In this document: in pieces, positions 1 through 64,000 of the stretch
Layout of the letters: each line of letters opens with the position of its first letter
Position numbering within the stretch: the first letter of the stretch is position 1
Assembly: GCA_024708885.1 (NCBI GenBank)
Contig: JANJXT010000011.1
Coordinates: forward strand, 62,001-126,000
From: Thiobacillus sp.
Lineage (GTDB): Bacteria > Pseudomonadota > Gammaproteobacteria > Burkholderiales > Thiobacillaceae
Reading direction: 5' to 3'
Length of the DNA: 64,000 bases
Notes under the pieces: generated by a model
The model's input: the letters and a program-made list of their open reading frames with translations, nothing else
Database searches by the model: none
Told to the model about the DNA's origin: nothing
Program-made: the position numbers and the translations under genes

Positions 1-122
1 TGCTGCTCGACGACGCAACAGCGTACCAAGCGATGGCAACACGCGCCAATCCGTACGGAGACGGCACCGCAAGCGCGAAGATCGTGCGCAAGATCCTGGC
101 CGAGCTGGGGGCCAGCGCGTGA
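1..122 (+). CDS. wecB: UDP-N-acetylglucosamine 2-epimerase, C-terminal end (partial)
   Basis: The window opens inside a gene. Reading from base 3, about 39 codons end in TGA at 120-122. The tail contains LLDD, AYQAMA and NPYGDGTASAKIV, which match the extreme C-terminus of non-hydrolysing UDP-GlcNAc 2-epimerases. These enzymes make UDP-ManNAc for surface polysaccharides. The stop overlaps the GTG start of the next glycosyltransferase by 4 nt (GTGA), so the two are probably translated together. A second, complete epimerase of this family lies at 29262-30365. Only the tail is visible, so the identity rests on that short match. Confidence 0.75.
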   Translation, partial: LLDDATAYQAMATRANPYGDGTASAKIVRKILAELGASA

Positions 123-1099
123 ACCAAGCGCTCGTCAGCGTCGTCCTGCCCACCTACAAGCGGGCGCATCTGCTCGCGCAGGCAATGCGCAGCGTGCTCG
201 AGCAAACCTACACGAATCTGGAGCTGATCGTCGTCGACGACAACTCTCCCGATGACACCGCGGCAGTGGTGCGCTCGTTCGACGATGCGCGCATCCGCTA
301 CGTGAAGAACGATCCCAACCTGAAGCTGCCACGTGCGCTCAATCGGGGCTTTGCAATGGCGCACGGCGACTACCTGACCTGGACTTCGGACGACAACCTG
401 CTGGCGCCCACGGCGATCGAACGCATGGTCGGTGCGTTGGCCGACGGAAACTGCGACTTCGTCTATGCCGACTACTGGCTGTTTTCCGAACAGGATGCAA
501 ACGGGCACCCGCTCGCGCCGCAGCACGACCGCCTGCCCGATATGCTGCAACTCGACAGGGGCAACCACATCGGCGCCTGTTTCCTTTATACCCGACGGCT
601 CTACGCCGCGGTCGGCGACTACGATCCGGAGCTCTTCCTGGTCGAGGACTACGACTACTTCCTGCGCGCAGCGCGGCAGTTCCGCTTCTGCCATATCGCC
701 GAACCGCTGTATTACTTCCGTCGTGACGATGCCACGCTGTACTGCTCGCGCTTTCCCGAGGTCAAGACGTCCGACGTGCTGGTGCGCTTCAAGAACGGCG
801 CGATCCAGGCCGGCGATGCGGCAGCGATGCTGACCGGCCTGCTGCTGCAACACCCGGCCAAGTTGACAGATGCCGGCTTGCGGCGCGCCCTGGCGATCCG
901 CGAGCGCCTCTCCTATCGTCTGGGAACCTGGCTGCTCGAGCGCGGCCGCGGCCGCCTGAAACACCGCATCGAGGCCGAGATCGCCCCCTTGTTCGCGCGC
1001 TACCAATCGGGCGAGGCCAGCTTCGGCGACACCCGCGCCGCGCTGCTCGACCGCGTGCGCGCCCATGGCGCGCTGGCCTACGTCGCGCCCAGGGCCTGA
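119..1099 (+). CDS. Glycosyltransferase family 2
   Basis: This 326-residue protein is a GT-A fold glycosyltransferase that probably adds one sugar to a lipid-linked glycan on the cytoplasmic face of the membrane. Near the N-terminus it has VSVVLPTYKR, followed by VVDDNSPDDT (nucleotide-sugar binding) and a TSDDN segment in the DxD position. A later VEDYDYFLRA segment supplies the usual ED acceptor-side motif. No membrane helix is evident. It starts with GTG, chosen because it overlaps the stop of the upstream epimerase by 4 nt. A sulfotransferase gene follows 4 nt downstream. The sugar donor cannot be read from the sequence. Confidence 0.88.
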   Translation: MNQALVSVVLPTYKRAHLLAQAMRSVLEQTYTNLELIVVDDNSPDDTAAVVRSFDDARIRYVKNDPNLKLPRALNRGFAMAHGDYLTWTSDDNLLAPTAIERMVGALADGNCDFVYADYWLFSEQDANGHPLAPQHDRLPDMLQLDRGNHIGACFLYTRRLYAAVGDYDPELFLVEDYDYFLRAARQFRFCHIAEPLYYFRRDDATLYCSRFPEVKTSDVLVRFKNGAIQAGDAAAMLTGLLLQHPAKLTDAGLRRALAIRERLSYRLGTWLLERGRGRLKHRIEAEIAPLFARYQSGEASFGDTRAALLDRVRAHGALAYVAPRA

Positions 1100-1103
1100 C
1101 ACC

Positions 1104-2024
1104 ATGTTGCGAACCATCCAGACCGCACTGACAGGTCCGGCCCAGGCATGGGCCCAGCATCGCCAGCTGATGAAGGACCATACCGGCATCGAAAGCGGGC
1201 TCGAAGCCTTGCAGGCCCTGTGTCCCGCGCCGAAGGACGATGCCGCGTCACCGATCTTCCTGCTTTCGGCGGGCTGGCGCTCGGGCTCGACCCTGATGCA
1301 GCGGCTGATCATGTCCGACAAGCAGGTGCTGATCTGGGGCGAACCCTACGACGAGTGCGGCCCGATCCAGGCCATGGCGGGCACGCTCAAGGCCTTCCGT
1401 CCCGGCTGGCCACCGGCCGAGTACTACTACGACGGCACGCCCCCGGCCCAGCTCACCGGCAGTTGGGTCGCCAACCTGTTTCCCGCGCCAGCTTCGCTGT
1501 GGCAGGCGCACCGGCAGTTTCATGACGCGCTGTTCGCCGCCCCGGCCACGGAGGCCGGCGCCGCGCGCTGGGGTCTGAAGGAGGTACGCCTCGGCATCGA
1601 GCACGCGCGCTATCTGAAATGGCTCTACCCCAATGCCCGCTTCGTGCTGCTGTACCGAAATCCGCTGGAGGCCTACCGCTCGTATTGCCGCTACGGCCGC
1701 AGCTGGTATGACACGTTTCCGGACAAGCCGGTGTTCACCCCCACGGCGTTCGGATCGCACTGGCGCAAACTGATGGAAGGCTATCTTGCGGGCGCCGCAT
1801 CGATCGGCGCGCTTCTGGTGCGCTACGAGGATCTGGTCGGACCCAAGCCGCCGCTTGCCGAAATCGATGCCCACCTCGGCATCCAGACCGACCACGGCGT
1901 GCTCGCCAAGAAGGTCGGCAGCTCCGAGCGCAGCGGCAGCAAGGTGCAGGTCAACGTGCTGGAGCGGTGGCTGCTCAAGCGTGCTGTCGGGCCGATCGCC
2001 GTACAACTGGGATATGCGTGGTGA
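1104..2024 (+). CDS. Sulfotransferase, PAPS-dependent type
   Basis: This 306-residue protein resembles cytoplasmic PAPS-dependent sulfotransferases, which move a sulfuryl group from PAPS to a sugar or lipid hydroxyl. The PAPS 5'-phosphosulfate loop is AGWRSGSTL at residues 56-64, after a hydrophobic strand. The 3'-phosphate strand follows as FVLLYRNPLEAYRSY. The ATG at 1104 was preferred over one at 1065, which lies inside the upstream gene, because the sequence before it is unlike the family. It is one of three sulfotransferases in the island, with those at 10240 and 17918. The acceptor is unknown. Confidence 0.85.
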   Translation: MLRTIQTALTGPAQAWAQHRQLMKDHTGIESGLEALQALCPAPKDDAASPIFLLSAGWRSGSTLMQRLIMSDKQVLIWGEPYDECGPIQAMAGTLKAFRPGWPPAEYYYDGTPPAQLTGSWVANLFPAPASLWQAHRQFHDALFAAPATEAGAARWGLKEVRLGIEHARYLKWLYPNARFVLLYRNPLEAYRSYCRYGRSWYDTFPDKPVFTPTAFGSHWRKLMEGYLAGAASIGALLVRYEDLVGPKPPLAEIDAHLGIQTDHGVLAKKVGSSERSGSKVQVNVLERWLLKRAVGPIAVQLGYAW

Positions 2025-2029
2025 GCGCG

Positions 2030-2941
2030 ATGGACGCCAGCATCATCGTTTGCACCTACAACCGGGCAGCCTCGCTCCAGGACACGCTCGCTGCGCTGAC
2101 GGCGCTACGAGCCCCGGCGGGTCTCGACTGGGAAGTGCTGGTGGTGGACAACAACTCGCACGATGCCACACGCTCGGTCGTCGAGACGCTGCAACGCGAC
2201 TGGCCGCGCCTGCGCTATGTATTCGAGCCCGCGCAGGGGCTCTCGCACGCACGCAACCGCGGCATCGCGGAATCGCGCGGCGCGATCCTCCTTTTCACCG
2301 ATGACGACGTGCTGCCGGAACCCGCATGGCTGGAAACCACGCTTGACGGCCTCGCTTGCCATCAGGCCGCCGCGTGCGGCGGCTATATCGCACCGATCTG
2401 GGAGACGCCTCCGCCGGCCTGGCTGACGGAGCGGTTCTATGGCTTCCTCGCGGTGCGTACCGATCGCAGCGACGACTACCCGATCACCACCCCCGGTCAG
2501 GCGCCTTTCGGCGCGAACATGGGGTTTCGCCGCGAGGTGTTCGAACGCGTCGGACACTTCGACACCCGCCGCGGCCGCAAGGGCAAGGTGCTGGCCAGCG
2601 GCGAGGACGGCGAGATGTTCGAGCGCATCCTGGGGGCCGGCTTCAAGGTCGTTTTTCTGGGTGCCTCGCGGGTCCACCACAAGGTGGAAAGCTTTCGCCT
2701 GACCAAGCGGTATTTCCGCCGCTGGCGTTTCCAGACCAGCCGCAATATCGCCCAGAGCCGCGGCCTGGCCGGGGCGCGACGGCTGTTCAACGTCCCCCTG
2801 TTCGTGTTCCCGCAATTCCTGCGCGCGGTGGGGCGGATGATCTGGGGCCACCTGACGCAGCCCCGCGACGAAGCCTTCAACCGCGAGATCGTGGTCTTCC
2901 ATTTCCTCGGTCTGATGCAGGGCCTGTTCCGTGCCCGCTGA
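2030..2941 (+). CDS. Glycosyltransferase family 2
   Basis: This protein of about 303 residues opens with SIIVCTYNRAASL, the standard GT2 N-terminus, followed by LVVDNNSHDAT and FTDDDVLPEP (the DxD metal site). A segment with SGEDGEMFERI supplies the catalytic acid region. The C-terminus has hydrophobic stretches that may lie against the membrane. ATG 2030 is taken as the start. GTG 2021, which overlaps the upstream stop as GTGA and adds three residues, is equally possible. The fused GT2 gene follows after 3 nt. Role: transfer of one sugar during repeat-unit assembly; specificity unknown. Confidence 0.88.
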   Translation: MDASIIVCTYNRAASLQDTLAALTALRAPAGLDWEVLVVDNNSHDATRSVVETLQRDWPRLRYVFEPAQGLSHARNRGIAESRGAILLFTDDDVLPEPAWLETTLDGLACHQAAACGGYIAPIWETPPPAWLTERFYGFLAVRTDRSDDYPITTPGQAPFGANMGFRREVFERVGHFDTRRGRKGKVLASGEDGEMFERILGAGFKVVFLGASRVHHKVESFRLTKRYFRRWRFQTSRNIAQSRGLAGARRLFNVPLFVFPQFLRAVGRMIWGHLTQPRDEAFNREIVVFHFLGLMQGLFRAR

Positions 2942-2944
2942 GCC

Positions 2945-5900
2945 ATGACCGACGGGCTCACGATCCTGATCTGCACCCACAACCGCGCCGACCTGCTGGA
3001 GCGGGTACTGGATTCGATCAATGCAGCCCGGCGGCCTGCGATGCCGGTACGGATCATGGTGGCCGCCAACGCATGCACGGACGACACGGCGGCGCGCATG
3101 CGGGCCTACCAGGCGCGCCAGGTGGACGAAGGCTGGCTGCCGTTGCAGCTGATCGAGGTGCCGACACCCGGCAAGTCCCATGCGCTCAACCGGGCGATAC
3201 CGGAAATCGAAACCGCGCTCACGGCTTTTGTCGACGACGATCATCGCGTCGACAAGGACTACCTGGCGGCCATTGAACATGGCACCCAGGCCTGGCCCGA
3301 TGCCGGTCTGTATTGCGGGCGCATCCTGCCCGACTGGGACGGCAGCGAGCCGCCCTGGGTGCACGACGAGGGCCCCTACCGCATCTATCCGCTGCCGGTG
3401 CCGCGCTACGACCAGGGCGAAGCGGCCAAGGCCATCACCGCCGAGGAAGGCCCGATTCCCGGTGGCGGCAATCTGGTGGTGAGACGAACGGTTTTTGCGC
3501 TGGCCGGTGAATTCTCGACCGAACTGGGACCGCACGGCCATGACCTGGGCGGCGGCGAGGACAGCGAATACGTGCTGCGTGCGATGGCGCGCGGTGCCGG
3601 CTGCCGGTACCTGCCCGGCATGGTGCAATACCACTATGTCGATACCGAGCGCTTGCGTCTGGGTTACCTGCTGAAGAAAAGCTTCCAGCGCACCCGCTCC
3701 ACCTCGCGCATCCGCGGCACGGGCCGGGTGCCGCTGTATATGTGGCGCAAGCTGGCGGAATATGCCTGGCACAGCAGCTTCAGCCTGTCATGGAGCAAGC
3801 GCCGCTTCTACTGGGTGCGCACCGCGGCTGCGCTCGGCGAAATCCGCGGACGCAACGAATCGGGACACCGCCACAAGAACCTGAAGCTGCCTCCCGATAC
3901 CGGGATGCTGCGCATCGAGGGCGTGGCGATTCTCACCGTCGCCTGCGGCTTGATCGCCTGGTTCGCCAGCGGCACGGCCAAGTGGGCCGGCCTGCTGCCG
4001 GCCCTCGGTGTTGCGGGGGCGGGGGCTGCCGCGCTGCTCGTGAAGTCGCTCGCCAACTTCTCGCAGACCGGACCGCGGATCCGCGAGGAAGTCCTCACGC
4101 ACTACCGCCGCTATACCCTTTACGCACTGGCCCGCCTGACCGCATGGGCGTTCATGATCATGCTGTTTACCGGCGGCGCCGGCGTGCTGCTGTACTTCAT
4201 GCTGACGACGACGCAGCAGGCCGCATGGTCGCCTGGCGGGGCGACACTCGCTGCGGCATTGGGCATCGTCTGGTCGTTCGCGCTGCAGTTCGCCACCAGG
4301 CTGCGTTTCAATCCAGGCGTTCTGGTAGCCTCGATGCATTACCGCATGAGCCGGCTTCATGGCCTGTGGAACTGGATGACACCGAAACGCATCGTCTGGC
4401 TGCACACGCTGTGGATAGGCGGAAGCGTGCTGCTGTTCCTGGGCGCATCCTGGCAGCTGGCACAGGAAAACCGGCTGGGGGACCTGGTCGCACTATGGTC
4501 TGCGGCGCTCTTCGTTGCCGGCACGCTGGCCTGGGTCGCGTGGGAACCGGAGGCACGTCCGCCCCGCCCGCTGCCGCAGCCCCGGGCGAACACTTCGCCC
4601 AACATCCTCATGATCGGGTCCGACACGCTGCGTGCCGACCGCCTCGGCGCCATGGGCTACCGCCGCACGCTGACGCCGCATCTCGACCTGCTTGCGACCC
4701 AGGGTGCGCTGTTCTCGAACTGCTACGTACCGTGCGCGCGGACGGCCCCCAGCCTCATTTCGCTGCTCACCGGCACCTGGCCGCATACCCACGGCATCCG
4801 TGATAATTTCGTTCCGCACGAGGATGCCCGCCTCAGGGTGCATGCCCTGCCGCAATGGTTGAAGGCGCAGCACTACCGCACGGCAGCACTGTCGGACTGG
4901 TGCGGTGCCGACATGGGGAAATTTTCCTTTGGCTTCGACCATACGGACCTGCCGGAGGATCAGTGGAACCTCAAGTACCTGATCCGCCAGGGCCCGAAGG
5001 ATCTGCGCCTGTATCTGTCGCTGTTCATCCACAACCGGCTGGGGCGCCTGCTGCTGCCCGAGCTTTACTACCTGGGCGGCGTGCCGCTCACACGGCCAAT
5101 CGGGAAGCGCGCGCGCCGGCTGGTGTCGCGCCTGGCGGCAGAGGACGCGCCATTTTTCCTCAACGTGTTCTATTCCACCACGCACCCACCGTTCGCGTCG
5201 GAGTGGCCGTGGTATGTGCGGTTCGCCGACCCGGACTACCGCGGCGAATCGAAGTTCGCCATGGCGCGCCTCACCGACCCATTCGACATCCTGCGCCGCC
5301 AGGGCGCGCCCCGTGAGGAATTCGATCTCGACCAGATCATCGACCTGTACGATGGCTGCGTAGCCCAGTTCGACGACGAGGTCGGCAAAATGCTCACCCA
5401 TCTGGACGCTTGCGGGCTCGCCGGCAATACGATCGTCGTGGTCTACTCGGACCATGGGATGGAGTTCTTCGAACACGACACCTGGGGACAGGGCAATTCC
5501 GCGGTGGGCGAAGCCAGTCCGCGAATTCCGCTGGTGATTCGCGACCCTCGCCTGCCTGGACACGGCCGCATCGATGCCGTTGTTCGCTCCATCGATCTTG
5601 CCCCCACCCTGCTCGAACTGGCCGGCGCGCCCCCTGCAGACGGCATGGATGGGGTATCGCTGGCCGACTGCCTGGCTGGCAAGAACTGTCCGGAGCTCGA
5701 TGCCTTCAATGAAACCGGCATCTGGATCACCGACATCCCCGGATTGCCCGAATCGCACCTGCGCTATCCGGACCTGCTGGAGCTTATCGACGTCCCGGAC
5801 CGCGAGGGTGGAACGCTCGGAATCAAGGGCAAGTATTGCTCCCGGATCATGGCCGCAAAGGACCGGATGATTCGCCATGGACGCTGGAAGCTGGTTTATC

Positions 5901-6106
5901 AGCCGCTGGAAGACGGCCACCGGCTGCATCTGTTCGACCTGGAGACCGACCCCCTGTGCCTGCATGACATCGCCGAACAGCACGCCTCGGTCACCGCCGA
6001 CCTGTGGGCACGTCTGCAGGATTTTCTCGGCCTGCCCTCAAATCATTCGCAGGCAGGCGCCACGAACGCCTTCAGCCACCGTCAATCGGGGCAGAAGCGG
6101 CAATAG
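2945..6106 (+). CDS. Fusion: GT2 glycosyltransferase, membrane helices, sulfatase-like phosphatase-superfamily domain
   Basis: This 1053-residue protein joins two enzymes. Residues 1 to about 310 form a GT2 domain (LTILICTHNRADLL, FVDDDHRVDKDY, GGGEDSEYVLRA). Residues about 320-535 hold about six hydrophobic helices. Residues about 550-1030 form an alkaline-phosphatase-superfamily domain with the metal ligands of SDTLRAD (D560) and YSDHGMEF (D836, H837). Sulfatases normally carry a Cys or Ser that becomes formylglycine, in C/S-x-P-x-R. Here the aligned segment is TAPSLISLLTG, so the nucleophile position is Thr600 and the Arg is Leu. That favours a phospho- or phosphodiester-type reaction over formylglycine sulfate hydrolysis, but this is inference. 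The 3' end overlaps the convergent TPR gene by 25 nt. Confidence 0.85.
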   Translation: MTDGLTILICTHNRADLLERVLDSINAARRPAMPVRIMVAANACTDDTAARMRAYQARQVDEGWLPLQLIEVPTPGKSHALNRAIPEIETALTAFVDDDHRVDKDYLAAIEHGTQAWPDAGLYCGRILPDWDGSEPPWVHDEGPYRIYPLPVPRYDQGEAAKAITAEEGPIPGGGNLVVRRTVFALAGEFSTELGPHGHDLGGGEDSEYVLRAMARGAGCRYLPGMVQYHYVDTERLRLGYLLKKSFQRTRSTSRIRGTGRVPLYMWRKLAEYAWHSSFSLSWSKRRFYWVRTAAALGEIRGRNESGHRHKNLKLPPDTGMLRIEGVAILTVACGLIAWFASGTAKWAGLLPALGVAGAGAAALLVKSLANFSQTGPRIREEVLTHYRRYTLYALARLTAWAFMIMLFTGGAGVLLYFMLTTTQQAAWSPGGATLAAALGIVWSFALQFATRLRFNPGVLVASMHYRMSRLHGLWNWMTPKRIVWLHTLWIGGSVLLFLGASWQLAQENRLGDLVALWSAALFVAGTLAWVAWEPEARPPRPLPQPRANTSPNILMIGSDTLRADRLGAMGYRRTLTPHLDLLATQGALFSNCYVPCARTAPSLISLLTGTWPHTHGIRDNFVPHEDARLRVHALPQWLKAQHYRTAALSDWCGADMGKFSFGFDHTDLPEDQWNLKYLIRQGPKDLRLYLSLFIHNRLGRLLLPELYYLGGVPLTRPIGKRARRLVSRLAAEDAPFFLNVFYSTTHPPFASEWPWYVRFADPDYRGESKFAMARLTDPFDILRRQGAPREEFDLDQIIDLYDGCVAQFDDEVGKMLTHLDACGLAGNTIVVVYSDHGMEFFEHDTWGQGNSAVGEASPRIPLVIRDPRLPGHGRIDAVVRSIDLAPTLLELAGAPPADGMDGVSLADCLAGKNCPELDAFNETGIWITDIPGLPESHLRYPDLLELIDVPDREGGTLGIKGKYCSRIMAAKDRMIRHGRWKLVYQPLEDGHRLHLFDLETDPLCLHDIAEQHASVTADLWARLQDFLGLPSNHSQAGATNAFSHRQSGQKRQ

Positions 6107-6879
6107 GGGTTGGTCGGGGAACCGATTTTCGAATCTTTCGCAGGTTCCTGGGACGCAGTCGGCGCCGCATCCCCAATCCCGGCAGGCGCTTCAGCCGGTG
6201 CCGCCTCGACCGGCGCCGCGGGTGGGAGAGCCTCCGCCTTCGGGCTTGAAGCAGAGGCATCCACCGGGCCAGGCTGGATGGGCTCCGGATAGGGCAGCTT
6301 GCCGCCCAGTTCCGTATAGCGGCGCTGCAAGCTTCGCACATCAGGGTTGTAGCGGAGTCCTTCCATGATCGTCTCCAGTGCCTTCTGTTGCTGCCGGGTA
6401 CTGCCGTAGTGATCCGCCAGCACGTTGTAGGCCTTGACCTGGTGCGGGTTGAGCTCGATCGCCTTGTTCATGTCGGCCACGGCTTCGCCATGCCGTCCTA
6501 TCAGCGCGCGGACCAAGCCACGATTCTGGTATATCTCCGGCATCAGGCTATAGCCCGGGTCGGCGTGCGTGATCATGTAATCCAGGTTATTCATGGCGCT
6601 GTTCAGATTGAAATTCTTCTCCTGCGCGCTGCGCGAACGGTAATAGCGGTTGATGAAATTGAGGGCGAAACAGTAATGGTGGGTATGCACGAAATCCTTG
6701 CCCAACGCGCCTTCCCACTGCCGGTAGTCCGCACTGCCAATACGCGATATCAACTTGGCCTTGCAGTAGGGCGGCAGGTTGTTGAACTCCGCTTCGCTCG
6801 GCCTGTGGGGTTCGGCCGCATGTGCCCGCGCAAAGAACAAAGCCAGCACGATGATCCAAACAGGATTTCGGTAACTCAT
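6082..6879 (-). CDS. Secreted tetratricopeptide-repeat protein
   Basis: This 265-residue protein has a signal peptide (hydrophobic residues 8-17, AHA cleavage site near 22). A cysteine-containing N-terminal part (PPYCKAK, HHYCFAL) is followed by TPR-like helices at about 105-190, with NRGLVRALIGRHGEA and AIELNPHQVKAYNVLA. The last 60 residues are Pro/Ala-rich and end in a CxxC (CRFC). TPR proteins act as assembly scaffolds, here probably in the periplasm for the polysaccharide machinery. The start codon overlaps the stop of the GT4 gene by 4 nt (ATGA), which ties it to this operon. No specific function can be assigned. Confidence 0.7.
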   Translation of the reverse strand: MSYRNPVWIIVLALFFARAHAAEPHRPSEAEFNNLPPYCKAKLISRIGSADYRQWEGALGKDFVHTHHYCFALNFINRYYRSRSAQEKNFNLNSAMNNLDYMITHADPGYSLMPEIYQNRGLVRALIGRHGEAVADMNKAIELNPHQVKAYNVLADHYGSTRQQQKALETIMEGLRYNPDVRSLQRRYTELGGKLPYPEPIQPGPVDASASSPKAEALPPAAPVEAAPAEAPAGIGDAAPTASQEPAKDSKIGSPTNPYCRFCPD

Positions 6880-8030
6880 TTTTCTTTCCTTACAGACAGT
6901 ATCCGTTCCGTTGCCCGCGCCACTTGTTCCCAGGCAAATTGCTCCGCCACGCGTTTCAATCCGGCCGCACCCAGCCGATTGCGCAGTCCGTCATCCTCCA
7001 GCAACCGGCGCAAGCCATCGACGACCGCTTCGAACGTCTTGCCGTCGACGCGCAGGCCGGTCTCAGCGTGCAGCACCGCCGAGCCGGTACCGCCATCCGT
7101 GCCGGCCAGGCTCGGCTTGCCGCAAGCGGCCGCCTCGATGAACACCATGCCGAAGCCTTCGTTGTCGCCATGGATCTCACGATTGGGCATGGCAAAGATA
7201 TCGCAGGCATTCATCCAGCGGGGAAGGTCGTGATCGCTCACCGCGCCAATCCTGTGAGCAACGCCCTGCAGATTATGTTCCCGTATCAACGCATCCAGAT
7301 ACCCGGCGTCCTCCCCGATTCCGGCAATGACATAGCGCACCGGAAAATTCTCGGCGCGCAAGCGGGCCACCGCGCGGATCACCTGGTCGAAGCCCTTGCG
7401 GCGCGACAGGCGACCGACCGAGAAGACCAGTTTCTCGGTAGCGAGAATCCCCAGGTTCTCGCGCAAGCCGGTGGTATCGAGACCCGGCCGGAATACCGAA
7501 ACGTCCACGCCCGGACAAACGATCGCGATGCGCGCAGGGTCGACACCCATTTGCAGCAGGGTTGCGCGGGTGTGCTCGCTGTTGGCGACGACGCGGTCGG
7601 CATGGCGCAGGGCAAACCGCATGGCCTGGAATTTTCTGCCGTGCCCCCAGCTGGTGAGTTCCTCGCCGTGGGCATAGAGCATCACGGGCCGCAAGGTGAG
7701 CCGGGCGACCGCCCACGCCACCAGCCCTTCCGGCAGCGCGCGGAAAGCGTGCACGGCATCGAAGCGATGCGTGAGCGCGAGTGCGAGCGATTTTCCGAAC
7801 AGGCGTGCGTACATCGCCAGCGATTCCGGACGCAGCCAACGCACGCGCGCGAGATTCAGGCGATGCACGCTGTTGGGGTGGACGGCGTCGACCTCGGCCG
7901 CACCGGGTACGTCGGCGGTAAGGATGTGGATGTCCTTGCCTCCAAGGCGCTTGTAGACCTCGGCCGCCCACACGGCGGTGCCGCCCTTGGTGGGGAGAAA
8001 AAGTTCGGTCAGGACGAGGAGACGGTTCAA
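6876..8030 (-). CDS. Glycosyltransferase family 4 (GT-B)
   Basis: This 384-residue GT-B enzyme has the N-terminal glycine-rich loop FLPTKGGTAVW. In the C-terminal domain it carries FSVGRLSRRKGFDQ and the family EX7E element within EGFGMVFIEAAACG. It should transfer a nucleotide-activated sugar to a growing glycan at the inner membrane. It overlaps the downstream TPR gene by 4 nt and begins 4 nt after the stop of the upstream GT2 gene, so these genes form one transcription unit reading leftwards. Donor and acceptor are unknown. Confidence 0.9.
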   Translation of the reverse strand: MNRLLVLTELFLPTKGGTAVWAAEVYKRLGGKDIHILTADVPGAAEVDAVHPNSVHRLNLARVRWLRPESLAMYARLFGKSLALALTHRFDAVHAFRALPEGLVAWAVARLTLRPVMLYAHGEELTSWGHGRKFQAMRFALRHADRVVANSEHTRATLLQMGVDPARIAIVCPGVDVSVFRPGLDTTGLRENLGILATEKLVFSVGRLSRRKGFDQVIRAVARLRAENFPVRYVIAGIGEDAGYLDALIREHNLQGVAHRIGAVSDHDLPRWMNACDIFAMPNREIHGDNEGFGMVFIEAAACGKPSLAGTDGGTGSAVLHAETGLRVDGKTFEAVVDGLRRLLEDDGLRNRLGAAGLKRVAEQFAWEQVARATERILSVRKEK

Positions 8031-8034
8031 GCAG

Positions 8035-8961
8035 TCAACCTTTCAGCATCGACAGCGCTTCGCGCAGGCTTTGCCAACCCGGCGCGTCGAGCAGATTGGG
8101 GATCACGGTCTTGAACGCGGCCCCGCGCTGGCCTGATCTGCTCAGCGCGCAGCCGAGGTTATAGCGGGCGCTCCGCATGCGGAGCGCCACCCCCTGCCGC
8201 ACCGGGACCGGGAAACTCTGCGTCAGCCGCGCCAGATCGGTGAGTGTGCGCACGTTCTCGCGTTGCGCCGCGACGGGGTCGCGGCGCGTGGCGCTGCCGC
8301 CATGGATGACGTATACGCCGAGGCTTTGGCACACCACACCGACGCGCCGGCTTCCGGCGATGAGGCGCGTGAGGAAATGCACATCCTCGCAGACCCTGTA
8401 GCCGACCGGGTATCCGCCCAGTTCGGCGAAGCGGGTACGCGGCACCGACAGGGTATGCGTGTCACCGAAATGATCGGCGACGAAGGCGGCGATCTCGGCG
8501 GGCGTCTCCATCACCACGCGCGCGCGCCCCGCGGCCTTGTCCAGCATCATGCGCCCGGATTCGTGCTGGGCCATCGAGGTACCGATCAGATGGCCCGCGT
8601 CATCGCGGTACTCGTAGTCGCCTGTCAGAAAATCGAGCGTCGTGTCTTCGGCGATCCATTCGGCATGCCATTTGATGCGGTCGGGTGCGTACCAGTCGTC
8701 GGCATCGAGGAAGGCGAGCCAGTCGCCGCGGGCGGCCTCGGCGCCCGCGTTGCGCGCGACGGAGACGCCGCTGTTTTTTTGCCGTATCAGGCGGACACCA
8801 TCGAAGCCGGCAGCCACCTCGGCGGTGGCGTCGGTCGAGCCGTCGTCGACGACGAGGATCTCGTGTGCCGGCCAGCTCTGCGCGCGCACCGATTCGACCG
8901 CGCGCGCCAGCGTGGCGGCCGCGTTGAACGCTGGGATCACGACCGAGAAGCGCGGATTCAT
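8035..8961 (-). CDS. Glycosyltransferase family 2
   Basis: This 308-residue GT2 protein starts MNPRFSVVIPAFNAAATL and carries VVDDGSTDAT and FLDADDWYAPDRI (DxD site). A CEDVHFLTRL segment follows at about residue 190. The ATG at 8961 was chosen because the GT2 fold begins immediately after it and because it overlaps the upstream NodB-like stop by 4 nt. A longer reading to 9156 adds low-complexity sequence that belongs to the neighbouring gene in another frame. The substrate cannot be read. Confidence 0.88.
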   Translation of the reverse strand: MNPRFSVVIPAFNAAATLARAVESVRAQSWPAHEILVVDDGSTDATAEVAAGFDGVRLIRQKNSGVSVARNAGAEAARGDWLAFLDADDWYAPDRIKWHAEWIAEDTTLDFLTGDYEYRDDAGHLIGTSMAQHESGRMMLDKAAGRARVVMETPAEIAAFVADHFGDTHTLSVPRTRFAELGGYPVGYRVCEDVHFLTRLIAGSRRVGVVCQSLGVYVIHGGSATRRDPVAAQRENVRTLTDLARLTQSFPVPVRQGVALRMRSARYNLGCALSRSGQRGAAFKTVIPNLLDAPGWQSLREALSMLKG

Positions 8962-10157
8962 GCCTGCCCCCCGATCAACGCAAGCGGCAAGACCAGGCCG
9001 GTGAGGCGAGAGAGGCGGCGGAAGCGCGGGATCTCGTCGAGCCGCGCGCGCCAGGCGACGAGCCGCGGCAACAGCCGGGTTTCGATCCAGTCGGGGTCGC
9101 GCTGCCGGATGGCGCGGGCGATCGCGGCCGGCGCGGCAAAGCGCAGCGTCGGGCACGCGGCGAGCGCCGCCTCGAGGCCGGCCTCGACTGTCGCCAGGCT
9201 GGCGTCCGGCTCGCGCAGGAAATTGAAGCGGTGGGTTTCGACCAGGCAGGCGCGGCCCTGACGCGTGCGCTGGCGCAGGCCGTTGGCCAGGCGCTGCGGG
9301 GCGTGACCGAGCGCGGGCTCGAAATAGACGTCGCGCACCAGATAGGTGGCGCCTGCGAGCGAGCGCTCACCCGCGAGCATGGCCGCGTCGACGCAGCCCG
9401 GCTCGCCGGAGGTATCGCGGCAGGTGGCGCGGCGCCCCGGGGTGATGATCGTATCGACGCCTGCGACCGCCCAGGCGGTTTCGACGGCATCGTTCCACAC
9501 GAAGGTCGTTGCCACCGCCACCTGCGGTGCCGTTCCGAAAACGCGCCGGTAGGCGCTCGCCTCCGCCGCCACGGCCGCCTGGGTGTCACGCTCCGGCAAG
9601 TCCCGGGACGGCAGCGACGACGCGTCGACCCAGCGGCTTTGCAGCGCCGACGGCAACGCTTCGGCCGAGGCGGGTTCGGGGCGGCTGAGCCACGCGCGCA
9701 CGGCTTCATCCTTGCGGGCTGCCGCGAGCACCGCAGACGGCCAGTAGTGGCACTGGCCATGCAATTGCGGCACGAACACACCCGCCTCGATCCCTGTCCG
9801 TATCGCCGTGCGTATCGCATCGAAGCGTGGATCATCCAGCGCAATCCCCCAATATTCGCGGCAATCGGCTGCGGCAATACGCGGGCCGTCCGGCACTTCG
9901 AGAATCACGCCCAGCGTCATCACGGCGGGCCGGCCGCTGCGATCATGAACGCCGGACAGCACTTCCACCAGACGATGCAGGGCCGGTGCCTGCGCGAGCG
10001 GTCCCGCCCCCCAGTCGTCGCTTTCGATGGCAAGAACGGGAAAGCGGAATACCGGTTCGCGCCAGCGCGCGAGCAGCGGGCGCGCGAAGACCAGCAGCAC
10101 GGCACTCCACAGAAAAAGGACAGCGCCCAGGGTGAGCGCGAGCATCGTCATCGCCAT
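8958..10157 (-). CDS. Membrane-anchored NodB-like (polysaccharide deacetylase fold) protein
   Basis: This 399-residue protein has an N-terminal membrane anchor (about residues 5-25). It then shows two metal-site motifs of carbohydrate esterase family 4 in order: an Asp pair in ESDDWG (D47, D48) and H-x3-H in HGQCH (H133, H137). A late ETHRFNF segment may supply the final His. These enzymes remove N- or O-acetyl groups from glycans. It differs from the standard XrtA deacetylase at 28432 in length and sequence, so it is probably a divergent or repurposed member. ATG 10157 sits just before the anchor; a longer reading is not supported. Confidence 0.6.
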   Translation of the reverse strand: MAMTMLALTLGAVLFLWSAVLLVFARPLLARWREPVFRFPVLAIESDDWGAGPLAQAPALHRLVEVLSGVHDRSGRPAVMTLGVILEVPDGPRIAAADCREYWGIALDDPRFDAIRTAIRTGIEAGVFVPQLHGQCHYWPSAVLAAARKDEAVRAWLSRPEPASAEALPSALQSRWVDASSLPSRDLPERDTQAAVAAEASAYRRVFGTAPQVAVATTFVWNDAVETAWAVAGVDTIITPGRRATCRDTSGEPGCVDAAMLAGERSLAGATYLVRDVYFEPALGHAPQRLANGLRQRTRQGRACLVETHRFNFLREPDASLATVEAGLEAALAACPTLRFAAPAAIARAIRQRDPDWIETRLLPRLVAWRARLDEIPRFRRLSRLTGLVLPLALIGGQA

Positions 10158-10239
10158 GCCGCACCGATTCGAGCGGGTGTTTTCGGCCGCCTCAGAAAAG
10201 ACGCACCACGCATCCCGATGCGCAGCGTACGCACGTGCA

Positions 10240-11157
10240 TCAATACCCCATCCTTGCAGCCACGTCGGCAACCTTCGGCAGTACGCGCTCGATCTTGTCG
10301 CGGTTACGCCCATCCTTCCACTTGTCGAGGCGGATTTCGGAGAAGGCGTTGTAGGGAATGTCGAGCACGTTGGCGCAGTGTGCCTGAAGCCGGTCGTCGA
10401 AGCGCAGGCCACAGCGCTCGAAAACATGCCGGAAGGCGGCCGCCGGATCGCGCAGGAAATCCTCGTAGAATACCTCGATCCATTGTCCGGCAGGGATGTT
10501 CGTCTTGGCATCCAGAATCGCAGCGTTGATCGCGGCATACTGGAAAGCCGCGACGTCCTCGACGGGCGCATTGACGTAATCGCGCCAACCCTCGGCCAGG
10601 AAAAAGCACCATTGGGTGAGTGTCCCATTCTCCACCGCCACCCGCGCCGGGAGGCCGTTCGACCACGTGGCAAACTCATCGGGCTTGCGCCAGCCCTCGA
10701 TCAGCGAGTTGAGATTGTCGCCAGGACTGCGCTTGACGAAAACGAACACGGCATCCGGAAACAGCGCATGCAGATACGGCACACCCAGGCCATTCTGGTT
10801 GTTCTTGTCGACCCAGCGGCGGCGCCCGGTCCAGCTATGGAAGTATCGACTGACGGCATCGCGTTCGGCCGTGCTCGCATCCGCTGCGTTCAATGCATGC
10901 GTGTCCCATTGCTTCTGCGACAAGGGATGCAGGGCCATCCAGTAGTCGTGCGTCTCGCGCTGCAGGCTGCCGATTTCGTGTGACTCGGACAAGGTCTTGT
11001 AGACGAGCGTCGTCCCCGCCCGCGAGCATCCCACCACGATGATGGGACGATCCGCCGGCTGCGGCGCAAGCGCCCACCTCATGCCCCGGATGCCGCGCCG
11101 CAGACGCCTCGCATGCCAGGCAAGCGTTTTGCTCACTTTTTGCAGGAATTCGCGCAC
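10240..11157 (-). CDS. Sulfotransferase, PAPS-dependent type
   Basis: This 305-residue protein carries the PAPS 5'-phosphosulfate loop GCSRAGTT at residues 43-50 and a 3'-phosphate region VFVFVKRSPGDNLNSL. Later WVDKNNQNG and EVFYEDFLRDP are typical of this sulfotransferase family, the last being the conserved acidic patch near the C-terminus. It is the first gene of the leftward unit 11157-6082, separated from the NodB-like gene by 82 nt. A short intergenic region (11158-11266) lies between it and a divergent asparagine-synthase-like gene; no clear promoter pair was found there. It probably sulfates the polysaccharide or its lipid carrier. Confidence 0.83.
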   Translation of the reverse strand: MREFLQKVSKTLAWHARRLRRGIRGMRWALAPQPADRPIIVVGCSRAGTTLVYKTLSESHEIGSLQRETHDYWMALHPLSQKQWDTHALNAADASTAERDAVSRYFHSWTGRRRWVDKNNQNGLGVPYLHALFPDAVFVFVKRSPGDNLNSLIEGWRKPDEFATWSNGLPARVAVENGTLTQWCFFLAEGWRDYVNAPVEDVAAFQYAAINAAILDAKTNIPAGQWIEVFYEDFLRDPAAAFRHVFERCGLRFDDRLQAHCANVLDIPYNAFSEIRLDKWKDGRNRDKIERVLPKVADVAARMGY

Positions 11158-11266
11158 GATGCAGAGCTTTCTGAAAACATGACAATCTCTTGCGGTCGCG
11201 GCGTGCCAACGCAGGCGGCGGACCCATTATCATTGCATTATCCCGCATCACACAAACAACTCACAT

Positions 11267-13093
11267 ATGGATGGCATCTACGGCTGGCTGGGCGAACACG
11301 GCGCCCATCAGGATCTGATTCGGCACATGGGCGCTGCGATGCGCCCATCGCCAGACGTCACGCCTGACGTGCGCACCAGCAACCGCATCGGAGTGGGCGC
11401 ATGCTCGCATCTGGGCAAGGCCGCCATCCATTTCGAAAACGGTCTCACCGTGGCGCTGTTCGGACGCCCGCGTTTCCTCGACGAAGACCTGGCGTCGCTG
11501 GCGCAGGATCGCAACACTGCCGCCGCCGCGCTGCACGGATGGCTGCGCCACGGCGAGAAACTCCCATCGACCATGCAGGGAAATTTCGCGCTGGCGGTGC
11601 TCGATCCAGAGAAGAGTCAGGCTTTCCTTGCGCTCGACCGCGTGGGCATCGAACGCCTGTGCTTCGCCAACCGGGGCGGGCATTTCGTGTTCGGCACCAG
11701 CGTCCAGGCGGTTGCCGCCCACCCGGCCATCGGTCGCAATGTCGACACGCAGGCGATCTACGACTATCTCTATTTCCATGACATCCCCGCGCCGCGCAGC
11801 CTTTACCAGAACGTGCACAAGCTGCTGCCGGGACAGTTCGCGACACTGCGCAAGGGGCGTCTCGATACGGGCTTCTACTGGCATGCCGACTATGCCCCGG
11901 TGAAGTCCGATTTCGACGGCTTGCGCACGGAATTTCGCGGCCTGCTCGATGAAGCCGTGCGCGCCACCGATGCGCCATCGACCGCGGCGTTCCTGTCCGG
12001 TGGCACCGACAGCTCCACGGTCGTCGGCGCACTCACCGCGGCACGCGGCGCGCCGGTCGACGCATTCTCCATCGGCTTTGACGCCAGCGGTTTCGACGAA
12101 ATGGAGTACGCGCGCTGTGCCGTAGAACGCTACGCCAGCCGTGCCAACGAGTATTACCTGAAGCCGGCCGACATCGTCACGGCAGTTCCGCTCATCGCCC
12201 GCGCCTACGACGAACCCTTCGGCAACGCGTCGGCCGTGCCAGCCTATTTCTGTGCACGCAACGCGCGCGAAGCCGGATTCAAGTCCATGCTCGCCGGCGA
12301 CGGCGGCGACGAGATTTTCGGCGGCAACGTACGCTACGCAAAGCAGGGGCTGTTCGAGCTCTACGGCCGCATTCCCGCCGTCCTGCGGCATGCGCTCATC
12401 GAGCCGGCCGCCCATTTCCCGGGCTTGTCGGACCGGTTTCCGCTGTCCAAGCTGAAGAGCTACGTCACCCAGGCAAAAATCGGCCTGCCCTTGCGGCTGG
12501 AGACCTATAATTTCCTGCACCGCACGCCGCTCGAAAAAATCTTCACGCCGGATTTCATGCAGGCAGTCGATCCATCCTCCACCGATGCGGCACTCACCGA
12601 GGTCTACGCGCGCACCGCTTCGGACCATTACATCAACCGCATGATGCACGTCGATCTCAAATTCACCCTCGCCGACAGCGATCTGCGCAAGGTCGGGACG
12701 ATGACCGAGACCGCCGGCATCGAGGTGCACTACCCGCTCCTGGACGACCGTCTGGTCGCCTTTGCCAACCATCTGCCCGTGGATTACAAGGTGCGCGGGC
12801 AGACGCTGCGCTGGTTCTTCAAGGAAGCGCTGCGCGACCTGCTGCCGGAAAAGATCATCAACAAGAGCAAGCACGGTTTCGGCCTGCCGTTCGGCGTGTG
12901 GAGCAACCAGTACACGCCGCTGGGCGACATGGTGGGCGACAGCCTGGCCGACTTCAAGCGGCGCGGCTGGCTGCGGCCGACCTACCTGGACCACATGCTC
13001 GCCATGTCGCAAGGTCCCTACGCCAGCTATTACGGGGTGATGATCTGGGTGACGATGATGCTGGAACGCTGGTTGCAGGAAAACGAGCACTGA
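11267..13093 (+). CDS. Asparagine synthase-like protein with degenerate glutaminase domain
   Basis: This 608-residue protein has the AsnB architecture: an N-terminal Ntn-hydrolase-like domain to about 200 and an ATP-pyrophosphatase synthetase domain with the PP-loop SGGTDS at 244-249 and AGDGGDEIFGG near 345. Active glutaminases start Met-Cys-Gly-Ile, with Cys2 as nucleophile. Here the protein starts MDGIYGW, so Cys2 is Asp. The substrate-binding NGE motif is also absent, with LFGRPRF in its place. The synthetase half looks intact, so it may use free ammonia or another amine donor to amidate a carboxyl group, perhaps a uronic acid. That role is inference. It is a lone plus-strand gene between leftward operons. 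Confidence 0.8.
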   Translation: MDGIYGWLGEHGAHQDLIRHMGAAMRPSPDVTPDVRTSNRIGVGACSHLGKAAIHFENGLTVALFGRPRFLDEDLASLAQDRNTAAAALHGWLRHGEKLPSTMQGNFALAVLDPEKSQAFLALDRVGIERLCFANRGGHFVFGTSVQAVAAHPAIGRNVDTQAIYDYLYFHDIPAPRSLYQNVHKLLPGQFATLRKGRLDTGFYWHADYAPVKSDFDGLRTEFRGLLDEAVRATDAPSTAAFLSGGTDSSTVVGALTAARGAPVDAFSIGFDASGFDEMEYARCAVERYASRANEYYLKPADIVTAVPLIARAYDEPFGNASAVPAYFCARNAREAGFKSMLAGDGGDEIFGGNVRYAKQGLFELYGRIPAVLRHALIEPAAHFPGLSDRFPLSKLKSYVTQAKIGLPLRLETYNFLHRTPLEKIFTPDFMQAVDPSSTDAALTEVYARTASDHYINRMMHVDLKFTLADSDLRKVGTMTETAGIEVHYPLLDDRLVAFANHLPVDYKVRGQTLRWFFKEALRDLLPEKIINKSKHGFGLPFGVWSNQYTPLGDMVGDSLADFKRRGWLRPTYLDHMLAMSQGPYASYYGVMIWVTMMLERWLQENEH

Positions 13094-13153
13094 GTGCGGC
13101 GGCGCCAGTCCGCATGCACGATTCGTTTCGGACGGCCGGCGCGAACGCCGCGC

Positions 13154-14479
13154 TCACTCTCCTTGCCAGGTTCGTCGCTGACGGCTGAAGCCGGACGGGT
13201 GCGGGAATGACGCTTCTGCCCGGTCTTCCTGCACGACCGGGCGGCCACGATCCAGCACCCCGGCCAGCTTGGCGGCGATGATCAGGATGATTATCAAGTG
13301 GTACGTCAGGTCGAAATAGGCCAGTCCCAGGAATGCGCCACCGGCGCCATATCCGACCAGGCTCACCTGAATCATCGCCGCGAGATCCGCAGCCCACTTT
13401 CGTTCGGGATCGTGCTTGCACTGGTTGATGACCTGGCTGGCGCGTCGCCATGTGAACAGCGCCAGCAGGAGGAAAAGAGCAAGTCCGATGAAGCCATGCT
13501 CGCCCAGCACTTCGAAATAGATGCTGTGCGCGTCGTGGACCCTGAACGGGTCCGGGGCATAGTGGCGGAACGTCGGCGGCTGAAACATGTTGTAGCCGCC
13601 ACCGGTGATCCTGTCCCTGGCCACGTTGACTGCGGTATGCCAGGCATTGATGCGGCCCAGGGCCGAGGCATCCTCCTGATACGTCTTGATGGTATCCATG
13701 CGGTCATACCATTCCTGCGGCATCACCAGGGCCATGATCGCGACGGCGATGCCCATGTAGACCGCCATGACGAACTTATGGCGGCTCTTGAACCAGAGAA
13801 ACAGTCCCATCGCCGCGAGCGCCAGCAAGCCGCCGCGTGACTGGCTGCCGATGGCCGCCACGCCCGACAGCACCATCGCCGAAGCGAGTCCCAGCCGCAC
13901 CCACTTGCGTGGCTCCTGCAGGTGGAGATAGCGGATGAGCGGAACGAGCATCGCAAGCACGAGGGCCATTTCGTTGTTGCCGCCGAAGAAGGTGCCCGTG
14001 GGGCCCTGTACCCTGAACTGCCCGCCGTGAACGATGGTGAAGATACCGCCCTTGACGCCGTAATAACCCAGCGACAGGGCGATGACCCAGATCATCCAGT
14101 GAAGATGCTTGCGTTCCTTGATGATCATGGCCGTGAGGAACACCATGAGCTGAATTTTCCAGACCGTGTTCCATTGCACCCAGGCGAGATCAGGGTAGAA
14201 GGCAAAGACGGTCGTGATGAACATCCAGCCTATGAACAGCAGGAGCAGGACCGTCTCGCGCGTCCAGATCATTGTCTTCTGCTCTCTGGAGAACATGAAG
14301 GCCGTGATCGTGACGAGGGCGGTGATCATGGCGAAGGGCATGTCATAGGCAAAACCCCAGGCTTGACGATGCGGGTTCATGTAACCGAGCCAGCACCAGA
14401 GCAGAATGCCGACCCACGGCCGCCTGAAGATGAATGGCAGGACTCCGAAGACGATCGCGGTGACGAGAATGTCTCTCAT
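13154..14479 (-). CDS. Exosortase A-associated O-antigen ligase-like protein (TIGR03097 type)
   Basis: This 441-residue protein is a polytopic membrane protein with about ten or more hydrophobic helices. It starts MRDILVTAIVFG and contains GYMNPHRQAWGFAYD near residue 33, a hallmark of the exosortase-A-associated putative O-glycosylation ligase family. A large periplasmic loop with GGGYNMFQPP and HDAHSIYFEVLGEHG lies in the last third, as in Wzy/WaaL proteins. It probably polymerises or transfers undecaprenyl-linked glycan on the periplasmic side. Its start overlaps the upstream formyltransferase stop by 4 nt. It ends the leftward XrtA operon. Confidence 0.88.
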   Translation of the reverse strand: MRDILVTAIVFGVLPFIFRRPWVGILLWCWLGYMNPHRQAWGFAYDMPFAMITALVTITAFMFSREQKTMIWTRETVLLLLFIGWMFITTVFAFYPDLAWVQWNTVWKIQLMVFLTAMIIKERKHLHWMIWVIALSLGYYGVKGGIFTIVHGGQFRVQGPTGTFFGGNNEMALVLAMLVPLIRYLHLQEPRKWVRLGLASAMVLSGVAAIGSQSRGGLLALAAMGLFLWFKSRHKFVMAVYMGIAVAIMALVMPQEWYDRMDTIKTYQEDASALGRINAWHTAVNVARDRITGGGYNMFQPPTFRHYAPDPFRVHDAHSIYFEVLGEHGFIGLALFLLLALFTWRRASQVINQCKHDPERKWAADLAAMIQVSLVGYGAGGAFLGLAYFDLTYHLIIILIIAAKLAGVLDRGRPVVQEDRAEASFPHPSGFSRQRRTWQGE

Positions 14480-15303
14480 GTCTTCTGCCCCGATGTTTCA
14501 CGACTGAACCAGCGCACCCGCCGCGGCAGCGCGATGTCCCGCAACATGCCGGCCGCAAGGTTCGCGTCGAGCGCCTTCTCATGCCTCAAGCCACGATCCC
14601 TGACCTGGTACAGCCGGCCTTTTCCGGGCTGCTGCGTGCCGAGCGCCTCGCCGCGGGCGATGCGTTCGACGGCCTCGGCGTAGACTGCGGCGCTGTCCTG
14701 CACCGCGCGCCAGAACAGCACCAGCTCGGTATCGCCAGCGCCCACCTCGGGGCTGATGTGCGCGATGAGGCGGCCGGTGTCGATGCCGGCGTCGATATAG
14801 TGCAGCGTGCATCCCACCTTCTCGGGCTCGTTGTTGTACAGCGCCCAGAAGGTACAGTCCGCGCCGCGGTACTCTGGCGACAGTCCGCCGTGCAGATTGA
14901 CGATGCCCTGCCGGCCTTCCTTGAGCAGTTCCCCACGGATGAGCGACGTGCCAAAGACGCAGACGAGATCGGGCTGCAATTCGCGCGCGAGCTTCAGCAC
15001 GTCGGGATGGTTGATATGCGGCACTTCGCGCACCAGTTCGGGACGGTCGAGGCGCGCCGCGGCACCCGGGAAGAAGAATTTCGCCTCGGGATTGCCCGTG
15101 TAGCGGCGCCGGTCGCGCACCCAGCGCCAGACCTTGCGCCACAGGTTCGTCGGGCGCAGTTTTTTCAGGGTCTTGCCCAGGCTCCAGTCACCGCCCGTTT
15201 CCTGCACGATGGCGACGACCTCGCCGGCGCCGCACAGTGCGTTGGCGACATACAGGTGGCGCGCGCTGCGCCCGCACAGGATCAGCAGCCGCAGACGGCT
15301 CAT
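14476..15303 (-). CDS. Formyltransferase-family protein (GART fold)
   Basis: This 275-residue protein has the GART formyltransferase fold. After a Rossmann-like start (LRLLILCGRSARHLY) it shows VNLHGGLSPEYRG with the catalytic Asn136-x-His138, then IDAGIDTG with Asp175. This Asn-His-Asp triad is conserved in Fmt, GART and the sugar N-formyltransferases. Fmt itself is longer with a different C-terminus, and the surrounding genes are glycan genes, so the likely substrate is an amino-sugar nucleotide with 10-formyl-THF as donor. ATG 15303 was chosen from the fold start and a 4-nt overlap with the upstream gene. Confidence 0.78.
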   Translation of the reverse strand: MSRLRLLILCGRSARHLYVANALCGAGEVVAIVQETGGDWSLGKTLKKLRPTNLWRKVWRWVRDRRRYTGNPEAKFFFPGAAARLDRPELVREVPHINHPDVLKLARELQPDLVCVFGTSLIRGELLKEGRQGIVNLHGGLSPEYRGADCTFWALYNNEPEKVGCTLHYIDAGIDTGRLIAHISPEVGAGDTELVLFWRAVQDSAAVYAEAVERIARGEALGTQQPGKGRLYQVRDRGLRHEKALDANLAAGMLRDIALPRRVRWFSRETSGQKT

Positions 15304-16514
15304 CGGCCGATCCCCTTCGCGCCTGCCGGCACCGGCGGAATCGCCACGTCCACCATGTCCATCATGAGCGCGTCGGCAAAGAACTTCGCCGCCCAGTTGG
15401 GAAACTCGAAACGCGAATAGGCGCCCCACATCGGCGCCGAGCCGGGAATCGCACCGCGCACGACGACGTCTTCGTCTTCCAGCCGTTGCGTACGCTTGAC
15501 GTAGGCAATCGCCTTCCACGCCGCGTCACGGTAATGCCTGTCGCCGGTGATCTGGGCCAGACGCAGCCAGCACAGCGCCATTTGCGCCACGCCGGTGACG
15601 CAGGCATAGTCCGCGCCCGGCGCCCAGCCGTCATCGTAGGTGCCGGCAAGCCAGCCGTCACCGCGCTGTCTGGCCATCAGGCCGCGCGCCGCCTTTTCCG
15701 CTGCGGCGAGATAGCGTTCCTCGCCGAGCAGCACGGCAACTTCGAGAAAGCCCCGGATCGCATACGCGATGGTGTGGGTGAAGGGAGGCCGGCCCGGAAC
15801 GAAGGCATTGGTGGCAAACCACCCGCTCGGTGTCTGCTGCGTCAACGCCCAGTCGAGGTTGCGCCGTGTCGCAGCGATGAAGTCCGCTTCGTCCGCGACC
15901 ACACCGACGGCGGCCAGCGCCCACAGCGCGCGGGTGTTGTAGACGTGCGGCACGCCGTTGTGCTCGAAACGGCGGTAGCAGCCGTCGCTGTCCTGTTGCG
16001 CCGCCAGCCAGCGGCCCGCGCGCACGCCGGCTTCGAGACAGTCGCTGCGGCCGAGCGAGACATGGCCCGCGACGAGGCCGTGCATGATCTGGCCCTGGTT
16101 GAAGATCACCGGATGACTGCCCGGCTCGCCAAAATGTCCGGGGAAGGCGCCGTCCGCGGCCTGCAACGACAGTTCCCAGTCGATCATCCTGTGCGCGCGC
16201 TGCACAAGCTCCGGCCGATCGAGGTATTGCGCCGCGGCGATGAAGGTTTCAATGATGTAGCCGGTCGTTTCCGGATAGCCGGGCAGCCAGCCGTCCTCGA
16301 AACTCCAGCCGGCGGCGACGCCGCCGGCATCGGGGTGGCCGCTGCGCTCGTCCTGCGCCTGACACAGCCAGTCGATGGCGCCGCGCAGATGGGTACGATG
16401 GTCCTGTTCGGGTTGGCGGGCGGAACCGGCCATGTCCTGGAACACCAGACGCAGATTGCGGCCCTGCCAGGGTTTGTAGCGCAGGGGCAGCCGGAGAAGT
16501 ACGGAAGGTTTCAT
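15300..16514 (-). CDS. Alpha/alpha-toroid protein of unknown function
   Basis: This 404-residue protein consists of repeated helical pairs with motifs such as WLCQAQD, GYPETTGYIIETF, WLAAQQDSDGCY and ARGLMARQRGDGW. This periodic pattern of Gln-Asp/Gly turns and aromatic residues is characteristic of (alpha/alpha)6 toroids, the fold of terpene cyclases, glycoside hydrolases, polysaccharide lyases and epimerases. No cyclase DxDD or clear catalytic motif was found. No signal peptide is seen, so it is probably cytoplasmic. It overlaps the formyltransferase start by 4 nt, so it probably acts on the same glycan, for example as an epimerase or lyase; this is a guess. Confidence 0.6.
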   Translation of the reverse strand: MKPSVLLRLPLRYKPWQGRNLRLVFQDMAGSARQPEQDHRTHLRGAIDWLCQAQDERSGHPDAGGVAAGWSFEDGWLPGYPETTGYIIETFIAAAQYLDRPELVQRAHRMIDWELSLQAADGAFPGHFGEPGSHPVIFNQGQIMHGLVAGHVSLGRSDCLEAGVRAGRWLAAQQDSDGCYRRFEHNGVPHVYNTRALWALAAVGVVADEADFIAATRRNLDWALTQQTPSGWFATNAFVPGRPPFTHTIAYAIRGFLEVAVLLGEERYLAAAEKAARGLMARQRGDGWLAGTYDDGWAPGADYACVTGVAQMALCWLRLAQITGDRHYRDAAWKAIAYVKRTQRLEDEDVVVRGAIPGSAPMWGAYSRFEFPNWAAKFFADALMMDMVDVAIPPVPAGAKGIGR

Positions 16515-16535
16515 GCTCGGTTCATTACCGTGAAT

Positions 16536-17921
16536 TCATGCCGCCGCGTGTTTCAGCGCGTCGGCGAGGGGAACGTGACTGACGACGTAGCGGTGCTTGC
16601 CGGACACCTCGGGCGGGATGTCATCGACCACGCGCAGATCGACGGAGAGCGTCTCGCCCAGCCGCGCGCGCAGGCCGTCGATCACGGCCAGGCGACCCTG
16701 CTCGTTCCACGCCGCCGCAGGCACCACCCGCACTTCCATGTGCGCAGGTGTATGCTGAATGCACTTGAACTGGGCGATGCCCGGCACTGCGCGCAACACA
16801 TAAATGACGGCCAGCGCGTGCATCATGCGCCCGTCTGCCGCCACCACGAAATCGGTCTGACGTCCGCTCACTTCGGCGATCACGTGCAGGCCCTGCCCGC
16901 CCGTCGCCGCCTCGGCCGACATGCGCAGGACATCGCCGGTGCGATAGCGAATGAAGGGCTGCGCCGCCGAGGCGAGGCCCGTGATCACGGCTTCGCCCGC
17001 CTCGCCTGGCGTCACCGCGCGTCCCGCTGCATCCAGCACTTCGACGATGTGGCTCTCGCTCATCAACAGCATCTGCCCGCCCGGTGCCTCGTGCGCGGTG
17101 AAGCCGATGTCGCGGCTGCCGAACTCGTTGGCCACCGACACATCGAACACGCGGCCGATGAGCGCGCGCTGGTGCGGATAGAGCGGCTCGCCGGTGGTGC
17201 ACACCACGCGCAGGGCCGGCAGGCGCAGCGTGCGCCCGCGCGCCTCGGCATGCGCCGCGAGCAGGGCCAGGCTCGACGCGTAGCCGTACAGGCAGTGCGG
17301 CTGCCAGGCCATCAGCGCGTCGAGATAGGCGTCCATGCGCGTTGGCGACATGGCGAAGGCATTCAACACCATCTGGTTCACCAGGCGGTCGCGCAGGGTC
17401 TTGATGCGGTCCGTCTTGTTCAATTCGACTGGCGCACCCCACAGATAGGTCTCGCGTTCGCCCGGTGCGACGCCCCACCAGCGCCGCGCGCGCATGCGTC
17501 CGGCGGCGTCGGACGCCTGGCGCTCGCGGCCGAAATGGAAGATCAGCGGCTCGCCGCTGGAGCCGCCCGTGGTGTAGGGAAACACGCCGCCCGGCACGCC
17601 GCGCCACACCAGACGATCGGCATTCTCACGCGCATCGCGCTTGCTCATGGTCGGCAGCCGCGAAAGATCGGCAAGGCCGACTGCGTGCTCGCGCACCGCG
17701 GCCTCCAGTCCGGCGGTGCGCAGACGCTCGGCGTACCACGGACTGTGCGCCAGCGCACTGGCCAGGAGGCCATTGAGGCGGCGCGCCTGATACGCCTCGA
17801 TTTCCGCGCGCGACAGCCATTGCGTGCGCTCGATCTCGGCCAGCATGGCGAAGGTGGGGCGACGCATCGCCGCTTCCTGCGCACGATAGACGCCGCGGGC
17901 GAACCAGGCAGGAAGGCTCAT
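16536..17921 (-). CDS. PaaK/CapK-like adenylate-forming enzyme
   Basis: This 461-residue protein belongs to the phenylacetate-CoA ligase (PaaK/CapK) branch of adenylate-forming enzymes. The nucleotide-binding loop is TTGGSSGEP at residues 117-125. GYASSLALLAAH, TTGEPLYPHQ and RYRTGDVLRM follow in the order expected for the family. Such proteins in polysaccharide loci activate a carboxylic acid as an acyl adenylate, sometimes for transfer to the glycan. It lies 21 nt upstream of the toroid gene and overlaps the preceding sulfotransferase by 4 nt. Its acid substrate is unknown, and it is distinct from the usual XrtA acyl-CoA ligase. Confidence 0.8.
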   Translation of the reverse strand: MSLPAWFARGVYRAQEAAMRRPTFAMLAEIERTQWLSRAEIEAYQARRLNGLLASALAHSPWYAERLRTAGLEAAVREHAVGLADLSRLPTMSKRDARENADRLVWRGVPGGVFPYTTGGSSGEPLIFHFGRERQASDAAGRMRARRWWGVAPGERETYLWGAPVELNKTDRIKTLRDRLVNQMVLNAFAMSPTRMDAYLDALMAWQPHCLYGYASSLALLAAHAEARGRTLRLPALRVVCTTGEPLYPHQRALIGRVFDVSVANEFGSRDIGFTAHEAPGGQMLLMSESHIVEVLDAAGRAVTPGEAGEAVITGLASAAQPFIRYRTGDVLRMSAEAATGGQGLHVIAEVSGRQTDFVVAADGRMMHALAVIYVLRAVPGIAQFKCIQHTPAHMEVRVVPAAAWNEQGRLAVIDGLRARLGETLSVDLRVVDDIPPEVSGKHRYVVSHVPLADALKHAAA

Positions 17922-18763
17922 GGGCGCGCTCCGCTCGCCACGGCCTTGAAACGCGCCAGCAGCTCGTCACACAGATCGACGACCGCCGGTGCGATATCCC
18001 GCGGTGTGCGGCGTTTCACCGAGCGTGCGTGAATCCTGCCGGCAATGGCCGGACTGAAACCGCGCAGACCGAGAAACGCGTAGACGGCAGCCACTTCGCG
18101 CTCGGGCTGCTGCACCAGATCTTCGTAGAACAGCAGACGTACGCGCGGATCGGCGGCGAGCTGCTGCTCGAAATACAGCACATTGCGGTAGAACCACATG
18201 ATCGCCGCGCCCTCGGCCTCGCTGGCATCGGGTCGATACAGCGCCGCCAACAGCTCGCGCGTAGCCGCCTGCATGCCGCGGCCCCGCCAGTCGCAGGCAT
18301 CCCCCTGCGCCAGGCGCTTCCATTGCGCGACGAAATTTCCGAACGACCGGACGGCGGAATGGGCACTGTCGCGCCAATCGCGCACCAGCCACAATGTCCT
18401 CGCCGGCGCGAAACCATCCATCATGACGCGAATGCGGTCGAGCTCGCACAGGGCCTTGATCACGAACACGGGTGCGGGACTTGCGTGCACCAGCCCGCGA
18501 ATCACGGTTTCATCGCGCATCTCGTAATTATCGAAGGCGCGCGGATCCGTCTCATGAAACACCTGTGTGTCCGCGCTTGCATCGAGCACGTCCATCAACA
18601 GGTTGGTGCCGGAGCGCTGCACGCCGGCGACGAACACGTGCAGCGCAACCGGCCGTGGACGCAGACGCTGCCGCAGCGCCTTGCCATGGCGCCAGGCCGT
18701 GCGTCGCAGTCGCGTCAGCAGGCTGCGTGCATCGTGTCCGGTTGCCGGCGCGCGTGCGGTCAT
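17918..18763 (-). CDS. Sulfotransferase, PAPS-dependent type
   Basis: This 281-residue protein shows the PAPS 5'-phosphosulfate loop GVQRSGTN at residues 47-54 after an HVFVAG strand. A 3'-phosphate strand LWLVRDWRDSAHSAVRSF follows, and LLFYEDLVQQPEREV near the C-terminus is the conserved acidic patch. It is the third sulfotransferase of the island. ATG 18763 was chosen because it overlaps the upstream GT4 stop as ATGA; longer readings lack family similarity. It probably sulfates a sugar of the exported polysaccharide or a lipid-linked intermediate. Confidence 0.85.
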   Translation of the reverse strand: MTARAPATGHDARSLLTRLRRTAWRHGKALRQRLRPRPVALHVFVAGVQRSGTNLLMDVLDASADTQVFHETDPRAFDNYEMRDETVIRGLVHASPAPVFVIKALCELDRIRVMMDGFAPARTLWLVRDWRDSAHSAVRSFGNFVAQWKRLAQGDACDWRGRGMQAATRELLAALYRPDASEAEGAAIMWFYRNVLYFEQQLAADPRVRLLFYEDLVQQPEREVAAVYAFLGLRGFSPAIAGRIHARSVKRRTPRDIAPAVVDLCDELLARFKAVASGARP

Positions 18764-20016
18764 TGCGCCGCCACCGCATTCACGCTGCCCGTACCGGCTG
18801 TCTTCCGCAGCAGCGGCGCGTAGGCGCGCAACAGTTGTGCGATGCGCGCATCCCACTGGTTGGCGCGTGCGTAGTCGAGAATCACCGCTGGGTCCCACGG
18901 TGTGTCGAGCGCGGTATCGAGCGCCTGCTGCAGGGCCGCGGCGTCGCCGAACGGCACGATGCTGCCCAGGTCAGCGCGACACACCACCTCGGCGTTGCCG
19001 CCGACATCGGTGGCCACCACGGGCAGCCCGCACGCCATTGCTTCGAGAAAAACGTTCGCCCAGCCTTCGTTGCGCGTGGCCAGCACGAAGACGTCGGCCG
19101 CCGACAAGGGGGTCTTCAACTCGTCCGGCGACAGCGCCCCGAGAAAGTGCACGCGCCCGGCAAGGCCGAGACGCGCAACCTGGTCTTCGAGCTCGCTGCG
19201 ATTGTCGCCCTCCGGACTCGCGCCGCCGACGATGAGGTAGTGCAGCCGCGGATGACGCTCGATGAGCGCGGGCAGACAGTCGATGACGCGGTGCATGCCC
19301 TTGCGTTCGACCAATGCGCCGACCGAGACGAGCACCTGCGCATCCAGCGGCACCCCGACCGCATGGCGCGCGGCGGTGCGGTCGACCGGATGGAAGCGCG
19401 CGAGGTCGACGCCGTTGCCGACGACCTCGGTGCGCGCCGCGTCGGCCCCCAGTTCCAGCGCGAGCCGACGCAGCGAGTCGGAAACCGTGAAGATGCGTGC
19501 AGCAGCCCGGAGCGTGCGCGCAAGACGCGGGCGCAGCGCGGGGTTGCGGCTGTGCGGCACTTCGGTGCCGCGCAGCGTCACCGTGACCGGCAGGCCGAGC
19601 CATCTGCCCAGGCGCACCGCGGCTTCGCCGTCGGGATACGCGAAATGGGCGTCGATCAGGCGCGCGCCCTCGGTCTTGAGGCGGCGCAGCAGCGCGTGGC
19701 TGGCCCATGCCATCGACCAGCCGTCGAAACGGCGCAGCAGCCCCGGCACCGCAAGATAGCGCGGATGGTAGACGCGGATGCCGTGCTGCATTTCCATGGC
19801 CGGCGCCTGCGGCCGGTAGCCGGAACGCCAGCGGCGGATCAAACCCTGCCCAGGAAACCAGGGCTGCGGCGAAACGACGACAAGCGCGTGATGACGTGCG
19901 ACGCGGAACATGCGCTCGCGAATGAACAGCCCCGCGCCCGGCCGCACCGTACTGGGAAAGAGCGCGCTGAACACGACAAGCTCGATGCCGCCGGCGGAGA
20001 TGTGCGAATCAGCCAA
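18760..20016 (-). CDS. Glycosyltransferase family 4 (GT-B)
   Basis: This 418-residue GT-B enzyme has an N-terminal loop PSTVRPGAGLFIRE, a central VGNGVDLARFHP, and a C-terminal VSVGALVERKGMHR with NEGWANVFLEAMACGLPV (EX7E). It should transfer a sugar from a nucleotide donor to the growing glycan. It overlaps the downstream sulfotransferase by 4 nt and the upstream Daro_2409-type transferase by 8 nt, so it is embedded in the leftward XrtA operon. Donor and linkage are unknown. Confidence 0.9.
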   Translation of the reverse strand: MADSHISAGGIELVVFSALFPSTVRPGAGLFIRERMFRVARHHALVVVSPQPWFPGQGLIRRWRSGYRPQAPAMEMQHGIRVYHPRYLAVPGLLRRFDGWSMAWASHALLRRLKTEGARLIDAHFAYPDGEAAVRLGRWLGLPVTVTLRGTEVPHSRNPALRPRLARTLRAAARIFTVSDSLRRLALELGADAARTEVVGNGVDLARFHPVDRTAARHAVGVPLDAQVLVSVGALVERKGMHRVIDCLPALIERHPRLHYLIVGGASPEGDNRSELEDQVARLGLAGRVHFLGALSPDELKTPLSAADVFVLATRNEGWANVFLEAMACGLPVVATDVGGNAEVVCRADLGSIVPFGDAAALQQALDTALDTPWDPAVILDYARANQWDARIAQLLRAYAPLLRKTAGTGSVNAVAAQ

Positions 20017-21235
20017 GCGCGTGTCCCATCGCAGGTTTGGTCAGTGCGCCATAGACGCCACGGTAGCGCGCGACGCTGGCCGCCCAGTTGCGCTCGGTCT
20101 CGACGAAGCGGCGCCCGTTCTGCTTCATGCTGTCCCAGCCCTGCTCGTACTTCAGCAGCGCGACCACCTTGCTGGCCAGGTCCCCGGCGTCGCCGGCACG
20201 GAACAGGACGCCGGTCTTGCCGTCCTGGATCAGTTCCTTGTGGCCACCAACGTCGGATGCGGCCATCAGCCGGCCCTGCGCCATCGCTTCCAGCGGCTTC
20301 AAGGGCGTGACCAGTTCAGTCAGCCGCATCGGGTGGCGCGGGTACACCAGCACGTCGACGAGGTCGTAGTAGCGGTTGACTTCCGCATGCGGCACGCGCC
20401 CGGTGAAGATCACGCGGTCCTTGAGATCCAGCGCCATGACCTGCCGCTTCAATGCGGCCTCCTGCGGCCCGCCGCCCACCAGCAACAGCTTGACGTCAGG
20501 GATCTGCCTGAGGATCGCGGGCAGCGCCGCAACCAGCAGGTCCAGTCCCTCGTAGGCGTAGAAGGAGCCGATGAAGCCGAGCACGCGGCTGGTACCCAGA
20601 CCAAGCCCCAGTTTCAGCTCGGGGTCCGGCCTGCCGCCCATTTCGAATTTGTCGATGTCGACCGCGTTCGGAATCACCGTGATCTTGCCCGGCGGGATGC
20701 CGCGTTCCACCAGATCACGGCGCAGCCCTTCGCAGATCACCGTGACGGCGTCGGCATGCTTGACCGCCCAGGTTTCCAGCGCGCGGGTGAGGCGGTAGCG
20801 CAGGCTGCCCTCGCGCGTGCTGCCATGGTCGACCGCGGCATCCTCCCAGAACGCGCGAATTTCGTAGACCACCGGAATACCAAGCTTGCGCCCGACGCGA
20901 ATCGCCGGCACCGCGTCGAGCACCGGCGAGTGCGCGTGCAGGACGTCGGGCTGCAGTTCGCGCGCGAGGCCGAGCAGGCGTTGTTCGATCGCACCCATGA
21001 CGGCGAAGGGTTCAGTGCCGGGCAGACGCGCGAGCAGCCCCGCCGGCTTTGGCGTGCGATAAAAATGCAGGCCGTCGGCGGCTTCCTCGCCGACCTCGCA
21101 GTTCAACTGCCTGGGGCCGGACAGGTGAAAGGTCTCCCAGCCGAGCTTCTGCTGGTTGCGCAGGATGGCCGCGCTGCGGAAGGTGTAGCCGGAGTGCAGC
21201 GGCAGGGTGTGGTCGAAGACGTGCAGGATTTTCAT
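20009..21235 (-). CDS. Exosortase A-associated glycosyltransferase, Daro_2409 type (TIGR04063)
   Basis: This 408-residue GT4-type protein begins MKILHVFDHTLPLHSGYTFR, the signature start of the PEP-CTERM/exosortase-A-associated Daro_2409 family. It continues with RNQQKLGWETFHLS, LGFIGSFYAYEGLDLL and PLKPLEAMAQGRLM. Family members are found almost only in XrtA exopolysaccharide loci, which fits its place here. It follows an intergenic repeat that separates it from the amidotransferase gene. It probably extends the lipid-linked repeat unit; the donor is unknown. Confidence 0.9.
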   Translation of the reverse strand: MKILHVFDHTLPLHSGYTFRSAAILRNQQKLGWETFHLSGPRQLNCEVGEEAADGLHFYRTPKPAGLLARLPGTEPFAVMGAIEQRLLGLARELQPDVLHAHSPVLDAVPAIRVGRKLGIPVVYEIRAFWEDAAVDHGSTREGSLRYRLTRALETWAVKHADAVTVICEGLRRDLVERGIPPGKITVIPNAVDIDKFEMGGRPDPELKLGLGLGTSRVLGFIGSFYAYEGLDLLVAALPAILRQIPDVKLLLVGGGPQEAALKRQVMALDLKDRVIFTGRVPHAEVNRYYDLVDVLVYPRHPMRLTELVTPLKPLEAMAQGRLMAASDVGGHKELIQDGKTGVLFRAGDAGDLASKVVALLKYEQGWDSMKQNGRRFVETERNWAASVARYRGVYGALTKPAMGHALG

Positions 21236-21246
21236 CGGAATGCATT

Positions 21247-21386
21247 AACCGCAGAGACACAGAGGCACAGAGATTTTCTTGAATCGGGGCCGCCTGTTCA
21301 AAATGCCGCCATGGCGCACATCAAGCATGCCGTCATGAGCCAAACTGCTTTTCTCGGTGCCTCCGTGCCTCTGTGGTGCAACGGTT
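21247..21386. repeat. Imperfect long inverted repeat, ACAGAGGCACAGAG type
   Basis: The gap between two XrtA genes holds a left arm at about 21247-21273 (CAGAGACACAGAGGCACAGAG) and a complementary, diverged right arm at about 21355-21384 (GTGCCTCCGTGCCTCTGTGG), with about 80 nt between. The same arms occur between gatA and gatB at 53066-53168. No ORF of note lies within. It looks like a dispersed palindromic intergenic element. Confidence 0.65.
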
Positions 21387-21390
21387 TTCA

Positions 21391-23310
21391 TCATGCCGCC
21401 CGCCTTTCCGCCTCGTCCATCCCCAGCACCTGCTCCAGAAACGCATCGAACATCAGCACCGTCCACAGGATCACCGAATAATCGCGGCGGCCCGACTGGT
21501 GCGCCTCGACCACGTCGCGCAGGAAAATCTGGTTGAACATGCCGGTGGCTGCCAGCCGCTCGCCCAGCACGACGCTGCGAATGACGCCGGCAAGCGGGCC
21601 GCGGAACCACGCGGCAAGCGGCACCGAGAAGCCCATTTTTCTGCGGTACAGCACGTCGTGCGGCAGGTAGGGTTCCATCGCCTTCTTCAGCAGGTATTTT
21701 CCCTCGGTGCCGCGCAGCTTCAAGTCGACCGGCAGGCCGGAGACCCAGCCCATCAGCTCGTGATCGAGCAGCGGCTCGCGCACTTCGAGCGCGTGCGCCA
21801 TGCTGGCGCGGTCGACCTTGGTGAGGATATCGCCGACCAGATAGGTCTTCATGTCGAGGTACTGCACCAGCGACAGCGGGTCGTCGGTCGGTGCCACCGT
21901 GGCGTGGCGGCGCAGCACCTCGACCGCCTGGTAGCCCTGCAGCTCGCGCCGGAAGGCGGGCGAAAAGAGCTGCCGGCGCTGCGCGTCGGACAGCAGCGAG
22001 ACGCCATGGAAATAACCTTCGACGGTGTCGCGCGCCAGCGCCTCGAAGGTGGTCTTGGCGCGGAAGACTTTCGGCGCCCAGTCGGCCTTGGGATAAAGCC
22101 TGCCCAGCGTGCCGAACAGCGGGCGGCGCAGCGCGAGCGGCATCACCGCACGCATGCGCTCCTCGTAGCGGAACCAACGGTAGCGGCGGTAGCCGGCGAA
22201 ATGCTCGTCGCCGCCGTCTCCCGACAGCGCGACTTTCACGTGTTTTCGCGCCAGTTCGCACACGCGGTAGGTCGGCAGCGCCGACGAGTCCGCATACGGC
22301 TCGTCGTACACCTGGGCGAGCCGGCCGACCAGGCTGAAGTCGTCGGCGGCGACGGTCTCGACGTGATGCGCGGTGCGGTAGCGCTCGGCGACCTGTTGCG
22401 CGAATTCGATCTCGTTGTAGGCCGGGTCGTCGAAGCCGATCGAGCAGGTGTTGACCGGGGTGGCCGACTGTGTCGCCATCATCGCCACCACGGCGCTGGA
22501 ATCGACGCCGCCGGACAGGAAGGCGCCGAGCGGCACGTCGGCGATCATGCGCAGGCGTATCGATTCCCTGAGGCGCGCGACGAGTTCCTCGCAGGCCTCG
22601 GCCTCGTCCTTCACCGCCACCGGGATGAACGGCATGTCCCAGTATTGTTTCGGCAGCGCGCGCGCCTGACCGCGCTTCAGGGTGAGGGTGAAGCCAGGCG
22701 GCAGCTTGTACACGCGTCTGAAAATGGTGCGCGGTTCCGGCACGTAGCCATAGCCGAAATACTCCTCCACCGCGAGCGGGTCGATGTCGCGCGGAAGATC
22801 CGGATGCGCCATCAGCGATTTCAGTTCGGAGCCGAACACGAAATGACCGTCGTCGAGAAAGGCGTAATACAGGGGCTTGACGCCAAAACGGTCGCGCACG
22901 ACGAACAGGGTTTCGGCGTTGCGGTCCCACAGCGCGAACGCGAACATGCCGCGAAAACGCGCGACGCAGGCCTCACCCCAGGCTTCCCATGCATGCACGA
23001 TGACCTCGGTGTCGGAATGCGTGCGGAACACGTGGCCGAGCGCCTCCAGCTCCGGCACCAGTTCCTGGAAGTTGTAGATCTCGCCGTTGAACACCACCAC
23101 CACCGAGCCATCCTCGTTGAACAGCGGTTGCTGGCCGGTGGACAGGTCGATGATCGACAGGCGGCGATGACCGAGCCCGACACCCGCTTCCCGGTGCAGC
23201 CCGCCCTCGTCGGGGCCGCGATGGAACTGGGTCTCGTTCATGCGATCGAGCAGCGCACGCGGAATGTCCCTGCGCTCGCGTGTATCGAAGATGCCGGTGA
23301 TGCCGCACAT
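21391..23310 (-). CDS. XrtA system amidotransferase 1 (asparagine synthase family, TIGR03108)
   Basis: This 639-residue class II glutamine amidotransferase starts MCGITGIFDT, so it keeps the nucleophile Cys2. It has FHRGPDEGG and FNGEIYNF for glutamine binding, then the synthetase PP-loop FLSGGVDSS and ALSGDGGDEHFAGY. The length and context match the exosortase-A amidotransferase family rather than housekeeping AsnB. It probably amidates a sugar carboxylate during glycan assembly. ATG 23310 was chosen because maturation needs Cys at position 2; longer readings run into the next gene. The plus-strand relative at 11267 has lost this cysteine. Confidence 0.9.
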   Translation of the reverse strand: MCGITGIFDTRERRDIPRALLDRMNETQFHRGPDEGGLHREAGVGLGHRRLSIIDLSTGQQPLFNEDGSVVVVFNGEIYNFQELVPELEALGHVFRTHSDTEVIVHAWEAWGEACVARFRGMFAFALWDRNAETLFVVRDRFGVKPLYYAFLDDGHFVFGSELKSLMAHPDLPRDIDPLAVEEYFGYGYVPEPRTIFRRVYKLPPGFTLTLKRGQARALPKQYWDMPFIPVAVKDEAEACEELVARLRESIRLRMIADVPLGAFLSGGVDSSAVVAMMATQSATPVNTCSIGFDDPAYNEIEFAQQVAERYRTAHHVETVAADDFSLVGRLAQVYDEPYADSSALPTYRVCELARKHVKVALSGDGGDEHFAGYRRYRWFRYEERMRAVMPLALRRPLFGTLGRLYPKADWAPKVFRAKTTFEALARDTVEGYFHGVSLLSDAQRRQLFSPAFRRELQGYQAVEVLRRHATVAPTDDPLSLVQYLDMKTYLVGDILTKVDRASMAHALEVREPLLDHELMGWVSGLPVDLKLRGTEGKYLLKKAMEPYLPHDVLYRRKMGFSVPLAAWFRGPLAGVIRSVVLGERLAATGMFNQIFLRDVVEAHQSGRRDYSVILWTVLMFDAFLEQVLGMDEAERRAA

Positions 23311-23360
23311 GTTTTTGCTTGTCCTGTCCCTGTCGAGTTCTCGCGCCGTTCGGCGGGCTT

Positions 23361-24485
23361 TCAGCGCCTGCGTGCGAGTGTCGTGTCGTACACCGTGGCG
23401 TAGGCGTCCGCCATGACCGGAATGCTGTAGCGCTGTTCCGCCTGTCGCCGCGCGGTGGCGCCATGCTCGGCGATGCGCGCCGGCGCGTCCAGATAGAAAA
23501 GCAACGCCTGTACCAGCGCCGCCATATCGCCGGACGGCACCAGGCGTCCGGTGACGCCGTCGTCCACCAATTCGACGTTGCCGCCGACCGCCGTGGCGAC
23601 CACCGGCAGACCGCTGGCGAAGGCTTCCAGAATGGTATTGGAAATGCCCTCGTTCCTGGACGGCAGCACGAACACGTCGATGGCCTGCATGATATCCGCG
23701 ATGTCGTCGCGCGCGCCGGGCAGCCAGGCCAGATGCGCCAGCCCCGCGCCCTGCAGCATGCCGAGACAGGTCTGGCGCGCGGGGCCCTCGCCGACGATGA
23801 CCAGCCGCGCACGCTCGGACCGGTCGGGCTGCTGCCGTATCAACTGGATGAACGCGCGCACCAGTGCGGGATAGTCCTTCACCTCGACCATGCGGCCCAC
23901 CGAGCCGAACACGATGCTGTCGGGATGGGCAAACTCGGGGCGCGCCCCGATCCGCGGGTGGAATTTCACGCTGTCGACGCCGTTGTAGATCTGGTGAATT
24001 TTTCCTGGCGGCACGCCGATCGCTTCGCGCAGCCAGTTTTCGAGATCGCGGCTCACCGCGATGTAGTTCGACACCAGCGGGCGCGCGGCGCGGCGCAGCA
24101 GGTTGTATTTCCAGTTGCGGCCGTGAAGATCGAACACATCGCGCCCATGTTCGCCATGTACCGTGGCCCGAATCCCCGCGGCGGCAGCGACGAACTGCGC
24201 CTCGAGTGCCGCCAGATTGCGTGTGTGCAGCAGATCGGGCTGCAGCTGGCGCAGCAGCCGCCACAGGCGCACCGTCCAGCCAAGGCCTTTGCCGGGCGCG
24301 CGGTGGAGCGCATGGAAATCGACGCGCTGCGCCGTGATGCGATGGCGAAACCCGCTGTAATCGGTGAGTGCGATCACCGTGTGGCGATAGCGCTGCGGCG
24401 ACAGGGTGTTGAACAGGTTGACCATGCCGTTTTCCATGCCGCCGGTGTCGAAGCCATGCACGACATGAACGATATGCGCCGTCAC
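23361..24485 (-). CDS. PEP-CTERM/XrtA-associated sugar transferase (TIGR03088)
   Basis: This 374-residue GT4-type protein has HIVHVVHGFDTGGMENGMVN at its start, characteristic of the PEP-CTERM/EpsH1-associated sugar transferase family. YNGVDSVKFHP, GSVGRMVEVKDYPALV and RNEGISNTILEAFASGLPV (EX7E) follow. The start is GTG at 24485, which overlaps the exosortase stop as GTGA. ATG starts further upstream would lie inside xrtA. It should add a sugar at the cytoplasmic membrane face during repeat-unit assembly. Confidence 0.9.
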   Translation of the reverse strand: MTAHIVHVVHGFDTGGMENGMVNLFNTLSPQRYRHTVIALTDYSGFRHRITAQRVDFHALHRAPGKGLGWTVRLWRLLRQLQPDLLHTRNLAALEAQFVAAAAGIRATVHGEHGRDVFDLHGRNWKYNLLRRAARPLVSNYIAVSRDLENWLREAIGVPPGKIHQIYNGVDSVKFHPRIGARPEFAHPDSIVFGSVGRMVEVKDYPALVRAFIQLIRQQPDRSERARLVIVGEGPARQTCLGMLQGAGLAHLAWLPGARDDIADIMQAIDVFVLPSRNEGISNTILEAFASGLPVVATAVGGNVELVDDGVTGRLVPSGDMAALVQALLFYLDAPARIAEHGATARRQAEQRYSIPVMADAYATVYDTTLARRR

Positions 24486-26023
24486 GGCCCGTCGACCCGA
24501 TCGAGCGCGGCCGCGATGGCCGGCTCCATATCGGCGGCGAAGCGCGCCAGTGTCGCCGCCGCGACTTCGACGCCGGTGTCGTCGTACGCTGTGGCAACCA
24601 GCACGGAGAGCCCGTCGTCGCGCTGCATGCGCACACGTTCGAAGGCAAGGACGAGCTTGGCGAGATGATCGTCGACCGTGACGCGTTCGCCGATGCGGTT
24701 CCACTGCCACACCAGCAGGCGCTGGCCGTCGCGCGACTTCAGCCTGGCCTGGCGAACCTGGCGCGGCGTGCCGGCGATGTCGACCGAAATGACCTGCTCA
24801 CCGACGTTCGACCAGACCTCGTCTTTCTGCCGGATCATGAAGTTCTGGGAATTGATGAGCTCGGCATCCTGCCGCTGGGTGACGTAGTAGTCGAGTTCAA
24901 GCATGGCATTGCGCCCAGCCTGGGCAAAACTCTGGCGCAGCTGACGGTCTGCGCCGACCCAGTGTGGCGTCCAGTTCGTAAATGGCGCGCGCGGCTGCCA
25001 GCCGCCCTGTGCTTCGATCTTCAGTTCCGGCATTGCCGGCAGTGGACGCGCAGCAAGCCAGGCCGCGTAGGCAGGCCACACGCCCACGATGCCGATCGCC
25101 GCCAGTACAAGCGGCCAGGCGGCACGACTGCTGGCGCTGCGCTCGTCGTCCTGCGGCACGGTTGCAAACTGGGGCTGGTCATCCTCGCGCCAGAAACTGC
25201 CGACCCAGAACAGCAGCACCATCACGAAACCGAAAAACACCCAGCCGTAGACGTAATGATCGACCCCGAGCGCCAACTTCATGTCGGAAAGATGGGCAAT
25301 CATCACGATCATGTAGGCCCGGCCACCGTTCGCAAAAATCGGCACGACGACGGCGGCGAGCGTGAACAGCAGCCGCCGCGTCCACGACCGATAGGTGAGG
25401 TAGGCATACAGCAGTCCGAGCGTGATCGATGCAATCAGGTAGCGCAGCCCGGAACAGCCTTCGACCACCGACCAGTCGCCGCTGGGAATGCTGAAGAACG
25501 TCCCCTCGCGATACACCGGGATGCCGGTGAATTGCAGGGCGAGCACGGTGAAATCCGCAGTAAAGTCCATCAGCGGCGGAATGAGGAATTCGCCCACCGG
25601 CACCGCCGTAAAAAGAAACATCAGCGGGAAGAACGCCGCCCACACGACGTTCCAGCCCAGCACGGTCCACACCATGCCGATCAACAGCGCGATGAACGCA
25701 TATTGCGCCACGACGTTGACGCTGCCGGCATCCGCCAGCAGCCAGGCCGCCCCCGCGCCGGCCAGCAGCAGCAGCCCCCGTGCGTCCGGATGCGGTGTCA
25801 GCTGCGCGAGCTCGCGACGCTGGCGCCAGATCAGCCACAGGCTGATGGGAAACACGAGGTAGCCATGCGCGAAGGTCTCCGAACGCGCCCAGACCTGCTC
25901 CATCGAGAGGAAGGTCGGCCAGAACAGGACGAATACGGCCAGCAGTCCGCCGACAGCCAGCAGGCCGGGCGGGCGCCAGCGGCTGGCAACGGCCTGCGGC
26001 AGGATTTCGGGCAAGGCGCTCAT
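24482..26023 (-). CDS. xrtA: Exosortase A with fused EpsI domain
   Basis: This 513-residue membrane protein is the exosortase of the locus. Residues 1 to about 285 form the multi-pass transpeptidase core with the catalytic triad Cys190 (VEGCSGLRYL), Arg235 (ANGGRAY) and His256 (VDHYVYGW). After a helix near 310, the rest is a periplasmic EpsI-type domain. Exosortases cut PEP-CTERM proteins and are thought to attach them to a membrane or glycan anchor. The gene overlaps both neighbours by 4 nt. No PEP-CTERM substrate is encoded in this window, so targets must lie elsewhere. Confidence 0.95.
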   Translation of the reverse strand: MSALPEILPQAVASRWRPPGLLAVGGLLAVFVLFWPTFLSMEQVWARSETFAHGYLVFPISLWLIWRQRRELAQLTPHPDARGLLLLAGAGAAWLLADAGSVNVVAQYAFIALLIGMVWTVLGWNVVWAAFFPLMFLFTAVPVGEFLIPPLMDFTADFTVLALQFTGIPVYREGTFFSIPSGDWSVVEGCSGLRYLIASITLGLLYAYLTYRSWTRRLLFTLAAVVVPIFANGGRAYMIVMIAHLSDMKLALGVDHYVYGWVFFGFVMVLLFWVGSFWREDDQPQFATVPQDDERSASSRAAWPLVLAAIGIVGVWPAYAAWLAARPLPAMPELKIEAQGGWQPRAPFTNWTPHWVGADRQLRQSFAQAGRNAMLELDYYVTQRQDAELINSQNFMIRQKDEVWSNVGEQVISVDIAGTPRQVRQARLKSRDGQRLLVWQWNRIGERVTVDDHLAKLVLAFERVRMQRDDGLSVLVATAYDDTGVEVAAATLARFAADMEPAIAAALDRVDGP

Positions 26024-27243
26024 GCGGGACAGGTCTCCAAAGTGGCGGGCGCGCGCGTGGCCGCATCAAGCAGCGGGTCGATCGCAGCGACGTTGTGGTC
26101 CCAGTCGTAGCGCGCCAGCACGCTGGCGCGTGCGTCGGGATTGCTGGTGCCGCTACGCAGGGCCACGGCCACGGCTGCGGCAAAACCTGTCTCGTCATCG
26201 GCACGCTGGAAATCACGCCCGTCGGCGGCACGAATGCCTTCCGCCGCCTGCGCGGTGACCACCACCGGGCGCGCCATCGCCATCGCTTCGAGCACCTTGT
26301 TCTGCACGCCACGCGCAATCCGCAGCGGCGCCACCACGCAGGCGGCGTGGGCAAGATAGGGCCGCACGTCGGGAACGCCGCCGGTGACGACGACCCCTGG
26401 CTGGCGTGCCAGCCCGCGCACCGCCTCGGGCGGGCGGCTGCCGACGATGGTGAACTGCGCCGCCGGAACGGCCGCGCGCACCGCCGGAAAGATCCGTTCT
26501 GCGAACCAGGTCACGGCGTCGATGTTCGGCCAGTAATCCATGGCGCCGGTGAACACCACGTTGAGCATGTCCGCCGCATAGGGGTTTGGATAGTCGCGCG
26601 CCGGCGAAAAATACGCCGCGTCGACGCCGTTTTCAAAGGCGCCGATGCGCGCGTGCGCTGTGGGGGCGCGCTGGCGCAGCAGTTCCGCCTCGTCGTGCGA
26701 CACCAGCAGGGTGGCGTCGAAATCGGCCGCGACGTGCGCCTCCCATGCAGCGAGCTTGCGTCCTTCGCGCGCATAGATCCATGACAGCGGCCAGCGCTGC
26801 GTCGCCGCATACTGCGTCCACTTGTCGGAATCAACGTCCACCATGTCGATCACCCGGCGCGCCAGCGCCCTCGGCATGAACTGCGCCATGGCCGAGGAAT
26901 ACGCCACGCCGCGCGTGACCTGGCCTTCGGCCGCTCGCGCCGCTGCCCAGCGCGACAGTTCCCGGCTGCGGTAGTACGGCAGCGTGAGCGCCTCCCCGGT
27001 CAGCAATCCCGTGAGACTCGCCAGCTTCGCGCGGCGCGGCACCAGCGGCAACAGCTTGACCTCGGCGCACCAGGTCTCCAGCGTCTGCGCATGCTGCCAG
27101 TCGTCCGGATCGTCGACGAAGGCGCCCAGATACACGCGGTAGCGCGTGGCAAGATGGCGCAGCAGGTGGAACGAGCGAATCTTGTCGCCCTTGTTGGGCG
27201 GATAGGGAATGCGGTGCGCGAGGAACAGCAGGCCTTCGCTCAT
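26020..27243 (-). CDS. XrtA-associated sugar transferase (TIGR03087)
   Basis: This 407-residue GT-B protein starts MSEGLLFLAHRIPYPPNKGD, followed by KIRSFHLLRHLA, the diagnostic opening of the TIGR03087 PEP-CTERM/EpsH1 sugar transferase family. DMVDVDSDKW and FTGAMDYWPNID are further hallmarks, and PLRIARGVQNKVLEAMAMA provides the C-terminal donor site. ATG 27243 is the start; upstream in-frame sequence is repeat-derived. It overlaps xrtA by 4 nt. It probably transfers a sugar early in repeat-unit synthesis. Confidence 0.92.
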   Translation of the reverse strand: MSEGLLFLAHRIPYPPNKGDKIRSFHLLRHLATRYRVYLGAFVDDPDDWQHAQTLETWCAEVKLLPLVPRRAKLASLTGLLTGEALTLPYYRSRELSRWAAARAAEGQVTRGVAYSSAMAQFMPRALARRVIDMVDVDSDKWTQYAATQRWPLSWIYAREGRKLAAWEAHVAADFDATLLVSHDEAELLRQRAPTAHARIGAFENGVDAAYFSPARDYPNPYAADMLNVVFTGAMDYWPNIDAVTWFAERIFPAVRAAVPAAQFTIVGSRPPEAVRGLARQPGVVVTGGVPDVRPYLAHAACVVAPLRIARGVQNKVLEAMAMARPVVVTAQAAEGIRAADGRDFQRADDETGFAAAVAVALRSGTSNPDARASVLARYDWDHNVAAIDPLLDAATRAPATLETCPA

Positions 27244-27270
27244 GCGGCTTGGGCTCGCGAAGCGAAGCGC

Positions 27271-27306
27271 TTGCCCCCTCCCCCGCACGCGCGGGAGGGT
27301 TGGGGA
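27271..27306. repeat. C/G-rich palindromic repeat
   Basis: Between the XrtA sugar transferase and the FemAB gene lies a hairpin-forming element with arms CCCTCCCCCGC and GCGGGAGGGTTGGGG. Its minus-strand reading resembles the element at 59946-59982, which has the same CCCCAACCCTCCC arm. It is probably a dispersed REP-like palindrome; any transcription effect is unknown. Confidence 0.6.
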
Positions 27307-27361
27307 AAGGAAGACGCGGAGACGGCCAATGCGAAGGCAAGCTGGAATTCCATGCCGCGGC

Positions 27362-28435
27362 TCACCCCAGATTCTTGACGATGTGCGGGCCGATCGCATT
27401 GGCGAGCGGGAGCGGCATCTTCTTCCAGGCCTGGATGAACAGCCGGTATTTCGGGTTGAGCGGATTGATTTCGGGAACCTCGCGGTCCTTCACCAGGAAG
27501 TATTCGTAATACAGCGGCGTCGGCTCGAAGCCCCAGTTCTTCTTGAAATCGAACGAACCGGTGCCGCGCTTGCTGCGGCCGAAATCGAACACCTTGAGAC
27601 CGCGCTCGCAGGCGCGCCGCATCAGGTCCCAGTACATGAAGTCGTTGCCCGCCACGCCGCGCGCTTCGGCCACGCCGCCGCCGTAATACGGCAGCACCTC
27701 GTCGCGGAAATAGAACGACAGCACGCTGGCGATGAGCTTGCCGCCGAGCGTGATGGTGAGCACCTCGCAGTCCTCGCCGAAGGTGTCCTTCAGCAGGCGG
27801 AAATAGCGGCGCGAAAACACCGGCGTGCCCAGGCGGTGCACGCTCGCCGAATAGGCCTGGAAGAAACGCGTCGTATCGGCGTCGATTTCGCCGACCAGGC
27901 CCGCCTTGATGCCCTTTCTCACCATGGCGCGCTGCTTGCGCGGGATGGCGTTCATGTTGGCCTCGATTTCGGGCTCGATGGCTTGCCTGAACGTGACGTA
28001 GAGATCCTTGGCCGGCCAGCGGGCATGCTGCGCCACGCGGTTGCGGTATTCGAGCGCACCGACGTTCAGTTCCTGCGCCAGCGCCTGCGCGGCTCCGTCG
28101 AGCGCGCGGTACGCGGCATCATGGTCGGCAACGATGCCGCCATAGGCGCAGAACGGCAAGGAACCCAGGCTATGGCCGAACAGACGGCTCCTGATCTCGG
28201 CCAGCGGCAGCACGCCGACGATCTTGCCGCCGCGCTCGGCGAGCAGGAAATGCGTGCGATGGCCGAATGCGTCCTCGATCACCCGCTGCCAGCCGGCGCG
28301 GTGGAAAAACGTGGCGTCGGGGTGCGCCTGCACATAGGCATCCCAGCGTGCCGCATCGCTCGCCGCAAACGCCCGCACCGTCACCTCGCCCGGCGCGGCG
28401 GCACTCAGGGCTTGCGGCTCGGCGCGCACGTTCAC
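27362..28435 (-). CDS. FemAB-like XrtA/PEP-CTERM-associated protein (TIGR03019)
   Basis: This 357-residue protein has the double GNAT fold of FemAB/peptidyltransferases, with HPDATFFHRAGWQRVI near the start, SLPFCAYGGIVAD in the first domain, and MYWDLMRRACERG plus FDFGRSKRGTGSFDFKKNWG near the C-terminus. The last motif is diagnostic of the XrtA-associated family. Such enzymes use aminoacyl-tRNA or acyl donors; here it probably acylates the glycan. The start is taken as GTG 28435, which overlaps the deacetylase stop as GTGA. A nearby GTG at 28429 cannot be excluded. Confidence 0.88.
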   Translation of the reverse strand: MNVRAEPQALSAAAPGEVTVRAFAASDAARWDAYVQAHPDATFFHRAGWQRVIEDAFGHRTHFLLAERGGKIVGVLPLAEIRSRLFGHSLGSLPFCAYGGIVADHDAAYRALDGAAQALAQELNVGALEYRNRVAQHARWPAKDLYVTFRQAIEPEIEANMNAIPRKQRAMVRKGIKAGLVGEIDADTTRFFQAYSASVHRLGTPVFSRRYFRLLKDTFGEDCEVLTITLGGKLIASVLSFYFRDEVLPYYGGGVAEARGVAGNDFMYWDLMRRACERGLKVFDFGRSKRGTGSFDFKKNWGFEPTPLYYEYFLVKDREVPEINPLNPKYRLFIQAWKKMPLPLANAIGPHIVKNLG

Positions 28436-29265
28436 CGTTCGTCGAGGAACACGCGATCGACGCGGTCCCATGCAAAATCGCTCAGCAGCTGGCGCAATCT
28501 GCCCGGCATGCGTTGCAGATTGACGTAGTGGCGGAAACGCGTCTTGGTCGACAGTCCCTGCGGGCGCGGTTGTTCGGCGTCGATCTCCCACGGGTGGAAG
28601 TAGAACATGCACGGTGCCTGCTCGCCGACATTGACGCGGCGCAGCATCCAGCGTGACACCTCGTAAGGCAGCAGCCGGAACCAGCCGCCGCCCGCGGCGG
28701 GCAGATTGCGCCCGAACAGCGGCACCGTCGTCGGCGGCAGTTCGAGAATGCCGCCCTCGCCGCGCGGACGATAGGGAAAGCGCGGCGCATCGGGCATGCC
28801 ATAGTGATCGTGGCGCACCGGATAGATGCTGGAACTGTATGCGTAACCGGCTTCCTGCAACTCGTCGATCGCCCAGGCATTGTTGCCATTGATGGAAAAA
28901 CTCGGCGCACGATAGCCGCGTACCGCGACGCCGCCAAGGTCTTCGAGCAGATGCTTGGCGCGCAGGATGTCGTGGCGGAACGCCTTGGGTGCCAGATCAC
29001 TCGCGCGCTCGTGGCCGTAGCCATGGCTGGCGAGTTCGTGCCCGCTGCCGACGATGCGCCGCACCACCTGCGGATAGCGCTCGGCGATCCAGCCCAGGGT
29101 GAAGAAGGTCGCCTGCGTCTCCGCGTCGTCGAGCAGTTGCAGGATGACATCGACGTTGCGCTCGACGCGGCAGGGCAGGCTGTCCCAGTCGTCGCGCTTG
29201 ATGCATGGGGCGAACGCCGAGACCTGGAAGTAGTCCTCGACGTCGATCGACATTGCATTTTTCAT
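28432..29265 (-). CDS. XrtA system polysaccharide deacetylase (TIGR03006)
   Basis: This 277-residue NodB-domain protein carries all expected metal and catalytic motifs: SIDVEDYF near residue 6, SHGYGH near 80 for His-x3-His, RGYRAPSFSI near 117 and FYFHPWEID near 224. The DVEDYF start and length fit the XrtA/PEP-CTERM deacetylase family. It should remove N-acetyl groups from the exopolysaccharide. No signal peptide is obvious, as is usual for this family. It overlaps the epimerase and the FemAB gene by 4 nt each. Confidence 0.93.
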   Translation of the reverse strand: MKNAMSIDVEDYFQVSAFAPCIKRDDWDSLPCRVERNVDVILQLLDDAETQATFFTLGWIAERYPQVVRRIVGSGHELASHGYGHERASDLAPKAFRHDILRAKHLLEDLGGVAVRGYRAPSFSINGNNAWAIDELQEAGYAYSSSIYPVRHDHYGMPDAPRFPYRPRGEGGILELPPTTVPLFGRNLPAAGGGWFRLLPYEVSRWMLRRVNVGEQAPCMFYFHPWEIDAEQPRPQGLSTKTRFRHYVNLQRMPGRLRQLLSDFAWDRVDRVFLDER

Positions 29266-30365
29266 GCGCTGCGCCTGCCTTTCTGCACGGGCAGCCAGTC
29301 CTTCAGCGTGTAGGCGATGCGCATCGCCGCGCGGCCGTCCCAGTATTCGGGGATGCGCCCCGCCTTGCCGCCGCTCGCCATCACTTCCGCAAAGGCGGCA
29401 CGGATTGCCGCCGGATCGGCGCCGACCAGGGTGTTGGTCCCTTCGCTGAGGGTGATCGGACGCTCGGTGTTTTCGCGCAGGGTCAGGCAGGGCACGCCGA
29501 GCGCCGTCGTTTCTTCCTGGATGCCGCCCGAATCGGTCAGCACCAGTCTGGCGTCGCGCATCAGGCCCAGCATTTCCAGATACCCCACCGGCGGCAGCAC
29601 GCGCAGACCATCGAGCCGCGCGGTGAAGCCAAACTTCTCGATATTGCCGCGGGTGCGCGGATGCAGCGGCAGCACCACCGGCAGGCTGCGGTTGATCTCG
29701 CCGACCACCTCGAGCAAGCCGGCAAGCGTATCCGGGTCATCGACGTTGGAAGGCCGGTGCAAGGTCAGCACGGCATACTGCGGCAGCGCGACGCCAAGCG
29801 TGTGCGCCGCCGGCACCGCGCGCGCCAGATTGCGGTAGAGCGTATCGATCATGACGTTGCCGACGAACTCGACGCGCGCAGGGTCGATGCCCTCACGCAC
29901 GAGGTTGGCCAGCGCGCTTTTTTCCGTGGTGAACAGCAGGTCGGAAATCTGGTCGGTGAGCACGCGGTTGATTTCCTCCGGCATGCCGCGGTCATGGCTG
30001 CGCAGGCCCGCCTCGACGTGGATCACCCGTACCCCGCGCTTGGCCGCCACCAGCGCGCAGGCGAGTGTGGAATTGACGTCGCCCACCACCAGCACCGCGC
30101 GCGGCTGCACGCTTTCCAGCACCGGCTCGAAACGCTTCATCACCTCGGCCGTCTGCACCGCGTGGCTGCCCGATCCGACTTCGAGATGATGGTCGGGCGG
30201 CGGGATGCCGAGATCGGCGAAGAAGCCGTCGCTCATCGCCGCATCGTAGTGCTGCCCGGTATGCAGCAGTTGGGCGGCGATGCCGGTCTCGGCCAGCGCC
30301 GCCATCACGGGCGCGATCTTCATGAAATTGGGGCGCGCCCCGGCAATGCACAGAACCTGGGTCAT
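29262..30365 (-). CDS. wecB: Non-hydrolysing UDP-N-acetylglucosamine 2-epimerase
   Basis: This 367-residue enzyme interconverts UDP-GlcNAc and UDP-ManNAc in the cytoplasm, providing ManNAc units for the polysaccharide. Diagnostic segments are GARPNFMKIAPV at the start, LLHTGQHYDAAMSDGFF, HVEAGLRSHDRGMPEEINR and DSGGIQEETTALGVPCLTLR, which covers the UDP-binding site. It is preceded by the ATPase gene with a 6-nt gap and overlaps the deacetylase by 4 nt. A second copy is represented by the fragment at the left edge of the window. Confidence 0.95.
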   Translation of the reverse strand: MTQVLCIAGARPNFMKIAPVMAALAETGIAAQLLHTGQHYDAAMSDGFFADLGIPPPDHHLEVGSGSHAVQTAEVMKRFEPVLESVQPRAVLVVGDVNSTLACALVAAKRGVRVIHVEAGLRSHDRGMPEEINRVLTDQISDLLFTTEKSALANLVREGIDPARVEFVGNVMIDTLYRNLARAVPAAHTLGVALPQYAVLTLHRPSNVDDPDTLAGLLEVVGEINRSLPVVLPLHPRTRGNIEKFGFTARLDGLRVLPPVGYLEMLGLMRDARLVLTDSGGIQEETTALGVPCLTLRENTERPITLSEGTNTLVGADPAAIRAAFAEVMASGGKAGRIPEYWDGRAAMRIAYTLKDWLPVQKGRRSA

Positions 30366-30371
30366 GTCGGC

Positions 30372-31403
30372 TTACGGCACCGCGTCGTGCGATGCATCAT
30401 CTTTCTGCGCCTCGTCGGCATTGCGTTCGCTCACCGTGTAGAGAATCTTGCGCACAATGGGCAGGATGCGATTGACCGAACGTTCCACCTGTTCGATGCG
30501 CTGGCCCAGATGCGCCGTATCCTCGCTTGGCAGACCATTGCCGGACGCCGGCGCGTGGTTGATGCCCGTCGGCCCGCGAAACTCCTGGTGCGCCACCTCG
30601 TTCTTCAGGTCTGCGATGACTTCGTTCACCTCGGCCTCGCCGAAATGCTGCTTCTCTTCCAGGTAGCCCAGCAGCAGCAGGCGGTCACAGGTGGTATTGA
30701 GGCGGCGCGGAATACCGCCGGTGAAGCGATGCAAGGCGACGAACGCCGCCTCGTCGAAGGAAGGCTTGCCCTGCCAGTTGACCGTACGCAGACGGTGCTC
30801 GATGTAGCCGCGCGTCTCGTCGGGGTCGAGCGGACCGAGGTGGTAGGACGCCACCACGCGCTGACGCAGCTGCTGCATGTCCGGACTTTGCAGGATGCCA
30901 CGGAATTCCGGCTGCCCAAGCAGGAACGTCTGGATCAGCGAGCGCTCCTCGTTCTGGAAATTCGACAGCATGCGCAGTTCCTCCACCGCGCGCGGCGTCA
31001 GGTTCTGCGCCTCGTCGACGACCAGCAGCGCGCGTTTGCCCTGGCGCGCCGCAGCGGCGAGAAAGCTCTCCAGATTCTTCAGCAGCGAGGCCTTGGCGAG
31101 CCCCTCGTGCTCCAGCCCGAACGAAGCGGCCACGCTGCGCAGGGTGTCCTCGGCATCGAGCTGGGTCGACACCAGTTGCGCCGCAACCAGGCTGTGGGCA
31201 TCGATCTGGCGGAACAGATTGCGCACCAGCGTGGTCTTGCCGGCACCCACCTCGCCGGTGATGACGATGAAACCCTCACCGAGCGAAAGGCCGTAATCCA
31301 GGTAGGCCATCGCCCGCTTGTGCCCCTTGGACCCGAAGAAGAAACGCGGGTCGGGGTTGAGCTGGAAAGGCTTGGCGGTGAAGCGGTAATAGTCTTCGTA
31401 CAT
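30372..31403 (-). CDS. XrtA/PEP-CTERM system-associated ATPase (TIGR03015, ExeA-like)
   Basis: This 343-residue AAA ATPase begins MYEDYYRFTAKPFQLNPDPR, the start typical of the XrtA-associated family related to ExeA/GspA. The Walker A motif is GEVGAGKT at residues 50-57, and Walker B is LLVVDEAQNL. The C-terminal part has a possible coiled or helical segment. Its exact role is unknown; it may energise assembly of the export complex at the inner membrane. It follows the outer-membrane protein gene after a 185-nt gap with repeats. Confidence 0.92.
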   Translation of the reverse strand: MYEDYYRFTAKPFQLNPDPRFFFGSKGHKRAMAYLDYGLSLGEGFIVITGEVGAGKTTLVRNLFRQIDAHSLVAAQLVSTQLDAEDTLRSVAASFGLEHEGLAKASLLKNLESFLAAAARQGKRALLVVDEAQNLTPRAVEELRMLSNFQNEERSLIQTFLLGQPEFRGILQSPDMQQLRQRVVASYHLGPLDPDETRGYIEHRLRTVNWQGKPSFDEAAFVALHRFTGGIPRRLNTTCDRLLLLGYLEEKQHFGEAEVNEVIADLKNEVAHQEFRGPTGINHAPASGNGLPSEDTAHLGQRIEQVERSVNRILPIVRKILYTVSERNADEAQKDDASHDAVP

Positions 31404-31487
31404 GAACGATCCGTTATCTGTGGGACGCAGCCGTTGCGTGCGTCAACGGGCATGGCGCATTGCCACCCTCGATCATGAAACCGGCCG

Positions 31488-31545
31488 CTGCCCGTTTCCC
31501 CCATCCCGCTTGCAGGAGAGGGAGACAAAGACTCGCTTCGCGAGT
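31488..31545. repeat. Palindromic intergenic element with hairpin
   Basis: The 185-nt gap 31404-31588 holds a C/G-rich segment (CCCCCATCCCGCTTGCAGG then AGAGGGAG) similar to the other C-rich palindromes. A perfect 6-bp stem ACTCGC-TTC-GCGAGT follows at 31531-31545. On the minus strand the stem is followed by CTTTGT, so it could act as a weak terminator downstream of the outer-membrane gene, but the T run is poor. Confidence 0.4.
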
Positions 31546-31588
31546 TTCACGTTAAAGCTTAGCAACGGCTGTGCCATGCGGCAGACGC

Positions 31589-33094
31589 TCAGAAGCGCAT
31601 GTTGACCGAGGCCGTCAGGCTGTTTTCCGTGTAATCGCCCGTCGCGACGTTGGAGTCCCGTTCGTTGCGACGGAAAATCAGCGCGCCGGAGAGATTCTCG
31701 GCGAAGCGGTGATCGACGCCGAGGCTGAACGCGGTCCAGTCGTCGTCGCGCGCCGGCGTGACCAGGGGCTCGGGCACCTGGATGCGGGTGAACGTGAGTC
31801 CGGCGTTGAGGCTGGTCTGCTGCGACATCCGGTACACCGCCGTCAGCGCGAGCGCGGTCGTGCGATCCTCCACGCCGTTACTGGTGAAGAGGCGGCGCGA
31901 ATCGGTGTAGTTGAGCGAGGAGGTGAGCTTGTTGACGCCCCAGCTCACACCCGATCGCAGGGTCTTGGCGATGAACACGCCGCTGCGAAGATCGAACACC
32001 GGCCCCTGGTAACTGCCGAAGGGCACACACCCCGGTGCAGGCGGGAAATCGAACTGCCAACCCGACACCAGGTCTACCCCCCCACTCGAGTTGGGACACA
32101 GATAGTCGTAAAGCGTGCCGGTGTTCGTCCTGAACTGACTGGTGTCGCTGACATCCTGGGTGTAGCCCAGGTTCCAGTTCGTCGTGCGCGTGCGATGCCG
32201 CGCCGCGACGTTGTAGGTGCTGCCGAAATAGCGCTCGCCCGCGGACAGCTCGAGGCTGGTGCGGCGCGTGGGCGCCCAGGCGAAGCCCGCGCTGTAGGAC
32301 GCGCCTTCGGTGTCCGTGCCCGGCGGCGCCGGGTAATCGTTCCAGTCATGGCCGTAGCTGCCGGTCAGACGGAGCTTGCGGCTGAGCGCGTAGCCCAGCG
32401 TAATGCCGGCGCTTTCGAAACGGGTGTCCACATCGTCGCGATTGACGTTGTCGCTGATCGAGTAGTTGAGACTCCAGTCGAGGTCATCGAAACGCGTGCC
32501 GCTGGCAAGGAGGGCGGAAAATCCGTTGCTGTGGGCGTCCGAGGCGGCGTTCTCGCCATAGTGCGTGCTGCTGGCGGTGTAACGCAGCTCGGTCTGGGCG
32601 AAGGTGCCGAGGCGTTTCCTGATGTAGGGACTGAGCGCGATGCTGGCGACGTCGGCGCGGTTTCTGTCGTTGACGTCCGCGCTTGCGGGCGAGCCGATCA
32701 GCGAGATGAGTTCCTGCGAGACGCGCGCATTGCCGTCGACGAAGAGAAAATCCTCGATCAGTTCGGCCTTGCCGAGCGCATTGAGGTTGTGATGGATGGC
32801 GTCGTCGCGGTCGTCACCGAAACGCCACACGCCGCGCATGCCGTATTGCAGCGTGGCCTCGACCCGGCGCGAACCTTCGGAGCGCAGCACGAAACCGGGC
32901 GCCACGCCCAGAATCAAGGCGTCGTCCTCGTCGGTGGCGCTCTGGCGGGCGTTGTCGGTGAACGTTGCGTACGTCTCGAGGCTGGGTTCGATTTTCCAGT
33001 CGAGGGCATGCGCGCCCGGCGCAAGCGCGAGGGCGGCACACGCAGTGAGAAGCCCCGCCCGGCGCGGGATACGCTTATTTGCCGTAGCTGCCAT
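31589..33094 (-). CDS. PEP-CTERM system-associated outer membrane beta-barrel protein (TIGR03016)
   Basis: This 501-residue protein has a signal peptide (GLLTACAALALAPGAHA, cleavage near 30). Alternating hydrophobic strands ending in aromatic residues follow through to a terminal LTASVNMRF, whose final Phe is the usual beta-barrel C-terminal signature. It matches the TIGR03016 family found beside the XrtA chain-length genes. It probably forms the outer-membrane channel or organiser for polysaccharide export. The start overlaps the end of the autokinase gene by 20 nt, so coupling is likely. Confidence 0.9.
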   Translation of the reverse strand: MAATANKRIPRRAGLLTACAALALAPGAHALDWKIEPSLETYATFTDNARQSATDEDDALILGVAPGFVLRSEGSRRVEATLQYGMRGVWRFGDDRDDAIHHNLNALGKAELIEDFLFVDGNARVSQELISLIGSPASADVNDRNRADVASIALSPYIRKRLGTFAQTELRYTASSTHYGENAASDAHSNGFSALLASGTRFDDLDWSLNYSISDNVNRDDVDTRFESAGITLGYALSRKLRLTGSYGHDWNDYPAPPGTDTEGASYSAGFAWAPTRRTSLELSAGERYFGSTYNVAARHRTRTTNWNLGYTQDVSDTSQFRTNTGTLYDYLCPNSSGGVDLVSGWQFDFPPAPGCVPFGSYQGPVFDLRSGVFIAKTLRSGVSWGVNKLTSSLNYTDSRRLFTSNGVEDRTTALALTAVYRMSQQTSLNAGLTFTRIQVPEPLVTPARDDDWTAFSLGVDHRFAENLSGALIFRRNERDSNVATGDYTENSLTASVNMRF

Positions 33095-34019
33095 AGTAGC
33101 CGTAGTAGTAGTCCGCGCCCGGGGTCGGCGTGGTCTTGTTGAGAAGCATGCCGACCACCTCGCACGACTGGATGTGGGAGAGCGCCTCGCGCACCGCTTC
33201 CTGCGAGGTGCGCTCGGCCTCGACCACCATGACGATCTGGCCCATGTGGGTCGCCAGCACGCTGGATTCGCTGGTGGCCAGCAGCGGCGGTGAATCGAAC
33301 AGGATTATACGATCCGGGTAGCGGTTGCCGATATCCTCGACCAGCCGGGTCATCGCCGCGCTCGCGAGGAGTTCGGTGGCGCGCTTGTAGGTGCGCCCGG
33401 CGGGCAGCACGGTGAGCTTGGCGATGTCGGTGCGGATGAGCACGTCGGACAGTTTGAGACCCGGATCCTGCAGCACGTCGAGCAAGCCCTTGTCCGCATG
33501 AATGCCGAGATATTCCGGCACGCGCGGCTTGGCGACGTCGGCATCGACGAGGAGCACGGTGCGATCCATTTCCATCGCCATCGAGATCGCCAGGTTGATC
33601 GCGCAAAAGCTCTTGCCCTCGCCCGGCAGGGAGCTGGTGACCATGATGAGGTTGCCGTTCTTCACGCGTGCCGCGCCCTGGCCGAACGCATTGGCGATGA
33701 GCGGGCGCTTGATGATGCGGAATTCCTCGGCAATCTGGCTCTTCTCGGCATCCGGCGAGACCACGCCCATGCGATGCAGGCGCGCCAGATTGATCGACTG
33801 CACCCGGCTGCCGCCTTCCGCCTGTTCGGTGTCGGGTGCGCTGAACACCGGCTCGACCGGCGTGGCGACGAACCCCGCGGGCTCACTCGCGCGCTGCTTG
33901 TCGAGCGCGTGCTCGATGAGGCTGGCGTCGCGCGCGTGCGCGTTTGCCGATTCGGCCGGAGCAGGGGGTTGGGCTACGCCACCGCCGAGCTTGCCTGCCG
34001 CTTTTTCGATGATGCTCAT
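33075..34019 (-). CDS. XrtA-associated tyrosine autokinase (TIGR03018, BY-kinase)
   Basis: This 314-residue bacterial tyrosine kinase has the Walker A motif SLPGEGKS at residues 130-137, Walker A' VLLVDADVAKP near 155, and Walker B in ILFDSPPLL. It ends in a Tyr cluster (DYYYGYYGSYGK) that is the expected autophosphorylation tail. BY-kinases pair with chain-length proteins to control polysaccharide polymerisation and export. Its partner lies 8 nt upstream at 34028. It lacks its own membrane domain, as in two-component Wzc systems. Confidence 0.93.
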   Translation of the reverse strand: MSIIEKAAGKLGGGVAQPPAPAESANAHARDASLIEHALDKQRASEPAGFVATPVEPVFSAPDTEQAEGGSRVQSINLARLHRMGVVSPDAEKSQIAEEFRIIKRPLIANAFGQGAARVKNGNLIMVTSSLPGEGKSFCAINLAISMAMEMDRTVLLVDADVAKPRVPEYLGIHADKGLLDVLQDPGLKLSDVLIRTDIAKLTVLPAGRTYKRATELLASAAMTRLVEDIGNRYPDRIILFDSPPLLATSESSVLATHMGQIVMVVEAERTSQEAVREALSHIQSCEVVGMLLNKTTPTPGADYYYGYYGSYGK

Positions 34020-34027
34020 GCTCTCTC

Positions 34028-35560
34028 CTAGGCCGCGCGCGAAACCAGCAGGTGCAGGACCAGGATCCCGCCATAGGCGGCGAACAGCCCGCCCAGGGTG
34101 GCAAGATAGGCCAGCAGCCCCTTGCGCCGGCGGCGCCGGCTTTCCGCGGTTTCGACCCGCGACACCGCACCGAGCAGCGGCAGGCCGGTGAGTTCACGCA
34201 GGGCACGGCGATCGGTCACCGTGCGGCGCAGCTGGCTCAGCAGGAACGCCACCGCGATACCCGCGGCGAGCCCGCCCAGGGTGACGAGCGAGAGCAGCAG
34301 CGGGCGGTTCGGCCACGCCGGCTGGCTCGGCACGAACGGCGGGTCGATGACGCGGAAGTCGACGGTGTCGGTCTTGCTCTCGACCTCGCCCGACATGGTG
34401 ACCGATTCGCGGCGCTTCAGCAGCGCATCGTAATTCTGCTTGTAGACGTCGTAATCGCGCATCAGCTGGGTGAATTCCTGCTCGACCTGCGGAATCATGT
34501 TCGAGGCATTGCGCAGTTCGTTGTAGCGCCGCTGGTATTCGGACACGCGCGCCCCCAGCGAGGACACCGTGGCATCCGCCTCGGCGATGGCGATGGTGAG
34601 CTGCTGGTAGACCGGATTCTGGATTTTCGCGCCCACGGGATCGGCCCTGCTGGCAGCCGCCTCGGTCTTTTTCTGTGCTTCCAGCTTCTCGATCAGCCGC
34701 TTGGTCGCCTGGATATCGGGATGCAGGTCGGTGTACTGCAGGCGCAGCTGATCCATCTGTTTCTGCAGGGCCTGGATGCGGCCGTCGATCTCGGGATTGC
34801 TGACCGCCGCGGCCGCCGCCGAGAGCTCCGGCTCCTCGTCGGACAGCTGCCGCTTCAGCTGGTTGCGCCGGTTGGTCGCCTCCTGCTGGTCGAGTTGCGC
34901 CTGCCGCAGCTGTGCCGCGGCCTCCGACAGCTTGCTGTAGTAGTTGCCGCCCTCGCCGGGCATCATGCCGATGTGCCTGCGCTTGAATTCGGTCAGGGCG
35001 TTTTCCGCCTCGACGAGTTTCTGCTGGTACTGCTGCAGCTGCTCCTCGATGAAACGCTGCGAGCTGGAAATGTCCTGGCGGGTCTTGCCAAGACTCGTCT
35101 CGACGAAGATGGTCAGCAGCGACTGCACCACTTTTTTTGCCAGCTCGGGATTCGCATCCTGGTAGTTGATGGTGTAGAGGTTTTCACGCCCGGTATCGGC
35201 AATGGAAATCCTGCTCGCCAGATCGTCGAGCATCGTCTCGGTCTGCTCCGGGGTCTTCGCCTTGACGTCGAGATCCGTCATGCGCGCCACCTTCTCCAGC
35301 GTCGGGCGGCTGACCAGCTGGCGCGTCATCAGCTTGATCTGCTGGTCGACGTTGGGGGTGACGGTAAGTCCGGTCAGGAGCGGTTGCAGCAGGCTCTGGG
35401 TATCGACGTAGACCCGCGCGGACGCCTGATAGCGGTCCGGCATCATCATCACCCAGGTCCAGCCGACGATGCACACCAGCCAGGCCACCGCCACGCCCCA
35501 CCAGCGGCGATGCCAGGCCGCCTTGGCGTAGGCGAGGATTTGCTGCAGGACTTGATCCAT
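34028..35560 (-). CDS. XrtA system polysaccharide chain-length determinant (TIGR03007, Wzz-like)
   Basis: This 510-residue co-polymerase is anchored by an N-terminal helix (about 19-38) and C-terminal helices (about 425-445 and 482-505). Its periplasmic region holds a long coiled coil at about 165-375, rich in Glu/Gln/Lys heptads. DRYQASARVYVDTQSLL is the conserved Wzz start, and FRVIDPPFVPSQPAWPNR precedes the last helices as the Pro-rich signature. It sets polymer length together with the adjacent kinase. The gene sits 8 nt from the kinase and 50 nt from the export lipoprotein. Confidence 0.93.
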   Translation of the reverse strand: MDQVLQQILAYAKAAWHRRWWGVAVAWLVCIVGWTWVMMMPDRYQASARVYVDTQSLLQPLLTGLTVTPNVDQQIKLMTRQLVSRPTLEKVARMTDLDVKAKTPEQTETMLDDLASRISIADTGRENLYTINYQDANPELAKKVVQSLLTIFVETSLGKTRQDISSSQRFIEEQLQQYQQKLVEAENALTEFKRRHIGMMPGEGGNYYSKLSEAAAQLRQAQLDQQEATNRRNQLKRQLSDEEPELSAAAAAVSNPEIDGRIQALQKQMDQLRLQYTDLHPDIQATKRLIEKLEAQKKTEAAASRADPVGAKIQNPVYQQLTIAIAEADATVSSLGARVSEYQRRYNELRNASNMIPQVEQEFTQLMRDYDVYKQNYDALLKRRESVTMSGEVESKTDTVDFRVIDPPFVPSQPAWPNRPLLLSLVTLGGLAAGIAVAFLLSQLRRTVTDRRALRELTGLPLLGAVSRVETAESRRRRRKGLLAYLATLGGLFAAYGGILVLHLLVSRAA

Positions 35561-35610
35561 ACGAAACGTTCCGCCTTACAAGAGGCGCCGCGCGGCGGCG
35601 CCGGGCTGCC

Positions 35611-36234
35611 TTAGAACAGGCTTTCGGGAATGACCAGCACGTCGCCCGGCTGCATGTCCACGTTGGCCGCGATATCGCCGCCCTTCAGCAGATCTTCCAG
35701 GCGCACGCCCAGGCGCTCCTGCTTGCCTTCGCCGCCGCGCAGGATGTAGGCCTTGTTGCCGGCGGCGAAATCGGTGAGGCCGCCAACCGCGATCATCAGG
35801 TCGATCAGGCTCATCTTCTCGCGATAGTTGAGCGCCTGCGGCTTGGCTGCCTCACCCACCACGCGAATCTGCTGGTCGAACGGACCGATACCGCCGCCGA
35901 CGATGACGGTGGCGATCGGCTCCTGGATGTACTTGCCGAGCGCCTTCTCGATATCGCGCGCAAGCTGGGTGGGGGTCTTGCCCGACGCCTGCAGGTCTTC
36001 GACCAGGTTCATGGTCATCTTGCCGTCCGGGCGCACCGGGAAGCTGCCCGACACCTCGGGGTTGCGCCAGACAAAGACCTGCACCGTATCGCCGGGGCCG
36101 ACCAGGTAGTTCCATGCGACCTGGCCGGTGCGCTCGGGTGCGGGCGGATAGGTCGGTGCCGCAGAACAGCCGGCGAGGATGGCCACGGCCAGCAGCATGC
36201 CGGCGCGTGCGATGGGCTTGTCGATCAAGAACAT
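35611..36234 (-). CDS. XrtA system polysaccharide export lipoprotein (Wza-like, TIGR03027)
   Basis: This 207-residue lipoprotein has a lipobox ILAGC with Cys23 after a short signal. A polysaccharide export (PES) domain follows, with YLVGPGDTVQVFVWRNPE near 42 and SLIDLMIAVGG plus a SLBB-like C-terminal part ending PGDVLVIPESLF. It should form the outer-membrane or periplasmic export conduit with the chain-length protein. It is the first gene of the leftward XrtA unit. The upstream AT-rich stretch at 36268-36296 is the best promoter area, but no well-spaced -35/-10 pair was found. Confidence 0.93.
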   Translation of the reverse strand: MFLIDKPIARAGMLLAVAILAGCSAAPTYPPAPERTGQVAWNYLVGPGDTVQVFVWRNPEVSGSFPVRPDGKMTMNLVEDLQASGKTPTQLARDIEKALGKYIQEPIATVIVGGGIGPFDQQIRVVGEAAKPQALNYREKMSLIDLMIAVGGLTDFAAGNKAYILRGGEGKQERLGVRLEDLLKGGDIAANVDMQPGDVLVIPESLF

Positions 36235-36437
36235 GGTCCGTCTCCCTGTGTTATGCGGTTGGTCGGCGTAATTTTATGCCAAATTGAATTGTACAACCGC
36301 CGGTTTCGGACGAATGGCAAGCAAACCGCAGGCCAACCCCGGGACCACGGCCTGACACGGATCGCCGGCCCGCCGCACGAGGCGAAGCGTCGATCCGCCG
36401 CCGCCCCTGTCGTAAGCCTGCCACCCGGCGCGGTATC

Positions 36438-36818
36438 ATGGCGGCCATGGACACCCTGCCACCCGCCTCCATCGACTCGCTCGACGCCCTGCGCGAACGC
36501 ATCCACGCCTTTGCCGAAGCCCGTGCCTGGCAGCGTTATCACACGCCCAAGAATCTGGCGATCGCGCTCGTGGTGGAGGCGGCCGAGCTGCTCGAACCCT
36601 TCCAGTGGCTGACCCCGGAGGAAAGCGCGGCGCTCAACGACATGCAGCGCGAAGCGGTGCGCCAGGAGATCGCCGACGTCCTCATCTACCTCACACGCCT
36701 GGCCGACCTGCTCGACATCGACCTGCTCGAGGCCGCCGCGGACAAGCTCGCACTCAACGCGCGCAAGTACCCGGTCGAAAAAGCCCACGGCAACGCCCTC
36801 AAATACACGGATTTCTGA
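36438..36818 (+). CDS. MazG-like nucleotide pyrophosphohydrolase
   Basis: This 126-residue all-alpha protein matches the MazG/dCTPase-like family, which hydrolyses nucleoside triphosphates to monophosphates and pyrophosphate in the cytoplasm. The metal-binding pattern is visible as VVEAAELLEPFQW followed by EIADVLIYLTRLAD. ATG 36438 gives this length; ATG 36447 removes three residues and is equally likely, since the fold begins later. The ferredoxin gene starts 1 nt after its stop. It is divergent from the XrtA export operon. Confidence 0.88.
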   Translation: MAAMDTLPPASIDSLDALRERIHAFAEARAWQRYHTPKNLAIALVVEAAELLEPFQWLTPEESAALNDMQREAVRQEIADVLIYLTRLADLLDIDLLEAAADKLALNARKYPVEKAHGNALKYTDF

Positions 36819-36819
36819 A

Positions 36820-37137
36820 ATGAGCGAATCGTATTACGCCCACCACGTGTTCTTCTGCACCAACCAGCGCGACGACGGCGCCAAGTGCTGCGGCGCGGCC
36901 GGCGGCCAGCGCATGCGCGACTACCTGAAGAAAAAAATCAAGCAGGCCGACCTGAACGGCGAAGGCAAATGCCGCATCAACACCGCCGGCTGCATGGACC
37001 GCTGTGACGAAGGCCCGCTCCTGGTCGTGTATCCCGAGGGGGTCTGGTACACCTACGTCGACGAAACCGACATCGACGAGATTTTCGAGTCCCATCTCCA
37101 GCATGGACGGATCGTCGAGCGCCTGCGGCTGAAATGA
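36820..37137 (+). CDS. Thioredoxin-like (2Fe-2S) ferredoxin
   Basis: This 105-residue protein is a thioredoxin-fold 2Fe-2S ferredoxin. Cluster cysteines are visible in HHVFFCTNQR, AKCCG and AGCMDRCDEGPLLVVYPEG, matching the family pattern. It probably acts as a small electron carrier in the cytoplasm; the partner is unknown. Its start is 1 nt after the MazG-like stop, and an alpha/beta hydrolase follows 10 nt later, so the three genes are likely co-transcribed. Confidence 0.9.
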   Translation: MSESYYAHHVFFCTNQRDDGAKCCGAAGGQRMRDYLKKKIKQADLNGEGKCRINTAGCMDRCDEGPLLVVYPEGVWYTYVDETDIDEIFESHLQHGRIVERLRLK

Positions 37138-37147
37138 CGCGGCGCCG

Positions 37148-37750
37148 ATGAAACGCTACAAGCTGCGCATTCCCGCGCCCGCGGGCCGCCTGGAAACCGT
37201 CATCGACGATCCCGAAGCCGGCCGCCGCGGCCTCCTCCTCGTGGCCCACCCGCATCCGCTGCACGGCGGCAGTCTGGAGAACAAGGTGGTGACGACGCTC
37301 GCGCGCGCCGCCAACGAGGCCGGCTGGGTCAGCGTGCGGCCGAACTTCCGCGGTGTCGGCATGAGCGACGGCAGCTTCGACGCGGGTCTTGGCGAAACCG
37401 ACGACCTGCTCGCCGTGGCGCGTTTCGTCGAAACGAGCTATCCCGGCCTGCCGTGGGCGCTCGCCGGTTTCTCCTTCGGCGCCTTCGTGCAACACCGGCT
37501 GCGCCAGGAGCTGCCGGCGGTGCGCCTCATCCTCGTCGCGCCGGCGGTCACCATGTACGAATTCGATCCCGTGCCCGCGGATACGGTGGTCATCTACGGC
37601 GACGCCGACGAACTCATCCCGCCCGCGGCGATCCGCCAGTGGGCCGATCAGCAGGCCCTCACGGTGAAGGAAATTCCCGGCGCGAGCCACTTCTTCCACG
37701 GCAAGCTGAAGGAACTGAAACAGGCCTTCCTGGAGTCCTGTCCGTGCTGA
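37148..37750 (+). CDS. Alpha/beta hydrolase (COG2945 type)
   Basis: This 200-residue protein is a small alpha/beta hydrolase with [14 protein letters not shown] near residue 36, [12 protein letters not shown] near 63, the nucleophile elbow GFSFG near 104, the acid in [10 protein letters not shown] and the final His in [11 protein letters not shown]. The family pattern suggests an esterase or dienelactone-hydrolase-like enzyme in the cytoplasm, with unknown substrate. Its last 7 nt overlap the GTG start of the ABC ATPase gene, so the two are probably coupled. Confidence 0.88.
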
Positions 37751-38649
37751 GCGTGCGCGGCCTGACCAAGCGCTACGGCGCCACCACCGTGGTGCGCGGC
37801 CTCGACCTCGAGGTGCGCCGCGGCGAATGCTTCGGACTGCTGGGCCCCAACGGCGCCGGCAAGACCACCACGCTGCGCCTGCTCCTGGGCCTGATCGAGC
37901 CCGACGCCGGCAGCATCGAACTCGCCGGCCTGGCGGTGCCGCAGCGCGCGCGTGAAGCGCGCAGCAAGGTCGGCGTGGTGCCGCAGATGGACAATCTCGA
38001 CCCCGACTTCACCGTGCGCGAAAACCTCATCGCCTACGGCCGCTATTTCGGCCTGTCGAAAGCGCACATCACCGCACGCGTGCCCGCGCTGCTCGACTTC
38101 GCCGGCCTTGCCAGCAAGGCCGACGCACCGATCGCGCAACTGTCGGGCGGCATGAAGCGGCGGCTCACGCTGGCACGCGCGCTGGTGAACGACCCCGACA
38201 TCCTGTTCCTCGACGAACCCACCACCGGCCTCGACCCGCAGGCGCGCCACCTCATCTGGCAGGGCCTGCGGCGGCTGATCGGCGCGGGCAAGACCATCGT
38301 GCTCACCACCCACTTCATGGACGAAGCCGAACGCCTGGCCGACCGTCTTGCCATCCTCGACCATGGCGCCATCGTCGCCGCGGGCGCCCCACGCACGCTC
38401 ATCGAGTCGAACATCGAGCCCGCGGTGGTCGAAGTGTTCGGCGAAGGGCTGGAAAACTGGGCACGCGAGCACGCCGCATCGATCTGCCAGCGCTCCGAGC
38501 GCGTCGGCGAAACCCTGTTCTGCTACACCAGCGACGCCGACTGCGTGATCGACGCCCTCGACGCAGCACGCGGCCTGCGCTATGTTCACCGCCCGTCGAA
38601 CCTGGAGGACGTGTTCCTCAAGCTCACCGGGCGCGATCTGCGGGATTGA
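37744..38649 (+). CDS. ABC exporter ATP-binding protein (NodI-like)
   Basis: This 301-residue ATPase has Walker A GPNGAGKT at residues 34-41, a Q-loop in [12 protein letters not shown], the signature [15 protein letters not shown] and Walker [14 protein letters not shown]. The C-terminal extension resembles NodI/DrrA-type ABC-2 ATPases. With the permease at 38797 it should form an ABC-2 exporter; the substrate is unknown. The GTG at 37744 was chosen because the domain begins immediately; upstream in-frame sequence belongs to the hydrolase gene in another frame. Confidence 0.9.
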
Positions 38650-38672
38650 TGCGGATGAAACTTCCTTTTTGG

Positions 38673-38790
38673 TCCACGAAGGACGCGAAGAAACACGAAG
38701 GCAATCCAGGAAATCCTGGCTCCATGAGCAAGTTCGACCTGGTGGTGCGCCTCCGGGTTGGGCAAAACCTTCTTCGCGTGCTTCGCGGAT
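38673..38790. repeat. Imperfect inverted repeat, CACGAAGGACGCGAAG type
   Basis: Between the ATPase and permease genes (38650-38796), a left arm CCACGAAGGACGCGAAG at about 38674-38690 and a right arm CTTCTTCGCGTGCTTCGCGG at about 38769-38788 are complementary and separated by about 80 nt. The layout resembles the elements at 21247 and 53066 but the arm sequence differs. It interrupts an operon, so it probably shapes the transcript between the two genes. Confidence 0.6.
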
Positions 38791-38796
38791 AAAAGA

Positions 38797-39582
38797 ATGA
38801 CCGGCTTTTTGCGACTTCCCCGTCTGTCGTGGCGCTTCGTCCCGGTGTTGCAGCGCAACTACCTGGTGTGGAGGAAGCTCGCCATCCCTTCCATGCTCGG
38901 CAACCTCGCCGACCCGATGCTCTACATGCTCGGGCTGGGCTACGGCCTTGGCCGGCTGCTGCCGGACGTCGACGGCATGCCCTATCTCACCTTCCTCGCC
39001 GCCGGCACGGTGGCCTACAGCACCATGAACGCCGCGACCTTCGAGGTGCTCTATTCGAGCTTCTCGCGCATGCACGTGCAGCGCACCTGGGACGCGCTGC
39101 TCAACGCGCCACTCACCCTCGACGACATCCTGCTGGGCGAACTCGCCTGGGCGGTGTCGAAGAGCCTGCTCTCCGGGCTGGCGATTCTCGCGGTGATCTG
39201 GGGCCTGGGCCTGTACGGCCAGTTCTGGATGACGCTGTGGATCATCCCGGTGGTGGCGATGGTGGGTTTCTGCTTCGGCGGCATGGGCCTGGTGATGAAC
39301 GCGGTGTCACCGAGCTACGATTTCTTCCTCTATTACTTCACCCTGGCGATCACGCCGATGGTGCTGCTGTGCGGCGTGTTCTATCCGGTGTCGCAATTGC
39401 CGCCCCTGCTGCAGGGCGTCTCGGCCTGGCTGCCGCTCACCCACGCGATCGATCTCGCACGCCCGCTGGTCGTCGGCGTGGCGCCCGACGACATCGCCCT
39501 GCACGTCTTCGGCCTGCTGGCCTACGGCAGCGTCAGCTACGTCATCGCGCTGGCGCTGACGCGCCGCCGGCTGCTCCGCTAA
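38797..39582 (+). CDS. ABC-2 exporter permease (NodJ-like)
   Basis: This 261-residue membrane protein has six hydrophobic helices and the ABC-2 pattern LGLGYGLGRLLPDVDGMPYL near 50, followed by FLAAGTVAYSTMNAATFE, and a late CGVFYPVSQLPPLLQG characteristic of NodJ-type permeases. It pairs with the ATPase upstream. ATG 38797 was chosen because the helix pattern begins after it; ATG 38758 lies in the repeat. The exported substrate is unknown and could be a lipid or polysaccharide. Confidence 0.9.
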   Translation: MTGFLRLPRLSWRFVPVLQRNYLVWRKLAIPSMLGNLADPMLYMLGLGYGLGRLLPDVDGMPYLTFLAAGTVAYSTMNAATFEVLYSSFSRMHVQRTWDALLNAPLTLDDILLGELAWAVSKSLLSGLAILAVIWGLGLYGQFWMTLWIIPVVAMVGFCFGGMGLVMNAVSPSYDFFLYYFTLAITPMVLLCGVFYPVSQLPPLLQGVSAWLPLTHAIDLARPLVVGVAPDDIALHVFGLLAYGSVSYVIALALTRRRLLR

Positions 39583-39630
39583 CAAGGGGCCGCCCCCGAC
39601 CCGATGGGGTGATGGTTGTGCTGTACGAAA

Positions 39631-39661
39631 ATCGCGGCGAGGGCGCCGCTCCTACAGGAGG
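39631..39661. repeat. REP-like GCGGCGAGGGCGCCGCTCCTAC element
   Basis: The 190-nt gap 39583-39772 between convergent genes holds CGCGGCGAGGGCGCCGCTCC, a GC-rich palindromic type often seen dispersed in proteobacterial genomes, followed by a second GC-rich palindrome near 39675-39695 (GAGGGCCGCCCTC). No ORF was recognised here. It may fold in both transcripts and help end them. Confidence 0.5.
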
Positions 39662-39772
39662 CGCCGTTGTTCGAGGGCCGCCCTCGCCCCGGTGCCGTGA
39701 TGGTTCCAGCGGCCCAATCGCAGCGCGCACCCAGAGCGCATCAAGACGCAGCCTGTCCCTTGCGGGTGCCCC

Positions 39773-40699
39773 TCACACCCCCGCCGCCTGCCGGTCGGCG
39801 TGATAACTCGAGCGCACCATCGGCCCGCAGGCGGCGTGCCTGAAGCCCATCGCCAGCGCCTCCTGCTCGAATTCACCGAAGCGCTCGGGGGGGACGAAAC
39901 GCAGCACCGGCAGGTGGTGCTGCGACGGCTGCAGATACTGGCCGAGTGTGAGCATGTCGACGCCATGCGCACGCAGGTCGCGCAGGACTTCGAGGATCTC
40001 CGCGTCGGTCTCGCCGAGGCCCAGCATCAGGCCCGACTTGGTCGGGATGTCGGGATGGCGCGCCTTGAAATCCTGCAGCAGTTTCAATGAATGCACGTAG
40101 TCGGCCCCCGGGCGCACCGCCCGGTAGAGGCGCGGCACGGTCTCGAGGTTGTGATTCATGACGTCCGGCGGCGCGGCGTCCAGCGCATCGAGCGCTTTCT
40201 CCAGGCGGCCGCGAAAATCCGGGGTGAGAATTTCGATGCGCGTGGCGGGCGACGTCGCGCGCACCGCCGCGATGCACTGCGCGAAGTGGCCGGCGCCGCC
40301 GTCCCGCAGATCGTCGCGGTCGACACTGGTGATGACGACGTATTTCAGCGCCATGCGCGCGATCGTTTCGGCGAGGTGGCGCGGCTCGTCGGGGTCGGGC
40401 GGCAGCGGCGTGCCGTGGCCGACGTCGCAGAACGGGCAGCGCCGCGTGCACAGGTCGCCGAGGATCATGAACGTGGCGGTGCCGTGGCCGAAGCATTCGC
40501 CGAGGTTGGGACAGGACGCTTCCTCGCACACGGTGTGCAGTTTCGCCTCGCGCAGGATGCCCTTGAGCCGGCCCACGTTGGGCAGGTTCGGCGATTTGGC
40601 GCGAATCCACGGCGGCAGCCGCTGCCGTTCCTGCGGCACGATCTTGATTGGGATGCGCGAGGTCTTCGCGGCGCCTTTGTGCTGGATGGGGTCTGCCAT
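39773..40699 (-). CDS. lipA: Lipoyl synthase
   Basis: This 308-residue radical SAM enzyme inserts two sulfurs into octanoyl groups on lipoyl domains. Both cluster motifs are present: the auxiliary cluster [12 protein letters not shown] near 60 and the radical [12 protein letters not shown] near 90. The C-terminal RSSYHA supplies the conserved serine. ATG 40699 fits the family start. In related genomes lipA follows lipB directly; here about 1.3 kb with a plus-strand gene separates them. Confidence 0.97.
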
Positions 40700-40729
40700 G
40701 ATCTGCTCTTGAATCTGAAACGGGATTTT

Positions 40730-40846
40730 AGCCCATCGACCTTCCTGGTCGACAAGCGCGGCCGCATCGTTGCCAGCGCCGTCGGCGGACGCGAGTTCGA
40801 CCATCCGGAGATCGTGAAAACCATCCACACGCTGCTGCGGCATTAA
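40730..40846 (+). pseudogene. Remnant of a TlpA/redoxin-family protein (C-terminal end)
   Basis: Thirty-eight codons ending in TAA read [20 protein letters not shown] followed by [12 protein letters not shown]. This matches the C-terminal strand and helix of TlpA-like thiol-disulfide oxidoreductases, where PSTFLVD with the cis-proline is diagnostic. No upstream thioredoxin domain or CxxC is present, because lipA lies there on the other strand. It therefore looks like the tail of a truncated gene. The match is short, so confidence is moderate. Confidence 0.6.
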
Positions 40847-40900
40847 GCTTTCTTCCGCGCTGCCGATTGACTTCATAGAGCCGTGTATTTGGAAGTCGAC

Positions 40901-41950
40901 ATGAAGATCGCCAGCAGTGACATTCAGCTTGCCAGTCAGCACGCCGCCATCAGCCAGGATACGGTCAGGGAGTCGCTGCGCGTGTGGGTGCGCCCGCCTG
41001 CGGACAGCGGCCGGTCCGGCAGCGCCAGCGGGCTGTCCGAGCCGGGCGCGATCATTCGCGTTTCTCCCGAGGCACGCAGCGTGCTGGAAACCGCCCCGCC
41101 CGCCGAAACCGACCCGAACGAAGCCCTCGAGCTCGACCTGCGCTACCTGCTCGTCAAGCGGATGGTCGAACAGCTCATCGGTCACGAAATCCGGCATCTG
41201 CGCGCGTCGGATTGGCGCGCGGCTCCAGCGGCGGACCTGCCTGCCCCGGCACCGGCCGCTGCGCCCGTGCCGCAGGCGGCCGGGTTCGGCCTTGAATACG
41301 ACCGCCACGAAAGCCACTACGAGGCGGAACAGACGCATTTCGCCGCGCAAGGCGTGGTGAAAACCGCGGATGGCCGCGAAATCAGCTTCCAGCTCGAACT
41401 CGCCATGAGCCGGGTGTATCACCGGGAGGAAACGGTCAGTGTGCGGGCGGGCGACGCCGCGGTGAAAGACCCTTTGGTCATCAACTTTGGCGGCCAGGCC
41501 GCGCAACTCGGCGGCACCCGCTTCTCGTTCGATATCGATGCCGATGGCGTGCAGGACTCGATCGCCTTCGTCGCATCCGGCAGCGGCTTCCTCGTTCTCG
41601 ATCGCAACCGCGACGGGATCGTGAACGACGGCAGCGAACTGTTCGGCCCGCGCACCGGCAATGGCTTCCAGGAGCTGGCGCGTTACGATGCGGATGGCAA
41701 CGGCTGGATCGACGAAGCCGATCCGGTCTTCAGCGAACTCCAGGTCTGGACGCGTGACGCCGAAGGGCGGGACTGGCTCACCCCCCTCGCCGCGATGGGC
41801 ATCGGTGCAATCGGACTGGCGCACGTCGCCACGCCCTTCAGCCTGAAGACCGATGCCAACGAATTGCTGGGACAAATCCGCAGCAGCGGCGTGTATCTGA
41901 ATGAAAACGGCACAGTCGGCAGCGTGCAGCAGATCGATCTGGTCGTTTGA
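40901..41950 (+). CDS. Hypothetical protein with calcium-binding-like Asp-rich loops
   Basis: This protein of about 349 residues has no signal peptide. Its second half has Asp-rich loops, [29 protein letters not shown] and [16 protein letters not shown], that resemble EF-hand/dockerin-type calcium sites. The family is widespread in Gram-negative bacteria but its function is not known to me. ATG 40901 is preferred over GTG 40883 because GGAAG lies 5 nt before it. The gene is plus-strand and sits alone between lipA and lipB, which suggests insertion. Confidence 0.65.
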
Positions 41951-41968
41951 ACCGGGTGCCCGCGCCCG

Positions 41969-42604
41969 TCAGGTGTACACCACGTCCAGCAAGGCGCGGG
42001 CAAGCGCCTGTCCGGCCTGTGCCGGGGACAGGCCCACGCCGAGATCGCGGCATTGCGTCACCCGCATCCCCGCATACCCACACGGGTTGATGGCCGCAAA
42101 CGGGCCCAGGTCCATGTCGACGTTGAGTGCGAGACCGTGATAGGTGCAGCCGCGCTTCACCCGCAGACCGAGCGCGGCGATCTTGGCACCGTCGACGTAT
42201 ATACCGGGGGCGCCGGCCAGCCGTTGCGCCGCCACGCCGTGCGCGGCCAGCAGGTCGATCACCGCCCGTTCCATGCGGTTCACCAGCTCGCGAATGCCAT
42301 AGCCGCGGCGGCGCAGGTCGACCAGCACGTAGGCGACGACCTGCCCCGGCCCATGGTAGGTGATCTGTCCGCCGCGGTCGATCGGCAGCACGGGGATGTC
42401 GGTCGCGGCGATCAGATGCTCGCGCTTGCCCGCCTGCCCCAGCGTATAGACCGGTGGATGTTCGAGCAGCCACAGTTCATCCGGCGTGTCGGCATCGCGC
42501 CGCGCAGTGAAATCCTGCATCGCCCGCCAGGTCGGCTCGCATTCGACGCGCCCCAGGCTGCGCACGACCGCCTCGGCGTTCACCGTTTGCTGCTCACCGC
42601 TCAC
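41969..42604 (-). CDS. lipB: Octanoyltransferase
   Basis: This 211-residue enzyme transfers octanoyl groups from acyl carrier protein to lipoyl domains. The catalytic Cys is in [12 protein letters not shown], the Lys in [12 protein letters not shown], and [17 protein letters not shown] is the family signature. The protein is normal length. It lies 17 nt from the YbeD-like gene, with which it is usually paired. The product of LipB is the substrate of LipA at 39773. Confidence 0.96.
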
Positions 42605-42621
42605 CGTTCACAACTCTCCGC

Positions 42622-42885
42622 TCAAAGCGCCATTTTCACCCACGGATGCGCGCTGATCTCGCGGTACAGCGCGTCGAGCTGCGCCTTCGACGTCGCACGC
42701 ACCACCACGGTGACGGACAAATAGGTGCCGTTGCGCGAGGCACGCATCTCGACCGTCTCGGGTCTGAAATCGGGGGCGTGGCGCAGCACCAGCTCGACCA
42801 TGGTCTGGGCGAAATCGTCGCGCCGCTCGCCCATGATCTTGATGGGAAAATCGACCGGAAACTCGAGCAGCGTCTCCTCGCTCAT
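42622..42885 (-). CDS. ybeD: YbeD-like DUF493 protein
   Basis: This 87-residue protein matches DUF493/YbeD with FPVDFPIKIMGERRDDFAQT near the start and a SVTVVVRATSKAQLDALYRE segment. The family has an ACT-like fold and a conserved link to lipB; its role is probably regulatory but not established. ATG 42885 overlaps the aminotransferase stop as ATGA. A longer reading adds sequence from the neighbouring gene in another frame. Confidence 0.93.
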   Translation of the reverse strand: MSEETLLEFPVDFPIKIMGERRDDFAQTMVELVLRHAPDFRPETVEMRASRNGTYLSVTVVVRATSKAQLDALYREISAHPWVKMAL

Positions 42886-43733
42886 GCCCGCATCACTTCC
42901 TGTTTGAAGGCCTGGTAGAGCGCATCCATGCGCTGCGCCAGCGGTCCGGGCACACCGGTGCCAACCGGCGCGCCATCGAGCGTGACGATGGCCATGATCT
43001 CCTTCGTCGACGAGCTCATCCACAGCTCGTCGGCGGCACGCACCTCGGCCTCGGCGATGGCGCGGACTTCATGCGGAATGCCGTGCGCCTGCGCCAGCTC
43101 CAGCACGACATCGTAGGTGATGCCGGTGAGCATCAGGCGGGACGGCGGCGGCGCACGCAGCACGCCGTCCTTCACCACGAAAATGTTGCTCGCTGCGCCC
43201 TCGCTGAGAAAACCGTCGCGCAGCATCACGGTTTCGGCGCAACCGGCGTCGATCGCCTGCTGGCGCAGCAGGATGTTCGCGAGCAGCGAAATCGCCTTGA
43301 TGTCGCAGCGCTGCCAGCGGTTGTCGACGGCCGTCACCGCACATACCCCCGCGGCCTTCTGTTCGGCTGTCGCGGTGACGAGCGGCTGGGTGAACATGAA
43401 CACCGTCGGCGCCGTATCCTCGGGAAAGGCATGGTCGCGCGGCGCGACCCCCCGGGTGACCTGGATATAGACCGACTGGTCGAGCGCCGTCTCCTGCGCG
43501 ACGAGGCGCAGAATCAATTCGTGCCAAGCGTCGTCGGCATGCGGATTGGCGAGGCGGATGGCGTCGAGGCTCGCCTGCAGCCGGCGCAGGTGATCGCCGA
43601 GGCGAAAGGGTTTTTTCGAATACACCGGCACCAGCTCGTACACGCCGTCGCCGAACACGAAGCCTCGGTCGAGCGCGGACACCTTCGCCTCGGCGAGTGG
43701 CAGGAATTGGCCGTTGAGATACGCGTTGTTCAT
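42882..43733 (-). CDS. dat: D-amino-acid aminotransferase (class IV PLP)
   Basis: This 283-residue class IV aminotransferase probably makes D-amino acids such as D-Glu or D-Ala for peptidoglycan. The PLP lysine is in RCDIKAISLLANILL and the conserved Glu in FLSEGAASNIFVV. VFGDGVYELVPVY lies near the N-terminus. It overlaps the carboxypeptidase-like gene and the ybeD gene by 4 nt each. Branched-chain aminotransferase activity is an alternative, since the family overlaps, but the context favours D-amino acids. Confidence 0.88.
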   Translation of the reverse strand: MNNAYLNGQFLPLAEAKVSALDRGFVFGDGVYELVPVYSKKPFRLGDHLRRLQASLDAIRLANPHADDAWHELILRLVAQETALDQSVYIQVTRGVAPRDHAFPEDTAPTVFMFTQPLVTATAEQKAAGVCAVTAVDNRWQRCDIKAISLLANILLRQQAIDAGCAETVMLRDGFLSEGAASNIFVVKDGVLRAPPPSRLMLTGITYDVVLELAQAHGIPHEVRAIAEAEVRAADELWMSSSTKEIMAIVTLDGAPVGTGVPGPLAQRMDALYQAFKQEVMRA

Positions 43734-44845
43734 CGTGCAAAAAACAGTCGGATCGAATCCCAGCCGCGACCGAAAATACCCGCCACGGACACGTCGTGCA
43801 GCGCCGTCAGCGGGTATTCGCCAAGCGTCTTGCCGTCGAGCATCAGTCTCAGCGTGCCGAGAGACTGCCCACGGTGAACGGGCGCCACCACGGGTTGCTG
43901 CGTGACCACCTCGGCACGGATGCGCCCGGCGCTGCCGCGCGGCGCCAGCAGATGAAAGTCCTCGGCAAAGCCGATGCTCACGCTGGCGCGCGCACCGCGA
44001 TACAGGTTCACCACCTTGACGGGCTGCTGCGCCCGGTAAAGCAGCACACTGTCGAAATTTTCGAAGCCGTAGTTCAACAGGCGCAGGGCATCCTGGGTAC
44101 GCTGCGCATCCGAGCGCCCGCCCAGCACCACCGCGATACGGCGCTGTTCACCGCGCTGCGCCGACGCCGCGATACAGAATCCCGCCTGCGTGGTGCGGCC
44201 GACCTTCAGGCCGTCGACGGTGCGGTCGCGCCACAGCAGGCGGTTGCCGTTGTAATAGGTGATGCCCTTGAAGGCCAGCTCCTTCTGCGCGAAGTACGCC
44301 ATGCGGTCTGGAAAATCGCGCGCCAGCGCGCGTGCCAGCCGCGCGAGATCGCCCGCACTGGACTCGTGACCGGGCTCGGTGAGCCCGGTGGCGTTCATGA
44401 AGCGGGTGCGGGTCAGCCCGAGCCGCTTTGCCTCGCGGTTCATGCGGGCGACGAACGCCGCTTCGCTGCCGTCGCTTGCAAGCACCAGCGCAAGCGTCGC
44501 ATCGACCGCCGACTGCAGCAGCATCGCCTGAATCAGCGTATCCACGCTCACGTCCTCTCCGGGCTTGAGGAACACGCGCGCTCCGTCGACCTGCGTCGCC
44601 GCGTCCGTAACCTTGACCGGCTCGCCAAGCGAAAGCTTGTTCTTCGCGAGATCGCCAAACAGGACATAGGCCGTCATCAACTGCGTCAGCGACGCCGGCG
44701 CCAGCGGCAGGTCTGCCTGGTGCGAGCCCAGTTCGCGTCCGCTGGCGGCGTCGATCACGGTCCACGCGCGTGCCGCGATGCCGGCGGGCTGCGCCCACGC
44801 CGAAACGCTAAACAGGAGCAGGAGCCCCAGCCAGAAACTTCTCAT
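43730..44845 (-). CDS. D-alanyl-D-alanine carboxypeptidase-like protein with degenerate active site
   Basis: This 371-residue protein has a signal peptide (residues 1-18) and the PBP5/6 (DacA/DacC) architecture, with an SxxK region at 52-55, an SxN region at 112-114, and a C-terminal PBP5_C domain with an amphipathic end. All three catalytic motifs differ from active enzymes. SxxK reads SLTQ (Lys to Gln55), SxN reads SAV (Asn to Val114), and KTG reads KVG (214-216). Ser52 is kept. Carboxypeptidase activity is therefore doubtful, and it may bind or organise peptidoglycan. The reading frame is intact, so this is a divergent protein and not a recent pseudogene. Confidence 0.85.
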   Translation of the reverse strand: MRSFWLGLLLLFSVSAWAQPAGIAARAWTVIDAASGRELGSHQADLPLAPASLTQLMTAYVLFGDLAKNKLSLGEPVKVTDAATQVDGARVFLKPGEDVSVDTLIQAMLLQSAVDATLALVLASDGSEAAFVARMNREAKRLGLTRTRFMNATGLTEPGHESSAGDLARLARALARDFPDRMAYFAQKELAFKGITYYNGNRLLWRDRTVDGLKVGRTTQAGFCIAASAQRGEQRRIAVVLGGRSDAQRTQDALRLLNYGFENFDSVLLYRAQQPVKVVNLYRGARASVSIGFAEDFHLLAPRGSAGRIRAEVVTQQPVVAPVHRGQSLGTLRLMLDGKTLGEYPLTALHDVSVAGIFGRGWDSIRLFFAR

Positions 44846-44860
44846 GTCTTGCCCATTCTT

Positions 44861-45688
44861 TCAGCCATCACGCCTCACCAGGACCGCATCGAGGTCGAGA
44901 CGTTCCCGCACCCGCACGCCATCGGCGAGCGCCGCGTCGTCGCTGGAATACGGGCCCAACTGGACGCGATGCAATTTATCGCGCAGCACCACGCGCGTGC
45001 GGCCGGGATCGACCGCGAGCTCGCGTGCGAGCCGCACCACCAGTTGCTGCGCGTTGTCGGCACGCGAAAAGGCGCCGACCTGCAGGAACACGCCTTCGGG
45101 CAATGCCTCGCCCTGGGTGTCATAGGCGTCCGGGTCGAGACTTTCCACCCGCACCCGCGCGCTGCCGCGCACGATGAGGCCGAGCTTGTGCGCAGCCGTG
45201 TAGGACACATCGACGACGCGGCTCTTGTGGAAGGGCCCGCGGTCGTTGATGCGCACCACCACCGAACGTCCACTGTCGAGCGCAGTCACGCGCGCATAGC
45301 TTGGAATCGGCAAGGTGGGGTGTGCGGCGGTCATCGCGTACATGTCGTACGGTTCGCCGGACGCGGTTTTCTTGCCGTGAAAGCGGCGGCCGTACCACGA
45401 CGCCAGGCCTTCCTCGCGGTAGCCGCCCACGCTCGACCGCGGCGTGTAGGTATTGCCCAGCGCAACATAGGTGCGGTTGGCGAAACGATGCAGCGGCTCG
45501 CGGCGCGGCACGGCGTCGGGCACGGCATCGAGGTCGGCCGGCGGACTCGCCTCGGGACCGTCGTCCAGGTAATAGCCGCCCCGTGCGGTCGACGCCGGCC
45601 TGTCCGTCGGCGGTGTCGTGCCGCAGCCTCCCACGGCCAGCGCGAGCGCGGCAAGGACGAGGATTCGAAATGCGCTCATGGACGTCAT
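44861..45688 (-). CDS. rlpA: Septal ring lytic transglycosylase RlpA family lipoprotein
   Basis: This 275-residue lipoprotein has a lipobox GGC (Cys22), a double-psi beta-barrel domain with GLASWYGRRFHGKKTASGE at about 98-116, and the catalytic pair in RINDRGPFHKSRVVDVS. A C-terminal SPOR domain (VFLQVGAFSRADNAQQLV) binds denuded glycans. RlpA cuts naked glycan strands at the septum. ATG 45688 gives this length, and ATG 45679 (MSAFRIL) is also possible. It lies 9 nt from rodA. Confidence 0.93.
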   Translation of the reverse strand: MTSMSAFRILVLAALALAVGGCGTTPPTDRPASTARGGYYLDDGPEASPPADLDAVPDAVPRREPLHRFANRTYVALGNTYTPRSSVGGYREEGLASWYGRRFHGKKTASGEPYDMYAMTAAHPTLPIPSYARVTALDSGRSVVVRINDRGPFHKSRVVDVSYTAAHKLGLIVRGSARVRVESLDPDAYDTQGEALPEGVFLQVGAFSRADNAQQLVVRLARELAVDPGRTRVVLRDKLHRVQLGPYSSDDAALADGVRVRERLDLDAVLVRRDG

Positions 45689-45697
45689 TCTAGCCGC

Positions 45698-46795
45698 TCA
45701 CGTCTTGTTGAGCTGGCGATGCGTCGCCACGCTCATCATGATGCCGACTCCCAGCAGCAGCGTAACCAGCGCGGTGCCGCCGTAACTCATGAGCGGAAGC
45801 GGCACCCCGACCACCGGCAGAATGCCCGACACCATGCCCATGTTCACGAACACGTAGGTGAAGAGGTTGAGAGACAGCGTGGCCGCCATCAGCCGCCCGA
45901 ACAGGGTCGGCGCGCGCGCGGCGATGGTGAACCCGCGCGCAACCAGCGCAAGATGCAGCGCCACCAGCAGCACCGTGCCGACATAGCCGAATTCCTCGCC
46001 GAACACGGCAAACACGAAATCGGTCGTACGCTCGGGAATGAAGTCGAGCTGGGCTTGCGTGCCCCGCATCCAGCCCTTGCCGAACAGGCCCCCGGAACCG
46101 ATTGCGATGGTCGACTGGATGATGTGGTAACCCGCACCGAGCGGATCGGCGGAGGGATCGAGCAGGGTCAGCACACGGCGCTGCTGGTAGTCGTGCAGAA
46201 AGTTCCACGCCAGCGGCAGGCTGGCGCCGAGCGCCACGCCGCCGCCCAGAATGACTTTCCAGGACAATCCCGCGAAATACAGCAGATAGAAACCCGACGC
46301 ACCGATCATGAGTGCAGTGCCGAGATCGGGCTGGCGCAGGATCAGCAGGAACGGCACCGCCAGCAGCGTGGCGCCGACGAGGTAGTGCTTGGTGCGCAGC
46401 ACCGCCTCGTTGCGCTGGAAGTACCAGGCGAGCATCAGGGGCAGCGCGAGCTTGAGCAGTTCCGATGGCTGGAACGCCACGATGCCCAGATCGAGCCAGC
46501 GTCGCGAACCGTTGCGCACCTCGCCGAACAGCGCGACCGCGATCAGCAGCACCACCCCGGCCGCATACAGCGGCAGTCCCACCCGCGCCAGCAGGTGCGG
46601 CGGAACATTGGCCATGACCACCATGACGCCGAGGGCGAGCGCGATGTTCATCAGATGGCCGGTGATACGCGCAGGGCTCTGCCCGGACGCGCTCGCCACC
46701 ACGGCAACACTGATGCCCAGGAGAAGCAGCACCAGCACCAGCAGGATGGGATCGAGGTGGCTCAGGCGGCGTACGATCCAGTGCCTAATCCGCAT
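45698..46795 (-). CDS. rodA: Rod shape-determining glycosyltransferase RodA
   Basis: This 365-residue SEDS-family membrane protein polymerises glycan strands from lipid II in the elongasome. About ten helices are visible. Characteristic segments are SRRWLDLGIVAFQPSELLKL near 110, QPDLGTALMI near 158, and QLDFIPERTTDFVFAVFGEEFG near 245. GVPLPLMSYGGTAL near 335 is the SEDS signature. It overlaps mrdA by 11 nt, matching the usual coupling of PBP2 and RodA. Confidence 0.96.
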   Translation of the reverse strand: MRIRHWIVRRLSHLDPILLVLVLLLLGISVAVVASASGQSPARITGHLMNIALALGVMVVMANVPPHLLARVGLPLYAAGVVLLIAVALFGEVRNGSRRWLDLGIVAFQPSELLKLALPLMLAWYFQRNEAVLRTKHYLVGATLLAVPFLLILRQPDLGTALMIGASGFYLLYFAGLSWKVILGGGVALGASLPLAWNFLHDYQQRRVLTLLDPSADPLGAGYHIIQSTIAIGSGGLFGKGWMRGTQAQLDFIPERTTDFVFAVFGEEFGYVGTVLLVALHLALVARGFTIAARAPTLFGRLMAATLSLNLFTYVFVNMGMVSGILPVVGVPLPLMSYGGTALVTLLLGVGIMMSVATHRQLNKT

Positions 46796-48674
46796 CGTCG
46801 TCTCCGAATTTCATGTCGCCGGGGCGCTTGCCGGTGAGGTAATAGTCGAACACGGCGCGCGCGATCGGCGCGGCAGTGCCGCTGCCGGAACCACCGTTCT
46901 CGACCATGACGGCGAGCGCCAGCGCAGGATTGTCGGCCGGCGCATAGGCGATGAACAGGGCGTGGTCGCGGTGCTCGCGTGCCAGTTTGCTGGCATCGTA
47001 GCGCGCGCCCTGCCTGATGCCCACGACCTGCGCGGTTCCGGTCTTGCCGGCGATGGCGTAGGGCGCGCCCGCCGCCGACGCCGCCGCGGTGCCTCCGGGA
47101 CGGGTGACGTCGAGCATGCCCTGGCGCACCACCTCCAGGTGTGCCGGCGAGATGCCCGCTGCGGGTCGCGGCGGGGACGGGGCAAGCGGCATCCATTCGC
47201 GCGTCGCCGGATCGCGAACCGCGGCAACGAGGCGCGGTTGTACCGGCTGCCCGCCGTTGGCGAGCATGGCCGCCGCCGCGGCAAGCTGCACCGGCGTGGC
47301 GAGATGATAACCCTGGCCGATGCCGGCGATCACCGTCTCGCCCGGATACCACGGTTTCTTCCAGCGGCGCTGCTTCCATTCGCGCGACGGCAGCAGGCCG
47401 CTCGATTCCCCGGCGAGGTCGATGCCGGTCTTCTCGCCGAAACCGAATTGCGCGAGGAAGTCGTGCATGCGATCGATGCCCATGTCGACCGCGAGCTTGT
47501 AGTAATAGGTATCGCAGGATTGCGCGATCGACCGGCGCAGGTCGACGACGCCGTGCCCGCCGCGCTTCCAGTCGCGGAACTGGTGGCGGCTGTTGGGCAG
47601 CATGAAGTAGCCCGGATCGACGATGCTGTCGCCCGGTCGGCGCAGACCCAGTTCCAGCCCGGCGAGCGCCATGAACGGCTTGATGGTCGAGCCCGGCGGA
47701 TAGATGCCGCGCAGCACGCGGTTCACCATCGGCCGCTCGCTCGACTCGTTGAGTGCCTTCCAGGTGTCGGGGTCGACGCCGTCGATGAAAAGGTTGGGAT
47801 CGAAGCCCGGCTTGGACACCAGCGCCAGCACGCCGCCGGTGCGGGGATCGAGCGCCACCAGGCCGCCGAGATAATCGCCGAACGCATGCTCGGCCACCGC
47901 CTGCAGCTCCACGTCCAGGTAGAGGCGCAGATCCTTGCCCGGCACCGGCGGAATGCGCGACAGCACGCGCACCGCACGGCCGCCGGCATCGGTTTCCATC
48001 TGGTCGAAGCCGGTACGCCCGTGGAGCAGGGCCTCGTAGCTCTGCTCCAGTCCGGTCTTGCCGATGTGCACGCTGCCGCGGTAGTTCTGTTCCTGCCGGT
48101 TTTCGCGCAGGGTCGCGAGGTCGCGATCGTTGATGCGGCCGATGAAGCCCACGACGTGCGCCATCCCCGGACCCGCCCGGTAGTTGCGGAACAGGCGCGC
48201 CTTCACTTCCACGCCCGCCAGGCGATAGCGGTTGGCCGCGACGATCGCCACCTCCTCGTCGGTCAGCCGGCTTTTCAGCGGCACCGTCTCGAACTCGTGC
48301 GATTCGGCGAGGAGGCGCCGGAAGCGGCGCAGCTGGCCCGGCGTGATCTCGATCAAGGTCTGCAGGTCCGCGAGCGTCTGCTCCAGGCTCGCCATCTGCG
48401 CGCGGTTGATCTCCAGGGTATAGGCCGAGAAATTGTCGGCAAGAATCCGCTCGTTGCGGTCGAGGATGAGCCCGCGGTGCGGGGCGGCGGGCACCAGCGA
48501 AATACGGTTGTTCTCGGCGCGCTGAACGAAATACTCGTGCTGCATGTGCTGCAGGTAGTAGCCACGCGCCAGCAGCGCTGCCGCGAGCAGCGCGACAAAC
48601 CCCGCGCCGACTTTCAGGCGCAGGTGGAAGTGCGCCAGTTCGCGGTCGAGGTTCTTCAGCGAGGTGATGGCCAT
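46785..48674 (-). CDS. mrdA: Penicillin-binding protein 2
   Basis: This 629-residue transpeptidase cross-links peptidoglycan during elongation. It has one N-terminal helix (about 25-43), a PBP dimerisation domain, and the transpeptidase domain with Ser329 in PGSTIKPF, SCD in AQSCDTYYYKLAVDMG and KTGTAQV near 565. Length is normal. ATG 48674 is the start, and it overlaps rodA at its 3' end. A 111-nt gap upstream (48675-48785) shows nothing recognisable. Confidence 0.96.
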   Translation of the reverse strand: MAITSLKNLDRELAHFHLRLKVGAGFVALLAAALLARGYYLQHMQHEYFVQRAENNRISLVPAAPHRGLILDRNERILADNFSAYTLEINRAQMASLEQTLADLQTLIEITPGQLRRFRRLLAESHEFETVPLKSRLTDEEVAIVAANRYRLAGVEVKARLFRNYRAGPGMAHVVGFIGRINDRDLATLRENRQEQNYRGSVHIGKTGLEQSYEALLHGRTGFDQMETDAGGRAVRVLSRIPPVPGKDLRLYLDVELQAVAEHAFGDYLGGLVALDPRTGGVLALVSKPGFDPNLFIDGVDPDTWKALNESSERPMVNRVLRGIYPPGSTIKPFMALAGLELGLRRPGDSIVDPGYFMLPNSRHQFRDWKRGGHGVVDLRRSIAQSCDTYYYKLAVDMGIDRMHDFLAQFGFGEKTGIDLAGESSGLLPSREWKQRRWKKPWYPGETVIAGIGQGYHLATPVQLAAAAAMLANGGQPVQPRLVAAVRDPATREWMPLAPSPPRPAAGISPAHLEVVRQGMLDVTRPGGTAAASAAGAPYAIAGKTGTAQVVGIRQGARYDASKLAREHRDHALFIAYAPADNPALALAVMVENGGSGSGTAAPIARAVFDYYLTGKRPGDMKFGDDDAD

Positions 48675-48785
48675 CCGGATTCCAGGCAGATCAGAGCGCC
48701 GCCCGGGTGAGGCCGGCTCGCACATTGACCGCAGCGGGGCGCGATGGTTGCAGCCATGCACGCAGTGCGGCAACCCGGAACCGCA

Positions 48786-49286
48786 TCACGTCGTATCCCG
48801 CAGGCTCTTGCCGTGCCACAGCCGCAGGAATCCCGCCACCAGGAACCACAGCACGACACTGCTCGGGACCACCAGCAGGATTTCCAGCCCCCCCGGCGGA
48901 TTGATCGCCAGCCATCCCACCAGCAGCACGACGATCTGCACGGCCAGCAGGATCGGAAACACCTGTGCCGCCTGCCGCAGCGGGTCGAACTGCAGCAGCC
49001 GCAAGCGCAGAAACTGCACCAGATAGACACCGATCACGTACGCCGTCGCATATTGGCCGAACGCCACGCCGTCCTGAAAATCCGCAATGAGGCCGAGCGC
49101 GAAGGCGACGCCGAAGCCGACGCGCAAGGGTTGATACAGCGCCCAGAACAGCAGGGTCACCAACACGAAATCGGGACGCAGCGCCAGCGCCCAACCCGAC
49201 CACGGCATCTGCTCCAGCAGCACGGCCAGCGCCAGGCTGCCGAGAATCCACCCGATGCCGACGGGGTCGCGTTCGTTCGGGCTCAT
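48786..49286 (-). CDS. mreD: Rod shape-determining protein MreD
   Basis: This 166-residue protein has about five hydrophobic helices and the MreD pattern LRPDFVLVTLLFWALYQPLR near 36 and GLIADFQDGVAFGQYATAYV near 64. It links MreC to the elongasome in the inner membrane. ATG 49286 overlaps the mreC stop as ATGA. The ORF reads further upstream in frame, but that region is mreC sequence. Confidence 0.94.
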   Translation of the reverse strand: MSPNERDPVGIGWILGSLALAVLLEQMPWSGWALALRPDFVLVTLLFWALYQPLRVGFGVAFALGLIADFQDGVAFGQYATAYVIGVYLVQFLRLRLLQFDPLRQAAQVFPILLAVQIVVLLVGWLAINPPGGLEILLVVPSSVVLWFLVAGFLRLWHGKSLRDTT

Positions 49287-50128
49287 CGGGCGTCGTCTCC
49301 AGCCACGCTCGTCATGACCAGCACCGAGCGCGCGCGGTCGATCCCCGCAAGCGGCACGCACTCGATACGCAGGTAGGGTCCCGCCTGCGGGCGGGTCACG
49401 CGCAGCACGCGCGCCACGGGAATGCCCGACGGGTAGATGCGGTCGATGCCGGAGGTGAGCAGGCGGTCGCCCGGACGGACATCGGTATGGATCGGCATGT
49501 AGCGCAGTTCCATGCGCCCCTGTCCGCTGCCCGCCGCAAGACCGCGCTGGCCGGTGCGCTCGATGTAGACCGGGGTCAGTTGGCCCGAATTGGTGACCAG
49601 CATGACTTCGCTGGTGCCCGGATAGACGCGGATCACCTGTCCCACCAGTCCCGCGCCGTCGACCACCGGCAGGCCTTCCCGCAGCCCCGCGCGTGCGCCG
49701 CGGTCGAGCGCGATGCGCTGCGCGAACCAGTCGTGCCCCTGGTACAGCAGCGAGGCGGCCACCGCCTTGCGCCCCGGCAGGCCGTCGAGCTGCAGCATGG
49801 CGCGCAATTCCGCGTTCTCGCGCGCCACATCGGCCGCCGTATCGAGCGCCACGCGCAACCGCCGCTGCTCGGCAAGAAGCGCGTCGCGCTCCTTCTGCAG
49901 CGTGCGATGGCGGGTAAAGAACCCGCCCAGCTCGCTCGCCACCTCGGTCGGCGCGCGCATCGCCTCACGCACCGGCTGGAGCAGGACGGACAGGCCGCTG
50001 CGCAGGCCTTCGAGCGCATGCAAGCGGGTATCGAGCACGACGCAGGCGAGCCCCACCAGGATCCAGATGATCAGGCGCGCGGCCGGCCCCAGCCGGCGCG
50101 CGAACATGAGCTGGCCGGCGACCGCCAT
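49283..50128 (-). CDS. mreC: Rod shape-determining protein MreC
   Basis: This 281-residue protein has an N-terminal membrane helix (about 17-34), a coiled coil (about 70-105), and a periplasmic beta domain with VVDGAGLVGQVIRVYPGTSEV and PGDRLLTSGIDRIYPSGIPV. It bridges MreB/MreD and PBP2. The gene overlaps mreD by 4 nt and follows mreB after 41 nt. Confidence 0.95.
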   Translation of the reverse strand: MAVAGQLMFARRLGPAARLIIWILVGLACVVLDTRLHALEGLRSGLSVLLQPVREAMRAPTEVASELGGFFTRHRTLQKERDALLAEQRRLRVALDTAADVARENAELRAMLQLDGLPGRKAVAASLLYQGHDWFAQRIALDRGARAGLREGLPVVDGAGLVGQVIRVYPGTSEVMLVTNSGQLTPVYIERTGQRGLAAGSGQGRMELRYMPIHTDVRPGDRLLTSGIDRIYPSGIPVARVLRVTRPQAGPYLRIECVPLAGIDRARSVLVMTSVAGDDAR

Positions 50129-50169
50129 CTAGCGGTCCACCCCGAACGGCGTGCCGCGGGAGACCGCGC

Positions 50170-51276
<1,107 letters not shown>

Positions 51277-51316
51277 CTAAGGGGCTTCGTTCCCGTAAGC
51301 CTCCAGGCCTTCCACC

Positions 51317-51604
51317 ATGTCCCTCAGCACGGATGACGTCAAGCGCATCGCCCGCCTTGCGCGCATCGAAATCGACGACGCGCAGGCGCAGGCCACGCAA
51401 GGCCGGCTCAACACGATTTTCGGCCTCATCGAGGCGATGCAGGCGGTATCCACGGCCGGCATCGAGCCCATGGCGCACGCACAGGACGTATTCCAGCGCC
51501 TGCGCGAGGACGCCGTCACCGAGACCGACCGCCGCGACGCCTTCCAGGCCATCGCCCCGGCGGTGGAAAACGGCCTCTACCTCGTGCCCAGAGTCGTCGA
51601 GTAA
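51317..51604 (+). CDS. gatC: Asp-tRNA(Asn)/Glu-tRNA(Gln) amidotransferase subunit C
   Basis: This 95-residue protein is the small GatCAB subunit that wraps between GatA and Gat[19 protein letters not shown] at the start and [30 protein letters not shown] at the end are family signatures. gatA begins 3 nt after its stop. It is divergent from mreB, a common arrangement in betaproteobacteria. Confidence 0.95.
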
Positions 51605-51607
51605 GCC

Positions 51608-53062
51608 ATGTTCGAGTCCTCGCTCTCCACTCTGGCGGCGCAGCTCGCCGCCCGCGCCGTTTCCAGCCGCGAACTTGCGCAGGCCTGGCTCGACCGCATC
51701 GCCGCGCTCAACCCCGCGCTCAATGCCTTCATCACCGTCGACCCCGAGAAGACCCTGGCCGAGGCCGCCGCCGCCGACGCCCTGATCGCCGCCGGCAGCG
51801 CCGGTCCGCTCACCGGCGTCCCGGTCGCGCACAAGGACATCTTCTGCACCGACGGCTGGCTCACCACCTGCGGCTCGAAGATGCTGTCCAACTTCGTCGC
51901 GCCCTACGACGCGCACGTCATCCAGCGTTTCAAGGCCGCCGGCATGCCGAGCCTGGGCAAGACCAACATGGACGAGTTCGCCATGGGCTCGTCCAACGAA
52001 ACCAGCTTCTACGGCGCGGTGAAGAACCCCTGGGACACCACGCGCGTGCCCGGCGGCTCGTCGGGCGGCGCCGCCGCCTGCGTCGCGGCGCGCATGGCGC
52101 CCGCCGCCACCGGCACCGACACCGGCGGCTCGATCCGCCAGCCCGCCGCGTTCACCGGCATCACGGGTCTGAAGCCCACCTACGGCCTGGTGTCGCGCTA
52201 CGGCATGATCGCCTTCGCTTCCAGCCTCGACCAGGCCGGACCGATGGCAAGGTCCGCCGAGGACTGCGCGCGGCTCCTGAACGTCATGACCGGCTTCGAC
52301 CCCAATGACTCCACCAGCCTCGAGCGCGACAAGGAAGACTACGCACGCGACCTCGACCAGCCGCTCGCCGGCCTGCGCATCGGCCTGCCGCGGGAATTCT
52401 TCGCCGAGGGTCTCGACCGCGACGTCGCCGCCGCCGTCGACGCCGCCGTCGCCGAACTGAAGAAACTCGGTGCCACCACGGTCGACATCTCGCTCGCCAA
52501 CTCGAAGCTCGCCATCCCCGTCTACTACGTACTGGCACCCGCCGAGGCCTCGTCCAACCTGTCGCGCTTCGACGGCGTGCGCTACGGCTACCGCGCGCCG
52601 GACTACGCGGACCTCGACGAGATGTACGCCCGCACGCGCGCGCAGGGCTTCGGCGAGGAAGTCAAGCGGCGCGTCCTCATCGGCACCTACGTGCTCTCGC
52701 ACGGTTACTACGACGCCTACTACGTGCAGGCGCAGAAGATCCGCCGCCTCATCGCCGACGACTTCAGCGAGGCGTTCAAGACCTGCGACCTGATTCTCGG
52801 CCCGACCACGCCCGGCACCGCGTTCAAGCTCGGCGAAAACGCCGACGACCCGGTGGCGATGTACCTCAACGACCTCTACACGATTCCCGCCAACCTCGCC
52901 GGCCTGCCCGGCATGAGCCTGCCGTGCGGCTTCGATTCGCAGGGACTGCCGATCGGCGTGCAGCTCGTCGGCAATTATTTTTCCGAGGCGCGGATGCTGA
53001 ACGCCGCCCACCAGTACCAGCGCGCCACCGACTGGCACACGCGTATGCCAATTCATTTGTAA
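51608..53062 (+). CDS. gatA: Asp-tRNA(Asn)/Glu-tRNA(Gln) amidotransferase subunit A
   Basis: This 484-residue amidase-signature protein hydrolyses glutamine and channels ammonia to GatB. The Ser-cisSer-Lys triad is visible as Lys76 (VAHKDIF), Ser151 (GGSSGG) and Ser175 (TDTGGSIR). [16 protein letters not shown] is a further GatA hallmark. The reading is full-length and undamaged, unlike gatB downstream. A repeat of about 100 nt separates it from gatB. Confidence 0.97.
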
Positions 53063-53065
53063 AAC

Positions 53066-53168
53066 CGCTAACCACAGAGGCACAGAGATATGTTCCGCAG
53101 GAACGGTATCCTTTGGGACACGGAGAACCCCTCTGTTTTTCTCTGTGCCTCTGTGTCTCTGTGGTGAA
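53066..53168. repeat. Inverted repeat, ACAGAGGCACAGAG type
   Basis: Between gatA and gatB lies a left arm CTAACCACAGAGGCACAGAG at 53067-53086 and a right arm CTCTGTGCCTCTGTGTCTCT at about 53140-53159. A small inner palindrome GTTCC-GCA-GGAAC lies at 53091-53103. The transcript should fold into a long hairpin inside the gatCAB operon. It has the same arms as 21247-21386. Confidence 0.7.
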
Positions 53169-53181
53169 AGGGCCTTGAATC

Positions 53182-54609
53182 ATGCAGTGGGAAACCGTCA
53201 TCGGGCTGGAAGTCCACACCCAGCTCGCCACCCAGTCGAAGATCTTCTCCGGCAGCAGCACCGCCTTCGGTGCCGCGCCCAACACCCAGGCCTCCGCGGT
53301 CGACATCGCGCTGCCCGGCGTGCTGCCCGTCTTGAACAAGGGCGCGGTCGAATGCGCGATCAGGTTCGGACTTGCCGTCGGCGCGACGCTCAACCGCGTC
53401 AACGTGTTCGACCGCAAGAACTACTTCTATCCCGATCTCCCCAAGGGCTACCAGATCAGCCAGCTGGCGAAACCCATCGTCGAGCACGGCACACTGAAGA
53501 TCGCCGTGGGCGAGGAAGAAAAAACCATCCGCATCACCCGCGCCCACCTGGAAGAGGACGCCGGCAAGTCACTGCACGAGGACTTCCACGGCATGACCGG
53601 CATCGACCTGAACCGCGCCGGCACGCCGCTGCTGGAGATCGTCTCCGAGCCTGACCTGCGCTCGTCGGCCGAGGCGGTGGCGTATGCGCGCGCGCTGCAC
53701 ACGCTGGTCACCTGGATCGGCATCTGCGACGGCAACATGCAGGAAGGCAGCTTCCGCGTCGACGCCAACGTCTCGGTGCGTCCCGTCGGGCAGAAGGAAT
53801 TCGGCACGCGCCGCTAGATCAAGAACCTCAACTCATTCCGCTTCCTGCAACAGGCGATCGACTACGAAGTGCGCTGGCAGATCGAAACGCTGGAGGACGG
53901 CGGTCGCATCCAGCAGGCCACGGTGCTGTTCGACCCGGATTCGGGTGAAACGCGCATGATGCGCAGCAAGGAGGAGGCGCACGATTATCGCTACTTCCCC
54001 GACCCCGACCTGCTGCCGGTGCGGCTCGACGAATCCTGGATCGAATCGGTGCGCGCAGCGCTGCCCGAACTGCCGGCGGCGATGCAGGCGCGCTTCCAGC
54101 GCGAATACGGCGTGTCCGCCTACGACGCCACGGTGCTCACCGGCTCGCGCGCGCTCGCCCGCTACTTCGAGGCGACGGCGCAAGCATCAGGTCAGCCCAA
54201 GCTCGCCGCCAACTGGATCATGGGCGAGCTCTCCGCCGCCTTGAACAAGGCCGAGCTCGACATCGCACAAAGCCCCGTGTCGGCCGCCCGGCTCGGCGCA
54301 CTGATTTCACGCATCCAGGACGGCACGCTGTCGGGCAAGCTCGCCAAGCAGGTGTTCGAGGGCCTGTGGGACGGTGCGGGCGAGGTCGACGCCATCATCG
54401 AGGCGCGCGGTCTGAAGCAGATGTCCGACGCCGGTGAGATGGAAAGAATCGTCGACGAGGTACTCGCCGCCAATCCGAAGTCGGTCGAGGAATACCGCGC
54501 CGGCAAGGAAAAAGCCTTCAACGCGCTGGTCGGCCAGGTGATGAAGGCCAGCCGCGGCCGCGCCAATCCGGCGCAGGTCAACGAACTGCTGAAAGCGAAA
54601 CTGAAGTAG
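53182..54609 (+). pseudogene. gatB: Asp-tRNA(Asn)/Glu-tRNA(Gln) amidotransferase subunit B, interrupted by in-frame TAG
   Basis: The reading spans 475 codons, normal for GatB, but codon 212 (53815-53817) is TAG. Both sides read cleanly in the same frame: [10 protein letters not shown] near the start and EFGTRR before the stop, [17 protein letters not shown] straight after it. GatB normally has Glu here (GTR[10 protein letters not shown]), so GAG to TAG is the simplest explanation. An ATG at 53869 is too far downstream to give a functional subunit. GatB activates and amidates mischarged Asp-tRNA(Asn) or Glu-tRNA(Gln), so loss should be harmful. A sequencing error, true nonsense mutation or suppression all remain possible. 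Confidence 0.9.
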
Positions 54610-54728
54610 CCGTCCGCGAACGCGGCACGGGATTACTCAGCAGTCGCCAACTTCGGCGACGACGGTTGGCTGGAAACCCGCATGGAATCCAGGCCCAATG
54701 TCGCACAAGTGATCGATTTCCGAGTAAC

Positions 54729-55373
54729 TCAGGGCTTGCCGGTGAGCTCGCGGAAGCGCAGCTTGTCGGCTTCGTACTTCGCGCGCACCGCGTCCATCGC
54801 CTCCAGGTTCTTCTCCACGGTGCGCTTCAATTCCGCGCTTTCCTTGTTGGCCTGCGCCAGCTCGTCACGCAGGTTGGCAGGGATCGTGCGGCCCGCCGCC
54901 TCGATGCGCGCCACGCGTTCGTTCATTTCGGCGACCTTCGCGTCGACCGCCACCGCGCGCGCCTCGGCACTCTTGATCGCCAGCTTGTGGTGCTCCAGCG
55001 CGCGGTCGCGTGCGAGGTCGATTTCCGCCTCGGTGGTATAGGTCTGGGTGAGCGCACGGTCCCACTGCGCCTGCTTGTTCTGCTCGGCCTGGATGCGCTT
55101 CGCCTCGGCCTGACGCTCGGCCTCGGCGCGGCGCTCGGCCTCGGACTGCGTGCGCCGGATCACCTGTCCCTGCTTGTTGAGTTCGGCGCCGCCGCTCTGG
55201 TTGTAGCTCGTCGGCGGGGTGTCGCTGTAATGCACCCGGCCGCTGCCGTCGACCCAGCGATACAGTGCCGCCTGCGCGCTCCCCGCAAGCAGGATGGCCA
55301 GCGCGAAGACGCTAAACGCCGTATTTCTCGCGGTAGGCCGCCACGGCTTGCAACTCGGCTTGTCGACTCGCAT
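54729..55373 (-). CDS. DUF4124 domain-containing secreted protein with coiled coil
   Basis: This protein of about 214 residues has a signal peptide (hydrophobic [17 protein letters not shown]) followed directly by the DUF4124 motif [20 protein letters not shown] long Ala/Glu/Lys-rich coiled coil then covers about 80-205. Its role is unknown; DUF4124 proteins are periplasmic. ATG 55373 is the nearest usable start, and it lies 62 nt inside the 3' end of pyrE. A 119-nt gap downstream (54610-54728) holds only a possible GTCGCC/GGCGAC stem. Confidence 0.75.
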
Positions 55374-55950
55374 CACGCTCCAGAAACTCCACCAGATTGT
55401 CCAGGGTGACCACCGCCACCACCGGAATGCCATACTGCCCGCGCACTTCCTGCACCGCGGAGGTCTCGCCGCTGCCCCGTTCCATGCGGTCCAGCGCGAT
55501 CACCACACCGGCCGGCTCGGCGCCCGCCGCACGAATCAGCTCCACCGACTCGCGCACCGAAGTGCCCGCCGAGATCACGTCGTCGACGATCAGCACCCGC
55601 CCCGTGAGCGCGGCGCCGACCACCGTGCCGCCTTCGCCGTGGTCCTTCGCCTCCTTGCGGTTGAAGGCGAACGGCACGTTGCGGCCCATGCCCGACAGCG
55701 CGATCGCGATGCTCGCCGCCAGCGGAATGCCCTTGTAGGCCGGACCGAACAGCACGTCGAAGCCAATGTCCGAATCGGCGATGGCCTTCGCGTAGAATTC
55801 ACCCAGCCTTCTCAGCTTGTCGCCGTCGTTGAACAGCCCTGCATTGAAAAAGTAGGGGCTCATGCGCCCCGCCTTGGTCTTGAACTCGCCAAAACACAGC
55901 ACCTGCGATGCGATGGCGAATTCCACAAACTCGGCTTTGTAATCGGACAT
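55312..55950 (-). CDS. pyrE: Orotate phosphoribosyltransferase
   Basis: This 212-residue enzyme makes orotidine monophosphate from orotate and PRPP in pyrimidine synthesis. The PRPP loop is [13 protein letters not shown] at residues 119-131. [18 protein letters not shown] near 24 and [10 protein letters not shown] near 69 are further family marks. It is divergent from exodeoxyribonuclease III with a gap of 27 nt. Its 3' end overlaps the DUF4124 gene start. Confidence 0.96.
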
Positions 55951-55977
55951 TTTCCTGGATTTCTTGAATCAACCTTG

Positions 55978-56772
55978 ATGCGAATTATATCGGCCAACCT
56001 CAACGGCATCCGCTCCGCCGCCAGCAAGGGCTTCTTCGACTGGCTGCCCACCCAGCACGCCGACATCGTCTGCGTGCAGGAACTCAAGGCGCAGGCCGCC
56101 GACCTCAGGCCGGAATTCATCCGCTGCGACGGCCTCTCCGGCGCCTTCCACCACGCGGAGAAAAAGGGCTACAGCGGAGTGGGCATTTACACCCGACAAG
56201 CGCCGCAAACAATCATCGAAGGCCTCGGCGTGCCCGAGTTCGACGCCGAGGGGCGCTACATCGAAGCGGGCTACGATCATTCAAGCGGCAGCAAGCTGGC
56301 CGTCATCTCGCTCTACCAGCCGTCCGGATCAAGCAGTCCCGAGCGTCAGGAGGCCAAGTTCCGCTTCATGGACGCCTTCTTTCCCCACCTCGAAGCGCTG
56401 ATGAAATCCGGCCGCGAGATCGTCGTCTGTGGCGACTGGAACATCGCCCACCGCGAGATCGACCTCAAGAACTGGAAATCCAACCAGAAGAACTCCGGTT
56501 TCCTGCCCGAGGAGCGCGCGTGGATGACGCGCCTGTTCGACGAACTCGGCTGGGTCGATGTCTACCGTGCGCTCTACCCGCAGCACGAAGGCGAGGCCTA
56601 CACCTGGTGGAGCAACCGCGGCCAGGCCTGGGCGAAGAACGTCGGCTGGCGCATCGACTACCAGATCGCCACCCCCGGCATCGCCGCGAAAGCCGTCTCC
56701 GCCAGCATCTACAAGGACCAGCGCTTTTCCGACCATGCGCCGTTGATTGTCGATTACGATTACCAGGCTTAA
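55978..56772 (+). CDS. xth: Exodeoxyribonuclease III family protein
   Basis: This 264-residue AP endonuclease of the EEP fold repairs abasic DNA. ISANLNGIRSAASKGFFDWL at the start, VCVQELKAQ with the metal Glu, GDWNIAHREIDLKNWKSN with Asp/Asn, and RIDYQIATPG with FSDHAPLIVDYDY at the end are all in place. The ATG at 55978 was chosen because the fold begins directly; upstream in-frame sequence lies inside pyrE on the other strand. Confidence 0.94.
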   Translation: MRIISANLNGIRSAASKGFFDWLPTQHADIVCVQELKAQAADLRPEFIRCDGLSGAFHHAEKKGYSGVGIYTRQAPQTIIEGLGVPEFDAEGRYIEAGYDHSSGSKLAVISLYQPSGSSSPERQEAKFRFMDAFFPHLEALMKSGREIVVCGDWNIAHREIDLKNWKSNQKNSGFLPEERAWMTRLFDELGWVDVYRALYPQHEGEAYTWWSNRGQAWAKNVGWRIDYQIATPGIAAKAVSASIYKDQRFSDHAPLIVDYDYQA

Positions 56773-56791
56773 GCTTTCCGCCGAGGCCATG

Positions 56792-57085
56792 ATGAAAAAA
56801 GCCACCGCACTGCATCTACTCCATGAGCACAAAGAAGTGATCCGCCAGCGCTTCGGCGTGCGTCGCCTGTCCCTCTTCGGCTCCACCGCACGAGACGACG
56901 CACACGAAAAGAGCGATATCGATGTGCTGGCCGAGTTCGATGGCCCGGCGACTTCCGACCGCTATTTCGGCCTGCAGTTTTACCTCGAGGACCTGCTCGG
57001 CCGCCCGGTCGATCTGGTGACGGACAAGGCGCTGCGCCCCGAACTGCGGCCGTATATCGAGAAGGAAGCCATCCGTGTCGCGTGA
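56792..57085 (+). CDS. mntA: MntA-type nucleotidyltransferase antitoxin
   Basis: This 97-residue minimal nucleotidyltransferase has the full MntA signature GSx10DxD: Gly30-Ser31 in LFGSTARDDAH, then Asp42 and Asp44 in KSDIDVLAEF. Known MntA antitoxins add AMP to a tyrosine of HepT. The ATG at 56792 follows GAGG with a good gap; a tandem ATG at 56789 is also possible. It overlaps hepT by 11 nt, which is the usual antitoxin-first order. Confidence 0.9.
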   Translation: MKKATALHLLHEHKEVIRQRFGVRRLSLFGSTARDDAHEKSDIDVLAEFDGPATSDRYFGLQFYLEDLLGRPVDLVTDKALRPELRPYIEKEAIRVA

Positions 57086-57443
57086 ATGGCATTTCTATGT
57101 CAGCGACATGATCGAATTTGCGGAAAAGGCTCTGGCCTATACCGATGGCCTGGATCAGGAGCGATTCGCGCAAAGCGGTCTCAACTACGACGCCACCCTG
57201 CGCAACCTCGAACTCATCGGCGAGGCGGCCACGCACATTCCCGATCACGTCCGGCAATCCGCGCACAGCATCGACTGGCGCCGTATCGTGGCGACCCGCA
57301 ATCGGCTGATTCACGGCTATCTTGGTATCGACAACGACACCCTCTGGAGCATCATTCAGACGGATATTCCGGCTCTGCTGAACCAGTTGCACGCGCTCAA
57401 GGTCGCGCTCGACTCCGGCCAGTTCGGCGATCCAACAATATGA
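57075..57443 (+). CDS. hepT: HepT-type HEPN toxin (DUF86)
   Basis: This 122-residue all-alpha HEPN protein has the RNase motif RX4HXY as R75-NRLI-H80-G-Y82 in ATRNRLIHGYLG. HepT toxins cut RNA; MntA blocks them by AMPylating the Tyr of this motif, and that Tyr is present. The gene overlaps its antitoxin by 11 nt. The pair looks intact. An MmeI-family restriction gene follows 36 nt later. Confidence 0.92.
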   Translation: MSREWHFYVSDMIEFAEKALAYTDGLDQERFAQSGLNYDATLRNLELIGEAATHIPDHVRQSAHSIDWRRIVATRNRLIHGYLGIDNDTLWSIIQTDIPALLNQLHALKVALDSGQFGDPTI

Positions 57444-57479
57444 CATCGCCGGGTCCGGGCAAGACGTCGAGGCACTGAC

Positions 57480-60272
57480 ATGCCGCTCTCCTGGAACGAG
57501 ATCAAGTCGCGCGCCCTCGCCTTCTCGCGCGAATGGGCCGACGCCGCCGACGAGGCCGGCGAGGCGAAACCGTTCTGGATCGCCTTCTTCGAAATCTTCG
57601 GCATCACCAACAAGCGCGTCGCCAGCTTCGAGCACGCGGTGAAAAAATTCGGCGGCGGTCAGGGATTCGTCGACCTGTTCTGGCCCGGCGTGCTGCTGGT
57701 CGAACAGAAATCGCGCGGCCGCGATCTCGACCGCGCCTTCGCGCAAGCGCTCGACTACTTCCCCGGCATCAAGGAACGCGACCTGCCGCGCCATATTGTT
57801 GTATGCGACTTCGCGCGTTTCCGCCTGCACGATCTGGAAAGCGGCGACACCTGCGAATTCGCGCTGAAGGATCTGCACAAGCACATCCGCCACTTCGGCT
57901 TCATCGCCGGTTACGAAACGCAGGCCATCAAGCCGCAGAACCCAGTCAACGTCCAGGCCGCCGAACGCATGGGGCGGCTGCACGATGCGTTGAAGGCCAG
58001 CGGCTACGAAGGCCACGCGCTCGAAGTGCTGCTGGTGCGCCTGCTGTTCTGCCTGTTCGCCGACGACACCGGCATCTTCCAGCCCAGCCAGGCGCTGCGC
58101 ACCTACGTCGAGGAACGCACCCGCGAGGACGGCTCCGACCTCGGCCCCCTGCTCGCCCAGCTGTTCCAGGTGCTCAACACGCCCGAGGCCAAACGCAGCC
58201 CGGCGCTCGACGAGCAGCTCGCCGCCTTCCCCTACGTCAACGGCCGTCTGTTCGAAGAGCCGATTCCCATCGCCGACTTCGACGCCGCCATGCGCGAAGC
58301 CCTGCTCGACGCCTGCGCGCTCGACTGGGCCGCGATCTCGCCGGCCATCTTCGGCGCGCTGTTCCAGTCGATCATGGACAAGGCCGCGCGGCGCAACCTC
58401 GGTGCGCACTACACCAGCGAGGAAAACATCCTCAAACTCATCAAGCCGCTGTTCCTCGACGCGCTGTGGGCCGAGTTCGACAAGGTGAAGCGCAATAAAA
58501 ACCGGCTGTTCGAGTTTCATCAGAAGCTGCGCGGGCTGACCTTTTTCGACCCCGCGTGCGGCTGCGGCAATTTCCTCGTCATCGCCTACCGCGAACTGCG
58601 CCTGCTCGAACTTGAAATCCTGCGCACCTCGCACGCCGGCGCCGGCTCGCGCTTCCTCGACATCCACCAGGCCATCCAGCTCGACGTCGACCAGTTTTAC
58701 GGCATCGAGATCGAGGAATTCCCCGCCCAGATCGCGCAGGTCGCGCTGTGGCTGGTCGACCACCAGATGAACCTGCGGGTCGGCGAGGAATTCGGCATGT
58801 ACTTCGCCCGCATCCCCTTGAAGACCAGCGCGCACATCGTCCACGGCAACGCGCTCACGCTCGACTGGAACGCCGTGCTGCCGGCCGAGCGGGCGCGTTA
58901 CGTGATGGGCAATCCACCCTTCGTCGGACACCAGTGGCGAAACGCGGAGCAGATGGCCGACATGGAACGCATCTGGGGCACGGAAGGACGATTCGGGCGA
59001 CTGGACTACGTGACCTGCTGGCATCGTAAGGCGGCCGATTACATGCAGGCCAACCCGGCGATCACATCCGCCTTCGTATCCACCAACAGCATCTGCCAGG
59101 GCGAACAGGTCGGCACGCTTTGGGCCTGGCTGCTGGCGCAGGGCATCAGAATCCATTTCGCGCACCGCACCTTCCAGTGGAGCAACGAGGCACGCGGCAA
59201 GGCCGCCGTCCACTGCGTCATCGTGGGGTTCGGCTTGAGGGACGCACACGAGAAAACGATCTTCGAATACGAAGACATCAAGGGCGAGCCGCACGCGATC
59301 AAGGCGACCCACATCAACCCCTACTTGATCGATGCACCAGATGTCATCCTGCCGTCGCGCACGCAGACGCCGCCCGGCCTGCCGCAACTCATCAAGGGCA
59401 GCCAGCCCACCGACGGCGGCCATCTGATCCTGACCGAGTCAGAGAAAACAGTACTTCTCAAGGTAGAGCCCGCCGCCGAAAAGTGGCTCAAGGTATACAT
59501 GGGTGGCGATGAGCTGATCAACGGCAATCACCGCTGGTGCCTGTGGCTGAAAGGCATCAGCCCAGCCGAATTGCGAGCCATGCCCCACGTCATGGAGCGG
59601 GTAGCGGCAGTCGCCGAGACGCGCCGCAAGAGCCCGACCAGGAGCGTGCGCGAGTTCGCTGACCAACCGACTCTGTTCACTCAGGATCGGCAACCGAGCA
59701 GTCAATTTATTGCCATTCCCGAGGTGTCGTCCGAGACGCGCCGCTTCATACCGATTGGATTTCTCCCGCCATCCGTGATCGCCAGCAATAAGCTTCAAAT
59801 TGTGGAAGGTGGAACGCTTTACCACTTCGGCATTCTGTGCAGCACGATGCACAACGCTTGGATGCGGACGGTGGCGGGCCGTCTCAAAAGCGATTACAGC
59901 TACGCACCCGCCGTCTACAACAACTTCCCCTGGGCCGACTGCTCGCCCTCTCCCCAACCCTCCCCCAAGGGGGAGGGGGCGAACGCCAAGCCCAACCCGA
60001 TTGACGCCGCCGCGCAGGCCGTGCTCGACGCCCGCGCCCAATTCCCCGGCGCCACCCTCGCCGACCTCTACGACCCGCTGACCATGCCGCCCGCGCTGCT
60101 CAAGGCACACCAGAAGCTCGACGCGGCGGTGGACCGCGCCTACGGCAAATCCGGCTTCAAGTCCGACGCCGAGCGCGTCGCCTTCCTGTTCGAGCGCTAC
60201 CAGGCGCTGACGTCGTTGCTGCCTGCGGCCAGGCCCAAAGGGGCAAGGAAAAGGATAGGGGGCACTACTTGA
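57480..60272 (+). CDS. MmeI-family single-chain restriction-modification enzyme (Type IIL/IIG)
   Basis: This 930-residue protein closely follows MmeI from end to end. The N-terminal nuclease has D65-x9-E75-x-K77 in VDLFWPG and VEQKSRG, the same D-x9-ExK spacing as MmeI. A helical linker leads to an N6-adenine methyltransferase with motif I FDPACGCGNF near 360 and motif IV GNPPFVGH near 480. A target recognition domain (STMHNAWMR, AGRLKSDYSY) and a C-terminal helical part follow. It should methylate one strand of an asymmetric site and cut about two helical turns away. A palindromic repeat inserts about 13 residues after FPWADC. The gene ends 8 nt inside the convergent toxin gene. Confidence 0.92.
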   Translation: MPLSWNEIKSRALAFSREWADAADEAGEAKPFWIAFFEIFGITNKRVASFEHAVKKFGGGQGFVDLFWPGVLLVEQKSRGRDLDRAFAQALDYFPGIKERDLPRHIVVCDFARFRLHDLESGDTCEFALKDLHKHIRHFGFIAGYETQAIKPQNPVNVQAAERMGRLHDALKASGYEGHALEVLLVRLLFCLFADDTGIFQPSQALRTYVEERTREDGSDLGPLLAQLFQVLNTPEAKRSPALDEQLAAFPYVNGRLFEEPIPIADFDAAMREALLDACALDWAAISPAIFGALFQSIMDKAARRNLGAHYTSEENILKLIKPLFLDALWAEFDKVKRNKNRLFEFHQKLRGLTFFDPACGCGNFLVIAYRELRLLELEILRTSHAGAGSRFLDIHQAIQLDVDQFYGIEIEEFPAQIAQVALWLVDHQMNLRVGEEFGMYFARIPLKTSAHIVHGNALTLDWNAVLPAERARYVMGNPPFVGHQWRNAEQMADMERIWGTEGRFGRLDYVTCWHRKAADYMQANPAITSAFVSTNSICQGEQVGTLWAWLLAQGIRIHFAHRTFQWSNEARGKAAVHCVIVGFGLRDAHEKTIFEYEDIKGEPHAIKATHINPYLIDAPDVILPSRTQTPPGLPQLIKGSQPTDGGHLILTESEKTVLLKVEPAAEKWLKVYMGGDELINGNHRWCLWLKGISPAELRAMPHVMERVAAVAETRRKSPTRSVREFADQPTLFTQDRQPSSQFIAIPEVSSETRRFIPIGFLPPSVIASNKLQIVEGGTLYHFGILCSTMHNAWMRTVAGRLKSDYSYAPAVYNNFPWADCSPSPQPSPKGEGANAKPNPIDAAAQAVLDARAQFPGATLADLYDPLTMPPALLKAHQKLDAAVDRAYGKSGFKSDAERVAFLFERYQALTSLLPAARPKGARKRIGGTT
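59946..59982. repeat. C/G-rich palindrome inserted in frame in the MmeI-like gene
   Basis: CCCTCTCCCCAACCCTCCCC then CAAGGGGGAGGGGGCGA forms a hairpin with arms CCTCCCCC at 59959-59966 and GGGGGAGG at 59969-59976. It is translated as SPSPQPSPKGEGA, a peptide that MmeI lacks at the aligned position. It matches the intergenic palindrome at 27271-27306. Confidence 0.75.
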
Positions 60273-60708
60273 GTTTGATCGGGCCGATGGTGCCGGTCTG
60301 CGTCACCCGGTACATGGCAGGTGGCTTGGCGTGTGCAGCCAGTCGCAGGATTTTTGGATACAGACGGGAGATAAGATCGGCTGTTCCAGCCGCCGACATG
60401 TTGCCGGATACCAGCACAAAAACAATAACCCTGTGATCACGGAAGGCCTCAAATTCGGCCGGGCGCCAGCGAATACGCTTGTCTCGCGTAAGAACAATCC
60501 ATCCTTCACGACCTGCAACTTCCAGCCAGACTTCGTCCGGCTCTCCAGGCTCAAAGCGTTGGTGATGCGCAATATAGTTGGCGCCGATCTTGTCCAGCGC
60601 CTCACCGAGCGGACGACTCCAGGCACAGCGATCAACAAACAGGGTGATCGGCTCAGGCAGCGCGGCGTTGCTCGAAGCGGAGGGCTTCTTCGATTTCTTT
60701 TTCGTCAA
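60265..60708 (-). CDS. VapC45-like PIN domain toxin
   Basis: This 147-residue protein has a PIN-like fold of the VapC45 type: LFVDRCAWSRPLGEAL near 23 with Asp26, EVWLEVAGREGWIVLTRDKR in the middle, and HRVIVFVL. PIN toxins are RNases. The DUF433 antitoxin gene lies immediately upstream and overlaps by 56 nt. It is convergent with and overlaps the MmeI-like gene by 8 nt. RNA target unknown. Confidence 0.8.
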   Translation of the reverse strand: MTKKKSKKPSASSNAALPEPITLFVDRCAWSRPLGEALDKIGANYIAHHQRFEPGEPDEVWLEVAGREGWIVLTRDKRIRWRPAEFEAFRDHRVIVFVLVSGNMSAAGTADLISRLYPKILRLAAHAKPPAMYRVTQTGTIGPIKLK

Positions 60709-61363
60709 CGTTGTAGTCGAGCGCCATGTCTTCCAGGGAATCGCCAGCCTGGAATCGGTCGAAAATGATATCGGTCGGGACCGCCGCGCCAGTCAGGACA
60801 GGACGGCCAAAAGATAAAGCGGGGTCAATTACGATCGCTTTGGGTTGCTCGGTGGCCTGTCCGGAACTGCGGCTATAGGGGAACAACCGAACCGGATTGC
60901 CTTTGCTATCCCTTTCGATGCGCGCCAAGGCATCCATGAACTCATCTCGCAACGCCTCCTGACCCTGCTGCGAAACATTCAGCAGCTTGGGCGCCTGCGC
61001 CACAAACAGGTCAATACCGTTCGTCATGAATTGACGATCGATGAGCGGCCTGTCGGCACCCAACTTGTCTCGCACGTATTCAACCGCATCGCGCACCTTG
61101 CGCAGCCGCACCCCATGAACCCGCCGAATCGCGGCGAGGATATGCAGCTCGCACAGATTGGCGAAGGAAAGCAACTTGTGCCGGGAATCGGCTGCGTGAA
61201 TAACAGCCTTGAACTGCCTGGCTTTGCCATCGCCGCCGCGGTAGCTCTGACCGAAACTCCAGGCTTTGACTGTGGCGAGGGGGAGATTGAGGATGTATGC
61301 GGCTTCGCTTGCCGGATAGGCGGGCTTGTCGAAAATGGCGGCCTTTTCTATGCGCTGAGTCAT
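60653..61363 (-). CDS. DUF433 antitoxin (VapB45-like)
   Basis: This 236-residue protein has an N-terminal helix-turn-helix-like part (AAYILNLPLATVKAWSFG) and a C-terminal DUF433 domain (IDPALSFGRPVLTGAAVPTD, then DNV-type NVDEKEIEEALRFEQ). DUF433 proteins pair with PIN toxins of the VapC45 type, and this one is directly upstream of such a toxin. The length is greater than that of short DUF433 antitoxins, consistent with the VapB45 form. It probably binds its own promoter. Confidence 0.85.
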   Translation of the reverse strand: MTQRIEKAAIFDKPAYPASEAAYILNLPLATVKAWSFGQSYRGGDGKARQFKAVIHAADSRHKLLSFANLCELHILAAIRRVHGVRLRKVRDAVEYVRDKLGADRPLIDRQFMTNGIDLFVAQAPKLLNVSQQGQEALRDEFMDALARIERDSKGNPVRLFPYSRSSGQATEQPKAIVIDPALSFGRPVLTGAAVPTDIIFDRFQAGDSLEDMALDYNVDEKEIEEALRFEQRRAA

Positions 61364-61390
61364 GGCGGCATCTTAGCCCAGGCGCAATAT

Positions 61391-61664
61391 TCAATGAAAG
61401 CGCTTTTGCGCGACGTGCCAGATTTGCAGGATTTCGACGGTTTCGCTGCCGACTCGGTAGGTGAGCAGGTCGTTGCGGTGCAGCATCCGTTCACGGGTGC
61501 CTTCGATGTCGCCGCGCCGACCGATGAAGAGGTGCTGGGTGAGGTGTTCGGCGGTTTGCCTGAAACCCGCCGCCAGGGCGCGCGCGGCGTGCGGATTGTC
61601 CTGCGACACAATCCAGAATCTGCCGCAGGTCGGCGAGCGCGGCGCGCGTCCATTCAAGTTTCAT
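61391..61664 (-). pseudogene. ParE/RelE-family toxin, frameshifted
   Basis: From ATG 61664 the minus strand reads MKLEWTRAALADLRQILDCV, a typical ParE start, then leaves the family frame. The rest, from about 61605, resumes in another frame as SQDNPHAARALAAGFRQTAE and ends LQIWHVAQKRFH at 61391. Joining needs removal of one base or addition of two around GATTGTGTCG. The ATG overlaps the antitoxin stop, the normal order. The toxin is therefore probably inactive, unless this is a sequencing error. Confidence 0.8.
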
Positions 61665-61911
61665 ACGCTTTGAAGAAAGCAGCGACTTCGTCGGCGCTGG
61701 CGAACTCGCCGCGGTCGGCGACGGCGATGGCCTGTTTCAGCGCCTCGATCTGCGGGATGCGCCAGTCCAGGTAGTCGGCCAGCGCTTCGCTGGCGACCAT
61801 GGCCTGTGAACGACCGACGAGCTGCGCGTAGGTTTCGAGGCGGGTCTTCAGATCGGCAGGCAGGCGGACATTGAATTGTGTCTGGCCCTGGGCTTTGGCG
61901 TCTGCGCTCAT
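61654..61911 (-). CDS. Ribbon-helix-helix type antitoxin (ParD-like)
   Basis: This 85-residue protein has a ribbon-helix-helix DNA-binding start (TQFNVRLPADLKTRLETYAQ, VGRSQAMVASEALADYL) and a C-terminal helix that would bind the toxin. It should repress its operon and neutralise the ParE-like toxin. The reading is intact, while the toxin gene it overlaps is frameshifted. ATG 61911 precedes the motif by about ten residues. Confidence 0.85.
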   Translation of the reverse strand: MSADAKAQGQTQFNVRLPADLKTRLETYAQLVGRSQAMVASEALADYLDWRIPQIEALKQAIAVADRGEFASADEVAAFFKAYET

Positions 61912-62001
61912 GTCGTGCTCCGGATCGCGTTTGATAGCACCATGCCAGCACTTCGCCATACCCTCTCCAAATCCCTTGCAGAGGCGTGCCAGGCCGCCTA
62001 A

Positions 62002-62017
62002 TATAACAATCGTTATA
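62002..62017. promoter_or_regulatory. Palindromic operator/promoter candidate before the AbrB/Doc operon
   Basis: The 123-nt gap 61912-62034 between two divergent antitoxin genes holds TATAAC-AATC-GTTATA, a perfect 6-bp inverted repeat with a 4-nt spacer, 17 nt before the AbrB-type start. TATAAC also resembles a -10 box. Autoregulation by an antitoxin dimer would fit; it could serve either neighbour. Confidence 0.5.
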
Positions 62018-62034
62018 ACCAACGGGAGCCCGCA

Positions 62035-62259
62035 ATGCACGCCCTGAAACTCACCCAGATCGGCAATTCGGTCGGCCTGATCCTGCCCAAGGACGTGCTG
62101 GCGCGCCTGAAACTGGAAAAAGGCGACACGGTGTTCGTGACCGAGACGCCCGACGGCGTGGCGCTGCGCGCCTACGATCCTGCCTTCGAGGAACAAATTG
62201 ACGCGGCGCGCGCCATCATGAAGAAGCGTCGCGCGGTATTGCACGAGCTGGCCAAATAG
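62035..62259 (+). CDS. AbrB/MazE-family antitoxin
   Basis: This 74-residue protein has the swapped-hairpin DNA-binding start LTQIGNSVGLILPKDVLARL and a C-terminal helical tail that would wrap the toxin. It is preceded by GGGAG 9 nt before its ATG. The Doc toxin gene begins 2 nt after its stop, the usual antitoxin-toxin order. It probably binds the palindrome at 62002. Confidence 0.9.
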   Translation: MHALKLTQIGNSVGLILPKDVLARLKLEKGDTVFVTETPDGVALRAYDPAFEEQIDAARAIMKKRRAVLHELAK

Positions 62260-62261
62260 AC

Positions 62262-62660
62262 ATGCATCCGGCGAGCGGCTGGGTGTGGCTCGACCGTGCG
62301 GTGCTGATCGCGGCACACGACGAACAACTGGCCGAACACGGCGGCGCGGCGGGATTTCGTGACGAAGGGCTGTTCGATTCCGCGCTGACGCGTCCGCTCA
62401 ATCTGGCCGCGTATGGCAAGCCGGATGGATGCGGGCTGGCGGCGTCTTACTGCGTCGGCCTTGCCAAGAATCACCCTTTTGTCGACGGCAACAAGCGCAC
62501 GGCTTTTATCGCCATGGAACTGTTCTTGGCGCTGAACGGCCATGAACTGAACGCGACCGATGCGGAGTGCGTGCTCGCCATGCTCGCCGTCGCCGCCGGC
62601 GAATGGGACGAAGCCACGCTGGCCGCCTGGCTGCGCGAACGCGTTGCGCCGCGCGCCTGA
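62262..62660 (+). CDS. doc: Doc-type Fic toxin
   Basis: This 132-residue protein carries the Fic/Doc motif HPFVDGNKR at residues 71-79. Doc proteins phosphorylate elongation factor Tu and stop translation. The standard Doc has HxFxDANKR, so this G form is acceptable. GGAAGFRDEGLFDSAL-like family sequence (GFRDEGLFDSALTRP) lies near 31. Pairing is with the AbrB-type antitoxin 2 nt upstream. The reading is intact. Confidence 0.9.
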   Translation: MHPASGWVWLDRAVLIAAHDEQLAEHGGAAGFRDEGLFDSALTRPLNLAAYGKPDGCGLAASYCVGLAKNHPFVDGNKRTAFIAMELFLALNGHELNATDAECVLAMLAVAAGEWDEATLAAWLRERVAPRA

Positions 62661-62682
62661 CGCTCATCCTTTACCCCTCGCC

Positions 62683-63987
62683 ATGAACCACCCCTGGCTC
62701 AACGCGCTCAAGGTCTATACCCACCCGCGCGTCGTCGGCATGCTGTTCCTCGGCTTTTCGGCCGGGCTGCCGCTCTTGCTGGTGCTGGGCACGCTGTCGT
62801 TCTGGCTCTCGGAGGCCGGGATCGCGCGCGCGACGATCGGGCATCTGTCGTGGGTGGGGCTGGCCTACGGCTTCAAGTTCCTGTGGTCGCCGCTGGTCGA
62901 CCGCCTGCCGCTGCCGCTGCTGACGCGCACGCTCGGCCGCCGGCGCGCATGGCTGCTTTTGTCGCAGGTGTGCATCGCGCTGGCACTGCTGGGGATGGCG
63001 AACACCGACCCGGTGGTGAACCTGACGCATACGGTGTTCTTCGCGCTGGCAGTGGCGTTCGCCTCGGCGACGCAGGACATCGCGCTCGACGCCTACCGCA
63101 TCGAGGCCGTCGAGACGGAAAAGCAGGGCGCGATGGCGGCGACCTACCAGGCAGGCTACCGCATCGCCATGATCACCGCGGGCGCGGGGGCGCTGTGGAT
63201 CGCGGCGGCGTTCGATCCGAGCGAAGCGGCTTACGATTTCCACCCCTGGCAGGTGGCGTACACGGCGATGGCGGCGCTGATGGGCATCGGAATATTGACC
63301 ACGCTGATCATCCGCGAGCCGGAACACGCCACGCCGCTGCCGCGTATCGCCGAGCAGGGCTTCGGCCGCTGGCTGGCGACGAGCTTCGTACAACCTTTCG
63401 TGGACTTCTTCGCGCGCTTCAAATGGCAAGCGCTGGTGCTGCTGGCGCTGATCGCCGTCTACCGCATCTCCGACGTGGTGATGGGGGTGATGAGCAATCC
63501 CTTCTACCAGGAAATGGGCTTCACCAAGGACGAGGTGGCGACGGTGTCCAAGGTCTACGGCGTCATCATGACCATCGCCGGCGCGGGCCTGGGCGGCCTG
63601 CTGGTGATGCGCATGGGCGTGATGCGCACGCTGATGCTGGGCGCGCTGCTGTCGGCGGCGACGAATCTATTGTTCGTCTGGCTCACCGGGCGCGGCCACG
63701 ACGTCGGCGCGCTGGTGTTCACGGTGTCGGCGGACAACCTCTCGGCGGGCATCGCCTCGTCGGCCTTCGTCGCCTATCTGTCCAGCCTGGTGAACCAGGC
63801 CTATTCGGCGACGCAATATGCCCTCTTCACCTCGGTGATGCTGCTGCTGCCGAAATTCATCGCGGGTTTCTCCGGCGAATTCGTCGATGCGTATGGTTGG
63901 GCGGCGTTCTTCACCGGCACGGCAGCGATCGGGATCCCGGTGCTGCTGCTGGTGTGGCTGGCGGGGCGCACGCCGCCACGCGGATGA
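62683..63987 (+). CDS. ampG: AmpG-type MFS transporter
   Basis: This 434-residue protein has about 12 hydrophobic helices and the AmpG pattern: LGFSAGLPLLLVLGTLSFWL near 19, GLAYGFKFLWSPLVDR near 51, and ATQDIALDAYRIE near 122. AmpG imports muropeptides (GlcNAc-anhydroMurNAc peptides) for cell-wall recycling, which fits nearby envelope genes. ATG 62683 was chosen as the start because upstream in-frame sequence lies in the Doc gene. The final 13 bases of the window hold nothing recognisable. Confidence 0.88.
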   Translation: MNHPWLNALKVYTHPRVVGMLFLGFSAGLPLLLVLGTLSFWLSEAGIARATIGHLSWVGLAYGFKFLWSPLVDRLPLPLLTRTLGRRRAWLLLSQVCIALALLGMANTDPVVNLTHTVFFALAVAFASATQDIALDAYRIEAVETEKQGAMAATYQAGYRIAMITAGAGALWIAAAFDPSEAAYDFHPWQVAYTAMAALMGIGILTTLIIREPEHATPLPRIAEQGFGRWLATSFVQPFVDFFARFKWQALVLLALIAVYRISDVVMGVMSNPFYQEMGFTKDEVATVSKVYGVIMTIAGAGLGGLLVMRMGVMRTLMLGALLSAATNLLFVWLTGRGHDVGALVFTVSADNLSAGIASSAFVAYLSSLVNQAYSATQYALFTSVMLLLPKFIAGFSGEFVDAYGWAAFFTGTAAIGIPVLLLVWLAGRTPPRG

Positions 63988-64000
63988 TGTGCTACCCTTT

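Follow-up and report, generated by a model that had tools for sequence, protein, structure and literature searches.

A glycosyltransferase fused to a threonine-bearing sulfatase-like domain, predicted to face the cytoplasm, in an XrtA locus of Thiobacillus

Introduction

What does a sulfatase-like domain do when it shares one chain with a GT2 glycosyltransferase, carries a threonine at the position of the formylglycine cysteine, and is encoded in a locus with several sulfotransferases? The question is raised by one gene in a 64,000-nucleotide stretch of a Thiobacillus genome (contig JANJXT010000011.1), referred to here as the window. Many bacteria from the environment and from activated sludge carry XrtA systems, whose polysaccharide chemistry is little known. 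We found no usable description in the literature of the fusion or of sulfated XrtA polysaccharides; the available text of PMC1569441, PMC9850573, PMC11641403 and PMC3770913 contains no description of the fusion protein, and our statement that it has no prior description is limited to such literature.

Results

The fusion gene, a single unbroken frame of 1053 amino acids with an ATG start, follows directly on the GT2 gene before it, whose stop is at 2941 (Table 1). Its GT2 part matched PF13641 (residues 5–109, E 7.8e-12) and PF00535 (residues 6–152, E 1.8e-10), and its C-terminal part matched Sulfatase PF00884 (residues 552–895, E 6.9e-44), all above the gathering score; the second-best Pfam family for the catalytic domain was PF01663, phosphodiesterase/NPP (E 4.2e-14). 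The motifs of the GT-A fold, D97-D98-D99 and E205-D206, were invariant in 71 aligned rows. The preliminary description had read GT2, about six helices and an alkaline-phosphatase-superfamily domain from this one chain, and both Pfam and AlphaFold2 agree with that architecture; its residue numbering (D560, T600-A-P-S-L604, D836, H837) was exact. The window's own genome holds only one copy of the fusion. Because the same fusion occurs in many other genomes, a frameshift or assembly artefact could be ruled out.

Table 1. Coordinates in the window of the fusion gene, its parts and the neighbouring genes.
Feature	Position	Strand	Basis
Whole fusion gene: GT2, six membrane helices, PF00884 sulfatase-like domain (1053 aa)	2945..6106	+	ORF, Pfam, AlphaFold2
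GT2 domain, residues 1-305	2945..3859	+	Pfam, alignment of 71 rows
Extra helix TM1, residues 319-341; in fused forms, absent from five-helix standalone relatives	3899..3967	+	AlphaFold2, hydropathy
Five-helix core TM2-TM6, residues 345-532	3977..4540	+	AlphaFold2
Two short interface helices, residues 457-463 and 468-477, between third and fourth core helix	4313-4375	+	AlphaFold2
Catalytic domain, sulfatase / phosphonate monoester hydrolase fold, residues 552-1028	4598..6028	+	Pfam, AlphaFold2, Foldseek
Asp560 codon, predicted metal ligand	4622..4624	+	Alignments
Thr600 codon, predicted nucleophile at formylglycine position	4742..4744	+	Alignments; model
His747 codon, conserved active-site His	5183..5185	+	Alignments
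Asp836-His837 codons, predicted metal ligands	5450..5455	+	Alignments
Sulfotransferase (PF13469), same run of + strand genes	1065..2024	+	Pfam
Preceding GT2 gene, 32% identical to fused GT2	2027..2941	+	Pfam, comparison
Second sulfotransferase (PF13469)	10240..11157	-	Pfam
XrtA-system O-antigen-ligase-like protein (TIGR03097, above cut-off)	13154..14479	-	
Third sulfotransferase (PF13469/PF00685)	17918..18898	-	Pfam
Exosortase A (XrtA) with EpsI-like C-terminal domain (TIGR03109 above cut-off), marks locus type	24482..26023	-	

A search for the same fusion in other XrtA loci, as the preliminary description had proposed, showed that it recurs: 71 full-length rows were aligned, the window included. 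Matches were found in 65 of 117 genomes of the family and in 19 of 399 in a draw from the order. Wide spread in the phylum was rejected: in a draw of 398 genomes, taken to be Pseudomonadota, the single match at E <= 1e-30 was the window's own genome. Carriers in the L075–L086 loci are strains of Thauera or Aromatoleum. The tie between the two enzymatic parts also takes other forms. At L112, L113, L114, L155, L157 and L163 the GT2 orthologue and the module lie in one operon-like run, and at L071, L074, L077, L081 and L089 the fusion partner is a second GT2, only 24% identical. On the tree this switch of GT2 requires four changes of label, three or more of them supported by starred branches, and the scatter of the alternative-GT label does not exceed that expected by chance (as low in 42 of 500 shuffles). 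An initial tree, with the window protein entered twice, left 81 rows ungrouped, so that only the label counts just given were used. Fusion, gene neighbourhood and swapped GT2 support the earlier suggestion that the catalytic domain goes together with a GT2.

The three sulfotransferases that had been noted in the locus are present. With identical modules collapsed, a sulfotransferase was found in 64 of all 74 loci and in 41 of the 43 with at least 7 kb on both sides; none was detected in the long-flank loci L097 and L099. After G069 and G086, in which only the GT2 part matched, had been removed from the 59 genome matches, a sulfotransferase was present in 56 of 57 relatives' genomes with the module, compared to 13 of 27 XrtA genomes without it. 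Outside the genus the corresponding counts were 8 of 9 and 11 of 23 (Fisher p 0.05), a weak association. A strict tie to sulfation could not be shown, in view of this weak association and the two long-flank loci in which no sulfotransferase was detected.

The sulfatase fold itself is present in the catalytic domain, as indicated by the PF00884 match and by Foldseek (E 3.2e-19 to 7stt), and T600 aligns with the formylglycine cysteine of solved sulfatases. The signature C/S-x-P-x-R (PS00523) is absent, with T600-A-P-S-L604 in its place. Thr600 was Thr in 82 of 82 rows of a first alignment, and in 100 of 101 rows, with one gap, of a larger one, in which identical modules were collapsed and the window protein was counted a second time under L133, the locus of its own genome. 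In the larger alignment D651, K659, H747, D836, H837, E843, Q849 and N851 were likewise each kept in 100 of 101 rows with one gap, and D560 in 99 with two gaps. L604 replaces the Arg of C-x-P-x-R in a column of 97 Leu, two Met and one Ile. The block G-K-x(0,1)-W-H with the catalytic Lys and His (PS00149) is also missing: S650-D651-W652-C653 aligned to I-G-K-W-H of 5g2v, such that D651 stands for the Lys and C653 for the His, position 653 being Cys, Ala or Ser in 89, 9 and 2 rows. In the AlphaFold2 model Thr600 caps the N terminus of helix 600–609, and pLDDT falls below 50 over residues 841–850, which contribute to the active site.

Comparison with the phosphonate monoester hydrolases (S1_0) gave a divided result, with Thr600 in place of their formylglycine nucleophile and the Asp/Asp/His one-metal site represented by the conserved D560, D836 and H837. 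The three positions, which we take to be the ligand positions of the phosphonate monoester hydrolases, were aligned here to 4upi and 4upl. The metal ligands named in the preliminary description are present, and are conserved across the 101-row alignment. In the window's genome (84% complete) the single protein with an FGE domain (PF03781, 467 aa) is presumably EgtB/OvoA-like and unlike a formylglycine-generating enzyme. According to the available part of the SulfAtlas paper, Thr cannot be converted to formylglycine, and no PF00884 protein with Thr has been demonstrated to act as a sulfatase. Since Thr600 is accompanied by the replacement of three further sulfatase catalytic residues (Arg, Lys and His), a formylglycine sulfatase was rejected on its motif. 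Comparison with solved structures turned up no close homologue with demonstrated sulfatase activity, the case named beforehand as refuting; the best sequence match was 6hhm (E 7.3e-30). Judged from sequence, Thr600 is very probably the nucleophile of an enzyme that is not a sulfatase, in accordance with the earlier reading.

AlphaFold2 gave a pLDDT of 85.3 and a pTM of 0.77 for the whole chain, and 90.2 and 0.83 for the membrane region alone. The best 50 Foldseek rows for the whole chain were S1 sulfatases and phosphonate monoester hydrolases, at identities of 18–24% and a best E of 3.2e-19. The names EptA, MCR, BcsG and LtaS did not occur among the matches listed (50 rows) for either the whole chain or the membrane region. 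None of 132 matches of the membrane region to solved structures reached E <= 0.001, so that no EptA, LtaS or BcsG structure was matched at that level; the best match was CysZ (E 0.68, not significant).

Six helices were predicted by AlphaFold2 (residues 319–341, 345–370, 388–423, 430–455, 480–507 and 511–532), and a hydropathy profile averaged over the 71 rows also had six hydrophobic segments. In the same rows mean Lys plus Arg (K+R) counts were 5.9, 4.9, 6.0 and 4.0 on the GT2 side versus 0.8, 0.2 and 1.4 on the opposite side. The 88 rows of fused, alternative-GT or truncated form carried 10–20 K+R in the three inside loops and 0–3 in the two outside loops, with 5–15 cysteines in the catalytic domain; these counts leave out L160, L164 and L165, as do those below for 13 standalone rows, and the window protein enters the set twice. 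The catalytic domain had a cysteine density of 1.72 per 100, level with the 1.52 per 100 found in the fused GT2, and the number of cysteines was odd in 38 of 71 rows. Taken together, the number of helices, the charges of the loops and the cysteines lead us to predict, with considerable confidence, a cytoplasmic location for the fused catalytic domain, beside the GT2. The charge rule rests on short loops here, and the inside loops carry conserved K367, R397, R467 and R470, which may bind substrate. An EptA-type periplasmic topology was our first idea for the fused form, and was lowered by the same three features: the five helices and periplasmic catalytic domain of EptA and MCR are replaced by six helices and a predicted inside-type pattern of charges and cysteines.

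A sister clade of four standalone five-helix proteins (L115, L116, L139 and L154), which we call type I, has the reverse loop charges to the fused/type II form. No GT2 orthologue was found in any of the four genomes, and their catalytic domains, 477–478 residues long, contain no cysteines, compared to 4–7 in 13 standalone type II rows. K+R in the B and D loops numbered 4–8 in type I, 0–2 in the 13 standalone type II rows and 0–3 in the 88 other rows. Only the B and D loops and the cysteines separated the types cleanly; all loops summed with the N-tail pointed to the periplasm for L116 and L139, tied for L115, and favored the cytoplasm by one charge for L154. The type I set is small, and its members are related (53–69% mutual identity among three compared). 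Their identity to the type II rows used for comparison is 42–49% (without L154), and they share with those rows the five-helix core and the catalytic residues, including R-T-A-P-S. Start codons of the standalone proteins are a choice among several possible.

Discussion

Our favored reading, to which we give even chances, is that the fusion is a cytoplasm-facing, membrane-anchored, one-metal phosphoryl-transfer enzyme with a Thr nucleophile, joined to a GT2 and belonging, within the alkaline phosphatase superfamily, to the lineage of S1 sulfatases and phosphonate monoester hydrolases. At the inner leaflet, the GT2 would add a sugar to an undecaprenyl-linked repeat, the adjacent domain would attack a phosphodiester donor via Thr600, and the phospho-substituent would most likely pass to the same lipid-linked glycan before flipping and polymerisation. 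Like the preliminary proposal that a phospho-group is added to or taken from the glycan that receives the sugar, this order of steps is an inference. We lean slightly toward a transferase rather than a hydrolase, and only tentatively suggest a phospholipid, at a guess from the inner leaflet, as the donor. The nearest variant of this favored reading is a hydrolytic phosphodiesterase that trims a phospho-group.

The fusion shares its catalytic fold, C-terminal subdomain, D/D/H metal ligands and conserved His with the phosphonate monoester hydrolases (S1_0; RlPMH 2vqr, BcPMH 2w8s) and S1 arylsulfatases (4upi, 4upl, 6hhm). It differs from them in having T-A-P-S-L for C/S-x-P-x-R and Asp/Cys for the Lys/His block, and in being membrane-bound, GT2-fused and predicted cytoplasmic. 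That these nearest solved relatives are hydrolases, and that PF01663 is the second-best Pfam family, would suit a cytoplasmic phosphodiesterase acting in proof-reading or recycling, one that takes off a phospho-substituent or frees lipid-linked intermediates of the fused GT2 that have stalled. However, a biosynthetic GT2 is less naturally fused to a destroying activity, and the tie has been rebuilt with a second GT2, so we consider such a role rather unlikely. A sulfatase or sulfate-transfer enzyme using Thr600 as a plain nucleophile to edit sulfate from the neighbouring sulfotransferases would explain why most long-flank loci and nearly all genomes with the module contain a sulfotransferase, and both enzymes would then be cytoplasmic. 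It is nonetheless very unlikely, given the residue replacements, the statements on Thr in the accessible portion of the SulfAtlas paper, and a genome whose sole FGE-domain protein we take to be no formylglycine-generating enzyme. That the domain is a catalytically dead scaffold positioning the GT2 is hardly credible, as the metal ligands, Thr600 and His747 are invariant across rows of 42–94% identity.

The remaining alternative is an EptA/LtaS/BcsG-like enzyme with a periplasmic catalytic domain, which would decorate the flipped glycan with phosphoethanolamine or phosphoglycerol; only five of the six helices predicted for the fusion would then span the membrane. In the published text available, the MCR-1 site comprises E246, T285, D465 and H466; the fusion resembles EptA and MCR-1 in its Thr nucleophile with Asp and His ligands and in the several N-terminal helices that precede the catalytic domain, with Asp560 where they have Glu. 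BcsG, as far as its accessible description goes, is an alkaline-phosphatase-superfamily transferase working with the GT2 synthase BcsA, and has the order found here of five helices with two interface helices between the third and fourth. Charges and the cysteine-free catalytic domain of type I also suit the periplasm, and the phosphoethanolamine transferases known from the accessible parts of the reviewed literature are all periplasmic. However, EptA and MCR-1 are described in those parts as five-helix, periplasmic and mostly disulfide-bonded, whereas the fusion has a GT2 and six helices by both AlphaFold2 and hydropathy, the standalone five plus one. BcsG is described there as separate from BcsA and periplasmic, with a Ser nucleophile and Cys/Glu/His ligands, in contrast to a single, predicted cytoplasmic chain. 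Loop charges in all 88 fused, alternative or truncated rows favor the cytoplasm, their catalytic domains are rich in cysteine, and the membrane region has no solved-structure match at E <= 0.001. We therefore regard the periplasmic arrangement as improbable for the fused form. The preliminary interpretation is supported in part; three findings speak against its comparison with EptA as worded: the fold is nearest to S1 sulfatases and phosphonate monoester hydrolases, and nearer to S1 sulfatases than to EptA, in the best 50 Foldseek rows, the membrane region has no EptA-type match at E <= 0.001, and the cytoplasmic side is predicted.

The loop charges of type I and the absence of cysteine from its catalytic domain are as expected for the periplasm, so that the family appears to have undergone an inversion across the membrane, its cytoplasmic form tied to a GT2 by fusion, gene neighbourhood or a swapped second GT2. 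The tree is unrooted with several long branches, and gives no direction for this inversion. More broadly, and with slightly less than even confidence, we propose that one family of membrane enzymes within the superfamily adopts two opposite orientations. Type I would be standalone, five-helix and periplasmic like EptA; type II would be a cytoplasmic, glycosyltransferase-coupled phosphotransferase acting on the lipid-linked repeat before export, having either five helices with the N terminus outside or an extra helix that allows the GT2 to lie inside. To our knowledge, type II would be the first transferase of the superfamily to act on the cytoplasmic leaflet.

Thr-bearing PF00884 proteins are routinely labelled sulfatases, and the label misleads here, where sulfatase chemistry has been lost amid a sulfotransferase-rich locus. 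If the predicted side is right, phospho-modification of exopolysaccharide would be possible on the cytoplasmic leaflet, by one chain that also adds a sugar. For the study of membrane-protein evolution, a membrane enzyme that has been inverted in nature along with its catalytic domain of 480 residues, and that bears marks of charge and cysteine content in either orientation, would offer a rare case open to testing.

The fusion protein and its catalytic site

The preliminary description placed a GT2 glycosyltransferase, membrane helices and a sulfatase-like domain with Thr at the formylglycine position in one chain, and this observation was confirmed by the single frame of 1053 codons, by Pfam, by an AlphaFold2 model and by profile alignment. 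The whole-chain model, built from 71 aligned fused rows (pLDDT 85.3, pTM 0.77), has six long helices separating the GT2 from the catalytic domain, and the membrane region modelled alone gave identical six helices (pLDDT 90.2, 67 rows). Structure prediction, proposed earlier as a check, also gave the catalytic domain a sulfatase/phosphonate monoester hydrolase (PMH) fold; the best 50 of 661 Foldseek matches (E <= 0.001) were S1 sulfatases and PMHs, with target-normalised TM-scores of 0.60–0.71. In the model T600 caps helix 600–609, the helix that comes after strand 588–594.

Profile alignment to solved sulfatases set T600 on the formylglycine Cys, Leu604 on the Arg of C-x-P-x-R, and S-D-W-C on the G-K-W-H block. 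In a set of 101 rows that includes the window protein twice, T600, D651, K659, H747, D836, H837, E843, Q849 and N851 were constant in 100 (one gap each) and D560 in 99 (two gaps); both the replaced motif, with Thr at the nucleophile position, and the metal ligands D560, D836 and H837 are as first read from the sequence. PF00884 matches in the window's genome were limited to the fusion gene and one other, presumably an OpgB/LtaS-like transferase. According to the SulfAtlas paper, Thr is found in 30 of 59 PF00884 seed members, and formylglycine made from Thr has never been demonstrated. On that account Thr as such is common in this Pfam family, and the catalytic domain of the fusion should not be named a sulfatase.

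The single metal with Asp, Asp and His, together with the Thr nucleophile, is the same site in kind as that of MCR-1/EptA. The suggested likeness to EptA-type transferases stands for nucleophile and metal site, but the fold is nearest to S1 sulfatases and PMHs among the listed Foldseek matches, so that the catalytic domain is a fold of the sulfatase/PMH lineage with a nucleophile of transferase type. With a pair of interface helices set between its third and fourth helices, the five-helix core recalls the corral described for BcsG, though the fold search gave no structural match for the membrane region at E <= 0.001.

Spread and arrangements of the module

The chain was matched in 59 of 149 related genomes, and the GT2 part alone in two of those 59 (G069 and G086). 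Of 134 loci in the genome collection that encode relatives, 80 were taken, some of them from Thiobacillus, Candidatus Nitrotoga, Aromatoleum, Thauera and Sulfuriferula; the same fusion, which was to be sought elsewhere, recurs in such loci, and the nearest named one (L093, a Thiobacillus MAG) is 93% identical to the window protein over the chain. Besides the fusion, the membrane-catalytic module occurs in three arrangements. As neighbouring genes (L112, L113, L114, L155, L157, L163), the GT2 orthologue and the membrane-catalytic gene lie in an unbroken row on one strand, with a sulfotransferase gene and then another GT2 gene between them. In the swapped arrangement (L071, L074, L077, L081, L089), the module is fused with a different GT2, which shares just 24% identity with the usual one; these five GT2s are 71–80% identical to each other in the comparisons made. 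The standalone arrangement is that of the type I relatives. The swapped-GT2 label requires four changes on the catalytic-domain tree, at least three by starred branches; the swap thus seems to have occurred repeatedly, and sequence comparison indicates a fusion that is old and modular. Gene order around the module differs from other loci in L160, where a homologue (39%) of the second-type GT2 lies immediately upstream of a standalone module, and in L110, where the 370-aa neighbour gene is on the opposite strand.

The XrtA locus

The window holds an XrtA exopolysaccharide locus with XrtA, stp1-3 glycosyltransferases, PEP_O_lig, FemAB, a polysaccharide deacetylase, chain-length and export proteins, asparagine synthase, and the three sulfotransferases noticed at the outset. 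By a profile built from the window's own sulfotransferases, 41 of the 43 loci that extend at least 7 kb on both sides have such a gene close to the module, as do 64 of 74 overall. Across the 149 genomes, PF13469 was present in 56 of 57 with the module versus 13 of the 27 that have XrtA but lack the module. When the window's own genus is set aside, the counts among XrtA genomes were 8/9 versus 11/23. By these counts the module co-occurs with sulfated-polysaccharide loci.

Coordinates of domains, type I relatives and other genes
Feature	Position	Strand	Remarks
Fusion gene	window 2945-6106	+
GT2 domain	residues 5-152	+	Pfam
Sulfatase PF00884 domain	residues 552-895	+	Pfam
SGSH_C C-terminal family	behind PF00884 domain	+	Pfam
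Type I relative	L115 7124-9301		cysteine-free catalytic domain, reversed loop charges
Type I relative	L116 6521-8806		as L115
Type I relative	L139 6346-8493		as L115
Type I relative	L154 7559-9643		as L115
Conserved neighbour gene	window 8958-10070	-	in 58/80 homologous loci; no Pfam match at E 1e-4; working label 'PDA2' is an unsupported guess
GH127-type glycosidase relative	window 15300-16511	-	PF07944, E 6.5e-7; inside biosynthetic locus
Possible gene in XrtA locus	window 21245-22927	-	no match in Pfam at 1e-4 or NCBIfam at 1e-10
Possible gene in XrtA locus	window 22973-23809	-	no Pfam match at 1e-4
Lipoyl-synthase-like radical SAM domains	window 39773-41872	-	PF04055, PF16881 in C-terminal half of ORF; long N-terminal part may be read-through 5' of true start
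Second exosortase-like gene	window's genome (G000), contig C66 14092-22758		under XrtA cut-off; two sulfotransferases nearby

Membrane orientation

GT2 enzymes consume nucleotide sugars and are taken as cytoplasmic, so that six helices would return the catalytic domain of the fusion to the cytoplasm. Mean K+R counts of the loops were 5.9, 4.9, 6.0 and 4.0 on one side versus 0.8, 0.2 and 1.4 on the other (71 rows), a bias that stems in part from loops A and C, whose conserved basic residues may be functional; the short loops B and D were therefore used for the charge comparison. These hold 0–3 K+R in 88 fused, alternative (module joined to the second GT2) or truncated rows, 0–2 in 13 standalone type II proteins and 4–8 in type I. 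The 13 standalone type II proteins have five helices and a short N-tail with 0–1 K+R, which argues for an outside N terminus.

The earlier interpretation, in which a sugar is added and a phospho-group is then added to or removed from the same lipid-linked glycan, is supported in part: sulfatase identity is unlikely and Thr600, the probable nucleophile, is conserved, but the catalytic domain is predicted to be cytoplasmic. We infer that, at the inner leaflet, the five-helix core would offer the catalytic domain a lipid. Thr600, activated by the single metal, would accept the phospho-group of a phosphodiester donor and hand it to the lipid-linked glycan receiving the sugar of the GT2; the catalytic domain may instead act by hydrolysis.

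Cysteine content is an independent test of side. Catalytic domains contain 5–15 cysteines in fused and alternative rows (n=89), 4–7 in standalone type II proteins (n=13), and none in the 477–478 residues of all four type I proteins; in the fused form, the catalytic domain is as rich in cysteine as the GT2 part (1.72 and 1.52 per 100 residues). Type I membrane regions contain cysteines (mean 2.25), as does the GT4 gene in three type I loci (2–4), so their absence is not genome-wide. A GT2 orthologue was found in none of the four type I genomes (75–93% complete). Seven genomes carry standalone type II modules: five of them have the orthologue, G858 has none and G848 a 30% match only. Two of the four type I relatives sit in genomes of the genus Thiobacillus, where other strains have the fused type.

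The simplest account of these patterns is a family whose members face either side of the membrane, with the cytoplasmic form accompanying a GT2. Against it, the type I sample comprises only four related proteins, and their total-charge sum gave periplasm twice, a tie once and cytoplasm once. The orientation, and its apparent inversion within the family, are the main points of interest.
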